Shown here in pieces: positions 1 through 64,000 of a stretch of DNA of 64,000 nt. Numbering within the stretch: the stretch's first letter is position 1; the number at the start of each line of letters is the position of its first letter. The stretch is from Lachnospiraceae bacterium (GTDB taxonomy: Bacteria > Bacillota > Clostridia > Lachnospirales > Lachnospiraceae). The position numbers were made by a program, and so were the translations under genes. The stretch is from contig CABIXN010000002.1 in assembly GCA_902362715.1 (NCBI GenBank), positions 496,001 to 560,000 on the forward strand. The letters are read 5' to 3'. The notes below the pieces were generated by a model. The model saw nothing but the letters and a program-made list of their open reading frames with translations. It searched no databases and was not told the DNA's origin.

Positions 1-81
1 GAAGGAAATATTCTTCGACAGATAATAAGGTGTTCTAAGTTTTATATATAACAAAAAACTTCCGATTTTTAACAAAAAATA

Positions 82-107
82 GCGTATTACAATCACTTTT
101 TTTGTGC
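82..107. promoter_or_regulatory. possible degenerate GCAC-N18-GTGC operator
   Basis: The right half TTTTTTTGTGCAA is clear and ends at 107. Exactly 26 bp across, the left half reads GCGT rather than GCAC. The same 26-bp spacing is seen in full dyads at 10310-10335 and 19717-19742, so this may be a weak site of the same regulator ahead of the dehydrogenase/MFS genes. The rest of 1-211 is AT-rich with a short imperfect dyad near 126-152 and no gene visible. Confidence 0.3.
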
Positions 108-211
108 AATAATGTTCTCAACAAATTTGAATAATAACTAATTATTCGAAAACGTCAGATTGGATAGCGCGCAGAAATTTGACAATCATGGATGGAAAAA
201 GGAGAACAATT

Positions 212-1267
212 ATGAAAACAATATATGCAGAGGCACAGTTAGGAAAAGTGGTATTAAAAGAAAAAGAAATTGAAGCTCCGGGTCCTGGCCAGGTATTGTT
301 AAAAGCTAAGTATTCTGCAATGAGTCCGGGAACAGAAAACGGTCTTTTGGGCGCTCATATCGTTCCTCTGCCCACGAGTATTGGCTATGCTATGGCGGCG
401 GAAGTTATTGAAGTTGGTGAAGGTGTGCGGGAATTAAAGGTGGGAGACCATATAGTAACCACCGGAGAACATGCGCAGTATCTTGTTATGGATGAATTAA
501 ACTGTACGATCTGTCCGGAGAATGTAGATTTGAAACAGGCGGCATTTTGGAATCTTGGTCATACGGGAATGTATGCTCTGCGCCGTTCGAATCTGCAGAT
601 GGGAGAGCCCTGTGCTGTTTTGGGCCAGGGATTTGTAGGGGCCATTACAGCGCAGGCTGCTAAACTTGCAGGCGCGCTGCCGGTAATTGTTACAGATCTG
701 GATGACGGCCGTCTGGATGCAGCAAAACAGATGGGAGTGGATATTGCAATCAATACGAAAACAGATCCTAAGGGGCTGGAACGTGAAGTTGAAAAATTAC
801 ATCGGGGAGGACTGCCGGTTATTTTTGAGGCCACAGGAGCGAGAGGGCCGTTAATGCAGGCGGCAGAACTAATTGGAGAACGGGGACGGCTGGTTATGAT
901 TTCACAGGTTCACGGAGAGGCTATGCCTCCCATTGATGACCCAATTATGCAAAAAGGTGCCAGCCTGATCGGTACATATGTCAATTCAAAACCATTTAAG
1001 TTAAGACGGGCGGATTTATTTATTGACGGCGTATGGCCGCCTGTTATGCATCGTGATCTTGCAAGATATGCAAACAGCGATGTATGGACCAGTGATGAAG
1101 ACATTCAGGTATTCTTAAATTTAATTGCTTACGGAAAATTGGATATTACTCCGCTGATCAGTCATGAATTTGGCTATAAAGAGATCCCAGAAGCTTATGA
1201 AAAATATGTATATCCGGAAGTTAATCCGGATATGACAGGCGGGCTGATCTCATGGGTAGAAGAGTAA
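212..1267 (+). CDS. zinc-type alcohol dehydrogenase-like oxidoreductase (MDR superfamily)
   Basis: A medium-chain dehydrogenase/reductase of 351 aa. The N-terminal GroES-like domain has the AMSPGTEN signature at about residues 37-44, and the Rossmann domain has GQGFVGA in the middle of the chain. The position that holds the first catalytic zinc Cys in classical ADHs (GHE/CGTD region) reads SPGTE, and no Cys4 structural zinc cluster is visible. It therefore belongs with the SPGTE-type dehydrogenases, whose substrates vary and whose metal use is uncertain. The start is taken at 212, where GGAG (201-204) lies 7 nt upstream; an earlier in-frame ATG at 188 has no ribosome site. It is followed after 35 nt by an MFS carrier, then a VOC protein, a likely three-gene catabolic operon. 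The substrate cannot be told from sequence. Confidence 0.8.
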   Translation: MKTIYAEAQLGKVVLKEKEIEAPGPGQVLLKAKYSAMSPGTENGLLGAHIVPLPTSIGYAMAAEVIEVGEGVRELKVGDHIVTTGEHAQYLVMDELNCTICPENVDLKQAAFWNLGHTGMYALRRSNLQMGEPCAVLGQGFVGAITAQAAKLAGALPVIVTDLDDGRLDAAKQMGVDIAINTKTDPKGLEREVEKLHRGGLPVIFEATGARGPLMQAAELIGERGRLVMISQVHGEAMPPIDDPIMQKGASLIGTYVNSKPFKLRRADLFIDGVWPPVMHRDLARYANSDVWTSDEDIQVFLNLIAYGKLDITPLISHEFGYKEIPEAYEKYVYPEVNPDMTGGLISWVEE

Positions 1268-1302
1268 ACATAGTCGAGTATTAGAAGTAAGGGAGAAAAA
1301 AG

Positions 1303-2610
1303 ATGGCTAAAAATAAAATGTTTTTAAGTAAAGCAATTTTACTCTGTATCCTTGGAGTAATCTTCATGTTCATTTTTTCCGGTCTGCAGAGTGACCAGAT
1401 TAATATTGTCCAGACATTTGTAACAGAGAAAGGCGGCGGCTGGAGTTCTGTGCAGACGCAGCTGCCAATGACTGTAGGAAATTTTGTCTGTATTATACTG
1501 ACGTTTGTATATGGATCGTTGTTTATTAAGTTTGGAGTAAAAAAACCCCTGATTGCAGTGCTGGTAATTACTGCTGTTGGTGTGCTTGGTATTGCCGGGG
1601 CTAATGGACTTGATTGTAATGGAGGGGCCGCATCCGGAAACTATATTTTGTACAGCATTTCCATGTTTGTAGTAAGATGCGGATGTATGATTTTACAGAT
1701 GGCAGGATTTCAGCTGGTAGCCAACTGGTTTATCCGCTACCGGGGACAGATTATGGGAATCGTAACGATGGGAAGTCCACTGTTCTCTGTAATTGGCACG
1801 TCTGTAATGACTTCTTTTATTTCCAAACGGCTTGGAGGCGATTACAGAATATTTTATGTGGGAATTGCAATTATAATCGTTATTTTATGTATTATCACAG
1901 CAGTTGGCATTAAAGATACGCCGGAGGAAGCAGGTTTATATCCGGATGGAGCTGATCATGCACCTACCTCAGAAGCGGTAGAAGAAGTAAAACTTTCCAT
2001 TGGTCAGATTTTACGACAGGGTAAAGCATGGAAATTAATAATCTCTTTCGGGGCATTTCAGTTTACTATTGCAGCCTGCATGGGGTCTATGGCTGTTTAT
2101 TATATGAGCCTTGGGGGACAGGATGTATGGCTTGGAGCTGTAAAATGGCTGGCAATGGGGGCGATTCTTGGAATCCCTGTATCCTATGTATTTGGTTTGA
2201 TTGATGATAAACTGGGGTCTGTAAAAGCATCTTTGATTCTTGGTATTACAGAATTGATTCCGGTACTTGCATTAATGCTGCAGCCTCAGGGTGGAAGCGT
2301 ACCGCTGATGATTTTATGGGGATTTGGAGTAGCCTGTATGACCGGAGGTGTTCCGACTCTTCATCCGTGTATCACCTCTTATGCGTATGGCAGAAAAGAG
2401 TATCAGTCTGCAAATCGTATTATTATGACGATTCAGCTGATTCCATATTCATTTGCAGCAATGATGATGATTACCTTAATCAGTGCGGGAAAAGCAAATG
2501 CTGCCTTTTCGATTCTGCTTGTAGTGATTATAATAGGTATTATAGCTACAGCTTCTATGCTGAAAATGAAAGATGCTAATGCATCGGATCGTTTATATGG
2601 AGATAAGTAG
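1303..2610 (+). CDS. MFS transporter
   Basis: A major facilitator superfamily permease of 435 aa with about 12 hydrophobic helices and a hydrophilic central loop near residues 200-230 (KDTPEEAGLYPDG). The loop motif, common in oxalate/formate-antiporter-like (OFA) and sugar-acid MFS carriers, suggests an organic anion or small polar substrate. The ribosome site GGGAGAAAA precedes ATG 1303. It lies in line with the dehydrogenase upstream (35 nt) and the VOC gene downstream (12 nt), so it probably imports the substrate of that short operon. The exact solute is unknown. Confidence 0.8.
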   Translation: MAKNKMFLSKAILLCILGVIFMFIFSGLQSDQINIVQTFVTEKGGGWSSVQTQLPMTVGNFVCIILTFVYGSLFIKFGVKKPLIAVLVITAVGVLGIAGANGLDCNGGAASGNYILYSISMFVVRCGCMILQMAGFQLVANWFIRYRGQIMGIVTMGSPLFSVIGTSVMTSFISKRLGGDYRIFYVGIAIIIVILCIITAVGIKDTPEEAGLYPDGADHAPTSEAVEEVKLSIGQILRQGKAWKLIISFGAFQFTIAACMGSMAVYYMSLGGQDVWLGAVKWLAMGAILGIPVSYVFGLIDDKLGSVKASLILGITELIPVLALMLQPQGGSVPLMILWGFGVACMTGGVPTLHPCITSYAYGRKEYQSANRIIMTIQLIPYSFAAMMMITLISAGKANAAFSILLVVIIIGIIATASMLKMKDANASDRLYGDK

Positions 2611-2622
2611 GGAGAGAAAGAA

Positions 2623-3033
2623 ATGACAGATAATGTAAAGAATGTGCTTCATACCGGAATCAGCGTTTACCATATGGAAGAATCTGTTGAATGGTACAGA
2701 AAGAACTTAGGATTTGAGGTAGTAAAGGATGATGGGTACTGTCCTCCTCTGAGCGCTAAGATAGTATTTATGGAGAAAGATGGATATCAGCTGGAACTGT
2801 TTGAATATGATGAGCCTAAGGAGATTCCTAAGGACCGCCTGACACCAAATACAGATCTGCAGACAGTGGGGACTAAACATGTAGCATTTGCGACAGACGA
2901 TATGGACGCTTTAAAGGCCGGTTTTATAGAAAACGGTGTGGACATTGCCCATGAAGTGCGCATGGGAGAAGATGCAGTCATGTTTATCAGAGACTGCAAT
3001 GGGGTACTGATTGAATTTATTCAGCAGAAATAA
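2623..3033 (+). CDS. VOC family (glyoxalase/bleomycin-resistance fold) protein
   Basis: A 136-aa single-chain vicinal oxygen chelate protein with two beta-alpha-beta-beta-beta modules. Metal-ligand-like residues are present: His in LHTGISVYH near the N-terminus, Glu in QLELFEYD, His in TKHVAFATDD and Glu in VLIEFIQ at the C-terminus. This matches glyoxalase I / methylmalonyl-CoA epimerase-sized proteins. Its position behind a dehydrogenase and an MFS carrier suggests an isomerase, epimerase or lyase step in the same pathway. The family is too broad to name a reaction. Transcription probably ends at the hairpin just downstream (3073-3113). Confidence 0.75.
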   Translation: MTDNVKNVLHTGISVYHMEESVEWYRKNLGFEVVKDDGYCPPLSAKIVFMEKDGYQLELFEYDEPKEIPKDRLTPNTDLQTVGTKHVAFATDDMDALKAGFIENGVDIAHEVRMGEDAVMFIRDCNGVLIEFIQQK

Positions 3034-3072
3034 AGGAAAATATAAGGGATTTATTTAATATCAGCATAAAAC

Positions 3073-3113
3073 AAAACCGGGAATACCTGATAGCAGGTTG
3101 TTTCCGGTTTTGC
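3073..3113. terminator. bidirectional intrinsic terminator
   Basis: Stem AAAACCGG (3073-3080) pairs with CCGGTTTT (3104-3111), with an inner ACCTG/CAGGT stem. It separates the convergent VOC gene and AraC regulator. Confidence 0.7.
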
Positions 3114-3117
3114 TGTA

Positions 3118-4344
3118 TTATTTTTTATTTGTCATTGATTTCTTATAGTTTATAGGACTTAAAGAGTAACGCTGTTTAAAAGCATCCACGAATGTACGGA
3201 CATTTTTATAGCCAACCTTTTCACAGATTTCATAAAGCTTATAGTCTGATTCCATAAGGAGCTCCAGCGCTTTTTCCAGCCGTATGGCAGTCAGATAGGT
3301 TTTGTAATTCATACCGGTTTCATTCTTGAACATATGGCTGAAATAGTTGGTGCTGACACAGGCAATTTCAGACAGCGTCTGAATAGAGAGTTCTTCCATA
3401 AAGTTTTCCTGTATATAACTTTTCACCCGTTCAATGATAACTTTACTGCTGGGCCGGCTGCTTTTATAAATTTGTGGGAGCAGCTTATTATAATGATTGT
3501 GGATACATTGCTGTATCTCGGACATAGTCATAGCGTTCATAACGTTTTTCTGAAGTTCATCCTGCATCTCGAAAAAATCCCAGTCAAGAAGATGATAACG
3601 GCGAAGACGGCTGGCCAGATCGCCGGTGTAATCCATAGTACGCATACGTACTGCGTACCAGTTGCCATAATGGATATGACAGATTATTTCGATAACCCGC
3701 TCTATTTTTTTCAGAACATCAGGAGACTTCATTAACAGAGAACGAAAAGCATCATCTACATAAAAGTCATAGTCATCCAGTGAAACATCAAATGTCTGAT
3801 TGATTTTCTGCAGATTAAGTATTTGTGTCTGTTCAAAAAAATACAGATTAAAAGCATAGTGGGCAGTTTTATATGAATTTTTCAGCTGTGCCTGAGAGGC
3901 GGCGGGCAGGCCGATACCCATGCATAAGTGCGTGTGGTATTTGCTTTCTATACTGCCAAGAATTGGTTTCAGATAAACTTCTGTAAAATCTTCCATGTGT
4001 TCTAGGGGAAAGATTCCCATAAGGTGAAGCATCTGGGCAGTGCGTTCTACCTCAAAACCAATATTTTGTTTATGAAATTCAGAAAGTACATGATTGTAAA
4101 CCAGAAGGTTTAGTAAAATATGTTTTTGATAGGAGTTCTGTATCAATGGTTCTGCGAGATCAGGGCGGATTCCGATACAGATTCCAATGGCAAACTGCCT
4201 GGAAAAGTCGGGCTGCTGTGAACCAATGATTTCGCCGGGAGTTGTGGGGCTCTGGGTAAGCAGCAGTTCAACTTCCTCATCCGTAAGAGCGGAAAGAGCC
4301 TGGATAATTGCCTGTTCTGCCGGGGAAGTAAATTTAGTTGACAT
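3118..4344 (-). CDS. AraC family transcriptional regulator
   Basis: A DNA-binding regulator of 408 aa. The C-terminal ~100 residues form the double helix-turn-helix AraC domain (IQTLSEIACVSTNYFSHMFK, then the signature LYEICEKVGYKNVRTFVDAFKQ and SPINYK). The ~300-residue N-terminal part is not a recognisable cupin and resembles the long sensor regions of Lachnospiraceae AraC proteins. No membrane helices are visible, so it is probably cytoplasmic. It is convergent with the 212-3033 operon, the natural candidate target, though no operator is identified. The stop codon almost abuts the shared terminator. Confidence 0.85.
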   Translation of the reverse strand: MSTKFTSPAEQAIIQALSALTDEEVELLLTQSPTTPGEIIGSQQPDFSRQFAIGICIGIRPDLAEPLIQNSYQKHILLNLLVYNHVLSEFHKQNIGFEVERTAQMLHLMGIFPLEHMEDFTEVYLKPILGSIESKYHTHLCMGIGLPAASQAQLKNSYKTAHYAFNLYFFEQTQILNLQKINQTFDVSLDDYDFYVDDAFRSLLMKSPDVLKKIERVIEIICHIHYGNWYAVRMRTMDYTGDLASRLRRYHLLDWDFFEMQDELQKNVMNAMTMSEIQQCIHNHYNKLLPQIYKSSRPSSKVIIERVKSYIQENFMEELSIQTLSEIACVSTNYFSHMFKNETGMNYKTYLTAIRLEKALELLMESDYKLYEICEKVGYKNVRTFVDAFKQRYSLSPINYKKSMTNKK

Positions 4345-4516
4345 AATTGTTAACCCTTCTAAAGTGTAAAAAATCGAATGTCTGCTTTGCAGCTACTTGA
4401 TTTTTAGTGGATGAAATTAATTATACCGCTCCGGTTTTGGGTTTTCAATAGGGAGTAGCACAGACTCTCCCTGGATGCGGCTTTTTGTGGAAAATCTATT
4501 TTCCTGTCATAAAATA

Positions 4517-4548
4517 AAGGAGAAATCGGCATGAACCGATTTCTCCTT
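4517..4548 (-). terminator. intrinsic terminator of the beta-helix gene
   Basis: A perfect 13-bp inverted repeat AAGGAGAAATCGG / CCGATTTCTCCTT with a 6-nt loop, followed on the minus strand by a T-rich tract. It lies 25 nt after the stop of the 4573-6816 gene. The remaining part of 4345-4516 is the AraC upstream region, with no other gene seen. Confidence 0.85.
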
Positions 4549-4572
4549 AAAGGGTAAGAGGTATTGATGGTA

Positions 4573-6816
4573 TTAGTGTTTTACAGTTACGCAGACCTTC
4601 ATGGATGAGGCGCCTTCGGCAGGACACAATGCGGATTTATACGCGGAAAGCTCACCCCCTGCGGTATTTTCGATAATAGAACCTCCTTCTGCCAAGACGG
4701 AAAGGATTTCGTAACCTTCAGAAGGAATCATGGTGAAATACAGGTTTCCGTCGATGTAGTTCTGGCGTTTTAGTGTTATTGCTTTTGAATCCGGTTCCCC
4801 GCCTTCGTTTGCAGCGTAGAATGTATAAGTAACATTTCCATAAGTCTGACCGGCGTCGGCAATTCCGTTGTCTGCAGCGATAACCTCAGCAGAGTCTACA
4901 ACAACAGTGACGTTTCCTTCTTTGTAGGTTCCGTCTGCATATGAGATTTCTCCAATGTTCAGTGCCTTTACATATACGGTGACAGGAGTATCTGCCCAAA
5001 GGTCTGCTAAGGAATCTGTGGTTAAGGTATGAATATAGCCGTCACCGGTGATCTTCCAGCTGGAGTCTTTTAATGTTACATTAATTGGATTGTTTAAAAT
5101 TGGAGCAGCCGTATGACAGAACCGGCCAATGATCAGACAGTCTCCGGTCTGTCCTCCGTTTTTTGCGCTGTAGTCTGCATGGTTATATTCCTCAGAGCCC
5201 ATAAATGCATTTAATACGGTTCCGTTTGGAACAATATCGCCGTTTAAATCAACATGAACTGCTGTGGAGGAGGAGATGCGCCCTTTTAAAGATGCATGTT
5301 CCAGCGACACATTTAAAACCTGTTTATAGTTGTAAATACAATTATAAATATCACCGTTATAGCTGCCGTTTCTTAAGTCCGCATTGCAGTCAGAAACTGT
5401 ACTGCTTGTAGCTTCTGCTTCTTCTGCATGATCATTAATCGTATAGGTTGTAATACCGGGGTTGCCGGCATCATCAGATTCTACAAGCTCTACCAGAATA
5501 CCATCTTTGCAGCGGGTGGATGTTCCGGAGAAATTTACAGTTGACTGATCCAGTATGATATTGCTGAAACCGGTGTTGGCAGCGCCGGATTTAATCTGAA
5601 GCAGTGCATCTACTGTATCAATGGTTGTATTTGTAAAATCAAAGGTTCCGCCTCCTGTCTGCTGGGTCATAAAGGCCGTATGTCCGGACTGAAGATAGGA
5701 GTCTATGTAAGAAGAACCGGTTCGTCCGGATCCCATAACCTGAATATAGTCCGGTGAATAAAATTCTACATTTTTATAACGGTTATGTACGCCGGAGTCT
5801 GCATAGGTAACATAACCGGAACCTCCAACGGTAAAGCCGTAAGTAACGCCGTTGATTTTTCGGGCAGCAGTATATGATTTTCCTTCCTGTGCCACTTCTA
5901 GTGTGCCGATACCTGAGAGGGTATCTTCAACGTCAAGAGCATAGGTTTTGCAGACATCATAAGCAGTACCTGAGTCTGTGGAAATTGCGCCCCAGCCGGT
6001 TGAAACGATAATGCAGTCTTTAAATCGGCCCTGGCCGTCCGCCATGACGTTTAGGGAACGTACGGTTCCCTCCATTCCAAGGGCAAAAGGAACACGTTTC
6101 ATCATAGCCGGAACCAGATTTTTGTATTCTTCATAAGTATCCGGAGTTTCCTTTGTATAGATGACAGTATCTGTAACATTGGCAATGGAAGTATTATCCA
6201 CATACAATGCACAGCGGATAGCGCCGGCGGTTTCAATATAGGTGCTTTTAAGATCAAGCAGGGACTTATTGTCTGCCATGATAGAAGTGCCCCATCCGGC
6301 AAGATCATCTCCGCCGTCTCCATAAGCATAAAAACGGGAATTTTTAATCTCGTATTTTGTGCCATTGTCCAGCAGAATACCGTTAAAATGTGCGCCGCCT
6401 GCGTTGATAGTAATCCCTTCTGCTGATGTTTCGGTGTAGGTGCCCCCTGTGATGGCGTCTGTAACAGAACCGTCTGAAATAATGGCTCCGTTATTAACAA
6501 GCAGTGCCTGGCGGAAATAATAGGTCGCTTTTTCTTCTTCTTTGGCGCCTGACCATGGAGCAGCACTTGGACCGCCGATACGGTAAATCTTCACAGGAGT
6601 AATGGAGAAGTTTTTCTCTACTTCGTAAGAGGCTCCTGCAAGCAGATTTTTTTGCACGCCGTCTACAACTAACACCAGCGCGCAGCCTTCTTTTGCGGTT
6701 ATTGTTTCTTCCGTGCCGTTAGCTCTGTAAACTGCAGAAGTTACAGTGGAAGCAATGGCAGTGGAAGTATAATCGTTGGCAGTGGATGTACTTATAATTT
6801 CTAATAATGTTTTCAT
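4573..6816 (-). CDS. large right-handed beta-helix protein, function unknown
   Basis: A protein of 747 aa, rich in Gly, Asn, Thr and Asp. Short strand-turn repeats (for example YEIKNSRFYAYGDGGDD, LDLKSTYIETAGAIRCALYV, VTDTVIYTKE) are typical of pectate-lyase-like parallel beta-helices, at about residues 90-560. A C-terminal beta-rich tail ends KVCVTVKH. The start is set at 6816 because AGGAGG lies just upstream; the in-frame extension to 6984 has no ribosome site. No signal peptide, sortase motif or membrane helix is visible, which is odd for a fold usually seen outside the cell. It is divergent from the esterase at 7080. It could act on, or display, a carbohydrate, but nothing catalytic was recognised and I assign no function. 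Confidence 0.7.
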   Translation of the reverse strand: MKTLLEIISTSTANDYTSTAIASTVTSAVYRANGTEETITAKEGCALVLVVDGVQKNLLAGASYEVEKNFSITPVKIYRIGGPSAAPWSGAKEEEKATYYFRQALLVNNGAIISDGSVTDAITGGTYTETSAEGITINAGGAHFNGILLDNGTKYEIKNSRFYAYGDGGDDLAGWGTSIMADNKSLLDLKSTYIETAGAIRCALYVDNTSIANVTDTVIYTKETPDTYEEYKNLVPAMMKRVPFALGMEGTVRSLNVMADGQGRFKDCIIVSTGWGAISTDSGTAYDVCKTYALDVEDTLSGIGTLEVAQEGKSYTAARKINGVTYGFTVGGSGYVTYADSGVHNRYKNVEFYSPDYIQVMGSGRTGSSYIDSYLQSGHTAFMTQQTGGGTFDFTNTTIDTVDALLQIKSGAANTGFSNIILDQSTVNFSGTSTRCKDGILVELVESDDAGNPGITTYTINDHAEEAEATSSTVSDCNADLRNGSYNGDIYNCIYNYKQVLNVSLEHASLKGRISSSTAVHVDLNGDIVPNGTVLNAFMGSEEYNHADYSAKNGGQTGDCLIIGRFCHTAAPILNNPINVTLKDSSWKITGDGYIHTLTTDSLADLWADTPVTVYVKALNIGEISYADGTYKEGNVTVVVDSAEVIAADNGIADAGQTYGNVTYTFYAANEGGEPDSKAITLKRQNYIDGNLYFTMIPSEGYEILSVLAEGGSIIENTAGGELSAYKSALCPAEGASSMKVCVTVKH

Positions 6817-6978
6817 AAGGTCCTCCTTAAAAGATTTTTCTTCATTTTTTATGAACCTATTATTACATAACCGGGGAGAATGAAATACATTGTTTTTTGT
6901 GAAAAACAGGATGTTATTTGTTATTTCTGAAAGGAAATAAAAATGCAGAGGGAAAAACGTATGAAAGGAATCAATAGT

Positions 6979-7006
6979 TTTCAAATGCAGGAGAGATGGC
7001 TATAAT
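6979..7006 (+). promoter_or_regulatory. possible promoter of the esterase gene
   Basis: TATAAT at 7001-7006 is a consensus -10. The -35 (TTTCAA, 6979-6984, spacer 16) is poor. It lies about 70 nt before the esterase start. Confidence 0.35.
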
Positions 7007-7079
7007 ATATATAGAAAAAAGCAGATATTAAACGAATGATTGCAGAGAGCTATGATTTAATAGTGGGTGGGAGGTTTTT

Positions 7080-7850
7080 ATGAGAACAGAAGAAATAATA
7101 TTAAACAAAGATCGAAATGTAACTATAACGGCATACATACAGACACCATTTGCCAGCGCATCAACCCGCCCAGGGGTTTTGCTGATTCCCGGAGGAGGAT
7201 ATCAGCTTTGTGCGGAAAATGAGATAGATTCCGTTGTGCCGGTGTATCTGCAGATGGGATATCACGTGTTTGTACTGCGTTATTCAATAGGAGAACATGC
7301 CCGGTGGCCCAATCCCCTGCAGGATTATAAGGCGGCAATGGAGCTGATTCGCAGTCATGCCCGGGAGTGGCATCTTTATGAAAACAAAATTGCAGTGATT
7401 GGTTTTTCTGCCGGAGGACATCTAGCGGCCTGCGGGGCGGTGATGTCAGAGGCTCAATATCGTCCAAATGCGTTGATTCTGGGCTATCCGGTGATTAATG
7501 ATGAAAATGCGAAACACTGGGAGAAAACGGCCCCCGGTGTTCTTGATGCAGTAGATGAAAATATATGTCCGTGTTTTGTATTTACCACCAGAAATGATGC
7601 CACCGTTCCGGTTGAGAATACATTGCAATTTATTGCTGAACTGGAAAAATATCAGGTTTCTTTTGAATGTCATGTTTATGCATATGGTCCTCATGGCTTT
7701 TCCACAGGAGATCCGTCAGTATTTGAAGAGGGAGAGTATTTATGCAAAAGGGCACGCCATTGGATGAGTGACAGCAGAGAGTGGCTGGAAGAAATCTTTG
7801 GGAAATTTTCAGGAGGGCATATGACAGAACCGGTGCAGAAACTGATATAG
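7080..7850 (+). CDS. alpha/beta hydrolase, acetyl-esterase/xylan-esterase-like
   Basis: A serine esterase of 256 aa. The oxyanion-hole stretch LLIPGGGYQLC lies near residue 35 and the nucleophile motif GFSAGGH near residue 110. A late Asp (TTRNDATVPVENT) and His (YGPHGFSTG) complete a plausible Ser-Asp-His triad. These features match the Axe1/BD-FAE-like carbohydrate acetyl esterases of gut Clostridia, which remove acetyl groups from plant glycans or xylo-oligosaccharides. No signal peptide is present, so it would act on imported oligosaccharides. It is a single gene, divergent from the beta-helix protein. The natural ester is unknown. Confidence 0.8.
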   Translation: MRTEEIILNKDRNVTITAYIQTPFASASTRPGVLLIPGGGYQLCAENEIDSVVPVYLQMGYHVFVLRYSIGEHARWPNPLQDYKAAMELIRSHAREWHLYENKIAVIGFSAGGHLAACGAVMSEAQYRPNALILGYPVINDENAKHWEKTAPGVLDAVDENICPCFVFTTRNDATVPVENTLQFIAELEKYQVSFECHVYAYGPHGFSTGDPSVFEEGEYLCKRARHWMSDSREWLEEIFGKFSGGHMTEPVQKLI

Positions 7851-7909
7851 AAGTAAATACAACAAAAACATTGGCGCTCGTATTAAAGGGCGTTTTTTGT
7901 GTTAGTTAA

Positions 7910-7948
7910 AGCTGAGTGAAATGTTAGATGTTCACTCAGCTCTAATTT
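7910..7948. terminator. bidirectional intrinsic terminator
   Basis: A perfect 11-bp stem AGCTGAGTGAA (7910-7920) / TTCACTCAGCT (7931-7941), followed on the plus strand by CTAATTTTTA. A weaker GGCGCTC/GGGCGTTTTTT hairpin sits at 7873-7897. It separates the convergent esterase and butyrate kinase. Confidence 0.75.
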
Positions 7949-7967
7949 TTATGGAAATTGAGAAGGG

Positions 7968-9059
7968 TTAAAAATCGAACCCGCTCCAGACAGGTTTGCC
8001 GGTATAAGTTTTTACGGTTTCTTCTCCTGTTAAGGCCCGGATTGCACCGGAAGCCATGGCTTCCATTTCAAATTCACCGGGATAAGGGCAGACGGGAGCC
8101 ATCCACTGGCAGGCCTCTGTGATTTGTTTTACCAGATCGTCGCTGTGTACCATGCCGCCTCCAAGAAGAATACCATCCACTTTTCCGTGAAGAACAACAG
8201 CCATGGAGCCGATGGCTTTTTCTATCTGATATATCATAGTATTCCATATCATTTCAGCTTCTTTATCACCTTTTTTGGCCCGTCCGGTAAGTTCGATGGC
8301 GTCTGAGATGTTTAAGTGGCTGACAAATCCGCCGTTTTTCGTACAAAGGGACTGTATCTCTTTTAGGTCTTTATCTTTTGCGTAACGGAGCAGATTGGAT
8401 ACAGAAATGCTTCCGCAGCGGGTAGGAGCCATAGGGCCTTCTCCACCTACAATATCATAACCGTCAATCATTTTTCCGTATTTATGGGCGGATACAGATA
8501 CGCCGCCTCCGATATGACATACTACAAAATTGCATTCCTGATAAGTTTTTCCCAGGGAAGCTGCATGGCGTATGGCAGTTTCTTTTAAATTCAGTGCATG
8601 TAAATGAATGGTACGATATACGCCCTTGATGCCTGTCATGCGGGCCAGATCCTGAAGCTCGTCTACATCAGGGGGATTTACCACAAAGGCCGGTTTGCTG
8701 TAGCGTTGGGCAAATTCATGGGCTAACTGGGGACCAAGCTGAGCAGGATGCTGAATACCGTTTGCGCCTCTTGCGGCATGATCAAGCATCAGTTTATCAA
8801 TATGGTAAATACCGCCTTCCATGGCAATGAGACCGCCGCCTCTTCCCACAAAAGCATCTGCATCTTCCAATGAAATCTGATTTTCCTTAAGAATCTGCAA
8901 AATGGTTTCTTTCCGATAGGGGAGCTGGGCTGAAATACCGTCAAATTCTGCAAGCTTGGAAGCATCGTGAGATACATTTTTTGTAAAAAGTACGGTATTG
9001 TCCTGAATCAGTGCAATTTTTGTAGAAGTGGAGCCGGGGTTAATGGCAAAAATTTTCAT
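7968..9059 (-). CDS. buk: butyrate kinase (acyl-phosphate kinase)
   Basis: An acetokinase-family enzyme of 363 aa that makes ATP from an acyl-phosphate. It has the N-terminal phosphate loop NPGSTSTK, FVGRGGGL, the HIGGGVSV glycine-rich adenosine motif, GEGPMAPTRCG and GILLGGGM, all characteristic of butyrate/branched-chain fatty acid kinases rather than AckA. It follows the Fe-alcohol dehydrogenase after 15 nt in one operon. The partner acyl-phosphate would come from the phosphate acyltransferase at 21217. Together they give the energy-yielding arm of the glycyl radical dehydratase island. The acyl chain may be propionyl, butyryl or similar; sequence does not decide. Confidence 0.9.
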   Translation of the reverse strand: MKIFAINPGSTSTKIALIQDNTVLFTKNVSHDASKLAEFDGISAQLPYRKETILQILKENQISLEDADAFVGRGGGLIAMEGGIYHIDKLMLDHAARGANGIQHPAQLGPQLAHEFAQRYSKPAFVVNPPDVDELQDLARMTGIKGVYRTIHLHALNLKETAIRHAASLGKTYQECNFVVCHIGGGVSVSAHKYGKMIDGYDIVGGEGPMAPTRCGSISVSNLLRYAKDKDLKEIQSLCTKNGGFVSHLNISDAIELTGRAKKGDKEAEMIWNTMIYQIEKAIGSMAVVLHGKVDGILLGGGMVHSDDLVKQITEACQWMAPVCPYPGEFEMEAMASGAIRALTGEETVKTYTGKPVWSGFDF

Positions 9060-9074
9060 ATTGTATTCCTCCTG

Positions 9075-10232
9075 TTATTGATATGTGTCATACATTTGAC
9101 CGATTAATTCTGCCAGCTGGGGTACGGTAATCCTGCGGGGAGTGTAAGCAATGAAAAATGCTTTTTCATAAGCATCCCTGGCACAGTCCACGGCCTCTTG
9201 TCTTGTAATTCCCTGTTTTTTCAAAGAAGGGATTTCCAGGGCCTTCATAATAAATTTCATATGTTCAGAAGCCAGTTTTGCGGCTTCTTTTCCGCGGCAG
9301 TCTTTGGGAAGGGCAAGTTCCATGCTCTTTGCAATATCTATACTTCTTTGGGGAAGGGCATCTCCTGCAAAGGTAAGCACCACAGGCAGCGTCAGAGCAC
9401 AGGCAAGCCCATGGGGCATTTGAAAACGGATGCCAAATTCGTGAGCTGCGGCATGTCCCAGATGGGTAATGGCGTCATTAAAAGCGATCCCCGCAAGGGT
9501 GCTTGCTTTAGAAAGACTGATTCTGGCCTCAAGATTACTGCCGTCTTTAAATGCAGTGACAATATTAGAAGTAATCAAACGAATTGCATACAGAGCCAGG
9601 GCGTCTGAATGGGGATTGGGGATTTTGGTTGTATAAGCTTCCACGGCATGAGAGAGGGCATCCATAGCGGTAATGGCGGTAGTAAAGGGAGAAAGCCCCA
9701 GTGTAAGCACCGGATCCACAATGGCAAGAGATGGTTTTTTTATAACCGTCTCTTTGGCGTGTGTTACATGGTCGTGGACGACACTTACATTTGTTACCTC
9801 ACTGCCGGTGCCCGATGCAGTGGGAATACAGATCAGCGGGGTATCGGATGTAAAGGACACATTTTTTGACAGATAATACTGGTGGATGGGTCCGGGATTG
9901 TCCAGTAAAACTGAGATGGACTTTGCCGCATCTAAACTGCTTCCTCCACCAATGCCTATGACAATATCCGCATCAAAGTTTCGGGCAATATTGGCGGCGG
10001 AGTCTATCATGGTATCAGGAGCATCCGGCAGTACGCCGTCATAGAGTTTCGTTTCAATACCGGCCTCTTCTAGAGAAGCTATTATTTTATCTGCGATGCC
10101 GCAGTCAGAAATACCTTTATCACAAACGCAGAATGCCTTTGTTCCGTGAAATTCCTTTGCTTTTTCCCCGGTTTGGCAAGAAGCGTGTTCCTTAAAGAAA
10201 ACCGGGCATATTTGTGAAAATGTAGTTGTCAT
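9075..10232 (-). CDS. iron-containing alcohol dehydrogenase
   Basis: A group III metal-dependent alcohol dehydrogenase of 385 aa. It has the NAD(P) loop IGIGGGSSLDAAK, the PTASGTGSE motif and metal ligands in AMDALSHAVEAY (Asp, His), LGHAAAHEFG (His) and MPHGLACA (His). It probably reduces the aldehyde released by the GRE dehydratases to the alcohol, disposing of NADH. The start at 10232 has AACCTCCT (RBS complement) directly upstream; a longer frame back to 10418 is unsupported. It is first gene of a two-gene operon with the kinase and lies downstream of the 26-bp dyad at 10310-10335. Confidence 0.9.
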   Translation of the reverse strand: MTTTFSQICPVFFKEHASCQTGEKAKEFHGTKAFCVCDKGISDCGIADKIIASLEEAGIETKLYDGVLPDAPDTMIDSAANIARNFDADIVIGIGGGSSLDAAKSISVLLDNPGPIHQYYLSKNVSFTSDTPLICIPTASGTGSEVTNVSVVHDHVTHAKETVIKKPSLAIVDPVLTLGLSPFTTAITAMDALSHAVEAYTTKIPNPHSDALALYAIRLITSNIVTAFKDGSNLEARISLSKASTLAGIAFNDAITHLGHAAAHEFGIRFQMPHGLACALTLPVVLTFAGDALPQRSIDIAKSMELALPKDCRGKEAAKLASEHMKFIMKALEIPSLKKQGITRQEAVDCARDAYEKAFFIAYTPRRITVPQLAELIGQMYDTYQ

Positions 10233-10309
10233 AAAAAACCTCCTGTAGTAATTTGCATGTCTGTACACTAAAAGTATCATTGAAAAAAACAGAAGACACC
10301 GAAGTTTTA

Positions 10310-10335
10310 GCACAAAACAATATTTGTTTTTGTGC
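10310..10335. promoter_or_regulatory. 26-bp dyad operator GCACAAAA...TTTTGTGC
   Basis: GCACAAAACAA and TTGTTTTTGTGC form an inverted repeat exactly 26 bp end to end. It sits upstream of a plausible minus-strand -10 (GATACT, near 10279) for the dehydrogenase-kinase operon. The same GCAC-N18-GTGC layout recurs at 19717-19742. The tandem PucR-type regulators next door are the likely binders (inference). Confidence 0.6.
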
Positions 10336-10362
10336 AGAAACTCCGGTGCCGGAGAAAAAAAG

Positions 10363-10407
10363 AAAAGCATCGTTTGTTTCCGGCTAAATAGTACAAACGA
10401 TGCCTTT
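10363..10407 (-). terminator. intrinsic terminator of the regulator operon
   Basis: Stem GCATCGTTTGT (10367-10377) / ACAAACGATGC (10393-10403), flanked by A and T runs, 18 nt beyond the stop of the second regulator on the minus strand. Confidence 0.8.
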
Positions 10408-10420
10408 TCTTTATGCAATA

Positions 10421-11941
10421 TTATGACTGAGAAATAAGGAAAGAGGAAAATAGCATATGTGGTCTTTCCGGTGACGTGGAGATTTCAAAATCCAACAGTT
10501 CTTCAATCCGCCGGATTCGGTAAAGCAGGGAATTGCGGTGAATATTTAATATTTCCGCAGTGTTGTTCATGCTGCAGTTATTCTGAAGATAACAGATTAA
10601 CGTATTCAGATAATCGGTATTGTTTTTTTCATCAAAAGACTGAATAACAGAAAATGCAGAATGGATCAGAGTTTCCTTCGGAAATTCATTACAGATTTCC
10701 GAAATACAATGCTGTTTACAGTAATCCTCATAATACAAAACTGTAGTCCGGATGGAATCTGACTGCTGATCCAGGATGAACATCAGCTGTTCCCAAACGC
10801 GTTTTGTATCACTTAAGTGAAAGTATCGTAAACTGCAGGCACAGATTGCATCATTGGTAATAAGTATATACTGCAGTTTTAGAATATATTTTTGTATGTC
10901 AATTTTGGTAGTAAGCAAAATAGCTATATGAGACTGTATCAAAGTGCAGTGGCAGTCAGGAAGCTGCTGCTGTATTTGAGACATAATCTCATAATGTCTG
11001 GTTGTACGAAATTTAAGATAATTAGTAAAACGCAGACATAAAAGCTGCCAGGTTCCCTGATTTGAAATATCGTTGTCTTTCAAGGTTTGTGTCAAAGCGG
11101 CAATATCCATATCCTTTGCCAGTATCATCTCTTCTAGAAGCGTGGAATAGTCTTTTTTCTTAAAGTCAGGACGGGGCAGAAGCAAAGCTGCCAGCTTTTC
11201 CATCTGACGGACAAAATAATCAAAAAGCAGAATGTCTCCGGGATGAAAGGAGTTTTTATCCTGTTTGTGAAAGCCTATATAATAAGAAATGTACGGATTG
11301 ATACGGATACGGTAAACACGAAGCCGTTTGCCGCTGATATTATTTATAACTTCTGCTACGCCTGTCTGTTCTACTTCGTCCAGAGTTGGATTGCTGCGGT
11401 TAATAATATTGAGAAAGTAATAACCGTATCCGTTCTGCAGACAAAAATAAAGCGTATCATTTTTTGGAGATATATCAGTGATTGCCAGTATCTGATGATT
11501 GGCATTCATCATAGCCATAGGTACCTGAATCAGTTCATACCCGGTATTGATCATATCCTGAAAAGAGGAATGACCGCTTATAATTTTCATTAATTTCTGT
11601 TCCCAGTTATTATATATCAAAAATATATTTCCCAGTTTATTAACATAAGAGAACAAATTACTGTATGGCTCACTGCATATTAAATAATTAGAATGCCCCA
11701 GCCAGGAAGGCAGGAGAGCAGGGGCATCAAACAGCATAAAATTTTTTCCATGTTCCCCAATCTTCTGATGCAGATCATTTGGAATATCTTCTAGTCTGCA
11801 AAGATACATAACAGAATCCTCTAATTCGGTAATGGAGGATTCCATTATTTTAAAAGCCAGAAGATTTGCGGAATTTTGGATATGGCAGACTGAAATATTA
11901 TTTTGAAGTTCTTTTTGTATATATTCCATTCGTATAAACAT
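10421..11941 (-). CDS. PucR/CdaR-type transcriptional regulator (copy 2)
   Basis: A regulator of 506 aa ending in the PucR-type helix-turn-helix (NTAEILNIHRNSLLYRIRRI, then EELLDFEI). A GGDEF-like linker region precedes it. The N-terminal half carries a sensor segment with the GYGYYFLNIINRSNPTLDE block. That block and the HTH are shared with the gene immediately upstream, so the two are paralogues. The gap between them is 24 nt and the upstream one is read first. They probably sense a substrate or intermediate of the GRE island, which surrounds them on both sides, and may bind the GCAC-N18-GTGC dyads. Having two copies suggests hetero-oligomers or two ligands, but this is inference. Confidence 0.8.
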   Translation of the reverse strand: MFIRMEYIQKELQNNISVCHIQNSANLLAFKIMESSITELEDSVMYLCRLEDIPNDLHQKIGEHGKNFMLFDAPALLPSWLGHSNYLICSEPYSNLFSYVNKLGNIFLIYNNWEQKLMKIISGHSSFQDMINTGYELIQVPMAMMNANHQILAITDISPKNDTLYFCLQNGYGYYFLNIINRSNPTLDEVEQTGVAEVINNISGKRLRVYRIRINPYISYYIGFHKQDKNSFHPGDILLFDYFVRQMEKLAALLLPRPDFKKKDYSTLLEEMILAKDMDIAALTQTLKDNDISNQGTWQLLCLRFTNYLKFRTTRHYEIMSQIQQQLPDCHCTLIQSHIAILLTTKIDIQKYILKLQYILITNDAICACSLRYFHLSDTKRVWEQLMFILDQQSDSIRTTVLYYEDYCKQHCISEICNEFPKETLIHSAFSVIQSFDEKNNTDYLNTLICYLQNNCSMNNTAEILNIHRNSLLYRIRRIEELLDFEISTSPERPHMLFSSFLISQS

Positions 11942-11965
11942 AATCCGAATGCCTCCTCGTTTGTC

Positions 11966-13468
11966 TTATTGATAAATAAAAAAAGATGAGAAAAGCATAT
12001 TTATGCGTTCTTCAGAGGCTGCAATTCTGAAACCCAGTAATTCTTCAATTTTTTTAATACGGTACTGAAGAGAATTGCGGTGAATATAAAGGGCATTAGC
12101 GCTGGCTGATATACTGCAGTTATTTTGAAGGTAAGCAATCAGTGTAGCCACATATTCCGTATTGTTTTCTGTGTCATATTCGGCCAGCCGGGAGAAACAT
12201 GGAGGATACAGTGTTTCCGGGGGCAGTTTTTGCTGCACAGTCTGAATACACTGCCTTGTAATATAGTGATCATAGTTCTGAACCGCTCCATATTCTTCTT
12301 TCCAGTTATCCAGTATAAAAAGCATCTGAGCCCATACTTTAGGGATATCGCAAAGATTATGAAAACAGGAGCTTTGAGCGCAGCGGGCCTGGTAAGTATG
12401 AAGTATTTTTTTTAGACGCTGCAGATCAGAAGGCAGGATTTCATCCTGAATCAGTACCCCTATATAAGGCTCTAGATAAAAGCATCTGGAATTGGAAACG
12501 GATGATTCTACAAGATTTATAAATTCCGGATTTTTCTTTGCAGCAGGCTGGAGGAAGTGAAGCGTAAGCAAATAATAGCTGTCAAATTGTTTGTAATGAT
12601 AATAAGAAATAAGCTGCTGTACGATTTTTTGATCTAAACTTTTTTTATGAATCAAATCCCCCATAAACTGCTCGAACAAACTGCTTTTTACAAACATATT
12701 TTTGGGAAACTGCGCAGCTTTAATGGTTACTATCTGAACAAACTGCTCATAGAGTTCTAAAGTATGCGGCTGAAAGGGCTGTGCATCTGATTTGTGCAGC
12801 CCCAGATAAAAGATAGAGTGTCCCCGGACTTTAATGGTGGTAACTCTCAGTCTGTTATGGCTGAACGTGTTAATGACCTCCCGAACGGTTTCTTTATCCA
12901 GTTCCGGCAATGTAGGATTGCTTTCCTTAATAATTTCCGCACAGGGGTAGCCATATCCCTGCTGCATATAGGTGTACAGAGTGTCTGAAGTTTTCACTTG
13001 ATGATTTACTGCAAGAACCTGATGATTCACATCCAGAATACATAGAGGGATTCTGATTTTGGAAAAGGCCAGATCCAGCATGTTCTGAAGAGAGGCCTGT
13101 GAAACACTCATTTCTATCAGTCTGTTTTCCCATTCATTGTAAGAAGAAAAAATGGCCTCTACCATGTTAATGAAATAAATAAAACTGGATGTTTCTGATA
13201 TGCACAGATAGTTACAATCTGTCAGTGACTCTTTCAGATTTTCAGGCTCATTGCCATAAATAATAAAATTCTGGCATTTCAGAACGTTTTTCTGATTCAG
13301 AATTTCCTGAAGCTTTAAGGGCTGGCAAAGGTATACGTATTCTGTGTCAAGAGACGTATTGTTGTCGTAAAGAATTTTAATGGCCGACACTTTTGAATTG
13401 CAGGATATGTGGATATCCTTTATGATTCCCGATAATTCATTGGCAATAAGCGATATACTGAGTTTCAT
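11966..13468 (-). CDS. PucR/CdaR-type transcriptional regulator (copy 1)
   Basis: A regulator of 500 aa with the same architecture as its downstream neighbour. The N-terminal ligand-sensing part contains GYGYPCAEIIKESNPTLPE and RLRVTTIKVRGHSIFYLG, and the C-terminal HTH reads ASANALYIHRNSLQYRIKKI then EELLGFRI. It is divergent from the MFS-GRE1-activase operon starting at 13723. The 254-bp intergenic region holds a GCAT...TTGTGC site (13525-13552). AGGAAGGGAAA upstream of ATG 13468 is the ribosome site. It is a likely activator of the polyol genes; the ligand is unknown. Confidence 0.8.
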   Translation of the reverse strand: MKLSISLIANELSGIIKDIHISCNSKVSAIKILYDNNTSLDTEYVYLCQPLKLQEILNQKNVLKCQNFIIYGNEPENLKESLTDCNYLCISETSSFIYFINMVEAIFSSYNEWENRLIEMSVSQASLQNMLDLAFSKIRIPLCILDVNHQVLAVNHQVKTSDTLYTYMQQGYGYPCAEIIKESNPTLPELDKETVREVINTFSHNRLRVTTIKVRGHSIFYLGLHKSDAQPFQPHTLELYEQFVQIVTIKAAQFPKNMFVKSSLFEQFMGDLIHKKSLDQKIVQQLISYYHYKQFDSYYLLTLHFLQPAAKKNPEFINLVESSVSNSRCFYLEPYIGVLIQDEILPSDLQRLKKILHTYQARCAQSSCFHNLCDIPKVWAQMLFILDNWKEEYGAVQNYDHYITRQCIQTVQQKLPPETLYPPCFSRLAEYDTENNTEYVATLIAYLQNNCSISASANALYIHRNSLQYRIKKIEELLGFRIAASEERINMLFSSFFIYQ

Positions 13469-13524
13469 AGAAATTTCCCTTCCTCTGCAGAATGCTTCTA
13501 CTTATTTCATTATGTGCTATTTTA

Positions 13525-13621
13525 GCATAAAGCATTCAAATTGGACTTGTGCAAAAAGCCCGAAAAAGAAATCTGTTTGGTAAAAAGATACGAATACAAA
13601 GGAGAAGGGGACAGCTATAAT
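13525..13621 (+). promoter_or_regulatory. probable regulated promoter of the MFS-GRE1-activase operon
   Basis: A consensus -10 TATAAT at 13616-13621 has no recognisable -35 in front of it, typical of an activator-dependent promoter. About 65 bp upstream lies GCATAAA...CTTGTGCAAAAA (13525-13556), a degenerate copy of the island's GCAC...GTGC dyad with 28- instead of 26-bp spacing. Confidence 0.4.
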
Positions 13622-13722
13622 GAGGGCGAAACATGGTTACTAGATGGATACCAAAAAGTTTTCAAACACCTGAGTGTAAAAAGCACTTAGCGGTGAAAAA
13701 TTGAAAGGAGGAGAAGAAACTT

Positions 13723-14910
13723 ATGGAAAAAACTAGTAAAGGCAGAGTCAAGGTGGGTATTTATCTCTGTGCAATTCTTATGATGGGGGTTATTGCGGTA
13801 TCAAGTAACATCGCAAACATTATCGGGGCATTTCCGGAAGCAAATCAAACTACGGTTATTACTTATTTGATTTCCATTCCGTGTTTAATCGTAATCCCTA
13901 TGACAATTATAACCGGAAAACTTATGGGAAGTATTCCAAAGAAAACACTGATGCTTATCGGTGTACTGCTCTGGCTGGCAGGAGGCGTTGTGCCGTTCTT
14001 TATGGACAGCCTGAATATGATTCTGGTTATGCGTATTGTCTTTGGTATCGGCCTTGGAATGGTACAGTCTTTATGCGCGGCGCTTGTAGTGGAGAATTTT
14101 GAAAATCCAAATGAGCGTGGAAAAATTATGGGTAATATGACGGCATTTCAGATGCTTGGAGCAATTATTTTTTCTCTGGTAGCAGGAAATCTGGGAACCA
14201 TAAGCTGGAACGTGGCATTCCTTGTTCATCTGATGGCAATTATTTCTTTGATTGCCACGATTGTATGTATCCCATATAAAAAGCCTGAAAAAGTTACGGA
14301 AACCGGAGAAAAGGTAAAATTCAAACCAACAGGTATGATGTGGGTATGGTGTATTGCATTTTTCGTATATATGATTGCCGGACAGACATATTCTAATTCA
14401 GCATCTTCCATTATAACAGAGCTAAAGCTTGGAGGTTCCGCAGCAGCAGGCTACTCACTGGCTCTTTTTGCACTGGGTGGTTTGATTATGGGATTTATCT
14501 TCGGAAAAATTCTCAGCGCATGCAAACGTATGACACTGACAGTGGGATGCTTTTTACTGGCAGCCTCTTATCTGATTATGACATTTGCTCCGAACCTGGC
14601 ATTATCTTATGTAGGCGCATTTGTATGCGGTCTTGCGTTCTCTATTTGTATGCCGTGTATTCTTACGGGAGCAGGAAGCTCGGTAGATCAGGCGTCATCG
14701 GAAATGGCTACTTCTATTGCAACCTGTCTGCAAAACGCCGGTATGGCTGTCTGCCCGTATATTGTGACTCCGGCAGGAGCTGCTTTGGCGGTATCAGCAG
14801 GAGGAAAACTGATTCCTAATCAGTGGTCTATGATTTTTGCGGTAATCGTTGTAGTGATTCTGGCAATCGTATTTATGATTATTAATATGCGAAATAAAAA
14901 AGCAGCATAA
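13723..14910 (+). CDS. MFS transporter
   Basis: A major facilitator permease of 395 aa with about 12 hydrophobic segments. It has the inter-helix motif GKLMGSIPKKTLMLIG after helix 2 and VENFENPNERGKIMG after helix 4. AAAGGAGGAG just upstream of ATG 13723 is a strong ribosome site. It is the first gene of the operon with GRE1 (88 nt downstream) and activase 1, so it probably imports the diol or polyol used by GRE1. The substrate is not identifiable from sequence. Confidence 0.8.
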   Translation: MEKTSKGRVKVGIYLCAILMMGVIAVSSNIANIIGAFPEANQTTVITYLISIPCLIVIPMTIITGKLMGSIPKKTLMLIGVLLWLAGGVVPFFMDSLNMILVMRIVFGIGLGMVQSLCAALVVENFENPNERGKIMGNMTAFQMLGAIIFSLVAGNLGTISWNVAFLVHLMAIISLIATIVCIPYKKPEKVTETGEKVKFKPTGMMWVWCIAFFVYMIAGQTYSNSASSIITELKLGGSAAAGYSLALFALGGLIMGFIFGKILSACKRMTLTVGCFLLAASYLIMTFAPNLALSYVGAFVCGLAFSICMPCILTGAGSSVDQASSEMATSIATCLQNAGMAVCPYIVTPAGAALAVSAGGKLIPNQWSMIFAVIVVVILAIVFMIINMRNKKAA

Positions 14911-14998
14911 CAGTCAGCATTAATGTCTGGGAAGATACAGATATTTACAAATACAGGCATAGCAATATTTAAACAATTAGCAGTAAGGAGGAAAAGCT

Positions 14999-17503
14999 AT
15001 GATAGCAGAAAGTTTAACGAAAGGCAACAGACCTGAGGCAATTGAACCTTATGATAAAGTCTGGGGAGTAGGGGTCTCCGGACTGGATGAAAATATTTCT
15101 CCGTTTCCCCGGATTAATTCCATGCTGGAAAAGACAAAAGATGCCGTAAGTATGGTGGACACAGAGAGAGCCGTTATTCTTACGAAGGCTTATGAGAAAT
15201 ATAAGGGAGATCCTCAGATTATTAAAGTGGCGAAAGCATTCCGTGATATTCTTTCTCAGGTAACCATCCATATAGATGAAGAAGAACTGATTGCAGGTGA
15301 AATTGCAGCTCCGGCGTGGCATGCTCCTCTGTATCCGGACTTTTCTGTTCAGTGGCTGGTTCAGGAAATGGATGATACATCCATTCCGGACTTTTCTGAA
15401 AGATCAAATGATAAATATGTGATTTCCGATGAAGTGCGTAAAGTTGTGCGTGAAATCGCTCCTAAATGGGACGGCGTATCCAATGTGGATCTAATAAAAA
15501 AAGCCCTGTCCGAAGAAGAGGCAAAGGGAAGCACTCTGCTTGGAAACGGAATGTATGCCAACGATCTGTATTCTTATAATGGCATTGGTCATATCTGTAT
15601 TGATTATCCTATGCTGTTAAAGACCGGTTTTGGGGGCATTAAGAAAAAAGTAGCAGAAAAACTGGCTCAGCTGGAAACCGGCAGCACGCCGGAAGCATCC
15701 AAACAGAGACTGTTCTGGCAGGCACAGCTCATTTCCCTGGAAGGAGCAATTACCTACTTTAAAAGATATGCTCAGCTTGCAACTGAAATGGCAGCTTCCT
15801 GCAAAGACGAAAACAGAAAATCCGAGCTTTTGCGCATGGCTTCCAACTGCGGCTGGGTAGCTGAAAATCCGGCAAGAGATTTCTGGGAGGCAGTTCAGCT
15901 GTGGTACCTGGCTACAAATCTGATTCTCATTGAGTCCAACGGACATTCTGTAACATACGGCAGATTTGACATAATTATGGGTCCATATTATGAAAAGAGT
16001 ATTAACGAGGGCATACTGACGCGTGAATTTATGCAGGAACTGATAGAAAGCTCTTTTATTAAAATGGATCAGTTAAGGAAAATCAGAGGTTTTGGAGAAA
16101 CGATTATTGCTTCCGGCATCGGCTGGGGAGGTACTGCTTTGAACGTAGGCGGTGTAGACGCTGACGGTGAAGATGCTGTAAATGATGTTTCTTATATGGT
16201 GCTGGATGCCCACGCTCATACAAGAATAACAAATCCATGGATGGGGGTAAAACTCTCTGAAAAGAATCCCAAAGAATTCTGGATAAAAGCATTTAATGTT
16301 ATCAGAATCGGCACAGGAGAACCAAAGATCTACAACGATGAAAAAGTAGTGGAATCTATGACAAAATATGGGGTGCCGCTTTCAGACGCCCGTGACTGGG
16401 TTGGTATCGGATGTGTGGAGCCTGAAGTACCGGGCTATACATACGGCTGGCATGATGCAGATTACTTTAACACGGCGAAAGTGCTTACCTTCGCATTAAA
16501 CGGAGGCCGTGATCCGGCAACCGGAGAGCAGGCGGGACCCGACAGGGGAACTCTGGCGGATTTTAAATCTTTTGAAGAAGTAAAGGAAGCCTTTGAAGTT
16601 CAGCTGAAGTACTGGATTGACTGCATGGTATCTACTATTAATACCATGGATATGGTACATCAGCAGAACAAACCGCTTCCGTATCTGTCTCTGCTTGTAA
16701 ATGACTGTATTGAAAAAGGAAAAGATATCAGCGCCGGAGGAGCCCGCTATAACTATACAGGTCCTCAGTGCGTAGGTCTTGCAACGGTAGCAGATGCTTT
16801 AAGCACCATCAGACAGCTTGTGTTTGATGAAAAGAAAATCACAGGGGAAGAGCTGATGAAAGTTCTCCAGGATAACTGGGAAGGACATGAAGCTCTCCGG
16901 GCATATATCAACAGTGATCAGGTACATCATTACGGCAATGATGATGATTACGCAGATGAAATGGCACAGTATGTTATGAATAAATATTGTGAATTTGTTG
17001 AGCACAGACCCAATGCAAGGGGCGGCGAATTCAGACCGGGCGTTTATTCCGTATCCATTAACGTGCCATGCGGTATGGGATGTACTGCTACTCCTGACGG
17101 GCGTGTCAGCGGTGAAGCGGTGTCCGACTGTCTGGGGCCTGCTCATCCGGGCGGTGTTTCCCATGATGTAAACGGACCGCTGGCAGTTGCGGATTCTCTG
17201 GCAAAATTAGACCAGGCCCGTATCGCAAACGGAGTTATCCTGAACTGGAAATTTACACCGGATACACTAAGCGGAGATATTGGGCTGGACAATTTCATGA
17301 ATCTCATGCAGGGATACTTTGAAAAAGGTGGTATGCAGAGCCAGTTTAATGTAACAAGCAGAGAAATATTGCAGAAAGCCCAGAAAGAACCTCAAAAATA
17401 TAAAAATCTTATGGTTCGTGTAGCCGGATATTCGGCATTCTTTACAGAATTAAGTCCGGAGCTTCAGAGCGATTTAATCGGAAGAACTGAATTATCTTTC
17501 TAA
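14999..17503 (+). CDS. glycyl radical enzyme 1, glycerol/propanediol-dehydratase-like
   Basis: An oxygen-sensitive radical lyase of 834 aa (PFL-like N-terminal domain, C-terminal glycine radical domain). The thiyl Cys472 and general-base Glu474 lie in GCVEP, with Asp486 in GWHD at the +14 position seen in B12-independent glycerol dehydratase. His and Ser of NGHSVTYGRFD and His of GIGHICIDY match the substrate-hydroxyl ligands of that enzyme. The radical Gly810 lies in RVAGYSA. All dehydratase catalytic residues I know of are therefore present, predicting elimination of water from a vicinal diol to an aldehyde or ketone. It is followed by its activase. There is no microcompartment gene and no obvious targeting extension. 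The exact substrate (glycerol, 1,2-propanediol or another polyol) is open. Confidence 0.88.
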   Translation: MIAESLTKGNRPEAIEPYDKVWGVGVSGLDENISPFPRINSMLEKTKDAVSMVDTERAVILTKAYEKYKGDPQIIKVAKAFRDILSQVTIHIDEEELIAGEIAAPAWHAPLYPDFSVQWLVQEMDDTSIPDFSERSNDKYVISDEVRKVVREIAPKWDGVSNVDLIKKALSEEEAKGSTLLGNGMYANDLYSYNGIGHICIDYPMLLKTGFGGIKKKVAEKLAQLETGSTPEASKQRLFWQAQLISLEGAITYFKRYAQLATEMAASCKDENRKSELLRMASNCGWVAENPARDFWEAVQLWYLATNLILIESNGHSVTYGRFDIIMGPYYEKSINEGILTREFMQELIESSFIKMDQLRKIRGFGETIIASGIGWGGTALNVGGVDADGEDAVNDVSYMVLDAHAHTRITNPWMGVKLSEKNPKEFWIKAFNVIRIGTGEPKIYNDEKVVESMTKYGVPLSDARDWVGIGCVEPEVPGYTYGWHDADYFNTAKVLTFALNGGRDPATGEQAGPDRGTLADFKSFEEVKEAFEVQLKYWIDCMVSTINTMDMVHQQNKPLPYLSLLVNDCIEKGKDISAGGARYNYTGPQCVGLATVADALSTIRQLVFDEKKITGEELMKVLQDNWEGHEALRAYINSDQVHHYGNDDDYADEMAQYVMNKYCEFVEHRPNARGGEFRPGVYSVSINVPCGMGCTATPDGRVSGEAVSDCLGPAHPGGVSHDVNGPLAVADSLAKLDQARIANGVILNWKFTPDTLSGDIGLDNFMNLMQGYFEKGGMQSQFNVTSREILQKAQKEPQKYKNLMVRVAGYSAFFTELSPELQSDLIGRTELSF

Positions 17504-17519
17504 AACAGCAGTAAATGCC

Positions 17520-17541
17520 CGGGGGCGTAAAAAATGCCCCT
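17520..17541 (+). other. intercistronic hairpin between GRE1 and its activase
   Basis: GGGGCGT (17522-17528) pairs with ATGCCCC (17533-17539) without a following T-run. It is more likely an mRNA processing or stability element than a terminator, and would let the abundant enzyme and the scarce activase be made in unequal amounts. Confidence 0.4.
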
Positions 17542-17577
17542 GGACACCTGCTGGTGAACAATAAGCTGGTGGTGACT

Positions 17578-18558
17578 ATGTCAGATAAAAAAGGAATTGT
17601 TTTTAATATTCAAAGATTTACCATACACGACGGACCGGGCATACGCACGGAGGTATTTTTAAAGGGGTGTCCCATGCACTGTAAATGGTGCAGCAATCCG
17701 GAAAGTATTCAGCCAAACCGGCAGCTTGGTATTTATCCGGCCAAATGCATCTCGAAAGACAAGTGCGGAGCATGTCTGAAAGCCTGCCCCAAAGAAGGAA
17801 AACCTCTGGAATTTTCTCCGGAGGGCATTATTACAGGAAGCAACTCCCAGTGTCTTTCCTGTATGAGATGTGCAGCTGCCTGCTTTACTCATGCTATCAA
17901 GTCCTGGGGAGAGGTCATGACAGTGGAAGAGGTTATGGAAGCTGTTATGAAAGATGAAACTTATTATAAAAAATCCGGAGGCGGAATAACTTTAAACGGC
18001 GGTGAAGTGGCCGTTCAATGGGAGTTTGCTCTGGAGATATTAAAAGCATGCAAAAATAAGAACATTCATACCTGTGTGGAAACAAGTATGCACTGTTCTC
18101 CGGATATCATACAAAAATTTTATAAATATACAGACCTGATTTTTACGGATATAAAAAATATGGACAGCGAAGTACATAAACAGTGGTCGGGAGCAGGAAA
18201 TGAACTGATACTGAAAAATATTGAGCAGACTGCAAAAGCGGGAGTGAAAATGGTGATCCGTATACCTGTAATTCCACAGATTAACGACAGTGATGAAAAC
18301 TTAAGAAAAACAGCCGCTTTTATCCGGGATCACCTGGGCAGCAGCGTAGTGCAGATACAGCTTCTGCCTTACCGTAAAATGGGAACGGAAAAATATGCTT
18401 CTTTAGGGCTTGCATATCCCATGGGAGAAGACTATAAAATGCCTGAAAGAAGTGTTTGGGAAGCAAATTTACTGCGTATCAGGAATATGCTCCTGGAAGA
18501 ATATCATATTCCTGTTGTGGCAGGTTCAAATGAGAGAATAGAGATGAGTGAATTATAA
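17578..18558 (+). CDS. glycyl-radical-enzyme activating enzyme 1 (radical SAM)
   Basis: A radical SAM protein of 326 aa that installs the glycyl radical on its partner. The SAM cluster motif CPMHCKWC (CX3CX2C) is near residue 32, followed by two ferredoxin-type clusters (CISKDKCGACLKACP and CLSCMRCAAAC) that are typical of dehydratase/decarboxylase activases but absent from PFL activase. The start is placed at 17578, aligning with the paralogue at 19647 and giving the same 326-aa length; GGTGGTGA precedes it. The possible upstream ATG at 17515 has no ribosome site. It is co-directional with GRE1 and its most likely partner. Confidence 0.88.
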   Translation: MSDKKGIVFNIQRFTIHDGPGIRTEVFLKGCPMHCKWCSNPESIQPNRQLGIYPAKCISKDKCGACLKACPKEGKPLEFSPEGIITGSNSQCLSCMRCAAACFTHAIKSWGEVMTVEEVMEAVMKDETYYKKSGGGITLNGGEVAVQWEFALEILKACKNKNIHTCVETSMHCSPDIIQKFYKYTDLIFTDIKNMDSEVHKQWSGAGNELILKNIEQTAKAGVKMVIRIPVIPQINDSDENLRKTAAFIRDHLGSSVVQIQLLPYRKMGTEKYASLGLAYPMGEDYKMPERSVWEANLLRIRNMLLEEYHIPVVAGSNERIEMSEL

Positions 18559-18586
18559 ATCATATCATAACTGAAAATTACTATTG

Positions 18587-18634
18587 AAAAAAGCCTTCGG
18601 ACTTTGCGGCAGCGCGGGCCCGGGGGCTTTTATG
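18587..18634. terminator. bidirectional terminator between convergent activases
   Basis: AAAGCCTTCGG (18590-18600) pairs with CCGGGGGCTTT (18620-18630), including two G-T pairs, with A and T flanks on either side. Confidence 0.7.
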
Positions 18635-18666
18635 TTTCTGTCTGAAGGTATACATGGCAGATGCAT

Positions 18667-19647
18667 TTACTTGATTTTATAATCATATAAAGTAGAAGAA
18701 CCCATAACCGCCGGATTTCCGTATTCCCTCATAATAGCGGCCAGTTCGCGGATGTGGGGCGTTCTCGTTTTTAAATCTGCCGGTTCATAGTCAGCACCCA
18801 TGGGATAAAGTTTCCCAAGAGAATCATATTTTTCGATTCCCATTTTCAAATAGGGCAGAAGCTGTACCTGTAAAACCCGGTTATGAAGCTGATTCCGGAT
18901 AAATTCTGCGGTTTTGCGGATATTCCCGCAGGAATCGTTAATGCCGGGAATGACAGGAATACGGATAATAAGCTGTTCTCCTGCATCTACAGTCTTTTTT
19001 ATATTGGAGAGGATTACTCCTATGTCTCCGCCGCAGTATTTTTTATGAATTTCGTTATCCATATTTTTAATATCAGCAATGAAAATATCCGTATATGGAA
19101 AGAAACCTTCAATGGTTTCATATCTGCAGAACATAGAAGTCTCTGCCACGGTATTAATATTGGCGTCCTTGCCCGCTTTTAATAAAGCTATGCAAAATTT
19201 TGGCTGCGTGGTGATTTCTCCGCCATTTAAGGTGAGGCCTCCGCCGGATTTTCTGTAAAAAGGCATATCCTGAAGCACTTCTTGCATTACTTCTTCCACA
19301 GTCATTTCATTTCCCCATTTTTTTATTCCGTGAAGGAAACAGGAATCAGCACATTTCTGACAGCCGGTGCAAGCTTTTCTGTCAAGCCCCACGATTTTGT
19401 TCTCTTTTACAATCAAAGGAACGGGTGTGACAGGGCAGTCTTCTATGCAGGTTCCGCAAACATCTACACCGATACATGAGGAAGGATAGATGCCGATTTC
19501 CTTTGCGGGGTTAATGCTCTCAGGATTGCTGCACCATTTACAGTGCATGGGACATCCCTTTAAAAATACCTCCGTGCGTATGCCAGGGCCGTCGTGAATT
19601 GTGTATCGCTGGATATTGTAAACAATGCCGGTTACTGTATTTGTCAT
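18667..19647 (-). CDS. glycyl-radical-enzyme activating enzyme 2 (radical SAM)
   Basis: A second radical SAM activase, also 326 aa and clearly paralogous to the one at 17578. It shares [20 protein letters not shown] at the N-terminus, CX3CX2C, two auxiliary cluster motifs ([15 protein letters not shown] and [12 protein letters not shown]), and [12 protein letters not shown]. The start at 19647 has GGAGGC just upstream; the frame back to 19851 has no support. It is transcribed away from the aldehyde dehydrogenase operon, sharing the regulatory region with the 19717-19742 dyad. It is probably the activase of GRE2 (24716), which has no activase beside it. That pairing is inference. Confidence 0.88.
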
Positions 19648-19716
19648 TATGTAAAGCCTCCTGTCTGTTGATGTTTCCATCATAGCATCAGGGGTTAAAC
19701 CTGCAATGTTGTGAAT

Positions 19717-19742
19717 GCACAAATCAAAATACGGGTTCGTGC
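19717..19742. promoter_or_regulatory. 26-bp dyad operator GCAC-N18-GTGC in divergent promoter region
   Basis: TGCACAAAT and GTTCGTGCA form an inverted repeat with the same 26-bp GCAC-to-GTGC span as at 10310-10335. It lies between activase 2 (minus) and the aldehyde dehydrogenase operon (plus), placed to control both. Confidence 0.6.
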
Positions 19743-19850
19743 AAAAAAAACGTTGGAAAGAGATAAACAAACTCTTACCATAAGGCTGTGAGATGAGTAC
19801 ACTTACAGTGCTTAAGCGAAAAGCTGAAAATGAATATGGAGGTAAATACA

Positions 19851-21179
19851 ATGAGTAAATTAGGAGTATTTGCTACAGCAAAAGAAGCTGTAGCGGCTGC
19901 AGCAGCGGCTCAAAGAGATTTTGTAAAAAACTATACACTGGAAGACAGAGAACGTTTTATTGCTCAAATCAGAAAGGAATTGGGACCCAGAATTCAGGAA
20001 TTTGCAGAGCTGGAATTTGAGGAAACCGGGTACGGCAGAGTAGAAGATAAAATCCAGAAAGACACAGGAGCCATTATGCTTTCTTCCGGAACGGAAGCAA
20101 TTCCTACGAATGTGATCGCTTCTGATAAAGGCCTTACCGTGGAATATTATGCTCCATTTGGAGTGATCGGAGCGGTAACTCCCGTTACCAATCCTATGGC
20201 TACCATTATTGCAAATACAATTGTAATGATGGCAGGAGGAAATACAGTTGTATTTAATGCACATCCTGCTTCTGTAAAATGTGCAGTTACAGCATGTCAG
20301 GCTGTGAACCAGGCGATTATCAATGCGGGAGGCCCGGAAAATATCTGCACCATGCCGGCAGAGCCTTCCATGGAAACGCTGGATGATATTATGTATGCGC
20401 CTGAAATCAGTCTTTTAGTTGGTACCGGAGGACCTGGAATGGTTAAAACACTGATGGCCACCGGCAAAAAAGTAGTAGCTGCCGGTCCTGGAAATCCGCC
20501 TTCCATTATTGATGCGACTTGTGACATAAAAAAAGCTGCCGCAGGAGTCTGCGCATCCGCAACCTTTGACAATAATCTTTTATGCATTGCCGAAAAAGAA
20601 CTGTTCGTATTAGATGAAATTTTTGATGAATTTATGAATGAACTGGAAGCTCTTGGAAACTACAGACTTACAAGAAAACAGGCGGATGCTGTTACGGCGG
20701 TAGGAATCGTGAAAACAGAAAGCGGATATGCAACAAATAAAAAATTCGTAGGAAAACATGCCAGTGTGATTCTTGAGGCGGCGGGGATTAAGATTGACAG
20801 TGATCCAAGAATGGCATTTTTTGAGGCTAAAAACGAGGATCTTTATGTTCAGGTAGAACAGATGCAGCCTGTTATTCCGGTAGTAAGATGTAAAGATTTT
20901 GAAGAAGCAATGGAACGGGCAGTAGCGGCAGAGCATAACTGCAGACACTCTGCATCTATCTGGTCAAAAAATATTGATCACGTAACTGCCTTTGGTAAAG
21001 TAATTAATACAACAGTATTTGTACAAAATGGCGGAACTATGGCAGCCTTTGGCATCGGCGGCTCCGGCACAAATTCTCCTACAATCGCTACACCTACAGG
21101 AGAAGGTGTTACCGGCCCTCAGTCCTTCCTGAGAAGAAGGAGATTCTGTATGGCTGACGGAGGCAATTACTTATTATAA
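19851..21179 (+). CDS. CoA-acylating aldehyde dehydrogenase (PduP/EutE-like)
   Basis: An aldehyde dehydrogenase of 442 aa that converts an aldehyde, NAD+ and CoA to acyl-CoA. The catalytic Cys is in [11 protein letters not shown], and the nucleotide loop is [10 protein letters not shown]. It starts directly with the core ([21 protein letters not shown]) and lacks the ~20-residue amphipathic encapsulation extension found on microcompartment PduP/EutE enzymes, so a free cytosolic role is likely. GGAGGT 7 nt before ATG 19851 fixes the start. It is first of a run of acyltransferase, MFS carrier and glycerol dehydrogenase genes. It would oxidise the aldehyde made by GRE1 or GRE2. Confidence 0.88.
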
Positions 21180-21216
21180 AAATGCGATTAAGAACAACAG
21201 GAGAGGTACGGATAAT

Positions 21217-22128
21217 ATGATGTTTGAAAATTTTGCCCAACTGGCAGAACTGGTAAAACAAATGCCGCAAAAAACAAAAGTAGCGGTAGCTGCCGCTGAG
21301 GATCGGCATACACTGGAAGCCATTACCACTGCGGTAAAGGATGGGCTGGTGGAAGCAGTTTTAATCGGTGAGGAAGCTAAAATAGCAGAAATTCTGGCAG
21401 AATTGGGAGAGAAAAAGGAAAATTATGAGATGATTACCGCTGCCGATATAGACCAGTGTTTGGAAATTGCAGTAAAACTTGTAAACGACAAAAAAGCCGG
21501 CGCTATTATGAAAGGGAAACTGGAAACCGGACAGCTGATGAAAGCCATTCTGAATAAAGAAAATAATCTGCGGAAAGGCGGGCTGATTTCACTGGTTGGT
21601 TTTTATGAATGTCCAAATTATCATAAAATGTTCGCCGTATCAGATGTGGCTATGAATACATATCCGGATTTTGAAGGGAAACGGGCTATTTTGGAAAATG
21701 CCGTAGAGGTTCTGCATAAAACAGGCGTTGAAGATCCTAAAGTTGCAGTTCTTTGTGCTGTGGAAAAATACAATCCTAAAATGAAAGAAACTGTAGATGC
21801 CGCAGCATTAAAAGAATTGAATCAAAAAGGAGAAATTTCCGGATGCACGGTGGAAGGACCTATTTCGCTGGATCTGGCAGTGGTAAAAGAGTCTGCTGCA
21901 ATAAAAGGATTTGAAAGTCCTGTGGCAGGAGATGCGGATTTGCTGATTGTACCGGATCTGGTATCCGGCAATCTTATGGTAAAAGCGCTGACAGAGCTTG
22001 GCGGCTGCACTACAGCAGGACTTATGGTAGGGGCAAAAGTACCGATTATTCTGGTGTCCAGAGCAGCAGCAGCTTCTGATAAATATTATTCTATTGCACT
22101 GGCTGCCTACACCGGAGGTATAAAGTAA
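21217..22128 (+). CDS. ptb: phosphate acetyl/butyryltransferase
   Basis: A phosphate acyltransferase of 303 aa, the size of phosphotransbutyrylase rather than the larger Pta. Family blocks include KAGAIMKGKLETGQLMKAIL (residues 87-106), SDVAMNTYPDF and DLLIVPDLVSGN. It converts acyl-CoA and phosphate to acyl-phosphate, feeding the butyrate-type kinase at 7968. It lies 37 nt after the aldehyde dehydrogenase in the same operon. The start may be ATG 21217 or the adjacent ATG 21220. Acyl-chain specificity (C2, C3 or C4) cannot be read from sequence, so the symbol is by family only. Confidence 0.85.
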   Translation: MMFENFAQLAELVKQMPQKTKVAVAAAEDRHTLEAITTAVKDGLVEAVLIGEEAKIAEILAELGEKKENYEMITAADIDQCLEIAVKLVNDKKAGAIMKGKLETGQLMKAILNKENNLRKGGLISLVGFYECPNYHKMFAVSDVAMNTYPDFEGKRAILENAVEVLHKTGVEDPKVAVLCAVEKYNPKMKETVDAAALKELNQKGEISGCTVEGPISLDLAVVKESAAIKGFESPVAGDADLLIVPDLVSGNLMVKALTELGGCTTAGLMVGAKVPIILVSRAAAASDKYYSIALAAYTGGIK

Positions 22129-22137
22129 GAACATACA

Positions 22138-22169
22138 GGGGGATGCCAAGAGAGTTCTTTGCATCCCCC
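22138..22169 (+). other. intercistronic hairpin before the MFS gene
   Basis: GGGGGATGC (22138-22146) pairs with GCATCCCCC (22161-22169), with no T-run, ending about 17 nt before the MFS start. It is likely an mRNA stability or processing element. Confidence 0.45.
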
Positions 22170-22186
22170 CGAACAGGAGAAAAAAT

Positions 22187-23404
22187 ATGAAAGGAAAAAG
22201 TTTAAACCGATGGGTATATGCTGCTACAGGGGTTATTGTTCTTTTGTTTGCCGGTCTGGTATATGCCTGGAGTGTACTTGCATCGCCCATCTCTGAGGAA
22301 TTTGTCCAGTGGACGAAAGCTCAGTTGTCTCTGACATTTACAATTGCCATGATCCTGTTTTGCATTGGCTGTCTGGCAGGAGGAATGCTGGCAGGGAAAA
22401 CCAGCTCAAAAGTCAATGTATGGATATCCGGCGTACTGTTTCTGGCGGGATTTCTTATTGCTTCTCAAACACAGTCTTTAGCAGTTCTTTATCTTGGATT
22501 CGGTATCCTGGGAGGATTTGCATCAGGACTTGCATATAATGCGGTAATGAGTACTATGATGGCCTGGTTTCCGGATAAAAGCGGCCTTATATCCGGTATT
22601 TTATTAATGGGGTTCGGCATTGGAAGTTTCGTGATCGGAAAAGTATATCAGGCCTTTACTCCGGCAGAGACAGGGGGATGGAGAATCTCCTTTAAAGTTT
22701 TCGCAGTAATACTATTTGCAGTAATGATTGTGTGCGGGTTTTTCTTTCAAAAACCCGGAAAAGATTTTGAACCACCGGCATCCCGGGTAAGGAAAACAAC
22801 GAAAAATCAGGTAGAAGGCCTGGATGTGGGACCTGGCGTTATGCTGAAACGTCCGTCATTCTGGATGTATTATCTGTGGGCAATTTTCTTAAGTGCTGCG
22901 GGACTGGCATTGGTTTCCCAGGCAAGCGGAATTGCCATGGAAGTAGGGGCGCATGTAAATGCAGGAACCATTGCTACTGCGGTTGGACTGATTTCCATTA
23001 TGAACGGTGTTGGGCGTGTGTTTTTCGGAAGTCTGTTTGATAAAAAAGGATACCGGGTTACCATGCTTCTTGATATGGCGATTTTTATCGCAGCAGGCCT
23101 GATACTTATGGCAGCTATAAAGAGCGGCTCCTTTTCTCTGATTTGTGCAGGATTTGTTACAGGAGGATTTGCCTATGGATGTGTTACTCCCACTAACTCT
23201 GCAATCATCCGTTCATTTTATGGAGCAGCACATTATCCTGTGAATTTTTCTGTTATTAATACCAATTTGATTATCGCTTCCTTTGGAAGCACTATAGCCG
23301 GATCTTTTTATGACTCCAGCGGTTCTTATCTCAGTACTGTTTTCATGATTCTGCTGGTTACTGTTATAGGATTTTTCTGTTTTCTGGGAATTCGAAAGCC
23401 CTGA
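22187..23404 (+). CDS. MFS transporter, OFA (oxalate/formate antiporter-like) family
   Basis: A carrier of 405 aa with about 12 helices. Family features include the N-terminal VYAWSVLASPISEEF and WTKAQLSLTFTIAM stretches, GFASGLAYNAVMSTMMAWFPDK in the first half, and PTNSAIIRSFYGAAHYPVNFS in the second. OFA proteins exchange or import small carboxylates and related compounds. Within this operon it may export the acid product or import substrate. AACAGGAGAAA precedes the start. Confidence 0.82.
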   Translation: MKGKSLNRWVYAATGVIVLLFAGLVYAWSVLASPISEEFVQWTKAQLSLTFTIAMILFCIGCLAGGMLAGKTSSKVNVWISGVLFLAGFLIASQTQSLAVLYLGFGILGGFASGLAYNAVMSTMMAWFPDKSGLISGILLMGFGIGSFVIGKVYQAFTPAETGGWRISFKVFAVILFAVMIVCGFFFQKPGKDFEPPASRVRKTTKNQVEGLDVGPGVMLKRPSFWMYYLWAIFLSAAGLALVSQASGIAMEVGAHVNAGTIATAVGLISIMNGVGRVFFGSLFDKKGYRVTMLLDMAIFIAAGLILMAAIKSGSFSLICAGFVTGGFAYGCVTPTNSAIIRSFYGAAHYPVNFSVINTNLIIASFGSTIAGSFYDSSGSYLSTVFMILLVTVIGFFCFLGIRKP

Positions 23405-23520
23405 AAAGGAACTGTCAGATTTGCACAGACACAAAAAAGATTTTGGTCAAATCCGGCAGTGTATAAATGGATTGCGGCTGATAATATGAAGCCATAAAAA
23501 AGAGGGGAATCTATTAAAAA

Positions 23521-24636
23521 ATGAAAAATAAAATATTTCTGTCGCCTTCAAAGTACATACAGGGAACAGACATTATACAGAAATTACCGGAGTATCTGAA
23601 CGGACTGGGGAACAGACTTTTACTTCTTACATCAGAAGGAAACCGCAAAAGGATGGAAAAACAAATCACACAGATGGTATGTGAAAAGGATTTTTCTGTT
23701 ACGGTGGAGATTTTTTCCGGGGAATGCACAATGAAAGAAATCAGACGTTTGTGCGATGTATGCCGGAAAGAAAAAATTGATGTGATAGCAGGGCTGGGAG
23801 GGGGAAAGGTAATTGATACGGCAAAAGCGGTTTCTCATTTTATGAAACTGCGGCTTGCAGTTGTCCCCACTACCGCATCTTCTGATGCACCATGCAGCGC
23901 CCTTTCTATTGTCTATCGGGAAGACGGCGGACTGGATCAGTTATTATGGCTTCGCACTAATCCGGATCTGGTTCTGGCAGATGTAGGTGTCATTGCCAGA
24001 GCGCCGGCGCATCTGCTGGCAGCGGGAATGGGAGACGCACTGGCTACCTGGTTTGAGATGAAAGAATGTTTCAGTAAAAATGCAGATAATTTTTGCGGAG
24101 GAAAAATCACCCTGGCTGCCAAGGCTATTGGCGAACAGTGTTTTAAAACAATTATGGCAGAAGGATACAAGGCGTATCTTTCAGCAAAAAATAAATGTAT
24201 TACCAGATCTTTGGAACATGTAATAGAGGCCAACACTCTATTGAGCGGGATTGGATTTGAAAGCGGCGGAATCTGTGCTGCTCATCCGATTAATAACGGT
24301 TTGGCCGAACTTGAAGAAACACACAGGTATATGCATGGGGAAAAGGTAGCATTTGCTCTGATCTGTCAGCTTGTTCTGGCAGGAGAAAAGGATGAAACTA
24401 TCCATCAGGTACTTAACCTGTTTGGGAAACTGGGACTGCCTGTGACACTGGAAGAGCTTGGTCTGAAAAACATAACGCAAAAACAGCTGCAGATAGTAGC
24501 CCGGATAGCCCGGGAAGATCCCTGTACACACAATCTGCCTATTCAGATAGATGAAGAAATAATTATAGGGGCTGTGCTGCTGGCAGATGAAATCGGCAGA
24601 CAGTATAAACAAAATGTTTCACAGAGGGATAATTAA
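23521..24636 (+). CDS. gldA: glycerol dehydrogenase-like enzyme
   Basis: A polyol dehydrogenase of 371 aa in the GldA branch of the iron/zinc ADH superfamily. It has the NAD loop AGLGGGKVIDTAKAV, PTTASSDAPCSALS, and zinc ligands in AAGMGDALATWFE (Asp), AAHPINNGL (His) and MHGEKVAFAL (His). It oxidises glycerol to dihydroxyacetone, or 1,2-diols to hydroxyketones, with NAD+, and so could pair an oxidative branch with the reductive GRE dehydratase branch. The upstream gap holds TTTGCACAG (23421-23429), a possible half-site of the island's regulator. It is 79 nt ahead of GRE2. Confidence 0.85.
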   Translation: MKNKIFLSPSKYIQGTDIIQKLPEYLNGLGNRLLLLTSEGNRKRMEKQITQMVCEKDFSVTVEIFSGECTMKEIRRLCDVCRKEKIDVIAGLGGGKVIDTAKAVSHFMKLRLAVVPTTASSDAPCSALSIVYREDGGLDQLLWLRTNPDLVLADVGVIARAPAHLLAAGMGDALATWFEMKECFSKNADNFCGGKITLAAKAIGEQCFKTIMAEGYKAYLSAKNKCITRSLEHVIEANTLLSGIGFESGGICAAHPINNGLAELEETHRYMHGEKVAFALICQLVLAGEKDETIHQVLNLFGKLGLPVTLEELGLKNITQKQLQIVARIAREDPCTHNLPIQIDEEIIIGAVLLADEIGRQYKQNVSQRDN

Positions 24637-24715
24637 TAGTACTAAGAGCGGTTACAGACTGAATGCAAAGTCTGAATCATATATGAAAAACATGTATTAA
24701 AAGGAGGGAATTACT

Positions 24716-27208
24716 ATGGCAAGAGTAAGCGATATTGCAAGCGCAATTGAACCTTATGACAAAGTATGGGGTGTTGGTGCGTCAGGGTTTGTAAAAGATC
24801 CGTCACCATTTGAAAGGATTAATCTGATTCTTGATGACACAGAACGAACAACTAACGGAGAGGTATATGCGGATCGCTGTGTAATTATGACAAGAGTAAT
24901 GAAAGATATGCCGGGATATCCGCAGATTATTAAAAATGCAGAGGCCATGGCTGCGTTTTTCAGAGAAGCCCCCGTTCAGATTTACGATCATGAACTGATT
25001 GCAGGATCTATGCTGTGTCCGAAAAAAGGAGCTCCGGTCTTTCCTGAATTCGGCCTGAACTGGCTTATTGATGAGATGGAAAACGGACTTTTGGACTACA
25101 GCGAAAACAGAACCCATGATTACTTTCATTTCACAGAGGATTGCTATAAACAGTTAAAGGACTGTGAGGAATTCTGGGTTGGAAACTGTGCAGAGGATCG
25201 CCTCACGCCAAATCTTACCAAAGCGGAGATTGACGGATCTCATATGAATCATGGCATATTCTTCTGTGATTCCTATCTTACCTGCGGCGCAGGACATCTT
25301 GGCATTAATTATGACAGATTGTTAAAGATGGGATGGCGGGCTATCAAAGAAGAAATTGAAGAAAAGATGGCTGCTCTGGATCTTTCCGATCCGGAAGATA
25401 TCAAAAAAGAAACTTTCTATAAAGCAGCGTTAATTATGAACCAGGCTGCTACAGACTTTATAAAACGTCATGCAGAGGCTGCAAAAGACAAAGCAGCCCG
25501 GACACAGGATGAAACAAGAAAAGCGGAGCTGCTGAAAATCGCCGAAAACTGTGACTGGATCGCAACAGAGCCGCCCCGTACCTTCTATGAAGCAATCCAG
25601 GCCGTTGAATTTGCAAACGATATGGTATTGCTGGAATCCAACGGACACTCCATTTCTTATGGACGTTTTGACCAGTATATGTATCCGTTCTATCAGCACG
25701 ATATTGAAACAGGTGCGGCTACAAGAGAATTCTGCCAGGAACTGATAGAAAACTTCCATATTAAAATCTGGGAGAAAAATAAAGTTCGTAATCATATTGC
25801 CATTGATGTATTCGCAAATGGCGGCATCGGCGGGCCGGCTCTTACTGTAGGCGGCGTACTGGAAAACGGAAAAGACGGAACCAATGATCTGACATTTATG
25901 GTGCTGGATGCAGTGGCGCATACCCGTATACCTACCCCGTGGACAGCAGTACGGCTTCATGCAGGGACTCCGGAAAAACTGAAAGTGAAAACAGCAAACC
26001 TCATTCGTCTGGGACTTGGAGAACCGAAAATATTTAACGATGATGTAACGATCCCTTCTATGGTTGCCAATGGACGCTCTTTGGAAGATGCGAGAAACTA
26101 TCAGGTAGTTGGATGTGTAGAGCCGGATGTTACCGGAAAAGAGTATGGCTGGCATGACGCTGCATACTTTAACATTAATAAAGTTCTGGAGCTGGCGCTT
26201 AACGGCGGACGGGATATGGAAACAGGAGAGCAGTATGCCCCGGATTACGGTTCACTGGAAACTTTTACATCTTTTGAAGAAGTCAAAGAAGCGTATGTAA
26301 AACAAATGAAATACTGGGTAGATACAATGGTTGGCATGCTCAGTAAAATCGACCTGATCCATCAGGACATCAAACCTCTGCCATATCTTTCCAATCTGAT
26401 GGAGGGGCCTGTTGAAAAAGGTGTGGACGTAACAGCGGGAGGCGCCATTTATAACTTCTCCGGTCCTCAGGGAGTAGGAGTAGGATCTGTTGCAGACGCT
26501 CTTTCCACTATTAAACAGCTTGTCTTTGAAGAACAGAAAGTGACAGGAAAAGAGCTTTTGGATGCAGCGAAAGCAAACTGGGAAGGCTATGAGAAACTTT
26601 ATGCTTTGGTAAACTCCGATTATGTACATCATTACGGAAACGATGATGATTACGCAGACGATCTGGCATGCTTCGCTTTTGATACATACTGCGATGCGGT
26701 AAACGGTCATCCTACAGCTCACGGCGGACATTTTCAGGCGGGATTCTATTCTGTAGCTGTAAACGTAGCTCTGGGCGGAGCCCAGTGGGCATCCGTAGAA
26801 GGACGTAAATCCTTTGAACCGGTATCTGACTGTATGGGTGCACAGCACACCTTATGCTGCCCTCATGATATTAAAGGTCCAAGTGCAATCTGCAAATCCG
26901 TTACCAAAATTGACCACGGCAAAGCCGGAAACGGAACACTGCTGAACTGGAAGTTCTCTCCGGCAGCTTTAGAAGGGGACAGCGGACTGAATAATCTGAT
27001 TTCACTGATGGATACTTATGTACAGAGAAAAGGTATGCACAGCCAGTTTACAGTAGCAAGCAAAGAAACTTTACTGGATGCTCAGAAGAATCCGTCAGAA
27101 TACAAAGATCTTCTTGTTCGTGTGGCCGGATACAGCGCATACTTTGTAGAATTAAGTAAACAGCTTCAGGATGATATTATTGGAAGAACAGAATTGAACT
27201 TTGGTTAA
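24716..27208 (+). CDS. glycyl radical enzyme 2, glycerol/propanediol-dehydratase-like
   Basis: A second GRE, 830 aa, paralogous to the one at 14999 but well diverged. Cys467 and Glu469 lie in GCVEP, Asp481 in YGWHDAAYFN. NGHSISYGRFD and GAGHLGINY supply the hydroxyl-binding His and Ser residues. Gly805 in RVAGYSAYF is the radical site. Like GRE1 it keeps every residue expected of a diol dehydratase. AAAGGAGG precedes ATG 24716. It follows the glycerol dehydrogenase, and its activase is probably the unlinked one at 18667-19647. Retention of two complete dehydratases suggests different substrates or conditions. A perfect terminator follows. Confidence 0.88.
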   Translation: MARVSDIASAIEPYDKVWGVGASGFVKDPSPFERINLILDDTERTTNGEVYADRCVIMTRVMKDMPGYPQIIKNAEAMAAFFREAPVQIYDHELIAGSMLCPKKGAPVFPEFGLNWLIDEMENGLLDYSENRTHDYFHFTEDCYKQLKDCEEFWVGNCAEDRLTPNLTKAEIDGSHMNHGIFFCDSYLTCGAGHLGINYDRLLKMGWRAIKEEIEEKMAALDLSDPEDIKKETFYKAALIMNQAATDFIKRHAEAAKDKAARTQDETRKAELLKIAENCDWIATEPPRTFYEAIQAVEFANDMVLLESNGHSISYGRFDQYMYPFYQHDIETGAATREFCQELIENFHIKIWEKNKVRNHIAIDVFANGGIGGPALTVGGVLENGKDGTNDLTFMVLDAVAHTRIPTPWTAVRLHAGTPEKLKVKTANLIRLGLGEPKIFNDDVTIPSMVANGRSLEDARNYQVVGCVEPDVTGKEYGWHDAAYFNINKVLELALNGGRDMETGEQYAPDYGSLETFTSFEEVKEAYVKQMKYWVDTMVGMLSKIDLIHQDIKPLPYLSNLMEGPVEKGVDVTAGGAIYNFSGPQGVGVGSVADALSTIKQLVFEEQKVTGKELLDAAKANWEGYEKLYALVNSDYVHHYGNDDDYADDLACFAFDTYCDAVNGHPTAHGGHFQAGFYSVAVNVALGGAQWASVEGRKSFEPVSDCMGAQHTLCCPHDIKGPSAICKSVTKIDHGKAGNGTLLNWKFSPAALEGDSGLNNLISLMDTYVQRKGMHSQFTVASKETLLDAQKNPSEYKDLLVRVAGYSAYFVELSKQLQDDIIGRTELNFG

Positions 27209-27307
27209 TGCAATAACATTTTTATAAAAAACCATCTGCTATTGATATGATGTGCTCTTTGTCAAGGCAATGTCATTAAGTTGGTATTTAAAAACGAATT
27301 ATAAAAA

Positions 27308-27350
27308 GAACTGACAGTAAATGTAATGTATGATCTGTCAGTTCTTTATT
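27308..27350 (+). terminator. intrinsic terminator
   Basis: A perfect 10-bp stem GAACTGACAG (27308-27317) / CTGTCAGTTC (27335-27344), then TTTATTATATA. It is about 100 nt after GRE2. The rest of 27209-27532 (324 nt) is AT-rich leader to the ATPase gene, with no other gene seen. Confidence 0.85.
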
Positions 27351-27532
27351 ATATATACGGCCAATGTTGCAAATATTTCCAGAAACAAAAGGTTTTGTTT
27401 TTTTAGTTCTTTGGTAACTGGATTTGGAATAAAATACAAATATAAATATATTATATTCCGAAATTGGAACACAATATTGAAAAAATGCATCGAATACACT
27501 ATAATGGGAATAATAGAACGGAGGTGATTGTG

Positions 27533-28759
27533 TTGGTAGAGAGAAAGGAATATCTTGAATCTTTGATACAGTGGAAGGAAGAACAGGTGATTAAGGTTGT
27601 TACCGGAATCCGCCGGTGCGGGAAGTCAACATTACTTGCACAGTATCAGGAGTGGCTGTTGAAAAACGGTGTATCTAAGGAGCAAATCATATCTGTTAAT
27701 TTTGAGGAATTGGAGTATGAGGAGCTGCTGAGTTACAAAAAGCTGTATGATTATTTGAAAGAACGGTTGATTCCTGGGAAGACTACCTATATCTTTTTGG
27801 ATGAGATTCAGAAGGTGCCGTTTTTTGAAAAGGCGGTAGACAGCATTTATGTCAAACCAGATGTGGATGTGTATATGACAGGATCAAACGCCTATATGCT
27901 GTCCGGAGATCTAGCAACACTGCTGACCGGAAGATATGTGGAAATCAAAATGCTGCCGCTGTCTTTTAGGGAATTTCTTGAGATTACCAAATTGGAAAAG
28001 CAGCAGGGCTTTGCAGAATATATGCAAAACGGAGGGCTGCCCTATGTTGCCTCTATGGAGCGCACAGATCACAAGGTGGAAACCTATTTAGAGGGGATTT
28101 ATAATACGGTCATTGTAAAGGATATTGAGGACAGACAGTCACGCAGAGAGAGCAATCCTGATAAACGGAAAGTGACGGATATTGTCCTGTTAAAGACTAT
28201 CGCCAAGTATCTGTCCAGCGTTGTCGGCAGTCTTGTATCCATTCGGAGTATTACAGATTACCTAATTTCAAGTGGAAGAAAAATCTCACCCAATACAGTG
28301 AGCGACTATGTGGAGGCACTTACAGAATCCTTTATTTTTTACCCGGTAGAGCGCTTTGACATTGTTGGGAAACAGCTTTTGAAAGCAAACAAGAAACTCT
28401 ATATCGTGGATTTGGGATTGCGAAATCATATACTGCCACGTAAAAATTATGACCTTGGTTTTTCACTGGAGAATATCGTTTATTTTGAATTGCTGCGCCG
28501 CGGATACAAAGTGGCAATGGGCAAGCAGGGTAATATGGAAGTAGATTTTGTGGCGGAGAAACAGGGCGCATACGAATATTTTCAGGTAACGGCAGATATG
28601 ACTGCAAAAGAAACCTTTGAACGGGAGATGTGCCCCCTTGAGAATATCAAGGATAATTATGAAAAAATCGTACTCACGGCGGATTTACTCACGGTGGGAA
28701 ATTACAATGGAATCAAGGTTAAAAATTTGATAGATTGGCTGCTTGAAGTGGACAAATAA
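27533..28759 (+). CDS. ATP-binding protein (AAA with DUF4143 C-terminus)
   Basis: An ATPase of about 408 aa. Walker A GIRRCGKSTLL is near residue 25 and Walker B YIFLDEIQK near residue 90. The C-terminal DUF4143 region has a restriction-endonuclease-like patch (ENIVYFELLRRGY, then NMEVDFVAEKQGAYEYFQV). The family is common in anaerobes, often solitary and patchily distributed, and its role is not established. GGAGG (27520-27524) favours TTG 27533 as start, with GTG 27530 possible. It stands alone between two metabolic islands and may be a recent acquisition. Confidence 0.8.
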   Translation: MVERKEYLESLIQWKEEQVIKVVTGIRRCGKSTLLAQYQEWLLKNGVSKEQIISVNFEELEYEELLSYKKLYDYLKERLIPGKTTYIFLDEIQKVPFFEKAVDSIYVKPDVDVYMTGSNAYMLSGDLATLLTGRYVEIKMLPLSFREFLEITKLEKQQGFAEYMQNGGLPYVASMERTDHKVETYLEGIYNTVIVKDIEDRQSRRESNPDKRKVTDIVLLKTIAKYLSSVVGSLVSIRSITDYLISSGRKISPNTVSDYVEALTESFIFYPVERFDIVGKQLLKANKKLYIVDLGLRNHILPRKNYDLGFSLENIVYFELLRRGYKVAMGKQGNMEVDFVAEKQGAYEYFQVTADMTAKETFEREMCPLENIKDNYEKIVLTADLLTVGNYNGIKVKNLIDWLLEVDK

Positions 28760-28805
28760 AAAACAGCTGCGAGGTATTTGATAAAAGGAAAGGCAGAACA
28801 GTTTT

Positions 28806-29168
28806 ATGAGACTGAAAAATGTTTTAATTGTAACGGAAGATATAGAGCGTGCAAAGAAGTTTTACAAAGATTTATTTGGCCTGAATGTGATTTTAGATCA
28901 GACGGAAAATGCTGTTTTGACAGAAGGTCTGGTTCTCCAGGATAAAAAAATATGGGAAGCGTTTATTGAGAAAGAAATAGTTTTTCAAAATCATGCATCA
29001 GAATTGTATTTTGAAGAAATAGATATAGAAAGCTTTATAGAAAAGCTGGAAACATATGACGTTCCGGTTCATTATGTAACTCCGCTGACAGAGTATCCTT
29101 GGGGACAGAAAATGGTAAGGTTTTACGATCCGGATGGAAATTTAATAGAAGTAAGAACGCCCATGTAA
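28806..29168 (+). CDS. VOC family (glyoxalase-like) protein
   Basis: A small protein of 120 aa with the paired beta-alpha-beta modules of the vicinal oxygen chelate fold (VTEDIERAKKFYKDLFGLNV, then MVRFYDPDGNLIEV with the C-terminal Glu). The first metal-ligand position near the N-terminus is Val/Asn rather than His, so it may not be a classical glyoxalase I. It resembles the bleomycin-resistance/antibiotic-binding subgroup. It sits 46 nt after the ATPase and 65 nt before the phosphoesterase. The function is unassigned. Confidence 0.7.
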   Translation: MRLKNVLIVTEDIERAKKFYKDLFGLNVILDQTENAVLTEGLVLQDKKIWEAFIEKEIVFQNHASELYFEEIDIESFIEKLETYDVPVHYVTPLTEYPWGQKMVRFYDPDGNLIEVRTPM

Positions 29169-29233
29169 GCCTTTTTCAGAAACGTATACAGGAATTGGGT
29201 TTCAGGCACTTTTTACAGCAGGGGTGAGGGAGT

Positions 29234-29986
29234 ATGATTTATATAACCGGAGACTGTCACGGAAAATTTCACAAATTTACAACAGAAGCATTTCCTGAGC
29301 AGAAGGAAATGACAAAGAGAGATTATATCATTGTATGCGGTGATTTTGGCGGAGTCTGGGAGCCGTTAGAGGAGTCCTCTTACGAAAAATACTGGCTTAA
29401 CTGGCTGGAGGATAAACCATTTACGGTTCTATTTGTAGATGGGAATCATGAGAATTTTGATAGATTGTACAGATACCCTTTAGTGACCTGGAATGGCGGC
29501 TGTGTACATCAGATTCGTTCATCTGTATTCCACCTGATGAGAGGACAGGTGTTTTCTATAGACGGATGCCGCATTTTTACATTTGGGGGAGCAGGAAGTC
29601 ATGATATTAGAGATGGAATTTTAGATCCGTCAGCAGATGCAGTGAAGATTCGAAACTGGAAAAGAGATCCGGAAAAACAATTTCGTATTAACAGGATATC
29701 ATGGTGGAAGCAGGAAATGCCGTCGGAACAGGAAATGCAGGAGGGCATTCGGAATTTAGAAAAGTGGAACTGGAAGGTGGATTATATTGTGACTCATGAC
29801 TGCAGCGACAGTACCAAAGAGTTCCTTGGCGATGGTGCTTATGCATGTGATGAATTGAGCAGTTATCTGGAAGAAATTCGCTGCAGAGTGCAGTATAAAA
29901 AATGGTTTTTTGGTCATCTGCATGATGACCGGGCGGTGAATGATAAGGAAATTCTGCTTTATGATCAGATTGTGAGGATCTGGTAA
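29234..29986 (+). CDS. calcineurin-like metallophosphoesterase
   Basis: A protein of 250 aa with the full dimetal phosphoesterase motif set: GDCHGKF (Asp, His), GDFGGVWE (Asp), DGNHENFD (Asn, His), THDC (His) and GHLHDD (His-x-His). No signal peptide or helix is visible, so it is cytoplasmic. Substrates in this family range from phosphoproteins to nucleotides, and nothing in the context narrows this. GGGGTGAGGG precedes the start. Confidence 0.8.
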   Translation: MIYITGDCHGKFHKFTTEAFPEQKEMTKRDYIIVCGDFGGVWEPLEESSYEKYWLNWLEDKPFTVLFVDGNHENFDRLYRYPLVTWNGGCVHQIRSSVFHLMRGQVFSIDGCRIFTFGGAGSHDIRDGILDPSADAVKIRNWKRDPEKQFRINRISWWKQEMPSEQEMQEGIRNLEKWNWKVDYIVTHDCSDSTKEFLGDGAYACDELSSYLEEIRCRVQYKKWFFGHLHDDRAVNDKEILLYDQIVRIW

Positions 29987-30025
29987 AGATATATATATGC
30001 GTGTGAATGTAAAGGAGGCTTCTGC

Positions 30026-30572
30026 ATGGCGGAAATAATAGAAATTACAGATCTAAAGGCGCCGCCGTTGTCTGCCGGATGTGAAAAAGATTTGTGCTCA
30101 TGCTCACCGGATTGCGGTGTTGGAAGATATCGTAAACCCTACTAATATTGGGGCGATTTTCCGTTCGGCGGCAGCTTTACATATAGATGCAGTTATACTG
30201 ACATCTGCCTGCAGTGATCCTCTGTACCGCAGAGCGGCAAGAGTCAGTATGGGAACCGTTTTTCAGATTCCGTGGACTTTTTTTACCTCTAATACATCCT
30301 GGCCGGAGGAGGGGATTTCTCTGCTTCGGGAGCTGGGATTTTGCACTGCGGCAATGGCATTAAGTGAGGATTCGGTTAGGATTGACGATCCGCAATTACT
30401 TGGGGAAGACAGGCTGGCAGTAGTTTTTGGAACGGAAGGAGAGGGGCTTGCGTTAAAAACCATAGCAGATTGTGATTATACGGTAAAAATCCCAATGGCA
30501 CAGGGAATTGATTCCCTGAATGTAGCCGCGGCCAGTGCTGTGGCATTCTGGGAGCTTGGAAAACAAAGATAG
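30026..30572 (+). pseudogene. TrmH/SpoU-type RNA 2'-O-methyltransferase, internally deleted and frameshifted
   Basis: AAAGGAGG (30011-30018) and ATG 30026 open a frame reading MAEIIEITDLKAPPL, the usual N-terminus of this methyltransferase family. The frame then runs into unrelated sequence and stops at 30143. In another frame from about 30072, LPDVKKICAHAHRIAVLED continues into an intact SPOUT domain (NPTNIGAIFRSAAAL, FGTEGEGL, IPMAQGIDSLNVAAAS) ending at 30572. Relative to family length (~260-275 aa) roughly 90-100 residues are missing. The junction falls in a GGCGCCGCCG stretch, suggesting an out-of-frame deletion between short repeats. A 163-aa catalytic-domain fragment could start at GTG 30081, but it lacks its own clear ribosome site and the substrate-binding region. 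Confidence 0.75.
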
Positions 30573-30589
30573 TAAATAATGAAAACATT

Positions 30590-30618
30590 GACGCCTGTAT
30601 CAAAGGGCGTCTTTTTTG
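30590..30618 (+). terminator. intrinsic terminator
   Basis: GACGCC (30590-30595) / GGCGTC (30606-30611) followed by six T. It ends the methyltransferase remnant just before the LysR-box promoter. Confidence 0.7.
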
Positions 30619-30685
30619 TTATAACTTTTTTACATAACCGTGCAAATTTTAAGAATTTCCCTTTAAAAAACCCCGATGCTATACT
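30618..30685 (+). promoter_or_regulatory. LysR-type promoter A (T-N11-A box and -10)
   Basis: GTTAT-N11-ATAACC (30618-30639) is a LysR-family T-N11-A dyad. The 27-bp block starting at ATAACC ends in AAGAATTTCC at 30660, and a -10 TATACT follows at 30680-30685 (19 nt). The same architecture occurs at 33002, 36380 and 37904. It drives the SDR/CoA-transferase pair. Confidence 0.65.
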
Positions 30686-30733
30686 GGCCATAGATTAAAA
30701 AACAAGAATTTAAAGAAAAGGAGAAATAAAATA

Positions 30734-31504
30734 ATGAGTAATTTATTTAACCTGGAAGGTAAGAGTGCAGTAGTTGTGGGCGGAGCAGGTGGTATCGGAC
30801 AGGCGATTGCCCAGGGACTGGCAGAAGCAGGAGCAAAAGTAGCCATTGCCAGCAGAAAAGAAGAGTCTTTACAGCGTGCTGTATCTGAAATCAAAGAAGC
30901 ATGCGGAGCAGACGTTACATATTATATTTGTGATGCTACAGATGAAGCACAGGTAGAAGCTATGGCAGAAAAGTCATTTGCTGATTTTGGAAAAGTAGAT
31001 ATTCTTGTATGCTCTCAGGGATTTAACAAAAAATTTGATGCAGAAGAATTCCCAATGGATGTATGGGATGACATGTTTAACGTAAACGTAAAAGGCGTTA
31101 TGATGTGCAATAAACATTTCGGCAAACGAATGAAAGCAAACGGCTACGGAAAAATCATTGATATCACTTCTGTAAGAAGCTGCATGGCTACATTCCCGAT
31201 GAAAGGAAATGCAGGATACTGTGCTACAAAAGGCGCTCTTGATATGGTAATCAGACAGTGTGCTGCTGAGTTTGGACCGGAAGTTACTGTAAACGGTATT
31301 GGACCTACAGTTACAATGACACCTATGATGGAAAGCATCGTTCCAGAAGCAGCAAAAGCAGGTATTGCAGCAAGCGTACCGCTTCAGAGAATGCAGGTTC
31401 CGGCAGACTGTGCAGGCCCGGCAGTGTTCCTTGCATCAGAAGCATCTGGTTTTGTGACAGGACAGATTCTCTACGTTGATGGCGGTCTTACAGCTATTGG
31501 CTAA
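30734..31504 (+). CDS. short-chain dehydrogenase/reductase, candidate phloroglucinol-type reductase
   Basis: A classical SDR of 256 aa. The cofactor loop is VVGGAGGIGQAIA (GXXXGXG-like), then VCSQG in place of NNAG, catalytic Ser in SVRS and YCATK (Ser-X12-Tyr-X3-Lys), ending TGQILYVDGG. AR/SRK after beta-2 (IASRKEE) suggests NADP preference. It is first gene of the LysR-boxed ring-cleavage cluster. By position and family it is a candidate for the NADPH-dependent reduction of an aromatic or dione ring. A role as a hydroxy-acid dehydrogenase is an equal alternative. Annotators would otherwise call it 3-oxoacyl-ACP reductase-like. Confidence 0.8.
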   Translation: MSNLFNLEGKSAVVVGGAGGIGQAIAQGLAEAGAKVAIASRKEESLQRAVSEIKEACGADVTYYICDATDEAQVEAMAEKSFADFGKVDILVCSQGFNKKFDAEEFPMDVWDDMFNVNVKGVMMCNKHFGKRMKANGYGKIIDITSVRSCMATFPMKGNAGYCATKGALDMVIRQCAAEFGPEVTVNGIGPTVTMTPMMESIVPEAAKAGIAASVPLQRMQVPADCAGPAVFLASEASGFVTGQILYVDGGLTAIG

Positions 31505-31551
31505 TAGATAGAATATTGGAAACAGTAAACACAGCAAGTGAGGAGAGAACT

Positions 31552-32862
31552 ATGAGTTGGAAAGAGGTATATGAAAGCAGAATTATGTCTGCTGAAGATG
31601 CATTAAAAAAAGTTCCCGCCAACAGCCGCATGTTTTTAGCCCATTCCATGAGTGAGCCTACATATCTGGTAGAATATATGTGCGATCATAAAGAATGGTT
31701 TACAAATGTAGAGATCTGCCACATGGGATCTAGCGGAAAGCACCGTTACTGCAATGAAGAAGGAATGGAAGGCCATTTAAGACATAATTCTTTCTTTGTC
31801 AGCGGTCTCAGCCGCCAGGCAGTTATGGATGGACGTGCGGACTATACGCCGGCTTACTTCCATGAGGTTCCGGGGATGCTTGAGGACGGAACAATTACCG
31901 TTGATACAGTAATGCTTACGATTACACCTCCAAATGAAAACGGAGAGGTAAGTCTTGGTCTGTCCTGTGATTATACCAGGGCCGCAGTGAAAAATGCGAA
32001 GCTGGTGATTGCGCAGGTAAATGATCAGTGGCCATTTACCATCAGTGACGGAGCACGTCTGAATGTGTCAGATATTGACTGTTTTGTACTGCACAATGAG
32101 CCAATTCCGGAGCTGAAACCAGGGCCTTTGACAGAAGTGGAAATTGGCATCGGAAAGAACTGTGCATCTCTGGTAGAAGACGGAGATACACTGCAGCTGG
32201 GGATCGGCTCTATTCCGGATGCAGTATGCGCATCTCTGGCAGATAAAAAGGATTTGGGGATACATACAGAATTGATGTGTGACGGTGTTATGAACTTGAT
32301 GAAGGCAGGTGTCATTAACAACAGAAAGAAATTGATTGATCCGGGTGTGGCTACAACTGCATTTATTATGGGAACCAGAGAGATGTATGATTTTGTAGAT
32401 CATAATCCTGAAATCAATATGCAGCCGGTGGATTACACCAATGATCCGGTGCGGATTTCTATGCTGGATCACATTGTAAGTATCAATTCTGCTGTACAGA
32501 TTGACTTTAACGGCCAGGTGTGCTCGGAATCTATTGGACTGATGCAGATCAGTGCTGTAGGCGGTCAGGTGGATTTTGTCCGGGGCGCAGCTATGGCGAA
32601 ACACGGTAAGGCCATTATTGCTATGCCCTCTTCTGTAAAAGGAAAGATATCTAAAATTGTTCCTGTATTGGACGAAGGGGCAGCAGTTACCACAAACAGG
32701 TGTGATGTGGATTATGTTGTTACAGAATATGGAATTGCCCATTTAAAGGGAAAAACCTTAAAGCAAAGAGCGAAAGCTTTGATTGAGATTTCCCATCCTA
32801 ACTTTAAGCCTGAATTAATAAAGGCATTTGAAGAGCGTTATCATTGCAGCTATGAATCATAA
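31552..32862 (+). CDS. acetyl-CoA hydrolase/transferase family CoA-transferase
   Basis: A CoA-transferase of 436 aa of the 4-hydroxybutyrate/butyryl-CoA:acetate type. It has GIHTELMCDGVM with the catalytic Glu that forms the acyl-glutamyl-CoA thioester, the oxyanion region LGIGSIPDAV, and INSAVQIDFNGQVCSESIG. ATG 31552 preceded by GAGGAGAG is preferred over the in-frame 31516 start. In the proposed pathway it would move CoA onto acetoacetate or another short acid released by the BKACE enzyme. It lies 47 nt after the SDR and ends before a strong terminator. Confidence 0.85.
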   Translation: MSWKEVYESRIMSAEDALKKVPANSRMFLAHSMSEPTYLVEYMCDHKEWFTNVEICHMGSSGKHRYCNEEGMEGHLRHNSFFVSGLSRQAVMDGRADYTPAYFHEVPGMLEDGTITVDTVMLTITPPNENGEVSLGLSCDYTRAAVKNAKLVIAQVNDQWPFTISDGARLNVSDIDCFVLHNEPIPELKPGPLTEVEIGIGKNCASLVEDGDTLQLGIGSIPDAVCASLADKKDLGIHTELMCDGVMNLMKAGVINNRKKLIDPGVATTAFIMGTREMYDFVDHNPEINMQPVDYTNDPVRISMLDHIVSINSAVQIDFNGQVCSESIGLMQISAVGGQVDFVRGAAMAKHGKAIIAMPSSVKGKISKIVPVLDEGAAVTTNRCDVDYVVTEYGIAHLKGKTLKQRAKALIEISHPNFKPELIKAFEERYHCSYES

Positions 32863-32936
32863 GTCAACAATTAACATAAAGTTAATAGTATAAAAACCAT
32901 TTAAAAACTCCTTTTAGTAAATTTGATTTTACAGGC

Positions 32937-32986
32937 CACAGCCAGACGAATGCATTTTGTGCAGCAGTCTGGCTGTGTGCTTTTTG
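32937..32986 (+). terminator. intrinsic terminator
   Basis: A perfect 11-bp stem CACAGCCAGAC (32937-32947) / GTCTGGCTGTG (32967-32977), then TGCTTTTTGG. Confidence 0.8.
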
Positions 32987-33001
32987 GAAGATGTCGGAAA
33001 T

Positions 33002-33070
33002 GGTTATGTTTTTTTTGTATAAGCACAGCAAAAAGGGGAATTTCAGTCAAAAAAACAATTATGGTATCCT
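33002..33070 (+). promoter_or_regulatory. LysR-type promoter D (T-N11-A box and -10)
   Basis: GGTTAT-N11-ATAAGC (33002-33024), GGGGAATTTCA ending at 33045, then a -10 TATCCT at 33065-33070 (19 nt). It is the most divergent of the four boxes and drives thiolase and hydroxyacid dehydrogenase. Confidence 0.6.
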
Positions 33071-33122
33071 AAAACCAGAAAAGAATGTTTTATGAAATTG
33101 AATGAACAGGAGGATATAAATA

Positions 33123-34283
33123 GTGAACAGAGAAGTAGTGATTGCTGCATATGGACGTTCCGCCGTATGCCGCGCAAGAAAAGGATCATTTGCGGGAACT
33201 CATCCAATTGAATATTCCGCACAGGTTTTAAAGGGTGTGCTGGATAAAATTCCACAGCTTAACCGGGCTGATATTGAGGATGTTATTATGGGATGTGCGG
33301 TTCAGCACTATAAAACATCTATGAATATTGCCAAAAGTGTTGTGGCAAGGGCAGAACTTCCGGAATGTGTGGCCGGACATACCATTAACCGTTTCTGCTC
33401 TTCAGGACTTCAGGCAATTGCCACAGCGGCTAACGCTATTGCTGCCGGCCAGGGAGATGTTATTGTTGCCGGAGGCGTGGAAGATATGTCGGGCACATTT
33501 GAACCTTATCCGGAAGAACATCAGGATACTTGGTTAAATGAACATGCACCGGGAGCTTATATGGCCATGGGAATTACAGCTGAAAATATTGTAAAAGACC
33601 GGGGACTTACAAGAGAAGAGATGGATCAGATGGCAGTGGAATCCCACCAGAAAGCTGCGAAAGCGCAGAAAGAGGGAAAACTGGCGCCTTCTATTATTCC
33701 GGTTAAAGTTATTGATCTGGAAGGAAATGAAAAAGTTGTTACAGAAGACGAAGGAATCCGTCCAAATACTTCTATGGAATCTCTGGCATCTTTAAAACCC
33801 TGCTTCATCCAGGAAACAGGAACGGTTACAGCGGCAACTTCTTCTCAGACTTCAGATGCAGCAGCGTTTGTAGTATTGATGGAAGCAGAGAAGGCAAAAG
33901 AACTTGGTATTAAACCAATCGCAAAGCTGAAAGCTTTTGCTGTGGCAGGCTGTGATGCAACTATGATGGGACTGGGACCAATTTACGCAGTGCCAAAAGC
34001 AATGGAGCGTGCGGGGCTTACCATTGATGATATGGATGTTATTGAGCTGAATGAGGCATTTGCAGCTCAGGCGATTCCTTGTATCAAAGAACTGCATATG
34101 AATCCGGATAAAGTGAATCCATACGGGGGAGCTATGGCTCTTGGTCATCCAATGGGAGCAACAGGAGCATTTCTTACCTGTAAAGCGCTGGATTATCTTC
34201 AGGATAACAACGGTAAATATGGTCTGGTTACAATGTGTATTGGCGGTGGAATGGGTGCAGCCGGAATATTTGAATTACTTTAA
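33123..34283 (+). CDS. acetyl-CoA acetyltransferase (thiolase)
   Basis: A thiolase of 386 aa that splits acetoacetyl-CoA with CoA into two acetyl-CoA, or the reverse. The nucleophilic Cys is in NRFCSSGLQA, with NEAFAAQ, GGAMALGHPMGATGA (His) and the second Cys in TMCIGGGMGAA, all at canonical positions. The start codon is GTG at 33123 with AGGAGGATATAA before it. Its role in the cluster would be the last step, delivering acetyl-CoA. It is co-transcribed with the dehydrogenase 44 nt downstream. Confidence 0.9.
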   Translation: MNREVVIAAYGRSAVCRARKGSFAGTHPIEYSAQVLKGVLDKIPQLNRADIEDVIMGCAVQHYKTSMNIAKSVVARAELPECVAGHTINRFCSSGLQAIATAANAIAAGQGDVIVAGGVEDMSGTFEPYPEEHQDTWLNEHAPGAYMAMGITAENIVKDRGLTREEMDQMAVESHQKAAKAQKEGKLAPSIIPVKVIDLEGNEKVVTEDEGIRPNTSMESLASLKPCFIQETGTVTAATSSQTSDAAAFVVLMEAEKAKELGIKPIAKLKAFAVAGCDATMMGLGPIYAVPKAMERAGLTIDDMDVIELNEAFAAQAIPCIKELHMNPDKVNPYGGAMALGHPMGATGAFLTCKALDYLQDNNGKYGLVTMCIGGGMGAAGIFELL

Positions 34284-34327
34284 TTGGTACATAACTATAA
34301 TCAGAGCATAAATGTGAGGTGTGGAGA

Positions 34328-35293
34328 ATGAAAATAGATGATATAAAACAGGTAGCCTCCATCGGCGGCGGTGTGATCGGCTCTAGCTGGACACTGCTGT
34401 TTGCCATGAGGGGATTGAAGGTTTACCAGTATGATATTAATGAAGAATGTATTCAGAAATGCGTGGAAAATATTGACCGAAACTTAAAGTCATTACTGGA
34501 ATTTCAGGCTGTGAAGGAAGAGGAAATTGAGACAATTAAAAGCCGTATTTCCTATACCACAAGTATTGCCGAGGCAGTAAAAGATGCAAAATTTATACAG
34601 GAAAACGGACCGGAGCGTCTGCCTGTAAAACAAAGCATTCTTGCTGAAATAGAGGCGGCTGCACCGGTGGATGCTATTTATGCCAGCAGTTCATCAGGAC
34701 TTTTGATCTCTGACGTAACTGCAAATGCAGTTCATCCAGAGCGCTGTATCGGAGGACATCCATATAACCCGCCGCATCTTATTCCGCTGGTAGAAATTAC
34801 ATACAGTGAAAAAACGGATTCTGCCAATGTTTTACTGGCAAAAGAGTTTTATCAGTCAATTGGGAAGGAAGCTGTGGTATTGAACAAAGAGTGCCCGGGA
34901 TATATTGCAAACCGGCTGCAGCTTGCCGTTTACCGGGAAATGATTGATCTGGTAATGCGGGGAATCTGTAATGCGGAAGATGCAGATAAAGCCCTGGTAT
35001 ATGGCCCCGGAATCCGCTGGGCAATTTTTGGACATAACATGATTATGCAGCTGGGAAATCCAGGCGGTTTAAAAGCAATGATGGAAATGCTTGGAGACGG
35101 CGGAGATGTATGGCTGGCTGATATGGCGGACTGGAAGCATATGCCAAATAAAGAATATGGCGAGATTGCTCAGGCGTCTGTTGATGAAATGATTCGGAAC
35201 TTCCCGGATGAGATTGGACACACCAATCCCGAAATTGCAAAATACCGGGATAAGATGCTGATTGAAATATTAAAGCTGCATCACAAATTTTAA
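34328..35293 (+). CDS. 3-hydroxyacyl-CoA dehydrogenase family, lambda-crystallin/carnitine-dehydrogenase-like 3-hydroxyacid dehydrogenase
   Basis: A protein of 321 aa with N-terminal Rossmann motif SIGGGVIGSSW, ENGPERLPVKQ, ASSSSG and GGHPYNPPHLIPLVEI. The NPPHLIPLVEI form is characteristic of L-gulonate 3-dehydrogenase (CRYL1) and L-carnitine dehydrogenase, which oxidise free 3-hydroxy acids, rather than of fadB/hbd acting on CoA esters. It would oxidise a 3-hydroxy acid to the 3-keto acid that the BKACE enzyme needs. In the phloroglucinol model the substrate is 3-hydroxy-5-oxohexanoate. ATG 34328 is chosen (GTGAGG upstream). Confidence 0.82.
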   Translation: MKIDDIKQVASIGGGVIGSSWTLLFAMRGLKVYQYDINEECIQKCVENIDRNLKSLLEFQAVKEEEIETIKSRISYTTSIAEAVKDAKFIQENGPERLPVKQSILAEIEAAAPVDAIYASSSSGLLISDVTANAVHPERCIGGHPYNPPHLIPLVEITYSEKTDSANVLLAKEFYQSIGKEAVVLNKECPGYIANRLQLAVYREMIDLVMRGICNAEDADKALVYGPGIRWAIFGHNMIMQLGNPGGLKAMMEMLGDGGDVWLADMADWKHMPNKEYGEIAQASVDEMIRNFPDEIGHTNPEIAKYRDKMLIEILKLHHKF

Positions 35294-35369
35294 GTGACCG
35301 AGCAAGGCGAGGGATACTTCTTGTCCGGAGGCAGGAAGGTAGTAGTTAGATAACTTTGAAGTTAAAAGG

Positions 35370-35406
35370 TGCTCTGCATTGATTTCGTTCATGCGGAGCA
35401 TTTTTG
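35370..35406 (+). terminator. intrinsic terminator
   Basis: TGCTCTGCAT (35370-35379) / ATGCGGAGCA (35391-35400), one G-T pair, then TTTTTG. The repeat element begins at the very end of this T-run. Confidence 0.75.
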
Positions 35407-35543
35407 CTCTATAGAATATACCGTGTTGTGATAAAGCTGAAGAGTACCGATTCCTATAGAGCAAAAAAACGCTCCGCTGTGGATCGCACTGCGGCAGAGT
35501 GAAATCATGCTGCTTGTACAACCCGCCGCAGGATTCTTTTTTA
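35406..35543 (+). repeat. terminator-associated palindromic repeat, copy 1 (3' part truncated)
   Basis: It opens GCTCTATAG and after ~45 nt closes TTCCTATAGAGC, followed by the CGCTCCGCTG...GCGGCAGAG block and CCGCCGCAGGATTCTTTTTT. It shares long near-identical stretches with 50406-50563 and 52257-52412. The left arm of the final hairpin is missing here (deletion before GGATTC). It fills most of the 273-nt gap before the SDR gene at 35567. Confidence 0.85.
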
Positions 35544-35566
35544 TGCTATAGAAATGGAGGAAGAAA

Positions 35567-36355
35567 ATGGATAAAAAGCAGTGGCCGGTAAAAGTGCCGG
35601 ATTATGATTTTGTAGGAAAAACAGTTGTAGTTACAGGAAGTACCAAAGGCATCGGAAAGGCGATTGCCATGGCCTATGCCCGCTGTCATGCCAGTGTGGT
35701 GATTTCCGGCAGAAGTCAGGAGGAATGCAGCAGGGTTGCTCAGGAAATCAGAAATCTGGGAGGAATTGCAGAAGGAATCCGCGCGGATGTGCAGAAATTA
35801 AATGAGATTGTCTGGCTGAGAGATCAGGCCCAGCAAAAGCTGGGACCGGTGGCAGTCTGGATTAACTGTGCAGGTACTGCCATAACAAAAAAGATTCTGG
35901 ATGTAACAGAAGAGGATTATGATCTGGTAATGAATACAAATTTTAAAAGCGTGTATTTCTCTTCCCAGATGGCAGCCCAGAAGATGGCGGAACAAAAAAA
36001 CGGCGGAAAAATTATTCAGATTGCTTCCGTAGGAGGATTAAAGGGTTCTAATGGATTATCTTTGTATGGGGCGTCCAAAGCAGCCGTTATTAATCTGACC
36101 AAAACTATGGCAATGGAATGGAGCCGTTATGGGATTCAGGTAAATGCCATCTGCCCGGGATATGTAGAAACAGAAATTAACAAAGCTGTGTTTGAAAATG
36201 AGACATTTAAAGACAGCGTAATCAAGACGATTCCTCAGAGACGGCTGGGGACAGTAGATGAGATAGCAGCCATTGCACTGTTTTTAGGCTCCGATCTGTC
36301 CGGTATGATCAATGGTGAAGCAATTGTAGCAGATATGGGAGCCATATGCGGCTGA
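35567..36355 (+). CDS. short-chain dehydrogenase/reductase (second SDR of the cluster)
   Basis: A classical SDR of 262 aa. It has VVTGSTKGIGKAIA, NCAG, SVGGLKGSNGLSLYGASK (Ser, Tyr, Lys catalytic triad) and CPGYVETEINKA. SGRSQEE after the second strand suggests NADPH. It is separated from the dehydrogenase upstream by a terminator and the repeat element, so it has its own or a read-through promoter. It could be the ring reductase or a second ketone/alcohol step. Substrate cannot be read from sequence. Confidence 0.8.
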   Translation: MDKKQWPVKVPDYDFVGKTVVVTGSTKGIGKAIAMAYARCHASVVISGRSQEECSRVAQEIRNLGGIAEGIRADVQKLNEIVWLRDQAQQKLGPVAVWINCAGTAITKKILDVTEEDYDLVMNTNFKSVYFSSQMAAQKMAEQKNGGKIIQIASVGGLKGSNGLSLYGASKAAVINLTKTMAMEWSRYGIQVNAICPGYVETEINKAVFENETFKDSVIKTIPQRRLGTVDEIAAIALFLGSDLSGMINGEAIVADMGAICG

Positions 36356-36379
36356 TTTGTGTAAAAAACAGATTTGAAT

Positions 36380-36448
36380 GGTTATGATTTTTTTGTATAA
36401 CCGTCAGGAAAATGAGAATTTCCATTCTTATGGACGATTTGTTATAGT
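36380..36448 (+). promoter_or_regulatory. LysR-type promoter C (T-N11-A box and -10)
   Basis: GGTTAT-N11-ATAACC (36380-36402) is the most perfect dyad of the four. It is followed by GAGAATTTCC ending at 36423 and a -10 TATAGT at 36443-36448 (19 nt). The next plus-strand gene, BKACE, starts 440 nt later, so the transcript would run antisense to the small gene 36472-36795. Confidence 0.65.
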
Positions 36449-36471
36449 CTGCTTAACACAGGATGCGGCCG

Positions 36472-36795
36472 TTAATTTTTTCGGTTAAGAAGTTCCTTTG
36501 TGACCATTAAAATCCAGTCTTTTACTTTCTGGATTTCTGCCTCTGATAATGGAGCAGGGTCATAATAAAAACTGCAGCCGTCGTAAGGGCTTTCACTGCT
36601 GGTACGAATCAGGATCCCGTCCTTTTTCAGATAGCCGCCCACACACATAGAATCCACGCTGTAACCGGAGTCTTCGGGCTTTAGAAGCTCTTCAATAATC
36701 TGATTCATCAGGTAGAAGTCTTCTTCTCCAGAGCAGCCGTTTAGATTAACCAGTATACATCCGTTTTTCATTTTGTATTCATCAAATAATTCCAT
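36472..36795 (-). CDS. hypothetical protein
   Basis: A small acidic protein of 107 aa on the opposite strand inside the ring-cleavage cluster. ATG 36795 has GGAGGG upstream and the codon use looks ordinary, so it is probably real. It has Cys residues in NGCILVNLNGCSGEEDF and SMCVGG and a C-terminal helix (SEAEIQKVKDWILMVTKELL). No membrane segment, HTH or known motif was recognised. It lies between the LysR-type promoter C and the BKACE gene, which may affect both. No function assigned. Confidence 0.6.
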   Translation of the reverse strand: MELFDEYKMKNGCILVNLNGCSGEEDFYLMNQIIEELLKPEDSGYSVDSMCVGGYLKKDGILIRTSSESPYDGCSFYYDPAPLSEAEIQKVKDWILMVTKELLNRKN

Positions 36796-36893
36796 GTCGT
36801 TCCCTCCTGTAGTGAATGTGTGGAAAGTATAACACAGATTTTATGAATGTCAAATCTAAAAATAAAAATTAATTCCCGAAAGGAGATCTTATT

Positions 36894-37901
36894 ATGGCAA
36901 AAACTATTATTACAGCGGCTCTCACCGGCGCGATTACCCCTCATGGATATGATGTTCCGGAAACACCGGAGGAAATCGCCAAAGCAGCTTATGAATGCTG
37001 GAAGGAAGGAGCAGCTATCGTACATCTTCACATGCGTGATGATGCCGGGGCAGGCGTTATGGATCCTGTAAAATTTTACGAGACAATTAAATTAATACGG
37101 ACCAATTATCCGGACTGTGATGTAATTGTAAACTGTACTTCGTCAGGAGATAACCGTGTTTCTGATGACTCTCCTTATGGGAATGCAGTAAGAATGCTTC
37201 ACCATGGAAACGTACCGGGAATTGAAATGGGAACTTTTGATGCCGGTTCTTTTAACTGGGGAATCCCAGGAGGAATTTTCAGTAACTCTCCTACTTTTTT
37301 AACAAATCTTGGAAACCTGTACCAGGAAAAGAATATTAAACCGGAATTTGAAGTGTTTGATCTGGGGATGATCCGGGCAGTTGGCGTTTACTGGAAAAAA
37401 GGAATTGTAAAAGCACCTCTTCATTTTCAGCTCTGTCTGGGGGTTGTAGGAGGTATGGCGGCTACTCCAAGAGATGTACAGGAAATGCTTTCTTACATCC
37501 AGCGACTGCAGTCTGAAGGAAATCTTCCTGAGGAAATTACTTGGTCTGCCTTCGGAATCGGAAAAGGACATCTGCCGGTTATGTTTTCTGCCCTGGCGAA
37601 TGATGGTCATATTCGTGTGGGTATGGAAGATAACGTGGTATACGGAAGAGATAAAGATGGCAAAAAAATTCTGGCAACAAATCTGATGCTTGTAAAACGG
37701 GCTGTGAAAGCGGTAGAAGCTTATGGAAACGAAGTGGCAACTTCAGCTGAAGCCCGCAAGATGCTGGGATTAGAGCCTCTGGATCATGAGGCTGTTGTAA
37801 AAGCACTGGAAGAAATCAGTGTAGAGCAACTAGAAGCAGCGAAGACAGAAGCCGGAGAAAAATACGGAACAACTTATTTCGCAGCGAAAAGTATGGGGTA
37901 A
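36894..37901 (+). CDS. beta-keto acid cleavage enzyme (BKACE, DUF849)
   Basis: A TIM-barrel enzyme of 335 aa that condenses a beta-keto acid with acetyl-CoA to give acetoacetate and a new acyl-CoA. The zinc site HLHMRD (His44, His46) matches His46/His48 of 3-keto-5-aminohexanoate cleavage enzyme; the third ligand is probably Glu of GMEDNVVYG. It is somewhat longer than typical members (~275-310 aa). In the phloroglucinol scheme its role would be triacetate (3,5-dioxohexanoate) acetoacetate-lyase, yielding acetoacetate and acetoacetyl-CoA. Dehydrocarnitine cleavage is the other well-known reaction next to this type of dehydrogenase. AAAGGAGA precedes the start. Confidence 0.85.
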   Translation: MAKTIITAALTGAITPHGYDVPETPEEIAKAAYECWKEGAAIVHLHMRDDAGAGVMDPVKFYETIKLIRTNYPDCDVIVNCTSSGDNRVSDDSPYGNAVRMLHHGNVPGIEMGTFDAGSFNWGIPGGIFSNSPTFLTNLGNLYQEKNIKPEFEVFDLGMIRAVGVYWKKGIVKAPLHFQLCLGVVGGMAATPRDVQEMLSYIQRLQSEGNLPEEITWSAFGIGKGHLPVMFSALANDGHIRVGMEDNVVYGRDKDGKKILATNLMLVKRAVKAVEAYGNEVATSAEARKMLGLEPLDHEAVVKALEEISVEQLEAAKTEAGEKYGTTYFAAKSMG

Positions 37902-37903
37902 AC

Positions 37904-37973
37904 GGTAATAACTTTTTGACATAACCGTTCAAATTTTGAGAATTTCCATTTGCAGTCAGGTGGATGATATACT
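37904..37973 (+). promoter_or_regulatory. LysR-type promoter B (T-N11-A box and -10)
   Basis: GGTAAT-N11-ATAACC (37904-37926), GAGAATTTCC ending at 37947, and a -10 TATACT at 37968-37973 (20 nt). It overlaps the sequence directly after the BKACE stop and drives the beta-diketone hydrolase-like gene. Confidence 0.65.
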
Positions 37974-38025
37974 CAAAACCAGATAGAGAAGAACTACATA
38001 ATGAAATTTCAGGAGGAAAAATATT

Positions 38026-39057
38026 ATGGCAAACGAAAAAAACAAACCTATGGCACCTTATGCCAAATTACCGGAACTTGAAGAGTATGGCGCATGGTTT
38101 AAAGACTTTGCAGATCTTTACCGTGAAGATGGAATCCTTCAGGTAACATGGAAAACAAATGACGGCCCGATGCATCACAGCGGAATGTCTCACCGTGCAA
38201 TTGGACAGCTGGTAAGAATGCTTTCTCTGGACTTTAAAAATGAAATTATCATTTTTACACATATCGGTGACAGCTGGATGACAGAGTCTGATCCTAACGG
38301 CTGGGAGACATATTCTGAACTGCCTACAGAGCGTTTCCAGCATCAGTATTTTGATGACACAAACCTGATCAAAAATATGATTTTTGACCTTGATGTTCCT
38401 ACAATTGGTGCAATTCCAGGATCCGGTTTCCATTGGGATTCTGCAATGCTTAGTGATGTAACAATTGCTTCTGAGGATACATGGATGGAAGTACCTCATG
38501 CCCACGGCGGATTAGTACCTGGTGATGCAATGGGACTTATGGCGCAGCATTATTTTGGAACAAAACGCGGCAATTATTACATGATGACAACACGTCAGTG
38601 GACAGCTCAGCAGATGCTTGACTGGGGAATGGTAAGTGAAGTAGTACCAAAAGACAAAGTTATGGATCGTGCATGGGAAATTGCCCGTATGTGGAAAACA
38701 ATGTCTTATGAAAACCGTACAATCATGTCCAATCTTGCAAAACGTCCGTTAAAGAAACTGCTTGTAGAAGATCTGAAATTACATACAGTCAGCGAGCAGT
38801 ATGGTTCTTTACTTCGTATTGCAGCAGGAGATCTGGGAGATCAGAATTCCGGTCAGCAGGATGAAAAATATATCAGCCGTACCAATGACTGGCGTTATAC
38901 ATTTGATTATATGCAGCAGCCTCAGAACTGTGAGACATGGGCAAAGTTCCGTACAGAGCCTATCGAGTGGTTCAAAAAAGTAGAAGCGGGCGAAGCTGAA
39001 AATCCATATGAAGTAAAACCGGTAAAACCATATCGTCCGGCACCGGCAGATAAATAG
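38026..39057 (+). CDS. crotonase-fold beta-diketone hydrolase, 6-oxocamphor-hydrolase-like
   Basis: A protein of 343 aa that generic annotation would call enoyl-CoA hydratase. Set against 6-oxocamphor hydrolase (OCH) as I recall it, the OCH catalytic residues His45, His122, His145, Asp154 and Glu244 all have partners at matching spacing: His56 (GMSHRAI), His136 (GSGFHWDS), His158 and Asp167 (VPHAHGGLVPGD) and Glu257 (TVSEQYG). OCH opens cyclic beta-diketones by a retro-Claisen hydrolysis without CoA. Here the likely job is opening a cyclohexane-1,3-dione-type ring to a 5-oxo acid. An extra C-terminal tail of ~80 residues (basic/Pro-rich end) is not in OCH. It has its own LysR-type promoter. 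Confidence 0.78.
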   Translation: MANEKNKPMAPYAKLPELEEYGAWFKDFADLYREDGILQVTWKTNDGPMHHSGMSHRAIGQLVRMLSLDFKNEIIIFTHIGDSWMTESDPNGWETYSELPTERFQHQYFDDTNLIKNMIFDLDVPTIGAIPGSGFHWDSAMLSDVTIASEDTWMEVPHAHGGLVPGDAMGLMAQHYFGTKRGNYYMMTTRQWTAQQMLDWGMVSEVVPKDKVMDRAWEIARMWKTMSYENRTIMSNLAKRPLKKLLVEDLKLHTVSEQYGSLLRIAAGDLGDQNSGQQDEKYISRTNDWRYTFDYMQQPQNCETWAKFRTEPIEWFKKVEAGEAENPYEVKPVKPYRPAPADK

Positions 39058-39090
39058 AATAGTTAAATAAGGATAGGTATTATAGTAAAA

Positions 39091-39137
39091 AATAAGATGG
39101 AGCAGTCTGGAAAGAGCTGCTTCATCTTATTTTTTTC
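39091..39137 (+). terminator. intrinsic terminator
   Basis: AATAAGATGGAGCAG (39091-39105) / CTGCTTCATCTTATT (39116-39130), one mismatch, then six T. It may serve both convergent genes. Confidence 0.85.
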
Positions 39138-39183
39138 TGTGAGCAGTGCGGAAGCGGCTTGATTACCCTGAAATAGAATCATA

Positions 39184-40032
39184 TTAAGTTAGCCGTAATG
39201 TCCAGAATTTTTGTCTGTTATCATTAAGAACCATTTTTCCGGATTCTAGTGCACTTTGCGGAGGGGTTCTGTAAATACCTCTGCGGCTGATCCAGGGGGA
39301 ACCGGATTTTTTTAAGATAATCATGGATTCTAATAACTGAAGGGAAACGGATAAAACATCCATAATGGGAACCTGATCAATTTGTGTCAGACCATGAGGC
39401 TGGGAGTTCTCACAGCCGGGGGCAATCCGCAGTGCAGGGGACATCAGGCCGCAGCAGGGAATCAAAATTTCAGCGCCCTGATTAATTAGAGGTTTTCCAG
39501 CTGTAATAAAACTATCTATAGTTTCAGATGCATGAATAAGTCCTTCTGGCTGTTTTTGAGGAGGCTCCGGTGTAGCTTGAATACCGGCACAGAAATCTTT
39601 CAGACCTAATATATTTACTTTGTGCCAGGTTTCATGAATATTTGCTTCTGAAATAACCACAAGACCAAATTTTTTAGCCATAATTGCTGCCATGTACAGG
39701 GAAGCTTCACCAATACTGATAACGGGAATATTTACAAGACTTCTGATCTGATCAAGCATAGGATCGCCAAAACAAGTAATCAGGATACCGTCAAACCCTT
39801 CCTTTTCCGCTGAGAGACAGGATTGCAGTACTGCCTGGGAATTTAAGAGATCAATTGCCGGATAAAAAAAGCCTTCCATGCCAATAATCCCCCAGTCACT
39901 AAATTTTGAAAAAATTTCTGTGTCAGGACGTCTTACTAAATTAAAATTTTCCTTCCAGATTTTTGAAAGATGATTAACAGCAAAATCATCATTTTCTTTA
40001 GCAATGGCAACGTTGGCCAGCATGATTTTCAT
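39184..40032 (-). CDS. Asp/Glu/hydantoin racemase superfamily protein
   Basis: A protein of 282 aa with the two-Cys layout of this superfamily: Cys in LITCFGDPMLDQ and a Cys pair in ILIPCCGLMSP, plus the N-terminal strand MLANVAIAKEND. Relatives racemise amino acids or hydantoins, isomerise maleate, or decarboxylate arylmalonates, all by deprotonating a carbon alpha to a carboxylate. Between the hydrolase and a LysR regulator it may isomerise or decarboxylate an acid intermediate. It is longer than Asp racemase (~230 aa). CAGAAAGGGG precedes ATG 40032. Confidence 0.75.
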   Translation of the reverse strand: MKIMLANVAIAKENDDFAVNHLSKIWKENFNLVRRPDTEIFSKFSDWGIIGMEGFFYPAIDLLNSQAVLQSCLSAEKEGFDGILITCFGDPMLDQIRSLVNIPVISIGEASLYMAAIMAKKFGLVVISEANIHETWHKVNILGLKDFCAGIQATPEPPQKQPEGLIHASETIDSFITAGKPLINQGAEILIPCCGLMSPALRIAPGCENSQPHGLTQIDQVPIMDVLSVSLQLLESMIILKKSGSPWISRRGIYRTPPQSALESGKMVLNDNRQKFWTLRLT

Positions 40033-40163
40033 TGAAAAACCCCTTTCTGATTTATATTTTATGCTGCTACTATAGCATCTGCATAAGCTTGAATACAGTG
40101 AGTTTAATGCATGGCAGACTGCGGTTCTTTCAGTCAGAATTTTTTATACAACAAAAATTTAAT

Positions 40164-41066
40164 TCAATGGGAAACATTATGATTTAAAATCTGTTCAAAT
40201 AAGAAAACTGCCGGATTTGAGGTATCTTTTTTAAAACGAGCGACGATCTCTACCCGGGAATCCTTATCCAGATCTATAAAGGTGAGTCCCGGATTTATTT
40301 CGCAGCAGCACTTTGGAAAAAAGGTAATTCCCATTCCGGCACTAACAAGCATCAGAGCAGATTCAACGTCTGAAGTATATGTTGTTATGTTGGGGATAAA
40401 CCCGGTTTTCTGACAATCACGTATCATTGCCTTAAAGGTATATTCGCTGATTTTGGGATTGACAAAAATCACCGGATCATTGGAGAATACATTTCGTTTT
40501 ACCTTTCTTTTCCCGGACAGATAGTGGTCCTGGGGAAGAACGGCGCAGATTGGTTCGCTGGAAACAATTTTTTCAGTAATTGTTTCTGTATGAAATGGTT
40601 CAAAGCTGATTGTAAAAATAAGATCTAATTTATTTGTCTCAAGCTTTTGGCTGAGGTTTTGAATGGAATCCTGTATCAGAGTAATCTGAATATCTGGATG
40701 CTGTTCCCGGAATTTACGGATGAGCTCTGGCAGGATTTTTTTTTCGTGCAGTCCCTGAAAACCGATTGTTAAAATGCCGGTACATCCATTTTCGATCTGC
40801 CAGGCGTTGGCTACAGCCTGAGAGAAATTAGTCAGAAGATGTCTGGCATCTGCATAAAAGGATTTTCCGCTTTCGGTCAAGGCTACATAATGCCTGGTTC
40901 GTTTAAACAGTTTCAGCCCCAGCTGGCGTTCTATATTTATAATATTCTGGCTCATAGCCGTCTGGGCAATGTGATTTTTTTCAGCAGCTTTTGTGAAGCT
41001 CAGGCATTCGGCCGCGTCAATAAAATACTGCAGCTGTCTAAGATGAATATAATGATTATAATCCAA
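40164..41066 (-). CDS. LysR family transcriptional regulator
   Basis: A regulator of 300 aa. The N-terminal winged HTH (HLRQLQYFIDAAECLSFTKA, HIAQTAMSQNIINIERQLG, LKLFKR) is followed by a periplasmic-binding-like effector domain (ILTIGFQGLHEKKILPELI). It is divergent from the LysR gene at 41311 across a 244-nt gap and next to the catabolic cluster. It is a candidate activator at the four T-N11-A promoters. Which of the two LysR proteins binds them is unknown. Confidence 0.88.
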   Translation of the reverse strand: MDYNHYIHLRQLQYFIDAAECLSFTKAAEKNHIAQTAMSQNIINIERQLGLKLFKRTRHYVALTESGKSFYADARHLLTNFSQAVANAWQIENGCTGILTIGFQGLHEKKILPELIRKFREQHPDIQITLIQDSIQNLSQKLETNKLDLIFTISFEPFHTETITEKIVSSEPICAVLPQDHYLSGKRKVKRNVFSNDPVIFVNPKISEYTFKAMIRDCQKTGFIPNITTYTSDVESALMLVSAGMGITFFPKCCCEINPGLTFIDLDKDSRVEIVARFKKDTSNPAVFLFEQILNHNVSH

Positions 41067-41310
41067 AAAATCACCGGCTTTCTGTATGAATAGAATTTAG
41101 AAGCATAACCTTATGATAGAATTACTATATCATTAGGGCAAAAGAAGGTACAGTCGAAAAAACCGGAAGCTGAATGCGTAAAATGCATCCAGATAAATGT
41201 GAAAAAGGAAAATTTGACTATAATTGTAAAGAAATTGAATGTATAATATTAAATATGTAAAGCCTGCTGCATGCTGGCTGACAGGAAAATGATACAAGCA
41301 GGAGGGCCGT

Positions 41311-42207
41311 ATGAACTCGAAACAAATTGAATGTTTTTTATGTGTGGCAGATTGCCTGAATATATCCAATGGGGCACAAAAGCTTTATGCATCGCAATCA
41401 ACAGTCAGCAGGCAGATCAGTCTGCTAGAAGAGGAACTTTCAGTTTTACTATTTGTACGGGGAAATAATTATCTGCGTTTGACACCTGCCGGGGCGGCCA
41501 TGTATCAGACATTTTTGGAGATGGATCAATTATTTCGCCAGGGACATAAAAATGCCTTGAGGTTAAATGAAGGAAAAGAGGGCAGTCTCTGTATTGGATT
41601 TTACTGCAATATGCAGATTGAGTCTTTTTTGAATCAAATTGTAATGCAGTTTCGGGAAACATATCCGGATATTATCCTTGATTTTGGATGTGCGCCTAAC
41701 GGTTCGCTGGACTCTTTTATCAGATCCAATTTTTTTGATGTTATTTTTCTGCATGATTTTGATGAGATTAACAATTCTGAGTTTTTATATGAACGAGTAT
41801 GTAATACACATCAGTTTCTGTTATATGGAAAAAATCACAGGCTGGCCCAAAAATCGTCTCCGCATTTTTCCGATTTTAGGGACGAGGTGTTCTGGACGGT
41901 AAAGGATCGGGATTGTCAGGCTCATATGAAGGGGAAAGAGAGAATCTTTCATTCTTATGGAATTGAACAGTGGAACACCAGGGAGGCGGCTAATATAGAT
42001 ACTGCTCTTTTAAATGTGCGTCTTGGAAATGGCTGCATTTTTTTAGATCCGCTTACTTACCAGGTCAATGATAAATTTTACAAAATTTTAGAGCTGCCGG
42101 AGGAAATTTCAGGCGTCGGGATCAATCTTGCCTGGAATAAAAATAATTTGAATCCTGCGATTCCTTTATTTGTCAATCAGTTTGTTAATCAGAAAATTAA
42201 CCTCTGA
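41311..42207 (+). CDS. LysR family transcriptional regulator
   Basis: A regulator of 298 aa. The HTH (MNSKQIECFLCVADCLNIS, YASQSTVSRQISLLEEELSV) and effector domain (GSLCIGFYCNMQIESFLNQI) have normal LysR length. It is divergent from the LysR at 40164 and convergent with the GntP permease, with which it shares a strong terminator. It may govern the ring-cleavage cluster, the permease or the Mo-enzyme operon. AGCAGGAGGGC precedes ATG 41311. The 41067-41310 gap has no recognisable gene. Confidence 0.88.
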   Translation: MNSKQIECFLCVADCLNISNGAQKLYASQSTVSRQISLLEEELSVLLFVRGNNYLRLTPAGAAMYQTFLEMDQLFRQGHKNALRLNEGKEGSLCIGFYCNMQIESFLNQIVMQFRETYPDIILDFGCAPNGSLDSFIRSNFFDVIFLHDFDEINNSEFLYERVCNTHQFLLYGKNHRLAQKSSPHFSDFRDEVFWTVKDRDCQAHMKGKERIFHSYGIEQWNTREAANIDTALLNVRLGNGCIFLDPLTYQVNDKFYKILELPEEISGVGINLAWNKNNLNPAIPLFVNQFVNQKINL

Positions 42208-42225
42208 TTATGTTGTACTTCAAAT

Positions 42226-42300
42226 AAAAACCCGTTGCTTTGAACAATTCTTTTGTCGGAAAATTTTCTGACAGGATAGTTTAAAGCGACGGGTTTTTAT
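42226..42300. terminator. bidirectional intrinsic terminator
   Basis: A long stem: AAAAACCCGTTGCTTTGAAC (42226-42245) against GTTTAAAGCGACGGGTTTTT (42279-42298), mismatched only at two G-T-compatible positions. It lies between convergent LysR and permease genes. Confidence 0.85.
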
Positions 42301-42322
42301 TCTTTATAAGGGGCAGTGTGTA

Positions 42323-43675
42323 TTAATTTAGTCCCGGAGCAATTATATAGATCAGAGCGCACAGGAGTGAGGCTGCGAATGTATAAACAACGGTATTCAG
42401 GAACATCGGCAGGTAAGATTCTTTATAACTTGTACGGGCAAGCCCGATGGTCAGCACGCACATACCGTTAACCGGAAGGGATTCAAAGGTGGTAGCTGAC
42501 AGGGCGGCAACACGCCCAAGGCCATGAACATTAAAGTCAATACCTTTAGATGCCAGAATCCCTACTACAATTGGGAGACCCACATACAGTGCTACAGGGG
42601 GAGCACTGGTCAGGGCAACGATAACGCAGATCGTAAGAAGTCCAAGAAGGACCGGGTGCAGGCTGAGTGTGGACAGAGCGCCTACAATTGCACCGAAGGC
42701 AGCTGTTGAAGTGACAACAGTCGCAAGTCCGGATGGTGTAGATACTGTTGCAAGGGCGTGAGGGTACTGGCCTGCTCCGTCATTAATGGTTTTGATAAGA
42801 CCTTTGAGTAAGGAGCCGTCTTTCCTATCAATATAACGTCCCATAAGAATTAAAGCTGCGATATTTCCGGCGGCCAGAGCAATAGCAACGTCCAGCTTTG
42901 CTACTGAATAAAGTAAAAATACCAGTATAAGAGGAATTAGTGCAATCCAGAAATTTGGGAGCTTAATATTCTCAGAGAAAATATCTATTTTTTTGATATC
43001 GCCCGGGTCAAAATGTTCCCCATTCTTTTTGGATTTAATAATCATGGTAGTTAAAGTCAGATATCCTAGTATGATTACAACCGCCACTGCAATAAGACCC
43101 GGAACCAGGCCTGATGTAGAGCTTACATCATACCCTTCTTTAGTCAGCGCGCCGACCATGGCGATATTGTCAATCTGCGGCGCTCCGGGACAGGCCATAA
43201 ATGCACAGTTTAACATGAGCATAGCGGGAATGTATTTTCGCGGAATGTCTACCATTTCTGCAATGATAAAAGCAATTGGAAATGTTGTGAAGGTAAGGAC
43301 AAATCCGTCAATTCCGCCTAAAGTCATTGCCCCGGCGATAATCAACATAATAAGAATTGCAATACGTACCTGAGCGTTTCCCTGATGTTTTACGATAAAT
43401 TTGGTGGTCAGCGTTTTAGCAATAGATGCAGCAGCCTTGGTTTCTGTATAGACTTTGCCAAGAACAACCCCAAGAAAAATAATAGCAAAAAGCTGAATAA
43501 TCATTTCTCCTAGTCCCTGGGCAAAGGTATAAAATGTATCCACAGCTCCCATAGAGTTTGTTACGGCAACAATGATAGCGCAGACAGGTGCAACAATAAA
43601 TGAGGATATTCCTTTGTATACCAGCAGCATAAATAAAGCCAGTGCGATGATGATTCCGATAATACCAATAGTCAT
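42323..43675 (-). CDS. GntP family permease
   Basis: An ion-coupled carboxylate transporter of 450 aa with about 12-14 hydrophobic helices. It has GVVLGKVYTETKAAASIAKTL, GALSTLSLHPVLLGLLT and ASKGIDFNVHGLGRVAALSA, resembling gluconate/3-hydroxybutyrate-type permeases. The start is set at 43675 (MTIGIIGIIIALALFML), with GGGAGAAGGAA just upstream; the longer frame to 43714 lacks a ribosome site. It is the only transporter in the ring-cleavage region, so it probably imports a hydroxy- or aromatic acid substrate or exports an acid product. Confidence 0.83.
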   Translation of the reverse strand: MTIGIIGIIIALALFMLLVYKGISSFIVAPVCAIIVAVTNSMGAVDTFYTFAQGLGEMIIQLFAIIFLGVVLGKVYTETKAAASIAKTLTTKFIVKHQGNAQVRIAILIMLIIAGAMTLGGIDGFVLTFTTFPIAFIIAEMVDIPRKYIPAMLMLNCAFMACPGAPQIDNIAMVGALTKEGYDVSSTSGLVPGLIAVAVVIILGYLTLTTMIIKSKKNGEHFDPGDIKKIDIFSENIKLPNFWIALIPLILVFLLYSVAKLDVAIALAAGNIAALILMGRYIDRKDGSLLKGLIKTINDGAGQYPHALATVSTPSGLATVVTSTAAFGAIVGALSTLSLHPVLLGLLTICVIVALTSAPPVALYVGLPIVVGILASKGIDFNVHGLGRVAALSATTFESLPVNGMCVLTIGLARTSYKESYLPMFLNTVVYTFAASLLCALIYIIAPGLN

Positions 43676-44016
43676 TTTCCTTCTCCCTTCTATTACAAGT
43701 TTATTTGTGCCCACAGCAGATCAGTTCATTTTCCTGCGACTCCTTTCTTTGGCAGATGTGCTGTGAATCACTGCCTTGTGTTTTTATGATGTACTTATCA
43801 TAACAGCCGTTTTTGACGTTTGTAAAAACGGATATTTAGAACCCTGGTTCTAAAAAATAGATTCTGAGCTTTTCTGAAATGTAAAGTCCTTTCGTATGGG
43901 GATTTGAGGTCCGGTAAGAAGAAAAACTTCTGTCAGAAACCAAAAAGTCATGTTTGTCGTATGAGATTCAGATGCTTTACAATTCAGGAAAAGAAAGAGA
44001 AATGGAGGGCTGTATT
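43676..44016. promoter_or_regulatory. divergent regulatory region with two palindromes
   Basis: This 341-nt gap separates the permease (minus) from the Mo-enzyme operon (plus). It contains CCGTTTTT / AAAAACGG (43807-43814 / 43824-43831) and a 14-bp palindrome AGAACCCTGGTTCT (43838-43851), both plausible operators. No T-N11-A box of the type seen in the ring-cleavage cluster was found. No gene is visible in the gap. Confidence 0.45.
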
Positions 44017-44661
44017 GTGAGATGGGGAATGGTCATTGATTTAAAAAAGTGTTATGGATGCAACGCCTGTGTACTTGCATGTAAGCAGGAGCATTTTCTG
44101 CTGCCTGGCATGTTTTTTAATCATGTAATTATAACGGAGAAGGGGAAGTATCCGAATGTAAAAAAGCTTATGATACCAACACTCTGCAATCATTGTGGGG
44201 ATCCTGTATGTGCTCAGGCATGTCCGGCTGGTGCTACTTATCAGAGAGAGGATGGAATTGTGGCAGTGGACGCTGATAAATGTACCGGATGTCAGTACTG
44301 CATTATGGCATGTCCCTACCACCAGAGAAATTATGTTAAAACAACAAATACTTCTTATTATGAGCAGGGAAAATCTGAAAGGGAGCAATTAGGAGAGCAA
44401 TTGAATCCATATAAAGAAGGTACCGTTGTTAAATGCACGTTTTGTATGGAAAGAATTGACGGGGGGTTAAAAGCGGGGCTGATACCGGGGCGGGACAGGG
44501 AGGCAACACCGGCGTGCGTAAATACCTGTTATACAAAAGCCCGTGTGTTTGGAGATCTAGATGACCCGGATAGTGAAGTATCCAAATTAATCAGGGAAAA
44601 TGAAGTTTATACACTTTGTCCGGAAACACAGGCAAAACCATCTGTGTATTATATGGAGTAG
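44017..44661 (+). CDS. 4Fe-4S electron-transfer subunit (DmsB/PsrB type)
   Basis: A ferredoxin-like subunit of 214 aa with four cysteine groups: CYGCNACVLAC, CNHCGDPVCAQAC, CTGCQYCIMAC and a split CTFC...CVNTC. These predict four [4Fe-4S] clusters. The start is a GTG at 44017, 7 nt after GGAGGG; an upstream frame from 43954 has no ribosome site. It passes electrons to the Mo protein encoded 10 nt downstream. No membrane anchor gene follows, so the complex is probably soluble. The pyrogallol transhydroxylase small subunit, as I recall it, has three clusters, which differs. Confidence 0.87.
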   Translation: MRWGMVIDLKKCYGCNACVLACKQEHFLLPGMFFNHVIITEKGKYPNVKKLMIPTLCNHCGDPVCAQACPAGATYQREDGIVAVDADKCTGCQYCIMACPYHQRNYVKTTNTSYYEQGKSEREQLGEQLNPYKEGTVVKCTFCMERIDGGLKAGLIPGRDREATPACVNTCYTKARVFGDLDDPDSEVSKLIRENEVYTLCPETQAKPSVYYME

Positions 44662-44671
44662 GGAGGCTGCT

Positions 44672-47332
44672 ATGAATCAAAAGGTAAAGAAGGATAAATG
44701 GGTTTATACACAGTGTCACAGATGCCAGAGTGAATGCGGGCTGCGGGCTCATGTTGTAGATGGCGTCTGCATGAAACTGGAGGGAGTGGCAGATTCTAGT
44801 GTGGGCTCTCAAGGGGGAGTTTGTCCTAGAGGTATGGCGGGGCTGCAGGTCTTATATGATCCGAACCGGCTGAATTATCCGTTGAAAAGAACTAATCCGC
44901 AAAAAGGTATCGGAGAGGATCCCAAATGGGAGAAGATCAGCTGGGAGGAAGCGTTAGAGACCATTGCCGAAAAAACGAAGACGGCGTATGATGACGATCC
45001 TTCTAAAATAATTATTCAGCATGGCATTGTCGCCGGAAATCAGATTATTCCATATTTTTTTGTGCCCATGATGGCAATTTTGTCAAATGAAAAAGGGGGC
45101 CCCATACATATTAATGCGGCGGGATCTATGTGCGGAAATATGGGGCATTACCTGAACAGTACACAGTACGGGGCTTTTTGTATTTTTCCGGATTTTGATT
45201 ATTGCGAATATATGATTGTATTTGGAACGAATGCCGCAAATGGCGGTTTTCAGCAGTGGGCCACTCATAATTGTGCTCAGGCGAGAAGACGGGGAATGAA
45301 AATGGTTGTTTTTGATCCCATGTGTAATTCCGCTGCTGCAAAAGCGGATGAGTGGATTCCCATTATTCCGGGAACAGACGGCCTTATTTGTATGGCCATG
45401 TTAAATGTAATTGTGAATGAGCTGGAAATCTATGATGTTGAATATTTAAAGGGCAGAACCAATGCTTCCTATCTGATTGACATTCATACTGGTAAATATG
45501 TGAGAAATCAGCAGACCGGGAAACCATATATATGGGATCCTGTAAGTAAAACTGCTAAGCCATATGATGATTATGATATAAAAGATTATGCTCTGGAGGG
45601 AACATTTTGTGTGGAGGGAAGAAAATGTGTACCATCCTGGGTGCTGATGAGGGAGCGTTTTTTGGCATATACTCCCGAAAACGTATCAGAGAGGACGTCT
45701 GTTCCTCCGGAAACTATAAGACGGATCGCAAAAGAGTTTGCAATGGCAGCCCAAATAGGAAAAACAATTACGATAGATGGGAAAGAACTGCCGTTTCGTC
45801 CGGTAGCAACATATAATATACGATCCGCAGGAACTCATAAAAATGGATTTCATACACTGTTTGCTATGGATCTTTTGAATCAGGTTATGGGGGCGGCAAA
45901 TGTACCGGGGGGTGTAGTATCTGCCGGGGTAGAATGTTGGGGACATCCTGATACCCACCGGCCGTATCTTGCGTGTAAGGCGGGAAAGGACGGTTTTACA
46001 CAAACAGCAGGAAAATGGCTGTTTCCGGAAGGAGGCTTCTGGCCTTTTAGAGATCCCCAAAAGCCTAAACATGATCTGGAAGAAATGTTTCCGACAGCAA
46101 TGGAAATGCTATGGGTGAATGCTGCAGATCGTATGGAGGTTCTGGAGAAAGCAAACCTTCGGACTAGGCATGAAGTACTTATAAATTATGCCACAAATGC
46201 TTTGATGAATGGGCCGTCGCCTAAGATCAGAGAAGCATTTTATAAAGATATTCCTTTTGTTGTGGACTGTGATATTTATTCTAATGAATTTAATGAGGCT
46301 TTCGCCGATATTCTTCTGCCGGACGCCTGTTATCTGGAACGTGATGACTGGATGGGGATTCAGCACAGTTATCATAATATTCCAACAGGAGTGGGTCAGC
46401 CCTGGTGTTTTCATACAAGCCACCATGTGGTGGAGCCTATGTATGAACGGAGGGATATGGCAGAAGTAGTGGTAGAACTGGCTCACCGGATGGGACTTAC
46501 ACCGAAATTGAACGGGTATTATAATGCAGAGCTTAAGCTGGAGGGTGCGCTTGCACTAAAACCGGATGAGAAAATCCAGTGGGAAGATCTCTGTGACCGT
46601 GCCTGCCGTTCTCACTTTGGAGAGCAGTATAATTGGGAATGGTTTACAGAGCATGGTTTTATATCCTGGCCTAAAAAAGTGGAGGAAGTATACTGGAGAC
46701 CATTTAAAAAAGATGTAAAAACTATGGTGTATTGGGAGTTTATGCTGAATGCAAAAGAAAAGACTCATGAAATTGCAGTTGAATTGGAGCTGGAAGACTA
46801 TTGGGACTGGGATGTATATCAGCCAATGCCGGAATGGACACCCTGTGATGCACATCTTGCCGATGAAACGCAATATCCATTTTACACATTTTCCTGGGCA
46901 GATACTTTTCACAGTAATTCTAATAATCAGGAACTGGCATGGATAGATGAAGTTTCAGTAAGTAATCCGTACTCATATTTTGTAAATATAAATGAAGATA
47001 CAGCAAAAAAATTAGGACTTAAAACAGGGGATCATGTAAAACTGGAATCTGCTGCCGGCTATATGGTGGAAGGATATTTAAAAACCAGGCAGGGAATCCA
47101 TCCACAGTGCATAGGTATTATGGGAGTATCTGGGCACTGGGCCAAGGGAATGCCTGTTGCCAGGGGAAAGGGGATTCACTTCAATCAATTAATTGATTTT
47201 TCTATCCGGGGCATGGACCCTTTGACTGCGACGGTTGACATTCTTGTGAAAACAAAAATATATAAAATAGAAAAACAGGGGGAAGGTCATGAAGCGATAT
47301 GTTGTGCTGGGGGCATCCGCGGCGGGAATTAG
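44672..47332 (+). CDS. molybdopterin (bis-MGD) oxidoreductase, candidate aromatic dehydroxylase/transhydroxylase
   Basis: A DMSO-reductase-family catalytic subunit of 886 aa. The N-terminal [4Fe-4S] motif is Cys15, Cys18, Cys22, Cys51 (QCHRCQSEC ... CPRG). The Mo-ligand region reads AAGSMCGNMGHY, so Cys or the nearby Ser may bind Mo. MGD-binding stretches (FGTNAANGG, VFDPMCNSAA) and the C-terminal molydopterin dinucleotide domain (NINEDTAKKLGLKTGDHVKL) follow. There is no Tat signal peptide, so it is cytoplasmic. Relatives reduce S/N/As oxides, or dehydroxylate or transhydroxylate phenols. Next to a 1,3-dione pathway the aromatic reactions are attractive but unproven. GGGAGG precedes ATG 44672. 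Confidence 0.8.
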   Translation: MNQKVKKDKWVYTQCHRCQSECGLRAHVVDGVCMKLEGVADSSVGSQGGVCPRGMAGLQVLYDPNRLNYPLKRTNPQKGIGEDPKWEKISWEEALETIAEKTKTAYDDDPSKIIIQHGIVAGNQIIPYFFVPMMAILSNEKGGPIHINAAGSMCGNMGHYLNSTQYGAFCIFPDFDYCEYMIVFGTNAANGGFQQWATHNCAQARRRGMKMVVFDPMCNSAAAKADEWIPIIPGTDGLICMAMLNVIVNELEIYDVEYLKGRTNASYLIDIHTGKYVRNQQTGKPYIWDPVSKTAKPYDDYDIKDYALEGTFCVEGRKCVPSWVLMRERFLAYTPENVSERTSVPPETIRRIAKEFAMAAQIGKTITIDGKELPFRPVATYNIRSAGTHKNGFHTLFAMDLLNQVMGAANVPGGVVSAGVECWGHPDTHRPYLACKAGKDGFTQTAGKWLFPEGGFWPFRDPQKPKHDLEEMFPTAMEMLWVNAADRMEVLEKANLRTRHEVLINYATNALMNGPSPKIREAFYKDIPFVVDCDIYSNEFNEAFADILLPDACYLERDDWMGIQHSYHNIPTGVGQPWCFHTSHHVVEPMYERRDMAEVVVELAHRMGLTPKLNGYYNAELKLEGALALKPDEKIQWEDLCDRACRSHFGEQYNWEWFTEHGFISWPKKVEEVYWRPFKKDVKTMVYWEFMLNAKEKTHEIAVELELEDYWDWDVYQPMPEWTPCDAHLADETQYPFYTFSWADTFHSNSNNQELAWIDEVSVSNPYSYFVNINEDTAKKLGLKTGDHVKLESAAGYMVEGYLKTRQGIHPQCIGIMGVSGHWAKGMPVARGKGIHFNQLIDFSIRGMDPLTATVDILVKTKIYKIEKQGEGHEAICCAGGIRGGN

Positions 47333-48515
47333 CGGAGCAGATATGCTGCGAAAGCTGGATAAAGAAGCAGAAATTCTGTTGATTTCTGAAGAGACTGAGA
47401 TTTATTCAAAATGTATTATGCATTATTATATGTCCGGAGATAAGACAAAAGAGCAGATTTCCTTTATAAATAAAACTTTTCTGAAAGATAACAGAATTTG
47501 CTGGAAGAAGGGGAAGCGGGCAGTAAAAATTAATTGTACAGAAAAGAAAGTGTTTTTGGAAGATGGAGAAGGTGTTTCTTATGATAAACTGCTGATTGCC
47601 ACAGGATCCCGTGGGTATCTTCCGCCTGTGAAAGGACTTGACAATGCAGAAAATGTCTGTGCATTTCATACACTGGGAGATTGTGAGATTGTATTAAAGA
47701 AGGCCTGTACTGCACGTAATATTGTGATTCTTGGAGCCGGGCTTGTAGGGGTTGATGCGGCGTATGGATTGCTGCATTTAAAGAAGCGGATTACTATGCT
47801 GGATGTAAACTCCCATATGATGGCTGTTCAGCTGGATCAGCGAGCTGCAGATATATATGAAAAAGAATTTGATAAAAGAGGAGTACATCAGATATATAAC
47901 ACAGGGATAAAAGAGGCGTTAAAAGATGATGACGGCCGGATCCGGGAATTAATATTAACAGATGGAAAAACGCTGCCCTGTGATCTGTTGATTATCGCGG
48001 CAGGGACACGAGCCAATACTGAGCTGTTAGAACAGACGGATTTAAAGAGGGACCAATATGGGCTGTTGATTAATGAGTATTCTCAGACAAGCGACAGAAG
48101 TGTATATGGAGCTGGGGATATTACCGGAAAAAATATGGTATGGCCATCGGCTGCCAAAGAAGCCATGACTGCTGCGTATCATATGACCGGAACAAAATTT
48201 CCCATGACAGATTTTTTTAAAGGGAAAGCTACCATTCATACTTTTAATATTCCAACCATGGCTTATGGGCTGCCCAAGGCTCCTGATGATTCCTATACTG
48301 TAGAAATAAAAGAGAAGGAAAACGGAAGTTATCAAAAAGTTATTCACAAGGAAGGGAAGATATTTGGAATGATTTTGCAGGGAGATCTGTATTTTGCAGG
48401 GATTTTGAATCAGCTGATTAGTACAAAAGCAGATATCCGCAAGCTAGATAAACCGGTTTTGGAACTAGAATATGGAGATCTGATAGGAAGCAGCAGAGAA
48501 GTTGGTCATATATAA
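47289..48515 (+). CDS. FAD-dependent NAD(P)-disulfide-type oxidoreductase
   Basis: A flavoprotein of 408 aa with two Rossmann motifs (VVLGASAAGISGADML for FAD and VILGAGLVGVDAAYGL for NAD(P)H), the ATG motif (LLIATGS) and the second FAD motif (SVYGAGDIT). The Cys in YSKCIMHYYM sits where NADH oxidases carry their redox Cys. The gene overlaps the end of the Mo gene by 44 nt in another frame, pointing to translational coupling. It would pass electrons from NAD(P)H via the 4Fe-4S protein to the Mo centre. Confidence 0.83.
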   Translation: MKRYVVLGASAAGISGADMLRKLDKEAEILLISEETEIYSKCIMHYYMSGDKTKEQISFINKTFLKDNRICWKKGKRAVKINCTEKKVFLEDGEGVSYDKLLIATGSRGYLPPVKGLDNAENVCAFHTLGDCEIVLKKACTARNIVILGAGLVGVDAAYGLLHLKKRITMLDVNSHMMAVQLDQRAADIYEKEFDKRGVHQIYNTGIKEALKDDDGRIRELILTDGKTLPCDLLIIAAGTRANTELLEQTDLKRDQYGLLINEYSQTSDRSVYGAGDITGKNMVWPSAAKEAMTAAYHMTGTKFPMTDFFKGKATIHTFNIPTMAYGLPKAPDDSYTVEIKEKENGSYQKVIHKEGKIFGMILQGDLYFAGILNQLISTKADIRKLDKPVLELEYGDLIGSSREVGHI

Positions 48516-48532
48516 ATTGCTGAATTGAAAAA

Positions 48533-50212
48533 GTAAATTCCAGTGCAGAACTAAATTCCACTGCCCTTTTAAATTTAGCTTGAAATATGAGGTTTTTAAA
48601 GTAAAGATTCCAGATATCTGCTATAATTAAGCTGACTTCTTATAAAAAATCCGATTTTAGGGCATGGCAAATGGGCCACTGGAATTCTGTGTGCAGGACT
48701 AAATTCCACCGGCCATATTCATAAAACGTGAAAAGTTAAGTTCCAGTCCGACAGCAGATTTTTGTAAGTTAGTTAGTGGTTATAGCGAATCAGCTTAGGC
48801 GTTAAATGAACCTCATGGGGTGAAATGCGCTTAAGCTGAAGTGCTTTCAGGGTATTTTTACCGAATGATTCCAAGGCAGCATCATATGGTGTTCTGCCAT
48901 CGAGGCTTTTCCGTGGAGTTGAATTGATGTGATTCACGATCAGATTCACATCCCATTGGGTCAGATATTCAAAGCTTGTCCCTTTGGGAAGTACCATGCG
49001 GAGCATGGTGTGGGCATTTTCCACACCGCCTTTCTGTCCGCTTCTCATAGGGTCACAATAATAAATGCTGGTACGCTGAATTCCTTCCACACCTGTTTCA
49101 AGTGCCTCTGGGGCGCCGAATTCAGAACCTCTGTCTGTAAGCAGGTATTCAAACAGAGAGAGGAATTCATAGGTTCCCAGACGTTTTTCCAGATGGTCGA
49201 AAACAAGGCGTACAGAGCCCTTTGTACAGCGGTTCATTAGGAATGCCAGAAAGAGTTTTTCTTTTGGGAAAAAGAAAGTTAGTAGTGTCTTTTTAGATTC
49301 CTGCGAAGAATGGACGGTGTCCATTTCCACATGAACATCAGGGTTTACTGATTGAAAATCTACATAAGTCCGCCTCTCAAAAACAGACCGGTCAGTGATC
49401 TGTGTTTTATGACATTTGCGCGGCTTGAACTTCGCCTTACGTTTTAGGTCAATGTTTCTGGCTGTGAATAATCCGTTGTCAAGATAGGTGTATATGGTGC
49501 GGACAGACATATCCAGTTCCGGATGATTCGTGGCGATTTGATAGGGTGACTGCCCCTGTTGAATCAAGGGAGTGATAATCATATCCTTTTGATGAAGTTC
49601 ACGTTTTGTCATGTTGAACCCGGCACGGGAATCGCTGAGTTTTTCACGGTATTTTCTGTCTGCAAAGCGGGCATTATAGGTGTACTTGTGGGCAATAGTA
49701 CAGTGGCTAATCTTCTTATCACAGCCATTGCAGACATAAGGGGCTTTGTCAAGTCTGTTACAGCGTTCTTTTTCAAAATCGGGGCATGTCTGGTTACAGG
49801 TGGGGCAGGAAGCACATTTAATGCCACAAAGAATGATCTTGCCGCAGACATTAGTTTTTCTGCAGTGATACCGGTGGATACAGAAGTTCTTGGCATTATA
49901 AAAAGTGCCCTTATGATACCAATCAGAAAGACGGTGTGCTTTGACTTCCTTTGAAATAGTAGTCGGATCTTTGCAGAGGAATTTTGCGATGTCCTTAAAA
50001 GAACAGCCTGTGTTCAAAGCGTTTTCAAGGTAGATACGGTCTTCAAGGGTAAGATGTTTCTGGTTACCGGGAATAAATTTGCTCATAAAATCTCCTCCTA
50101 CTGCTGTCAGAAGGAGACATAACCGTATCACTAATATATGAAAGAGTAAATATCAACTGTGCGAGAGTAAATTCCACTGGGGAATAAGGGAGTGGAATTT
50201 AAAATTTCATTT
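48533..50212 (-). mobile_element. IS30-family insertion sequence (approximate limits)
   Basis: One transposase gene lies between noncoding ends rich in TAAATTCCA-type motifs: 48534-48542, 48552-48560, 48700-48708 and TTAAGTTCCA near 48736 on the left; TAAATTCCA near 50168 and its inverse TGGAATTTA near 50193 on the right. An 8-bp inverted pair GACAGCAG (48750-48757) / CTGCTGTC (50101-50108) brackets the gene more closely. Exact termini and target duplication are not certain. It inserted just after the Mo-enzyme operon. The 257 nt at 48516-48772 holds only these motifs. Confidence 0.7.
48773..50086 (-). CDS. IS30 family transposase
   Basis: A DDE recombinase of 437 aa. The N-terminal HTH (HLTLEDRIYLENALNTGCSF, KDPTTISKEV) is followed by a Cys-rich zinc-binding segment (CIHRYHCRKTNVCG, CGIKCASCPTCNQTCP). 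The catalytic Asp/Asp/Glu lie in VEMDTVHSS, LLTDRGSEF and GGVENAHTML. The frame is intact, so it may still be active. The start is set at 50086 (MSKFIPGN) with GGAGGAGA upstream. This Cys-rich IS30 type is common in Lachnospiraceae. Confidence 0.9.
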   Translation of the reverse strand: MSKFIPGNQKHLTLEDRIYLENALNTGCSFKDIAKFLCKDPTTISKEVKAHRLSDWYHKGTFYNAKNFCIHRYHCRKTNVCGKIILCGIKCASCPTCNQTCPDFEKERCNRLDKAPYVCNGCDKKISHCTIAHKYTYNARFADRKYREKLSDSRAGFNMTKRELHQKDMIITPLIQQGQSPYQIATNHPELDMSVRTIYTYLDNGLFTARNIDLKRKAKFKPRKCHKTQITDRSVFERRTYVDFQSVNPDVHVEMDTVHSSQESKKTLLTFFFPKEKLFLAFLMNRCTKGSVRLVFDHLEKRLGTYEFLSLFEYLLTDRGSEFGAPEALETGVEGIQRTSIYYCDPMRSGQKGGVENAHTMLRMVLPKGTSFEYLTQWDVNLIVNHINSTPRKSLDGRTPYDAALESFGKNTLKALQLKRISPHEVHLTPKLIRYNH

Positions 50213-50283
50213 TAGATCATATATAAATTTCTAAAAAACTACTTGAAATTTCTTCGGGATTCTGCTAAATTAAGTTCAGAACA

Positions 50284-50329
50284 AAGGTGTTTGAGAGACA
50301 GGATAACTGTCTTTCAGGCACCTTTTTTT
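50284..50329 (+). terminator. intrinsic terminator
   Basis: AGGTGTTTGAGAGACAG pairs with CTGTCTTTCAGGCACCT around a GATAA loop, followed by TTTTTTT. No plus-strand gene ends directly before it, so it may be a leftover of sequence interrupted by the IS. The repeat element begins at its T-run. Confidence 0.75.
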
Positions 50330-50330
50330 G

Positions 50331-50404
50331 GTCTATAGGAAATACCATGTTGTTTACGCAACCCGCCGCAGGCGGAGAATCCTGCCGTGGCAGGATTCTG
50401 TTTT
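50331..50404 (+). repeat. terminator-associated palindromic repeat, copy 2a (internally deleted)
   Basis: It begins GTCTATAGGAAATAC like the full copies, skips the central part, and rejoins at ACCCGCCGCAGGCGGAG and the hairpin GAATCCTGCC-GT-GGCAGGATTC. It is immediately followed by a full copy. The 50132-50590 gap otherwise holds the IS end and the terminator. Confidence 0.8.
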
Positions 50405-50405
50405 A

Positions 50406-50563
50406 CTCTATCGAAAATACTGTGTTGTGATAAAGCTGAAAAGTACCGATTCCTATAGAGCAAAAAACGCTCCGCTGTGGATCGCACTGCGGCGGAGTGG
50501 AGTCATGTCGCAAAAGCGACCCGCCGCAGGCGGAGAATCCTGCCGTGGCAGGATTCTTTTTAA
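50406..50563 (+). repeat. terminator-associated palindromic repeat, copy 2b (full length)
   Basis: Opening CTCTATCGAAAATACTG closes with TTCCTATAGAGC at 50450-50461. Then follow CGCTCCGCTG/GCGGCGGAG, GTCGCAAAAGCGAC, CCGCCGCAGGCGG and the terminal hairpin AATCCTGCC/GGCAGGATT plus T-run. It is nearly identical to 52257-52412 over its first ~100 nt and in the same orientation, so the two bracket amt-PII. Confidence 0.88.
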
Positions 50564-50590
50564 ATAACAAAAAATAAGGGAGGATATTTT

Positions 50591-51829
50591 ATGAATACAG
50601 GAGATACTGCTTTTGTGCTGATAGCATCGGCATTTGTGTTTTTGATGACACCGGGACTGGCCTTTTTTTACGGAGGTCTTGTGAGAAGAAAAAATGTATG
50701 TAACACAATGATGGCTTGTGTTGCAATTATGGGACTTTCTGTTGTGATGTGGATATTGTTTGGCTATTCACTTTCTTTTGGAAGTGATCATGCCGGGCTT
50801 ATAGGCAGCTTTGAATGGCTTGGGTTAAAGGGAATCGGAATGGAAGCCGGTCCTTACGCTGAAAATATTCCGCATCTGGTATTTATTTTATTTCAGATGA
50901 TGTTTGCTATGATAACACCGGCGCTGATTACAGGTGCTTTAGTTGGGCGAATGAAATTTAAAGCGTTATTTTTGTTTATCGCTTTCTGGTCTGTAATCGT
51001 ATATTACCCTATGGCTCATATGGTGTGGGGACAGGGGGGATTTCTGGAAAAAATCGGTTCTGTAGATTTTGCAGGAGGAAATGTAGTACATATAAGTTCC
51101 GGAGTTTCGGCTTTGGTACTTGCAATTCTGCTTGGCAGACGAAAAGGTTATGAACACACCTATTACCATGTACACAACATTCCCTTTGTAGTACTTGGAG
51201 CATCCCTTTTATGGTTTGGATGGTTCGGCTTTAATGCAGGCAGTGCTCTTGGAGCAAATGGTCTGGCGGCTCATGCTTTTATGACTTCTGCGGTATCTGC
51301 AGCAGCAGCATTACTATCCTGGATGGCAATAGATATTATAAAAACCGGGAAACCAACTTTGGTTGGAGCGTCTACCGGTCTGGTAGTGGGCCTGGTAGGG
51401 ATTACTCCCGGGGCAGGTTTTGTTCCTGTCTGGGCAGCATTGATTATTGGTATATTAGTAAGCCCCATCTGTTATTTCACCGTATCTTTGATTAAAAAGA
51501 AACTGAAAATAGACGATGCCCTGGATGCATTTGGCTGTCATGGAATTGGCGGGATATGGGGAGGAATTGCAACGGGATTGTTTACGCAGAAGTCTATTAA
51601 CGGCGCTGCCCGCTGGGATGGCCTTGTATTTGGAGATGTAAAGCTGTTTTTAGTCCAGATTGCGGGAATATTAATTACCATTGCAGTAGCAGTTGTGGGA
51701 ACTTTGATTTGTTACGGACTTGTAAGAGCCTTTACGAAAATCCGTGTGGACGAGAAAGAGGAACGTATTGGTCTGGATCAGTCCCAGCATGGAGAAAGTG
51801 CTTATCCGTCATTTAATGGCTGGGATTAG
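50591..51829 (+). CDS. amt: ammonium transporter (Amt family)
   Basis: A membrane channel of 412 aa with about 11 helices. Family signatures are AFFYGGLVRRKN, DFAGGNVVHISSGVSALVLA, FGWFGFNAGSALGAN and DALDAFGCHGIGGIWGGIATG (conserved His of the pore). It conducts ammonia/ammonium. It is followed after 16 nt by a PII gene, the usual nitrogen-control pair; PII blocks the pore when nitrogen is ample. GGGAGGA precedes ATG 50591. Confidence 0.93.
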   Translation: MNTGDTAFVLIASAFVFLMTPGLAFFYGGLVRRKNVCNTMMACVAIMGLSVVMWILFGYSLSFGSDHAGLIGSFEWLGLKGIGMEAGPYAENIPHLVFILFQMMFAMITPALITGALVGRMKFKALFLFIAFWSVIVYYPMAHMVWGQGGFLEKIGSVDFAGGNVVHISSGVSALVLAILLGRRKGYEHTYYHVHNIPFVVLGASLLWFGWFGFNAGSALGANGLAAHAFMTSAVSAAAALLSWMAIDIIKTGKPTLVGASTGLVVGLVGITPGAGFVPVWAALIIGILVSPICYFTVSLIKKKLKIDDALDAFGCHGIGGIWGGIATGLFTQKSINGAARWDGLVFGDVKLFLVQIAGILITIAVAVVGTLICYGLVRAFTKIRVDEKEERIGLDQSQHGESAYPSFNGWD

Positions 51830-51845
51830 AAGGAGGACGCTGATT

Positions 51846-52205
51846 ATGATAATAAAAATAGAGGCGATTGTTAGAAACGACAGAATGGAAGAGGTGATTG
51901 ATGCGCTGAACGCCATTCACGTTAACGGTATGACGGTATCTCAAGTAATGGGATATGGACAGCAGAGAGGGTATACAGAAGTTGTGCGGGGAACGGAAGT
52001 GGATATACAGATGATACCAAAAGTAAAGTTTGAAGTGGTAGTATCTAATGAGACGTGGGAGGAAAAAGTAATAGCGGCCATCCAAAGGGCTGCGTATACC
52101 GGAGAGTATGGCGATGGAAAAATATTTACTTATGAAATAAGAAGTGCTCTGAGAATCAGAACAAAAGAAAGCGGAGAAAAGGCCATATATACTTCCGAGA
52201 AATAA
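51846..52205 (+). CDS. glnK: nitrogen regulatory protein PII (GlnK/GlnB)
   Basis: A signalling protein of 119 aa. It has the N-terminal IKIEAIVRNDRMEEVIDAL, the T-loop GQQRGYTEVVRG with the Tyr that is uridylylated in many bacteria, and the ATP-binding GDGKIFTYEI. It reports 2-oxoglutarate and energy state and gates the Amt channel encoded next to it. GAAGGAGGA before ATG 51846 sets the start; the earlier frame overlaps amt. GlnB versus GlnK cannot be separated by sequence alone; linkage to amt favours GlnK. Confidence 0.92.
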   Translation: MIIKIEAIVRNDRMEEVIDALNAIHVNGMTVSQVMGYGQQRGYTEVVRGTEVDIQMIPKVKFEVVVSNETWEEKVIAAIQRAAYTGEYGDGKIFTYEIRSALRIRTKESGEKAIYTSEK

Positions 52206-52216
52206 GAAAGACAATG

Positions 52217-52255
52217 AAAAAAGATATGTCTTAAATGTGGGCATATCTTTTTTCT
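52217..52255 (+). terminator. intrinsic terminator after amt-PII
   Basis: A perfect 12-bp stem AAAAAAGATATG (52217-52228) / CATATCTTTTTT (52242-52253). The repeat copy 3 starts 4 nt further on. Confidence 0.88.
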
Positions 52256-52256
52256 T

Positions 52257-52412
52257 GCTCTATAGGAAATACTGTGTTGTGATAAAGCTGAAAAGTACCG
52301 ATTCCTATAGAGCAAAAAAACGCTCCGCTGATGATCGCACTGCGGCGGAATGGAGTCATGTCGCAAAAGCGGCCCGCCGCAGGCGGAGAATGTGCTTTGC
52401 ACATTCTTTTTT
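52257..52412 (+). repeat. terminator-associated palindromic repeat, copy 3 (full length)
   Basis: It starts GCTCTATAGGAA, with a perfect 12-bp inverse TTCCTATAGAGC ending about 57 nt in. The body is the same as 50406-50563, but the final hairpin is AGAATGTGC-TTT-GCACATTCT with T-run instead of AATCCTGCC/GGCAGGATT. Both arms changed together, so pairing is conserved. Confidence 0.88.
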
Positions 52413-52418
52413 AAGCTA

Positions 52419-52447
52419 TTGACTTTTTTGATTTAAAGTGCTACTAT
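52419..52447 (+). promoter_or_regulatory. sigma-A promoter of the lipoprotein gene
   Basis: -35 TTGACT (52419-52424), 17-nt spacer, -10 TACTAT (52442-52447). Downstream come three AACGCA/ACGCAG-type direct repeats (about 52450-52482) that could be an operator. Confidence 0.75.
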
Positions 52448-52501
52448 TTAACGCATAAAAGCGTAACGATTCAACGCAGAAAAGTATAAAGAGGGAAAAA
52501 G

Positions 52502-53494
52502 ATGAAAAGAAAAATATTTGCAATAGTTCTGGCGGCCTGTATGGCAGTTGGATTAACCGCATGTCAGGACAAAGGGGCAGGAGATAAAAATGCATCAGCA
52601 GCCAAAGAGGGAAAGGCAAAATATACAGTAGGCGTGTGCCAGCTGGTGCAGCATGATGCTTTGGATATGGCCACAAAAGGTTTTGAGGATGCACTGAAAG
52701 AAAAATTTGGGGATGATGTGGAGATAGATATTCAAAATGCCCAGAATGATTCTAATACCTGTTCAACAATCGTAAACAGTTTTGTGTCCAACAATTATGA
52801 CTTAATCATGGCTAATGGTACGCCGGCTTTGCAGGCGGCAGCAGCCGGAACAGCGGAAATTCCTATTCTTGGAACTTCAATTACTGAATACGGGGTAGCT
52901 CTTGAGATAGAAGACTTTAATGGAACTGTAGGAGGAAATATTTCCGGAACTTCAGATCTTGCACCTTTGGATGAGCAGGCAAATATGCTGCATGAATTGT
53001 TCCCGGATGCCAAAAAGGTAGGAATTTTATATTGCTCCGCAGAAGCAAATTCCAAATATCAGGTTGATACAATTACAGGTTTTCTGGAGAAGCTGGGAAT
53101 CACATGTAAGGCATATGCATTTTCTGATTCCAATGACCTGTCTACAGTTGCAACCAATGCAGCAAGCGAATCAGAAGTTATTTATGTTCCTACCGATAAC
53201 ACAGTAGCATCTAATACAGGTATTATTTCAAACATCTGTCTGTCTGCCGGGGTACCGGTGATTGCCGGAGAAGAGGGGGCATGTAGAGGATGCGGCGTAG
53301 CCACGCTGTCTATCAGTTATTATGATCTTGGATATACCACAGGACAGATGGCAGTGAAAATTCTTACCGGTGAAGGGGATATTTCAGAAATGCCAATAGA
53401 ATATGCTCCGGAGTTTGTAAAGAAATATGATAAGACGATCTGTGAAAAGATGAACATTAAGGTTCCGGACGGATATAAGGCCATTGAAGAATAA
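52502..53494 (+). CDS. ABC transporter substrate-binding lipoprotein (TrpX-like)
   Basis: A binding protein of 330 aa. A lipoprotein signal peptide with lipobox LTAC puts the lipidated Cys at 21. The mature part is a periplasmic-binding fold of the PF04392 type (GVCQLVQHDALDMATKGFED, IMANGTPALQAAAAGT, YVPTDNTVASN, SYYDLGYTTGQMAVKIL). In many Firmicutes such proteins sit beside a permease and an ATPase and are linked to tryptophan or other aromatic uptake. Here neither partner is adjacent, so it is an orphan that must work with a distant transporter or as a sensor. The ligand is unknown. Confidence 0.85.
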   Translation: MKRKIFAIVLAACMAVGLTACQDKGAGDKNASAAKEGKAKYTVGVCQLVQHDALDMATKGFEDALKEKFGDDVEIDIQNAQNDSNTCSTIVNSFVSNNYDLIMANGTPALQAAAAGTAEIPILGTSITEYGVALEIEDFNGTVGGNISGTSDLAPLDEQANMLHELFPDAKKVGILYCSAEANSKYQVDTITGFLEKLGITCKAYAFSDSNDLSTVATNAASESEVIYVPTDNTVASNTGIISNICLSAGVPVIAGEEGACRGCGVATLSISYYDLGYTTGQMAVKILTGEGDISEMPIEYAPEFVKKYDKTICEKMNIKVPDGYKAIEE

Positions 53495-53670
53495 AAGAAA
53501 AATAAAACGGGAAAATAAAAATTAAAATACACAAGCCTTTGAGGGCAGAATAAAATGTACAGCAGTCAGGTTTCACACTTATGTAATTTGTGAGAGGCCT
53601 GGCCGCTGTTTATTTTTTGGGGGATGATTCTAAACGTCAATATATAGAAGGGCATCATGCGCATACTTCC

Positions 53671-53697
53671 TGACAGTATGTCAATACTATGTATGAA
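53671..53697 (+). promoter_or_regulatory. possible promoter/operator of hcp
   Basis: TGACAGTATGTCA (53671-53683) is a short palindrome. It overlaps a -35-like CTGACA and is followed by TATGAA (53692-53697, spacer 16). Whether a nitrosative-stress regulator binds here is a guess. Confidence 0.35.
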
Positions 53698-53724
53698 AAT
53701 ATTGTAAAAAGGAAGGGTGACAAC

Positions 53725-55398
53725 ATGGGCAATAATATGGATCTGGGTTATGAGATGTTCTGCTACCAGTGTGAGCAGACTGCCAATGGAAAAGGCTGTA
53801 CGAAAATGGGAGTCTGCGGAAAAACGCCGGAAATAGCAAATCTTCAGGATTTGCTGATTTTTCAGATCAAAGGGATCAGCTGTTATGGAAAGGTGCTGAT
53901 TGAAAAGGGACAGCATATGGATAAAACAGTAGTAAGTTTTATTGAAAATGTATTATTTACTACACTCACCAATGTAAATTTTGATGCTGACGTACATGTG
54001 GCATTATTAAGGGAGTCTCAGGAGATAAAAGAAAATCTGAGAAATCTTGTAGGTGAGATTAAGAATGATACAGCACAGGTATCCTATAATCTGCCGGAAA
54101 GCAAGACGGAAATGTTAAAAGATGCACCTTTGGCTGGGATTATGTATGATAAAACTTTAGATCCGGATATCCGCTCATTAAGACAGACAATTGTCTATGG
54201 GTTAAAAGGAATCAGCGCATATGGCCATCAGGCCAGAGAACTTGGATATTACAGTGATCAGGTAGATGATTTTTATATTCTGGCGCTGGAAGCCGTAACG
54301 GATGACAGCCTGTCAGTGGAAGAACTGATTCGGATGACCATGCGTACCGGTGAAATGGCAGTAGAGGTTATGAAAGTACTGGATGAAGCTAATACGACCA
54401 TATATGGAAATCCATCGCCCCATAAAGTAAATGTTCAGATGAAAAAGGGACCTTTTATTATTGTTTCCGGACATGACTTAAAGGATCTTGAGATGCTTTT
54501 AGAGCAGACCAAGGGAAAAGGAATTAATATTTACACACATGGGGAAATGCTGCCGTGCCACGGATATGACGGACTGAAAAAGTATCCTCATCTGGCTGGG
54601 AACTTTGGAGGAGCCTGGCAGGATCAGCAGAAACAATTTGACAATCTGCCCGGGTGTATTCTGATGACTACAAATTGTCTTATGCGTCCTAGAGACAGCT
54701 ACAAAGATAGGATCTACAGCACCAATGTTGTGGGCTGGGAAGGTGTAAAGCACATTGGGAAAAAGGAAAACGGAGAGAAGGATTTTAGTGAAATCATTCA
54801 GCAGGCCCTTGAACTTGGAGGGTATCCTAAAGATCAGGAACCAAAGGAAATTTTAGTAGGTTTTGGACATCATGCCACATTGAGCTATGCCGATAAAATA
54901 GTAGAGGCAGTAAAAAGCGGGCAGCTGAGACATTTCTTTTTGATTGGCGGATGTGACGGAGCAAGACCTGGGCGTAATTACTATACGGATTTTGCCAAGA
55001 TGGTTCCAAAAGACTGTATGATACTGACACTTGCATGTGGAAAATATCGTTTCAACAAATTGGATTTTGGAGAAGTAGCAGGACTGCCAAGACTGCTGGA
55101 TGTAGGGCAGTGTAATGACGTTTATTCTGCAATACGGATCGCAACTGCATTGGCGGATGCTTTTGACACGGATGTAAACAGTCTGCCGTTGTCTTTGATT
55201 GTATCCTGGTATGAACAGAAAGCCGTCGCAGATCTTCTGGCCCTTTTATCTCTGGGGATTAAAGGGATTTATCTTGGGCCTGCCCTGCCTGCGTTCTTAA
55301 GCCCTAATGTTTTGCAGTATTTATCAGACACATTTGATCTAAAACCCATCAGTAATGCAGAGGACGATTTAAAATCCTGTCTCCAGCAGAATATTTAA
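53725..55398 (+). CDS. hcp: hydroxylamine reductase (hybrid cluster protein)
   Basis: An Fe-S enzyme of 557 aa that reduces hydroxylamine and detoxifies NO-derived species. The N-terminal CYQCEQTANGKGCTKMGVC is the CX2CX8CX5C motif for the [4Fe-4S] cluster of strict-anaerobe class I proteins. Hybrid-cluster ligands fall in SGHDL, GEMLPCHGY, NCLMRP, GGCDGARPGRNYY and LACGKYRFN. The start at 53725 has GGAAGGG upstream. It stands alone with its own terminator, so it is probably induced by nitrosative stress. Function is well supported by family. Confidence 0.93.
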   Translation: MGNNMDLGYEMFCYQCEQTANGKGCTKMGVCGKTPEIANLQDLLIFQIKGISCYGKVLIEKGQHMDKTVVSFIENVLFTTLTNVNFDADVHVALLRESQEIKENLRNLVGEIKNDTAQVSYNLPESKTEMLKDAPLAGIMYDKTLDPDIRSLRQTIVYGLKGISAYGHQARELGYYSDQVDDFYILALEAVTDDSLSVEELIRMTMRTGEMAVEVMKVLDEANTTIYGNPSPHKVNVQMKKGPFIIVSGHDLKDLEMLLEQTKGKGINIYTHGEMLPCHGYDGLKKYPHLAGNFGGAWQDQQKQFDNLPGCILMTTNCLMRPRDSYKDRIYSTNVVGWEGVKHIGKKENGEKDFSEIIQQALELGGYPKDQEPKEILVGFGHHATLSYADKIVEAVKSGQLRHFFLIGGCDGARPGRNYYTDFAKMVPKDCMILTLACGKYRFNKLDFGEVAGLPRLLDVGQCNDVYSAIRIATALADAFDTDVNSLPLSLIVSWYEQKAVADLLALLSLGIKGIYLGPALPAFLSPNVLQYLSDTFDLKPISNAEDDLKSCLQQNI

Positions 55399-55473
55399 AT
55401 AGGCGAAAAAGGGGAAAATATTATTTTCCATATAATCCTATATAAATAGGTAAAAATTATTTTATTCAGGACT

Positions 55474-55540
55474 AAAAAATGCTCATCTCCGGCGGTGGAC
55501 TTTGATAATTTCAACCGCCTGCCGGAAGGGAGCATTTTTT
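55474..55540. terminator. bidirectional intrinsic terminator
   Basis: AAAAAATGCTC (55474-55484) pairs perfectly with GAGCATTTTTT (55530-55540), with an inner CCGGCGGT/ACCGCCTGCCGG stem. It separates convergent hcp and the PPK2-type gene. Confidence 0.85.
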
Positions 55541-55583
55541 GTACATAAGAATTTTTTATTAATTAAATTATATTTGGGGAAAA

Positions 55584-57086
55584 TTATTTCTTCTTTAAAT
55601 GGTTTTCCATAGCGTCAGCTACAGTCTGAAGTACTTTGATTCGGGCATAATATTTTGAATTTCCTTCTACAATGATCCAGGGGGCGTAAGTGGTGGAGGT
55701 GCGGACAAGCATTTCATCCACGGCCTTTTCATATTCGTCCCATTTTTCACGATTGCGCCAGTCTTCATCTGTTATTTTCCACTGCTTATCCGGATTGTCC
55801 ATGCGTTCCCTAAATCGGCGTTCCTGTTCCTCTTTATCAATCTGCATCCAGAATTTTAAGACCAGGGCGCCGTGCTGATAAAGCTGGTGTTCCATATCAT
55901 TGATTTCCTGATAGGCTCTCTGCCATTCTGCTGTGGTACAAAACCCCTCAATACGTTCCACCATAACACGGCCGTACCATGTTCGGTCAAAGATAGCAAT
56001 GTGCCCATCCTTTGGAAGATGCTCCCAGAAGCGCCAGAGATAATGATGGACTTTTTCAATATCGTTGGGCGATGCTGTGGGGAATACCTGATAACCTCTT
56101 GGGTCCATTTTTTCGGTGAGCCGCTTAATAGCGCCCCCTTTTCCACCGGCATCCCATCCTTCAAATCCGATTACTACCGGTATTCTGCGGCGGTAATATT
56201 CCCCGTGAAGAGCGGCGATTTTTTTCTGGAGATGTTCCAGTTTTTTTCTGTATTCATCCCTGGAGATGTCAAGAGATAAATCTGCTTTCTTCAGACTAGA
56301 AGTGCGCAGAATATTATCCTGAAAACTAACTGTCTGTCTGTTTTGTGTGGTTTTTGCCGAAGGCATGGTTTCCGAATGTCCGGCAAGTGCCCTCCTTATA
56401 GCAGAGATAACGGCAGTGTAGATTTTAATGGTGGCATATTCACGGTCCATAGACTCTATCAGTGTCCAGGGGGCGTAATCTGTATCTGTGTGCTCTAGCA
56501 TCTGGTCATTCATGTTTTTATATTCATCAAATTTTTCATTTCTTTTTAAGTCCCCATGGGAAACACGCCAGGCGCTTGATTTTGAACTCAGGAGTTTGTC
56601 AAAGCGTTTCTTTTGTTCCTTTTTATCAATGCACAAAAACAGTTTGATGATTACCGTGTTGTCATCTGTCAGCTGCCGTTCAAATGTATTGATCTGCTTG
56701 TAGGCTTCAGAAAGACCGGGGTCAGGCGTGACTTTTTCAAAACGGTCAATTAGAACCTTTCGGTACCAGCTGCGGTCAAAAATTGCGATGTGTCCACGGG
56801 CAGGGGTTTTGGTCCAAAAGCGCCATAAAAACGGGTGCATACGCTCTTCTTTAGTTTCGCTGCCGACAGAATAGACAGTAAATCCCCGGGGGTCAAGGGC
56901 GTGAATTAGTTTACCGATCTGGTAGCCCTTTCCGGCTGCACCAAAACCTTCAAAGACAATTATAACCGGCAGTTTCTGTTCCCTGCATGTTCTCTGCAGC
57001 CGGGAAAGTTCTGGTTCCAGCTGTTCCATACGGGCTTTAAATTCCTTTTTGGACATTTTTTTTGTTAAATCAATTTGCTCCAGCAT
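55584..57086 (-). CDS. pap: polyphosphate:AMP phosphotransferase (two-domain PPK2)
   Basis: A protein of 500 aa made of two PPK2 domains in tandem. Each has a Walker A (FEGFGAAGKGYQIG; FEGWDAGGKGGAIK) and a lid/Walker B motif (IAIFDRSWYRKVLIDR; IAIFDRTWYGRVMVER). The fused, two-domain form is the hallmark of class II PPK2 enzymes that phosphorylate AMP to ADP with polyphosphate. It would recycle AMP, for instance that released by acyl-activating reactions. The start at 57086 is preceded by AAGGAGG. It is monocistronic and convergent with hcp. Confidence 0.88.
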   Translation of the reverse strand: MLEQIDLTKKMSKKEFKARMEQLEPELSRLQRTCREQKLPVIIVFEGFGAAGKGYQIGKLIHALDPRGFTVYSVGSETKEERMHPFLWRFWTKTPARGHIAIFDRSWYRKVLIDRFEKVTPDPGLSEAYKQINTFERQLTDDNTVIIKLFLCIDKKEQKKRFDKLLSSKSSAWRVSHGDLKRNEKFDEYKNMNDQMLEHTDTDYAPWTLIESMDREYATIKIYTAVISAIRRALAGHSETMPSAKTTQNRQTVSFQDNILRTSSLKKADLSLDISRDEYRKKLEHLQKKIAALHGEYYRRRIPVVIGFEGWDAGGKGGAIKRLTEKMDPRGYQVFPTASPNDIEKVHHYLWRFWEHLPKDGHIAIFDRTWYGRVMVERIEGFCTTAEWQRAYQEINDMEHQLYQHGALVLKFWMQIDKEEQERRFRERMDNPDKQWKITDEDWRNREKWDEYEKAVDEMLVRTSTTYAPWIIVEGNSKYYARIKVLQTVADAMENHLKKK

Positions 57087-57364
57087 TTTATGACCTCCTT
57101 ATCAGATAAATCTATAATTACAGTATACACCATATTTTACTATTCATATACAACTGTATGAACAGAAGCATCCAGGAACTAAGAGTGTGCAGGAAGATAA
57201 AGGAATTAATTCTTAATATTTTCTTAAGAATGATATTAGAATCTTAATTGTTGAAACAAAATATTGAATTAGGGAAGATTTTGATATATTGTTTTTTGGT
57301 AGCTTCAAAAACTGTCTGGATTATTTGGACAGATCAATTTATAGAACGGAAGAAAAATAATATT

Positions 57365-58882
57365 ATGATTTCAATGTTTGAACAGTTTATTACTTTTGTT
57401 GGAAACTCATATCCAACCTATAAATCAATTTATGCTATGATTGGAACGGTTTTTACAATCATGCTGTTTTATAAAAAGTTTTATAAATATATGGGGATTT
57501 TTGTTACAAGAAAGTTTAAGCCTGCCAAGCGGAACCATAAATATGCTATTTTGATACCGGCCAGAAATGAGGAGTCGGTAATTGCCAATTTATTAGACAG
57601 CATTCATAAGCAGGATTATGATATGAGTTTGGTAACAATATTTGTTGTGGCGGACAACTGTACGGATAAGACGGCAGAAATCGCTCGTAAATGCGGGGCA
57701 GTTTGTTATGAACGTTTCGATGAAGAGCACAAAACAAAGGGGTATGCCCTGCAGTTTCTCTTAGACCGGATTGAGGAAGACTATGGAAGAATGTCATTTG
57801 AGGGATATTTTATTTTTGATTCGGACAATTTGCTGAAGGAGGATTACATTTCCAGAATGAATGATTCCTTTGACGCAGGCTGTGATTTGATTACTTCTTA
57901 TAGAAATACGAAGAATTTCAGTGAAAACTGGATTGCATCCACTTATGCGCTCCACTGGCTGCGTTCCATTCGTAATAATCACCGGCCCAGATCGGTTCTC
58001 AGACTGGCCACGAATATACAGGGGACAGGGTTTTTGTTTACCAGCGAAATTGTGCGGGACGGATGGAAATATACCTCGCTCACAGAAGACCGTGCACTGA
58101 CAGCCGATGCAGTTGCCCAGGGGTATCAGATTACATATAATGATGCGGCGGTATTTTATGATGAGCAGCCGGTTTCGTTAAAAATTGCCCTCAGGCAGAG
58201 ACTGCGCTGGTCAAGAGGACATCTGGAAGCTTTTGTTGAGACCGGACCTTATCTTTTTTTAAACATTTTTTTTGGAAAGCTTCTAGTAAAGACAAAGTGG
58301 AAGCGTGAAACGAAGCGGAAACCGGAAAAATGGACGGTGAAGGAAGTACTTCTGGCAATACTTGAATCTATTAGGCATCGTTTTGCATCCTTTGATACAT
58401 TAATGCAGCTGACGCCCTTTGAAATAATAAATATCGTAAGATGGCTGTTAATTTCTTTCTTCATTTACGGATGTGCCTGTTATATTCAGGGAATTGACAG
58501 CCTGCCTCTTGTCACAACAGGTACCTGGCTTGGGAAAATCGTGCGTACATTTGTAAATCCGATTCTGCAGGTGGATTCGGGCTGGAGCGCTCTTTGGGCA
58601 GGCTTTTTGCTGACCTTATTTAGGAGGTTGTTTTTCAGAATTGCAGATTATCTGGAAAATATTCTGACTGCAGTTTACCTGTTTATTATTGAGCATAAAC
58701 GAATGATTCGGATTCCGCTTAGGAAAAAAATATTGTTTTGTCTTACATGGCCTACCTTTGATATTATCGGACGGTATACAAAGTATATTGCGGTATTTAA
58801 AAAGGTCAGCTGGAAGACAATTCCTCACCAGTCCAAGGTTACTATAGAGGACCTCCGCCAGGATGCCGTAAAACAGAATTGA
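57365..58882 (+). CDS. membrane glycosyltransferase family 2 (processive type)
   Basis: A protein of about 505 aa. There is one N-terminal helix, a cytosolic GT-A domain (AILIPARNEESVIANLLDSI, FDSDN for the metal-binding Asp-x-Asp, TEDRALTADAV with the catalytic Asp, RQRLRW as the QxxRW motif) and several C-terminal membrane helices. This layout is that of cellulose-synthase/NodC-like enzymes that build a beta-linked polysaccharide and export it. The start is uncertain: 57365 is chosen, but 57374 or an upstream TTG at 57248 are possible since no ribosome site is strong. No export or modification partner is adjacent, so the polymer is unknown. Confidence 0.8.
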   Translation: MISMFEQFITFVGNSYPTYKSIYAMIGTVFTIMLFYKKFYKYMGIFVTRKFKPAKRNHKYAILIPARNEESVIANLLDSIHKQDYDMSLVTIFVVADNCTDKTAEIARKCGAVCYERFDEEHKTKGYALQFLLDRIEEDYGRMSFEGYFIFDSDNLLKEDYISRMNDSFDAGCDLITSYRNTKNFSENWIASTYALHWLRSIRNNHRPRSVLRLATNIQGTGFLFTSEIVRDGWKYTSLTEDRALTADAVAQGYQITYNDAAVFYDEQPVSLKIALRQRLRWSRGHLEAFVETGPYLFLNIFFGKLLVKTKWKRETKRKPEKWTVKEVLLAILESIRHRFASFDTLMQLTPFEIINIVRWLLISFFIYGCACYIQGIDSLPLVTTGTWLGKIVRTFVNPILQVDSGWSALWAGFLLTLFRRLFFRIADYLENILTAVYLFIIEHKRMIRIPLRKKILFCLTWPTFDIIGRYTKYIAVFKKVSWKTIPHQSKVTIEDLRQDAVKQN

Positions 58883-58964
58883 TACAACTGCTGTGGAGAA
58901 TTTTTGGCGGTATTTTTGTAAAAAGACAGAATTTATGAAAAATAAAATCTGTATATGAAAGTCG

Positions 58965-58993
58965 TGGACAATAAATATTAAGCGCTATATAAT
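58965..58993 (+). promoter_or_regulatory. sigma-A promoter of the transaldolase gene
   Basis: -35 TGGACA (58965-58970), 17-nt spacer, -10 TATAAT (58988-58993), about 47 nt ahead of the start codon. Confidence 0.7.
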
Positions 58994-59039
58994 AAAGTTG
59001 TAACCAATAAATATTTGATAAAATACAAGGGGGTATTTT

Positions 59040-59699
59040 ATGAAACTTTATGCGGACACAGCTGATTTAAACGAGCTGAAAAAAATGGATGAGATGGGAA
59101 TTTTGGAAGGAATTACTACAAATCCCACAATTGCTTCCAAAGCGGGGAAGTCATTGACGGAGACGTTGAAAAAACTTGCAGGAGAATTTCCCGATATTGA
59201 GATTTTTGCCCAGGTAATAGCGGCAGGGACAGAAGAGATGGTTGAGGAGGCGCGCCAGATTCATGAGGCGGGACCTCATATGGTTGTTAAGATTCCATGT
59301 ACTCAGCGGGGATTGGCAGCCGTAAAAATTCTGACAGCAGAGGGAATCAGGGTATGTGTAACAGCTGTGCTGACAGCGGCAGAGGCATATTTGTGTGCGG
59401 TGGCCGGGGCCGATTATGTTGCTCCATATACCGGACAGAATGATATTATCGGATTTCGTGGGACTGATTCTCTGGCAGAAATGTGTGAAGTAATTCAGGC
59501 ATCCGGTTATGAGACAAAGGTTTTGGCAGCATCTATTGAAAAGCCACAGGAGATGATTGATTATGCTCTGGCTGGTGCAGATGCAATTACCGTTCCTTAT
59601 CATGTGATTGCAGATACGTTTTCATATACGAAGCCGCTGACCGATATGTATATCTCCAATTTTTATAAAGACTGGTCAGAAAACAATTGTGAAATATGA
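59040..59699 (+). CDS. fsa: small transaldolase / fructose-6-phosphate aldolase-like
   Basis: A TIM-barrel class I aldolase of 219 aa, the length of the FSA/TalC subfamily. It has KLYADTADLNELKKM and EGITTNPTIASKAG, the Schiff-base Lys in VVKIPCTQRG, and APYTGQNDIIG. Subfamily members either transfer dihydroxyacetone between sugars or split fructose-6-phosphate. Only experiments or specific active-site residues separate the two activities. It is monocistronic with a consensus promoter and a perfect terminator. Confidence 0.85.
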   Translation: MKLYADTADLNELKKMDEMGILEGITTNPTIASKAGKSLTETLKKLAGEFPDIEIFAQVIAAGTEEMVEEARQIHEAGPHMVVKIPCTQRGLAAVKILTAEGIRVCVTAVLTAAEAYLCAVAGADYVAPYTGQNDIIGFRGTDSLAEMCEVIQASGYETKVLAASIEKPQEMIDYALAGADAITVPYHVIADTFSYTKPLTDMYISNFYKDWSENNCEI

Positions 59700-59733
59700 T
59701 TTTGCAAGGGTGACAGAAGGCAGAAAATAAAAA

Positions 59734-59786
59734 CAGCGGAACATGAACTTTGGTTTGGAATTCATGTTCCGCTGTATTATTTTTTG
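59734..59786. terminator. intrinsic terminator
   Basis: A perfect 14-bp stem CAGCGGAACATGAA (59734-59747) / TTCATGTTCCGCTG (59761-59774), then TATTATTTTTTG. Confidence 0.9.
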
Positions 59787-59839
59787 CATCTGTTTTTACT
59801 TTTGCTATTTTTATATAGAAGAAACTGCTTTGGACAAAA

Positions 59840-60403
59840 TCAGGTGGTGTATTTTAAAATGCGGGCGGGATTTCCGGCCACGACGGCATTGTCAGGCACA
59901 TCCTTTGTCACCACAGAACCGGCGCCGATTACGGCGTTATTACCAATGGTTACTCCGGGAAGAACTGTGCAGTGTCCTCCAAACCATACATTATCGCCAA
60001 TGGTGATTGGCTCTCCATGCATATAATTGGCGGCACGCCTTTTGGATTCCATAGGATGAACTGCGGTATACAGTCCTGTCTGAGGTCCAATTAGACAATT
60101 ATCTCCAATAGTTACTTTTGCAGCATCTAGTATTACTACATCAAAATTAGCAAAGAAGTTTTTGCCTGCATGAATATTGTATCCATAGTCACAGTGAAAG
60201 GGAGGTTTAATAAAGATGTCATCACTGCAGCTGCCAAAAATATCCTTTAAAAGCTTTAGTCTTAGCCCCTTTTCTTCCTCAGTAGTCTGATTATAGCGGT
60301 CACATAATGCTCTGGCACGGCTCTTTACGGCACCAAGCTCAGGATCACCGTTAAAAAATTCTTCTCCGGCCCTTTGTTTTTCCAGTTCCGTTTTTTGTGT
60401 CAT
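59840..60403 (-). CDS. maa: sugar O-acetyltransferase (maltose/galactoside type)
   Basis: A left-handed beta-helix acetyltransferase of 187 aa. The N-terminal maltose-acetyltransferase segment ([16 protein letters not shown]) is followed by hexapeptide repeats ([51 protein letters not shown]). The catalytic His is in [10 protein letters not shown]. It moves acetyl from acetyl-CoA to the 6-hydroxyl of sugars, thought to be a detoxifying step. The 296-nt gap upstream to rpmG holds only the translation-block promoter. Confidence 0.88.
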
Positions 60404-60603
60404 AATATCTTAGCCCTTTCTTAATAATAAGTCTATAAGTGGTATTTCAGGGCACATATGTCCCCTGCAGAATCACAATTTTATTCATTAAGAAAGTATA
60501 TACTAAAAAAAACTTGATTTCTACCATTATATAGTGATAGTATAGTGAATATTTTTAAACTGTGAAAATGATATATGCTTAGACGTATGGCAATAAAAAA
60601 GTG

Positions 60604-60632
60604 TTGACGCACCTTGACTGGTGTGCTATATT
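60604..60632 (+). promoter_or_regulatory. sigma-A promoter of the rpmG-secE-nusG block
   Basis: -35 TTGACG (60604-60609), 17-nt spacer, -10 TATATT (60627-60632). The spacer forms a GCACC...GGTG dyad. Confidence 0.75.
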
Positions 60633-60699
60633 AGACTAGCGATGGAAGTAGGTCTTTTTTTTATGCCTAAAAACAAAGAATTAAACGGAGGTGGAAGTT

Positions 60700-60849
60700 G
60701 TGCGCGTTAAAATCACATTAGCTTGTACAGAGTGCAAACAGCGTAATTACAACCTGACCAAGGATAAGAAAGCTCATCCGGACAGAATGGAAGTTAACAA
60801 GTATTGTAAGTTTTGCAGAAAACATACATTACACAAAGAAACCAAATAA
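60700..60849 (+). CDS. rpmG: 50S ribosomal protein L33
   Basis: A short protein of 49 aa beginning at a GTG ([17 protein letters not shown]) with GGAGGTGG just upstream. The two zinc-ribbon Cys pairs CTEC and CKFC, and [17 protein letters not shown] at the end, mark the zinc-binding L33 form. It is a component of the 50S subunit near the E site. It is first gene of the translation block, in the order rpmG-secE-nusG usual in Clostridia. Confidence 0.93.
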
Positions 60850-60876
60850 TCCGGAATACGCAAAGGAAGTGAGAAA

Positions 60877-61083
60877 ATGGGAGAAAAAAATCAAGAAAAA
60901 ACTCCAAAGACAAGCTGGTTTGGCGGTCTGAAGGCTGAATTTGGTAAAGTAGTTTGGCCGGATAAAAAATCACTTGGCAAACAGACTATAGCGGTTATTA
61001 TTGTCTGCATTATCCTGGGTATTATAATTGCCGTTCTGGATTTCGGTATTCAGCACGGTGTGGATTTCCTGATTAACTTATAA
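60877..61083 (+). CDS. secE: preprotein translocase subunit SecE
   Basis: A protein of 68 aa: an amphipathic N-terminal segment (WFGGLKAEFGKVVWPDKKSL, the SecE signature) followed by one C-terminal membrane helix (VIIVCIILGIIIAVLDFGI). This is the minimal single-helix SecE of Gram-positives that clamps SecY in the translocon. It lies 27 nt after rpmG and 19 nt before nusG. Confidence 0.93.
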   Translation: MGEKNQEKTPKTSWFGGLKAEFGKVVWPDKKSLGKQTIAVIIVCIILGIIIAVLDFGIQHGVDFLINL

Positions 61084-61102
61084 GGAAAGTGGAGGTGATT
61101 GT

Positions 61103-61618
61103 ATGGCAGAGGCAAACTGGTATGTAGTTCATACCTACTCGGGTTACGAGAATAAGGTTAAGGCGAACATTGAAAAGACAATTGAAAACAGACATCTTGA
61201 AAACGAAATTCTTGAGGTAAGAGTTCCTATGCAGGATGTGGTTGAATTGAAGAATGGTGCTAAAAAGCAGGTTCAGAAAAAAATGTTTCCGGGTTATGTA
61301 CTGATCAACATGATTATGAATGATGATACCTGGTACGTAGTCAGAAATACCAGAGGAGTTACCGGATTTGTAGGTCCGGGATCCAAGCCGGTACCGCTCA
61401 CTGAAGCTGAAATGAGACCATTGGGAATCAAAACAGAAGAAGTTGTGGTTGACTTCACAGAAGGTGACAGTGTTCTTGTGATTGCCGGTGTTTGGAAGGA
61501 CACCGTTGGAGTAATCCAGACCATGAACCACAGCAAACAGATTCTTACAATTAATGTAGATCTGTTCGGGCGCGAAACCCCGGTTGAAATAGGTTTCGCA
61601 GAAGTGAAAAAACTATAA
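61103..61618 (+). CDS. nusG: transcription termination/antitermination factor NusG
   Basis: A protein of 171 aa. The NGN domain (WYVVHTYSGYENKVKANIEK, KMFPGYVLINMIMNDDTWYVVRNTRGVTGFVG) is joined to a C-terminal KOW domain (FTEGDSVLVIAGVWKDTVGVI). It rides on RNA polymerase, modulates pausing and couples transcription to translation or Rho. AGTGGAGGTGATT precedes the start. Confidence 0.95.
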   Translation: MAEANWYVVHTYSGYENKVKANIEKTIENRHLENEILEVRVPMQDVVELKNGAKKQVQKKMFPGYVLINMIMNDDTWYVVRNTRGVTGFVGPGSKPVPLTEAEMRPLGIKTEEVVVDFTEGDSVLVIAGVWKDTVGVIQTMNHSKQILTINVDLFGRETPVEIGFAEVKKL

Positions 61619-61633
61619 AGGAGGCAATCTAAA

Positions 61634-62059
61634 ATGGCAAAAAAAGTAGAAGGATATATAAAATTGCAGATTCCTGCTGGAAAGGCTACACCAGCTCCTC
61701 CAGTTGGACCTGCACTTGGACAGCACGGCGTTAACATTGTAGAATTTACAAAACAGTTCAATGCAAAAACAGCTGACCAGGGAGACTTAATTATCCCTGT
61801 AGTTATTACAGTATATTCAGACAGAAGCTTCAGCTTCGTTACAAAAACACCACCAGCTCCAGTACTGATTAAAAAAGCATGCAATATCAAATCTGGTTCA
61901 GCTACACCTAATAAAACAAAGGTGGCAACAATTTCCAAAGAAAAAGTAAAAGAAATTGCAGAGCTGAAAATGCCGGATTTAAATGCAGCTTCTCTTGAAG
62001 CAGCTATGAGCATGATCGCTGGTACTGCAAGAAGCATGGGTGTAACAGTAGAAGAGTAA
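61634..62059 (+). CDS. rplK: 50S ribosomal protein L11
   Basis: A protein of 141 aa: [20 protein letters not shown] at the N-terminus, the rRNA-binding C-terminal domain ([45 protein letters not shown]). It binds the GTPase-associated region of 23S rRNA and is the target of thiopeptides. It is 15 nt after nusG. Confidence 0.96.
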
Positions 62060-62103
62060 CTATCGCAGAATAAAAGATCTACCGAATTATATGTAACGTA
62101 GTA

Positions 62104-62136
62104 GTGGGAGGGACCTCTCCCGATATTACCACAGGA
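62104..62136 (+). promoter_or_regulatory. possible L1-binding autoregulatory hairpin
   Basis: GTGGGAGGGACCTCTCCCGA followed by TATTACCAC lies between rplK and rplA, shortly before the rplA ribosome site. It contains a GGGAG/CTCCC stem and an outer GTGG/CCAC pairing. L1 commonly represses its operon by binding such leader mimics of its rRNA site. Confidence 0.4.
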
Positions 62137-62147
62137 GGTATTAATTA

Positions 62148-62840
62148 ATGAAAAGAGGAAAAAAATACGTCGAAGCTGCTAAAAAGATCGACAGAACAGT
62201 TCAGTATGATACAGCTGATGCTATCGGCATTGTAAAATCCAATGCTACAGCAAAATTTGACGAGACCATTGAAGCTCACATAAGAACAGGATGTGACGGA
62301 CGTCATGCAGAGCAGCAGATCCGTGGTGCGGTTGTACTTCCTCACGGAACAGGAAAAACTGTAAAAGTTTTAGTTTTCGCAAAAGGTGTAAAACTTGACG
62401 AAGCTCAGGCTGCAGGCGCTGATTATGTAGGCGGTGAAGAGTTACTGCCAAAAATCCAGAATGAAGGCTGGTTAGATTTTGATGTTGTAGTTGCTACACC
62501 AGATATGATGGGTGTTGTTGGTCGTTTGGGACGTGTACTTGGACCAAAAGGTTTAATGCCAAACCCAAAAGCTGGTACAGTAACAATGGATGTTACAAAA
62601 GCTATCAATGATATCAAAGCTGGTAAAATTGAGTACAGACTGGACAAAACAAACATTATCCATGTGCCAATTGGAAAAGCTTCCTTCACAGAAGAACAAT
62701 TAGCGGACAACTTCCAGACCCTTATGGATGCCATTATCAAAGCAAGACCAAGTTCTTTGAAAGGTCAGTATTTAAGAAGCGTAACATTAGCTTCTACAAT
62801 GGGACCTGGTGTAAAATTAAACGTAGCAAAGCTGGTTTAA
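62148..62840 (+). CDS. rplA: 50S ribosomal protein L1
   Basis: A protein of 230 aa with the two-domain L1 fold: [20 protein letters not shown], the [20 protein letters not shown] segment, the domain II stretch [20 protein letters not shown], and [17 protein letters not shown]. It builds the L1 stalk of the ribosome and often represses its own operon. ACAGGAGGT precedes ATG 62148. Confidence 0.96.
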
Positions 62841-62885
62841 TTTTTAGCTGGTAAACCGTGTCAGAGAATTGGGACGGAATTGATA

Positions 62886-62914
62886 TTGACATCAATATAA
62901 TACAATGCTATAAT
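62886..62914 (+). promoter_or_regulatory. consensus sigma-A promoter of rplJL
   Basis: Perfect hexamers: TTGACA (62886-62891), 17-nt spacer, TATAAT (62909-62914). It lies just upstream of the L10 leader. Confidence 0.9.
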
Positions 62915-62924
62915 AGCAAAGCAA

Positions 62925-63058
62925 TTGCCGAAGACAGCAGGTGCCAAAAGGCATAAACAGTATGTACCTGCCCAGGGAATTTACAAACATGCAGTGTATG
63001 TGCTGCATATGTGTAAAGACTATAAACCTCTCTGTCTTCCAACAGAGAGGTTTTTTTC
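62925..63058 (+). ncRNA. ribosomal protein L10 leader with terminator-like hairpin
   Basis: A structured 5' UTR. GAAGACAGCAGGTGCC and GTACCTGCCCAGGG form the conserved L10(L12)4-binding stem region. It is followed by a perfect hairpin AACCTCTCTGT (63025-63035) / ACAGAGAGGTT (63042-63052) with a T7 run that can act as an attenuator. Excess L10-L12 complex binds the leader and lowers rplJL expression, as known for this RNA family. Confidence 0.85.
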
Positions 63059-63125
63059 GATATAACATAAATCGAAGATACCCCTTTTGTCTGAGGAAAA
63101 AATATTAAAAGGAGGTGCACGATTC

Positions 63126-63629
63126 GTGGCAAAAGTAGAACTGAAACAACCTATCGTACAGGAAATTGCTGAACACATTGAAGGCGCTCAGTCAGTAGTA
63201 GTTGTAGACTACCGTGGACTGACAGTTGCTGAAGATACACAGTTACGTAAAGAGTTAAGAGAAGCTGGAATTACTTATAAAGTATATAAAAATACTTTAA
63301 TGAACCTTGCATTCAAAGGAACTGACTGCGAAAGCCTTGCTCCGGTACTTGAAGGACCAAGCGCAATCGCTATTTCTAAAACAGATGCAACAGCTCCTGC
63401 AAGAATCCTGGCGAAATTTGCTAAAACAGCAGCAGCACTTGAAATCAAAGCTGGTGTTGTGGAAGGAGATTTCTATGATGCAGAAGGAATGAAATCTATT
63501 TCTGCAATTCCATCCAGAGAAGAACTGCTTTCCAAATTCCTTGGAAGCATTCAGTCTCCTATTACAAACTTTGCTCGCGTTATCAATCAGATCGCAGAGC
63601 AGGGCGGCGAAGCTCCTGCAGAAGCATAA
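63126..63629 (+). CDS. rplJ: 50S ribosomal protein L10
   Basis: A protein of 167 aa starting at GTG 63126 (MAKVELKQPIVQEIAEHIEG), with AAAAGGAGGTG upstream; the earlier in-frame ATG 63087 lies in the leader. It has VVVDYRGLTVAEDTQLRKEL and KNTLMNLAF, and the C-terminal helix that carries the L7/L12 dimers (LLSKFLGSIQSPITNFARVI). It anchors the ribosomal stalk. Confidence 0.95.
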   Translation: MAKVELKQPIVQEIAEHIEGAQSVVVVDYRGLTVAEDTQLRKELREAGITYKVYKNTLMNLAFKGTDCESLAPVLEGPSAIAISKTDATAPARILAKFAKTAAALEIKAGVVEGDFYDAEGMKSISAIPSREELLSKFLGSIQSPITNFARVINQIAEQGGEAPAEA

Positions 63630-63687
63630 GATTCGCGGCGTAAATAAAAATAATACAAAAATAATCTTAAATTGGAGGTAAATTATA

Positions 63688-64000
63688 ATGGCAAAATTAA
63701 CAACTGAAGAATTTATTGAAGCTATCAAAGAGTTAACAGTATTAGAATTAAACGATTTAGTAAAAGCATGTGAAGAAGAATTTGGTGTATCTGCAGCAGC
63801 AGGTGTTGTAGTAGCAGCAGCAGGCGGAGACGCAGCAGCAGCTGAAGAAAAAACTGAGTTTGATGTAGAACTTACAGAAGTAGGTCCAAACAAAGTTAAA
63901 GTTATCAAAGTTGTTCGTGAAGTAACAGGCTTAGGATTAAAAGAAGCTAAAGAAGTAGTAGACGGAGCTCCTAAAGTAGTAAAAGAAGCAGCAGAAAAAG
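63688..64000 (+). CDS. rplL: 50S ribosomal protein L7/L12 (partial, runs off the window)
   Basis: The first 104 residues are visible; the stop codon lies beyond 64000 (full length about 122). N-terminal dimerisation domain ([20 protein letters not shown]), Ala/Gly-rich hinge ([20 protein letters not shown]) and the start of the factor-binding C-terminal domain ([20 protein letters not shown]). TTGGAGGT precedes ATG 63688. It forms the flexible stalk that recruits translation factors. Confidence 0.95.

What the first reader, a model, noticed from the sequence alone, without database searches (positions are those of the whole stretch)
30618..39057. Candidate complete anaerobic pathway for a 1,3-dioxygenated ring (phloroglucinol type)
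Directly seen: SDR, CoA-transferase, thiolase, lambda-crystallin-type 3-hydroxyacid dehydrogenase, second SDR, BKACE and a 6-oxocamphor-hydrolase-like protein, in one block under four similar promoters. Known: anaerobic phloroglucinol breakdown runs through ring reduction (SDR), hydrolysis of dihydrophloroglucinol to 3-hydroxy-5-oxohexanoate, oxidation to triacetate, and a BKACE-family triacetate acetoacetate-lyase giving acetoacetate + acetoacetyl-CoA, then thiolysis. Inferred: every step has a gene here, net three acetyl-CoA units. It could serve flavonoid or gallate-derived phloroglucinol in the gut, or a relative such as a resorcinol- or inositol-derived dione.
Basis: partly seen in the sequence, partly recalled or inferred. 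Interest (0 to 1): 0.88.

Follow-up and report, generated by a model that had tools for sequence, protein, structure and literature searches.

The report
Phloroglucinol-like ring pathway with different ring-opener
A gut-type bacterium carries a co-regulated set of genes that looks like the known anaerobic breakdown pathway for the plant-derived ring compound phloroglucinol, but with an unrelated ring-opening enzyme and its own enzyme lineages, so it may eat a related ring whose identity can now be tested.

Summary
In detail: seven genes (SDR1, CoA-transferase, thiolase, lambda-crystallin-type dehydrogenase HAD, SDR2, BKACE, 6-oxocamphor-hydrolase-like OCH) at 30734-39057, with four copies of a 46-bp operator/promoter block that scores nowhere else in the window and recurs in relatives. 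OCH models as a beta-diketone hydrolase with its catalytic residues kept; SDR1 shares two unusual motifs with phloroglucinol reductases; HAD lacks CoA-contact residues, as the known triacetate-forming dehydrogenase does. SDR1/OCH/HAD/BKACE/thiolase recur together, once as a compact run in a distant relative.
But it is not the known pathway. Ring opening is by a crotonase-fold enzyme, not the Mn 'cyclase' DPGC, and HAD and BKACE form clades apart from the phloroglucinol enzymes. Nine of 12 OCH-bearing genomes that I picked also carry DPGC, including that of the most complete close relative of this cluster. The likeliest reading is a parallel pathway for a phloroglucinol relative; an isofunctional second phloroglucinol route is the main rival. 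The ring is not identified. A second variant replaces HAD/BKACE with an ADC-like protein plus malonate-semialdehyde dehydrogenase, which fits a 3-hydroxy-5-oxo-acid product of OCH. New variant of a known kind.

The parts
30617..30662 (+). operator/promoter block copy 1, upstream of SDR1-CoA-transferase
   Evidence: PWM 63.4 bits; leave-one-out 44.3 vs random maximum 13.4
30734..31504 (+). SDR1, short-chain dehydrogenase with phloroglucinol-reductase-like motifs (inferred ring reductase)
   Evidence: Pfam PF13561; GxN[KR] and SxR motifs shared with phloroglucinol reductases
31516..32862 (+). 4-hydroxybutyrate/butyryl-CoA:acetate-type CoA-transferase (inferred acetoacetate activation)
   Evidence: PDB 3gk7 E 2e-132; TIGR03948 E 1e-89, below curated cutoff
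33002..33047 (+). operator/promoter block copy 2, upstream of thiolase-HAD (the weakest copy)
   Evidence: PWM 53.1 bits; leave-one-out 16.4 vs random maximum 12.2
33123..34283 (+). acetyl-CoA C-acyltransferase (thiolase)
   Evidence: TIGR01930 E 1e-125, over cutoff
34319..35293 (+). HAD, lambda-crystallin/3-hydroxyacyl dehydrogenase family, inferred dehydrogenase of a free 3-hydroxy acid
   Evidence: PF02737; PDB 3f3s lambda-crystallin homolog E 1.2e-39; Lys56 equivalent is Ala64 in the alignment, Asn221 equivalent is Gly231 by extrapolation one residue past it (roles)
35567..36355 (+). SDR2, ordinary-type short-chain dehydrogenase, role open
   Evidence: PF13561; canonical NCAG motif and neither shared motif
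36380..36425 (+). operator/promoter block copy 3, upstream of BKACE, reading across the minus-strand ORF
   Evidence: PWM 63.1 bits; leave-one-out 44.2 vs random maximum 21.3
36472..36795 (-). 107-aa ORF of unknown family; a relative lies near BKACE in Coprococcus catus (L006) and, recognised by eye, in L159
   Evidence: no Pfam match; 60% relative in L006; L159 sequence
36894..37901 (+). BKACE, beta-keto acid cleavage enzyme with TGAITP at the position of KCE Glu14
   Evidence: PF05853 E 1.8e-81; PDB 2y7d KCE E 1.6e-43; clade apart from triacetate lyases
37904..37949 (+). operator/promoter block copy 4, upstream of OCH
   Evidence: PWM 64.0 bits; leave-one-out 47.6 vs random maximum 19.0
38026..39057 (+). 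OCH, crotonase-fold beta-diketone hydrolase (inferred retro-Claisen ring opener)
   Evidence: PDB 2j5g E 6e-33 and 1o8u E 1.6e-26; AF2 mean pLDDT 82, Foldseek top hits 1o8u/2j5g; H136, H158, D167 kept in 76 of 76 aligned relatives
40164..41066 (-). LysR-type regulator, candidate (not shown) regulator of the four operators
   Evidence: PF03466/PF00126
41311..42207 (+). second LysR-type regulator, relation to the cluster open
   Evidence: NCBIfam LysR-family models

Best explanation
A co-regulated anaerobic pathway that dearomatises and opens a meta-polyhydroxylated six-membered ring of the phloroglucinol type. Steps, all inferred from homology and context: (1) SDR1 reduces the enolised ring to a 5-hydroxycyclohexane-1,3-dione; (2) OCH hydrolyses a C-C bond next to one carbonyl, within the 1,3-dione (retro-Claisen), to a 3-hydroxy-5-oxo acid; (3) HAD oxidises the free acid to a 3,5-dioxo acid; (4) BKACE reacts it with acetyl-CoA to acetoacetate and a 3-oxoacyl-CoA; (5) the CoA-transferase activates acetoacetate and thiolase cleaves the 3-oxoacyl-CoAs. 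It works like the known phloroglucinol pathway, with a non-homologous ring opener, and more likely acts on a relative of phloroglucinol (for example a hydroxylated or otherwise substituted one) than on phloroglucinol itself, because many carriers keep a separate DPGC. Shown: genes, operators, conserved module, conserved catalytic residues, separate clades. Not shown: any reaction, any substrate.
For: OCH: best structural matches are 6-oxocamphor hydrolase and Anabaena beta-diketone hydrolase; catalytic residues kept in 76 of 76. SDR1: G/R-x-N-K/R after the NxAG position and S-x-R at the catalytic serine are in 22 of 22 SDR1-group proteins (one, L083, read in the alignment); of 7 phloroglucinol reductases 6 have the first (L082 has GFNA) and 7 the second; 0 of 10 other SDRs in the loci have both. 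In three whole genomes 19 of 23 SDR places could be read: the 2 SDR1s and 3 reductases have both motifs, 0 of 13 other full-length SDRs do (3 of the 13 are SDR2s already counted). All 11 loci with a certain cupin also have SDR1; a related cupin sits beside phloroglucinol reductase in L135 and, by eye, in L081. In L111 an SDR1 relative stands two genes before a pyrogallol hydroxytransferase homologue (4v4c, E 1.8e-262), same strand. Module: SDR1-OCH-thiolase-BKACE-HAD plus a butyrate-kinase-like gene in L171 at 36-55% identity; SDR1-HAD-BKACE triads in L160, L162, L163. Of 29 OCH-bearing genomes BKACE matched in 27 and HAD in 22; the two without BKACE, which also lack HAD, are G006 and G008, which have an ADC-like protein plus MSDH beside OCH (MSDH over cutoff for the G008 protein). 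Of 67 loci, 7 have ADC and none of these has BKACE or HAD (Fisher p 0.04). Operator block above 22 bits in six relatives.
Against: I found no assay of any enzyme of this module, so ring, stereochemistry and cofactor are guesses. SDR1 is only 30-34% identical to phloroglucinol reductases. Several OCH clusters (for example F. plautii, L057) show no SDR1, and an SDR1 match at E <= 1e-75 was found in only 8 of 29 OCH-bearing genomes, so the upstream step varies. Many OCH copies stand alone or with only a LysR and another CoA-transferase. The BKACE of the L171 run is as close to triacetate lyases (55-56%) as to OCH-cluster BKACEs (up to 55%). SDR2 has no assigned step. OCH and DPGC go together unevenly: 6 of 21 OCH genomes vs 41 of 279 others in one family (p 0.11), 3 of 4 vs 18 of 393 in another (p 0.0005); without genomes known beforehand 3 of 17 and 2 of 3, combined z 1.6.
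Confidence: 0.55

Rival explanations
1. Phloroglucinol itself is the substrate: OCH is a non-homologous isofunctional replacement of DPGC and this is a second, perhaps differently regulated, phloroglucinol route.
For: Every step of the published pathway has a counterpart of the right reaction type. Two OCH-bearing genomes, Olsenella profusa (G008) and Propionibacterium australiense (G006), gave no PF04199 cyclase match yet have cupin-SDR1-OCH. In the family of G001, 15 of 21 close-OCH genomes had no DPGC match. The L171 BKACE is as close to triacetate lyases as to OCH-cluster BKACEs.
Against: 9 of 12 OCH genomes that I picked carry DPGC, 6 of them with reductase, TfD and TAL in the same stretch. 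HAD and BKACE are in clades of their own; the KCE-Glu14 position reads TGA[IVM] in 21 of 21 OCH-cluster BKACEs of 240 aa or more and TGAW in 5 of 5 triacetate lyases in the tree. No anticorrelation of OCH with DPGC.
Confidence: 0.25
2. The ring is alicyclic, not aromatic: the SDRs oxidise a cyclitol or deoxycyclitol to a cyclic 1,3-dione, which OCH opens.
For: Two SDRs in the cluster; SDR1's best NCBIfam match is a gluconate 5-dehydrogenase model, below cutoff; SDR2 has ordinary SDR motifs.
Against: SDR1 shares motifs and a cupin partner with phloroglucinol reductase; an SDR1 relative sits near a pyrogallol hydroxytransferase homologue; known BKACE substrates are 2-unsubstituted 3-oxo acids, which polyhydroxylated rings would not give (recalled family knowledge). 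The described gut inositol-to-propionate pathway names other genes (passages).
Confidence: 0.15
3. OCH acts on an acyclic or bicyclic beta-diketone and the other genes serve a general 3-hydroxy acid catabolism.
For: Known OCH relatives accept bicyclic and monocyclic diketones (recalled); many OCH genes stand alone.
Against: The shared operator and the recurrence of SDR1, HAD, BKACE and OCH across distant carriers.
Confidence: 0.05

Closest known systems
Anaerobic phloroglucinol pathway of Clostridium scatologenes (PGR-DPGC-TfD-TAL; PMC10470551)
   Same: Same order of reaction types: SDR, ring hydrolase, 3-hydroxy acid dehydrogenase of the 3HCDH family, BKACE, thiolase, CoA-transferase; HAD lacks a CoA-contact residue as TfD does; cupin beside the reductase in some clusters.
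   Different: Ring opener is a crotonase-fold beta-diketone hydrolase, not the Mn-dependent cyclase-family DPGC; against DPGC-cluster enzymes of relatives SDR1 is 30-34%, HAD 30-36% and BKACE 43-48% identical, HAD and BKACE in separate clades; the residue that is Trp in TAL is Ile.
6-oxocamphor hydrolase (1o8u) and Anabaena beta-diketone hydrolase (2j5g)
   Same: Fold, catalytic His/His/Asp, inferred retro-Claisen hydrolysis of a cyclic 1,3-diketone.
   Different: 25-31% identity; about 80 extra residues, mostly C-terminal; at the position aligned with Trp40 of 6-oxocamphor hydrolase (numbering recalled) His in 72 of 76 relatives, Trp in 3, a gap in 1, so a more polar pocket is expected; found in anaerobes beside SDR/HAD/BKACE.
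[quoted passage not shown]
   Same: BKACE fold family; HxH and a Glu conserved in the alignment.
   Different: Glu14, reported to bind the 5-amino group, is Ile here, so the lysine-fermentation substrate is unlikely.
Lambda-crystallin / L-gulonate 3-dehydrogenase (function recalled) and carnitine dehydrogenase
   Same: 3HCDH-type dehydrogenases of free 3-hydroxy acids.
   Different: Carnitine dehydrogenase models score far below cutoff.

Membership tests
Known anaerobic phloroglucinol pathway | Phloroglucinol reductase of the PGR clade | tested here: not met
   SDR1 is 30-34% identical and in a separate clade, though it shares two motifs
Known anaerobic phloroglucinol pathway | Mn-dependent cyclase-family DPGC with Trp20/Tyr22 | tested here: not met
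   No DPGC match in the 64-kb window; OCH is of another fold. The rest of the organism's genome could not be searched
Known anaerobic phloroglucinol pathway | Dehydrogenase lacking HBD Lys56/Asn221 but keeping Ser117/His138/Asn188 | tested here: met
   Ala64; Gly231 by extrapolation; Ser126, His147 and the Asn kept (alignment; roles)
Known anaerobic phloroglucinol pathway | Dehydrogenase within the TfD clade | tested here: not met
   Separate clade
Known anaerobic phloroglucinol pathway | TAL with Trp16 in place of KCE Glu14 | tested here: not met
   Ile in the window; TGA[IVM] in 21 of 21 OCH-cluster BKACEs of 240 aa or more (23 in the family, 2 short pieces left out), TGAW in 5 of 5 TALs in the tree (of 6 found) and in L091
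Known anaerobic phloroglucinol pathway | Thiolase and acetoacetate CoA-transferase in the cluster | tested here: met
   Thiolase over cutoff; a CoA-transferase, but of a different family from CtfAB and with untested substrate
Known anaerobic phloroglucinol pathway | Turnover of phloroglucinol, dihydrophloroglucinol and triacetate | not testable with these tools
   Needs purified proteins
6-oxocamphor hydrolase / beta-diketone hydrolase subfamily of crotonases | Fold closest to 1o8u/2j5g | tested here: met
   Top 12 Foldseek rows are 1o8u, 1szo, 2j5g, 2j5s chains; TM normalised by target 0.86-0.90
6-oxocamphor hydrolase / beta-diketone hydrolase subfamily of crotonases | His122, His145, Asp154 equivalents | tested here: met
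   76 of 76 sequences, aligned to 1o8u; roles of His145 and Asp154 recalled
6-oxocamphor hydrolase / beta-diketone hydrolase subfamily of crotonases | Hydrolysis of a cyclic 1,3-diketone | not testable with these tools
   Needs an assay
BKACE family (PF05853) | Over Pfam cutoff | tested here: met
   273.9 bits vs 24.8
Lysine-fermentation KCE | Glu14 and NF052387 cutoff 382 bits | tested here: not met
   Ile at the position; 218.8 bits. Control: the two TALs tested reach neither the KCE nor the 3,5-dioxohexanoate cutoff, so these cutoffs do not separate the groups
Carnitine dehydrogenase | NF005716/NF005471 cutoffs | tested here: not met
   194.9 vs 592 and 192 vs 414 bits

The most novel reading that the evidence does not exclude
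A previously undescribed class of anaerobic ring-opening pathway, carried by gut Bacillota (human, chicken, ruminant sources among the record titles) and a few Actinomycetota and Spirochaetota, that ferments a polyhydroxybenzene other than phloroglucinol (for example 1,2,3,5-tetrahydroxybenzene, as might come from 6-hydroxylated flavones) through a crotonase-fold retro-Claisenase. It has two alternative downstream branches from the same 3-hydroxy-5-oxo acid: oxidation plus BKACE, or an ADC-family retro-aldolase giving malonate semialdehyde for MSDH.
Probability: 0.3. Interest if true: 0.85.

Novelty: new variant of a known kind. Interest (0 to 1): 0.64.

Why it matters
Few anaerobic ring-opening enzymes for polyphenols are known, and phloroglucinol is the best-described gut example. 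A second ring opener of a different fold, present in common gut genera and, where a source names it, called only 'enoyl-CoA hydratase', would extend which dietary rings can be fermented to short-chain acids. Surveys that look for DPGC would not see this route. It also makes a clear set of assays possible: OCH on hydroxylated cyclohexane-1,3-diones, SDR1 on trihydroxy- and tetrahydroxybenzenes.

Tried and rejected
Canonical phloroglucinol pathway: rejected as a membership claim (no DPGC in the window, separate clades), kept as 'works like'. Gut inositol-to-propionate pathway of Anaerostipes: passages read, other genes named, rejected. Riboflavin degradation by Lachnospiraceae: abstract and outline seen, the genes named there do not match, rejected. 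Carnitine or lysine route: below cutoffs and Glu14 replaced. Obligate OCH1/OCH2 heteromer: the tree shows two paralogue clades, but by my reading only about 11 of 21 close-OCH genomes have both, so not claimed. Link of the window's molybdopterin oxidoreductase (44600-47332) to the pathway: 27-29% over about 250-280 residues to those beside SDR1 in L111 and 22% to the pyrogallol hydroxytransferase homologue, and no operator block before it, not claimed. NCBIfam cutoffs as a specificity test: dropped, because the two control triacetate lyases fail them too. A whole-genome test in the window's own organism was impossible: none is held. A 44-base pattern of the operator gave 0 hits with up to 3 mismatches; a 20-base core gave 3 of the 4 sites (the OCH copy missed); the PWM gave all four. 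An operator pattern search in six relatives hit in 3 of them, 7 hits, against 3 hits of the reversed control pattern; one G009 hit (1 mismatch) lies between a transporter-cupin run and a divergent PTE-family gene; the weaker hits are not used. The first motif regex missed three SDR1s and one reductase and let GFNA pass; could not read several loci; both were redone and the numbers given are from there.

Papers: PMC10470551, abstract, Results parts 1 and 2 of 3, the section on presence in diverse bacteria, Discussion, and passages; PMC8355322, passages; PMC12934955, abstract and outline; all others search listings only. That I know of no paper on this OCH module rests on these searches, chiefly 45 ('oxocamphor hydrolase', one unrelated paper), 46 and 89; one search matched too many papers to tell, and subscription journals are mostly not held.

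Full report
What is there. The seven genes are intact and in the order described, with families confirmed by profile searches and for four of them by PDB sequence search. The gaps upstream of SDR1, thiolase and OCH, and the gap after SDR2, each carry a copy of one 46-bp block, consensus GGTTATnAnTTTTTTnnATAACCGTnnnAAnnnTGAGAATTTCCnT. The four copies score 53-64 bits and the fifth-best place in the window 5.3. The weakest copy (before thiolase) scores 16.4 when left out of its own matrix, against a maximum of 12.2 in 60 random sequences. The inverted GTTAT/ATAAC arms look like a LysR-type box (recalled), and two LysR genes follow the cluster, but which protein binds is not shown. Among the 125 loci then held, the block scores above 22 bits in six relatives (L048, L011, L019, L006, L025, L066; L097 is the same place as L011). 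By the gene maps it lies upstream of OCH in L048, of SDR1 in L011 and L019 and of thiolase in L006; in L025 and L066 it lies in the gap before OCH but on the other strand. Hits of 13-16 bits in L049, L065 and others are within the range of random maxima and are not counted.

The ring opener. OCH matches Anabaena beta-diketone hydrolase (E 6e-33) and 6-oxocamphor hydrolase (1.6e-26). Its AlphaFold model (mean pLDDT 82) has these as its top 12 Foldseek rows, TM-score by target 0.86-0.90. Equivalents of His122, His145 and Asp154 are kept in 76 of 76 family members; the position aligned with Trp40 is His in 72, Trp in 3 divergent ones, a gap in 1. A scan of species genomes gave 67 loci with OCH genes (best-segment identity 54-91%); by record title they are mostly Oscillospiraceae, Flavonifractor-like and Lachnospiraceae, also Olsenella profusa, Propionibacterium australiense and a Treponema. 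A protein search gave 531 relatives at E <= 1e-20, of which the best 120 were listed; the few with a name are called enoyl-CoA hydratase.

The module. In the 67 loci, 21 have BKACE, 21 HAD, 17 both; 18 thiolase, 17 SDR1, 14 a CoA-transferase of this family, 15 CtfA (families; short contigs included). Genomes in which OCH stands apart often have HAD and BKACE elsewhere: of 29 OCH-bearing genomes (the 12 I picked plus 17), BKACE matched in 27 (E <= 1e-60) and HAD in 22 (E <= 1e-70). Such hits include TAL-type BKACEs, but by my reading the best hit is at least 53% identical in all 27. SDR1-HAD-BKACE triads are seen in L160, L162 and L163. L171 holds SDR1-like (49%), OCH-like (36%), thiolase, BKACE, HAD (43%) and a butyrate-kinase-like gene (named by eye) on one strand in about 6 kb, with the catalytic His/His/Asp of OCH, the GVNK motif of SDR1 and TGAV in BKACE. 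Its BKACE is as near to triacetate lyases (55-56%) as to the nearest OCH-cluster BKACE (55%), so it does not by itself settle the clade question.

Why phloroglucinol-like. SDR1 and phloroglucinol reductases share two motifs. All 22 SDR1-group proteins have G/R-x-N-K/R and S-x-R (L083 read from the alignment); of 7 reductases 6 have the first (L082 reads GFNA) and 7 the second; 0 of 5 SDR2-type and 0 of 5 other SDRs of the loci have both (correcting). In three whole genomes 19 of 23 SDR places were readable: both motifs in the 2 SDR1s and 3 reductases, in 0 of 13 other full-length SDRs, three of which are SDR2s already counted. The reductase of L081 matches PDB 5g4k/5g4l over its length; that these are the published phloroglucinol reductase structures is recalled. 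All 11 loci with the cupin also have SDR1, and a 42%-identical cupin lies next to the reductase in L135. In L111 an SDR1 relative (60%) follows two cyclase-family genes and is followed by a molybdopterin oxidoreductase and then by a protein that matches pyrogallol hydroxytransferase over nearly its whole length, all on one strand. HAD has Ala where CoA-dependent HBDs have Lys56 and, extrapolating one residue past that alignment, Gly for Asn221: the same losses were used to recognise TfD as a free-acid enzyme.

Why not simply phloroglucinol. Of 12 OCH genomes that I picked from those behind the 67 loci, 10 have a PF04199 match and 9 a DPGC (77-95% to that of L080, itself one of the nine). Six show reductase, TfD, DPGC and TAL together (L080, L082, L085, L087, L088, L089); L081 shows three before its contig ends; the stretches L084 and L086 show reductase and DPGC only. 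L081 belongs to the same genome as L011, the most complete close relative of the window's cluster (SDR1 91%, thiolase 91%, CoA-transferase 85%, HAD 84%, OCH 82%, SDR2 64%, BKACE only 50%). DPGC Trp20/Tyr22 are visible in the four that I read (L080, L081, L082, L085). In trees, BKACEs of OCH clusters (21 of 21 TGA[IVM]) separate from TALs (5 of 5 TGAW) and HADs from TfDs. Association tests: 6 of 21 vs 41 of 279 (p 0.11) and 3 of 4 vs 18 of 393 (p 0.0005); combined z 3.3, falling to 1.6 when genomes known beforehand are left out. So OCH does not replace DPGC across genomes; if anything they go together. But most OCH genomes in the first family have no DPGC match, which leaves room for the rival. 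One genome (G065) has a DPGC, the SDR1-cyclase-hydroxytransferase run and the L171 run, three parallel sets.

Two downstream branches. Olsenella (L022), Propionibacterium (L015), L031 and Treponema L038 have cupin, SDR1, an ADC-like protein, an aldehyde dehydrogenase of one family and OCH; the Olsenella dehydrogenase is a CoA-acylating (methyl)malonate-semialdehyde dehydrogenase (TIGR01722, 533 bits, cutoff 448.5). None of the 7 ADC loci has BKACE or HAD (p 0.04), and G006 and G008, the two whole genomes of this branch that were searched, lack BKACE and HAD matches. A 3-hydroxy-5-oxo acid explains both branches: oxidise and cleave with BKACE, or retro-aldol to malonate semialdehyde and a ketone. 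The retro-aldol role of the ADC-like protein is inference; the lysine that forms the Schiff base in ADC (recalled) appears conserved in the alignment.

Judgement. The chemistry type is likely (0.55), the ring is open. I lean to a relative of phloroglucinol over phloroglucinol itself; 1,2,3,5-tetrahydroxybenzene is only an example that fits the 5-hydroxy-1,3-dione requirement, with no direct evidence.

Noticed in passing
window 14999-17503 and 24716-27208: Two glycyl-radical enzymes near the (2S)-3-sulfopropanediol dehydratase model (969 and 955 bits, cutoff 1000), with an activase, aldehyde dehydrogenase, phosphotransacylase, MFS transporter and Fe-alcohol dehydrogenase between them.
   Followed up: partly
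window 43954-48515: Fe-S protein, molybdopterin oxidoreductase (910 aa) and FAD/NAD oxidoreductase in a row, all below the cutoffs of the NCBIfam models they match; substrate unknown.
   Followed up: partly
window 39184-40032 (-): Asp/Glu/hydantoin-racemase-family protein beside the cluster; no relative listed in the 67 OCH loci at the thresholds used.
   Followed up: no
L057 3497-5036, L003, L007, L009 and others: A DUF362 protein followed by a small unnamed protein recurs in OCH clusters of Flavonifractor-type genomes; role unknown.
   Followed up: no
L006 13924-14901, L007 13062-14015, L133 11271-12254: Phosphotriesterase-family (lactonase-like) proteins accompany OCH clusters; perhaps they reopen lactones of the 3-hydroxy-5-oxo or 3,5-dioxo acid.
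   Followed up: partly
L111 3501-16254: Two further molybdopterin oxidoreductases and several cyclase-like proteins around an SDR1 relative and a pyrogallol hydroxytransferase homologue: possibly another polyhydroxybenzene route.
   Followed up: partly
L032-L036, L054: OCH2-clade genes stand next to ribosomal-protein-like genes (rplM/rpsI, named by eye) without other module genes.
   Followed up: no
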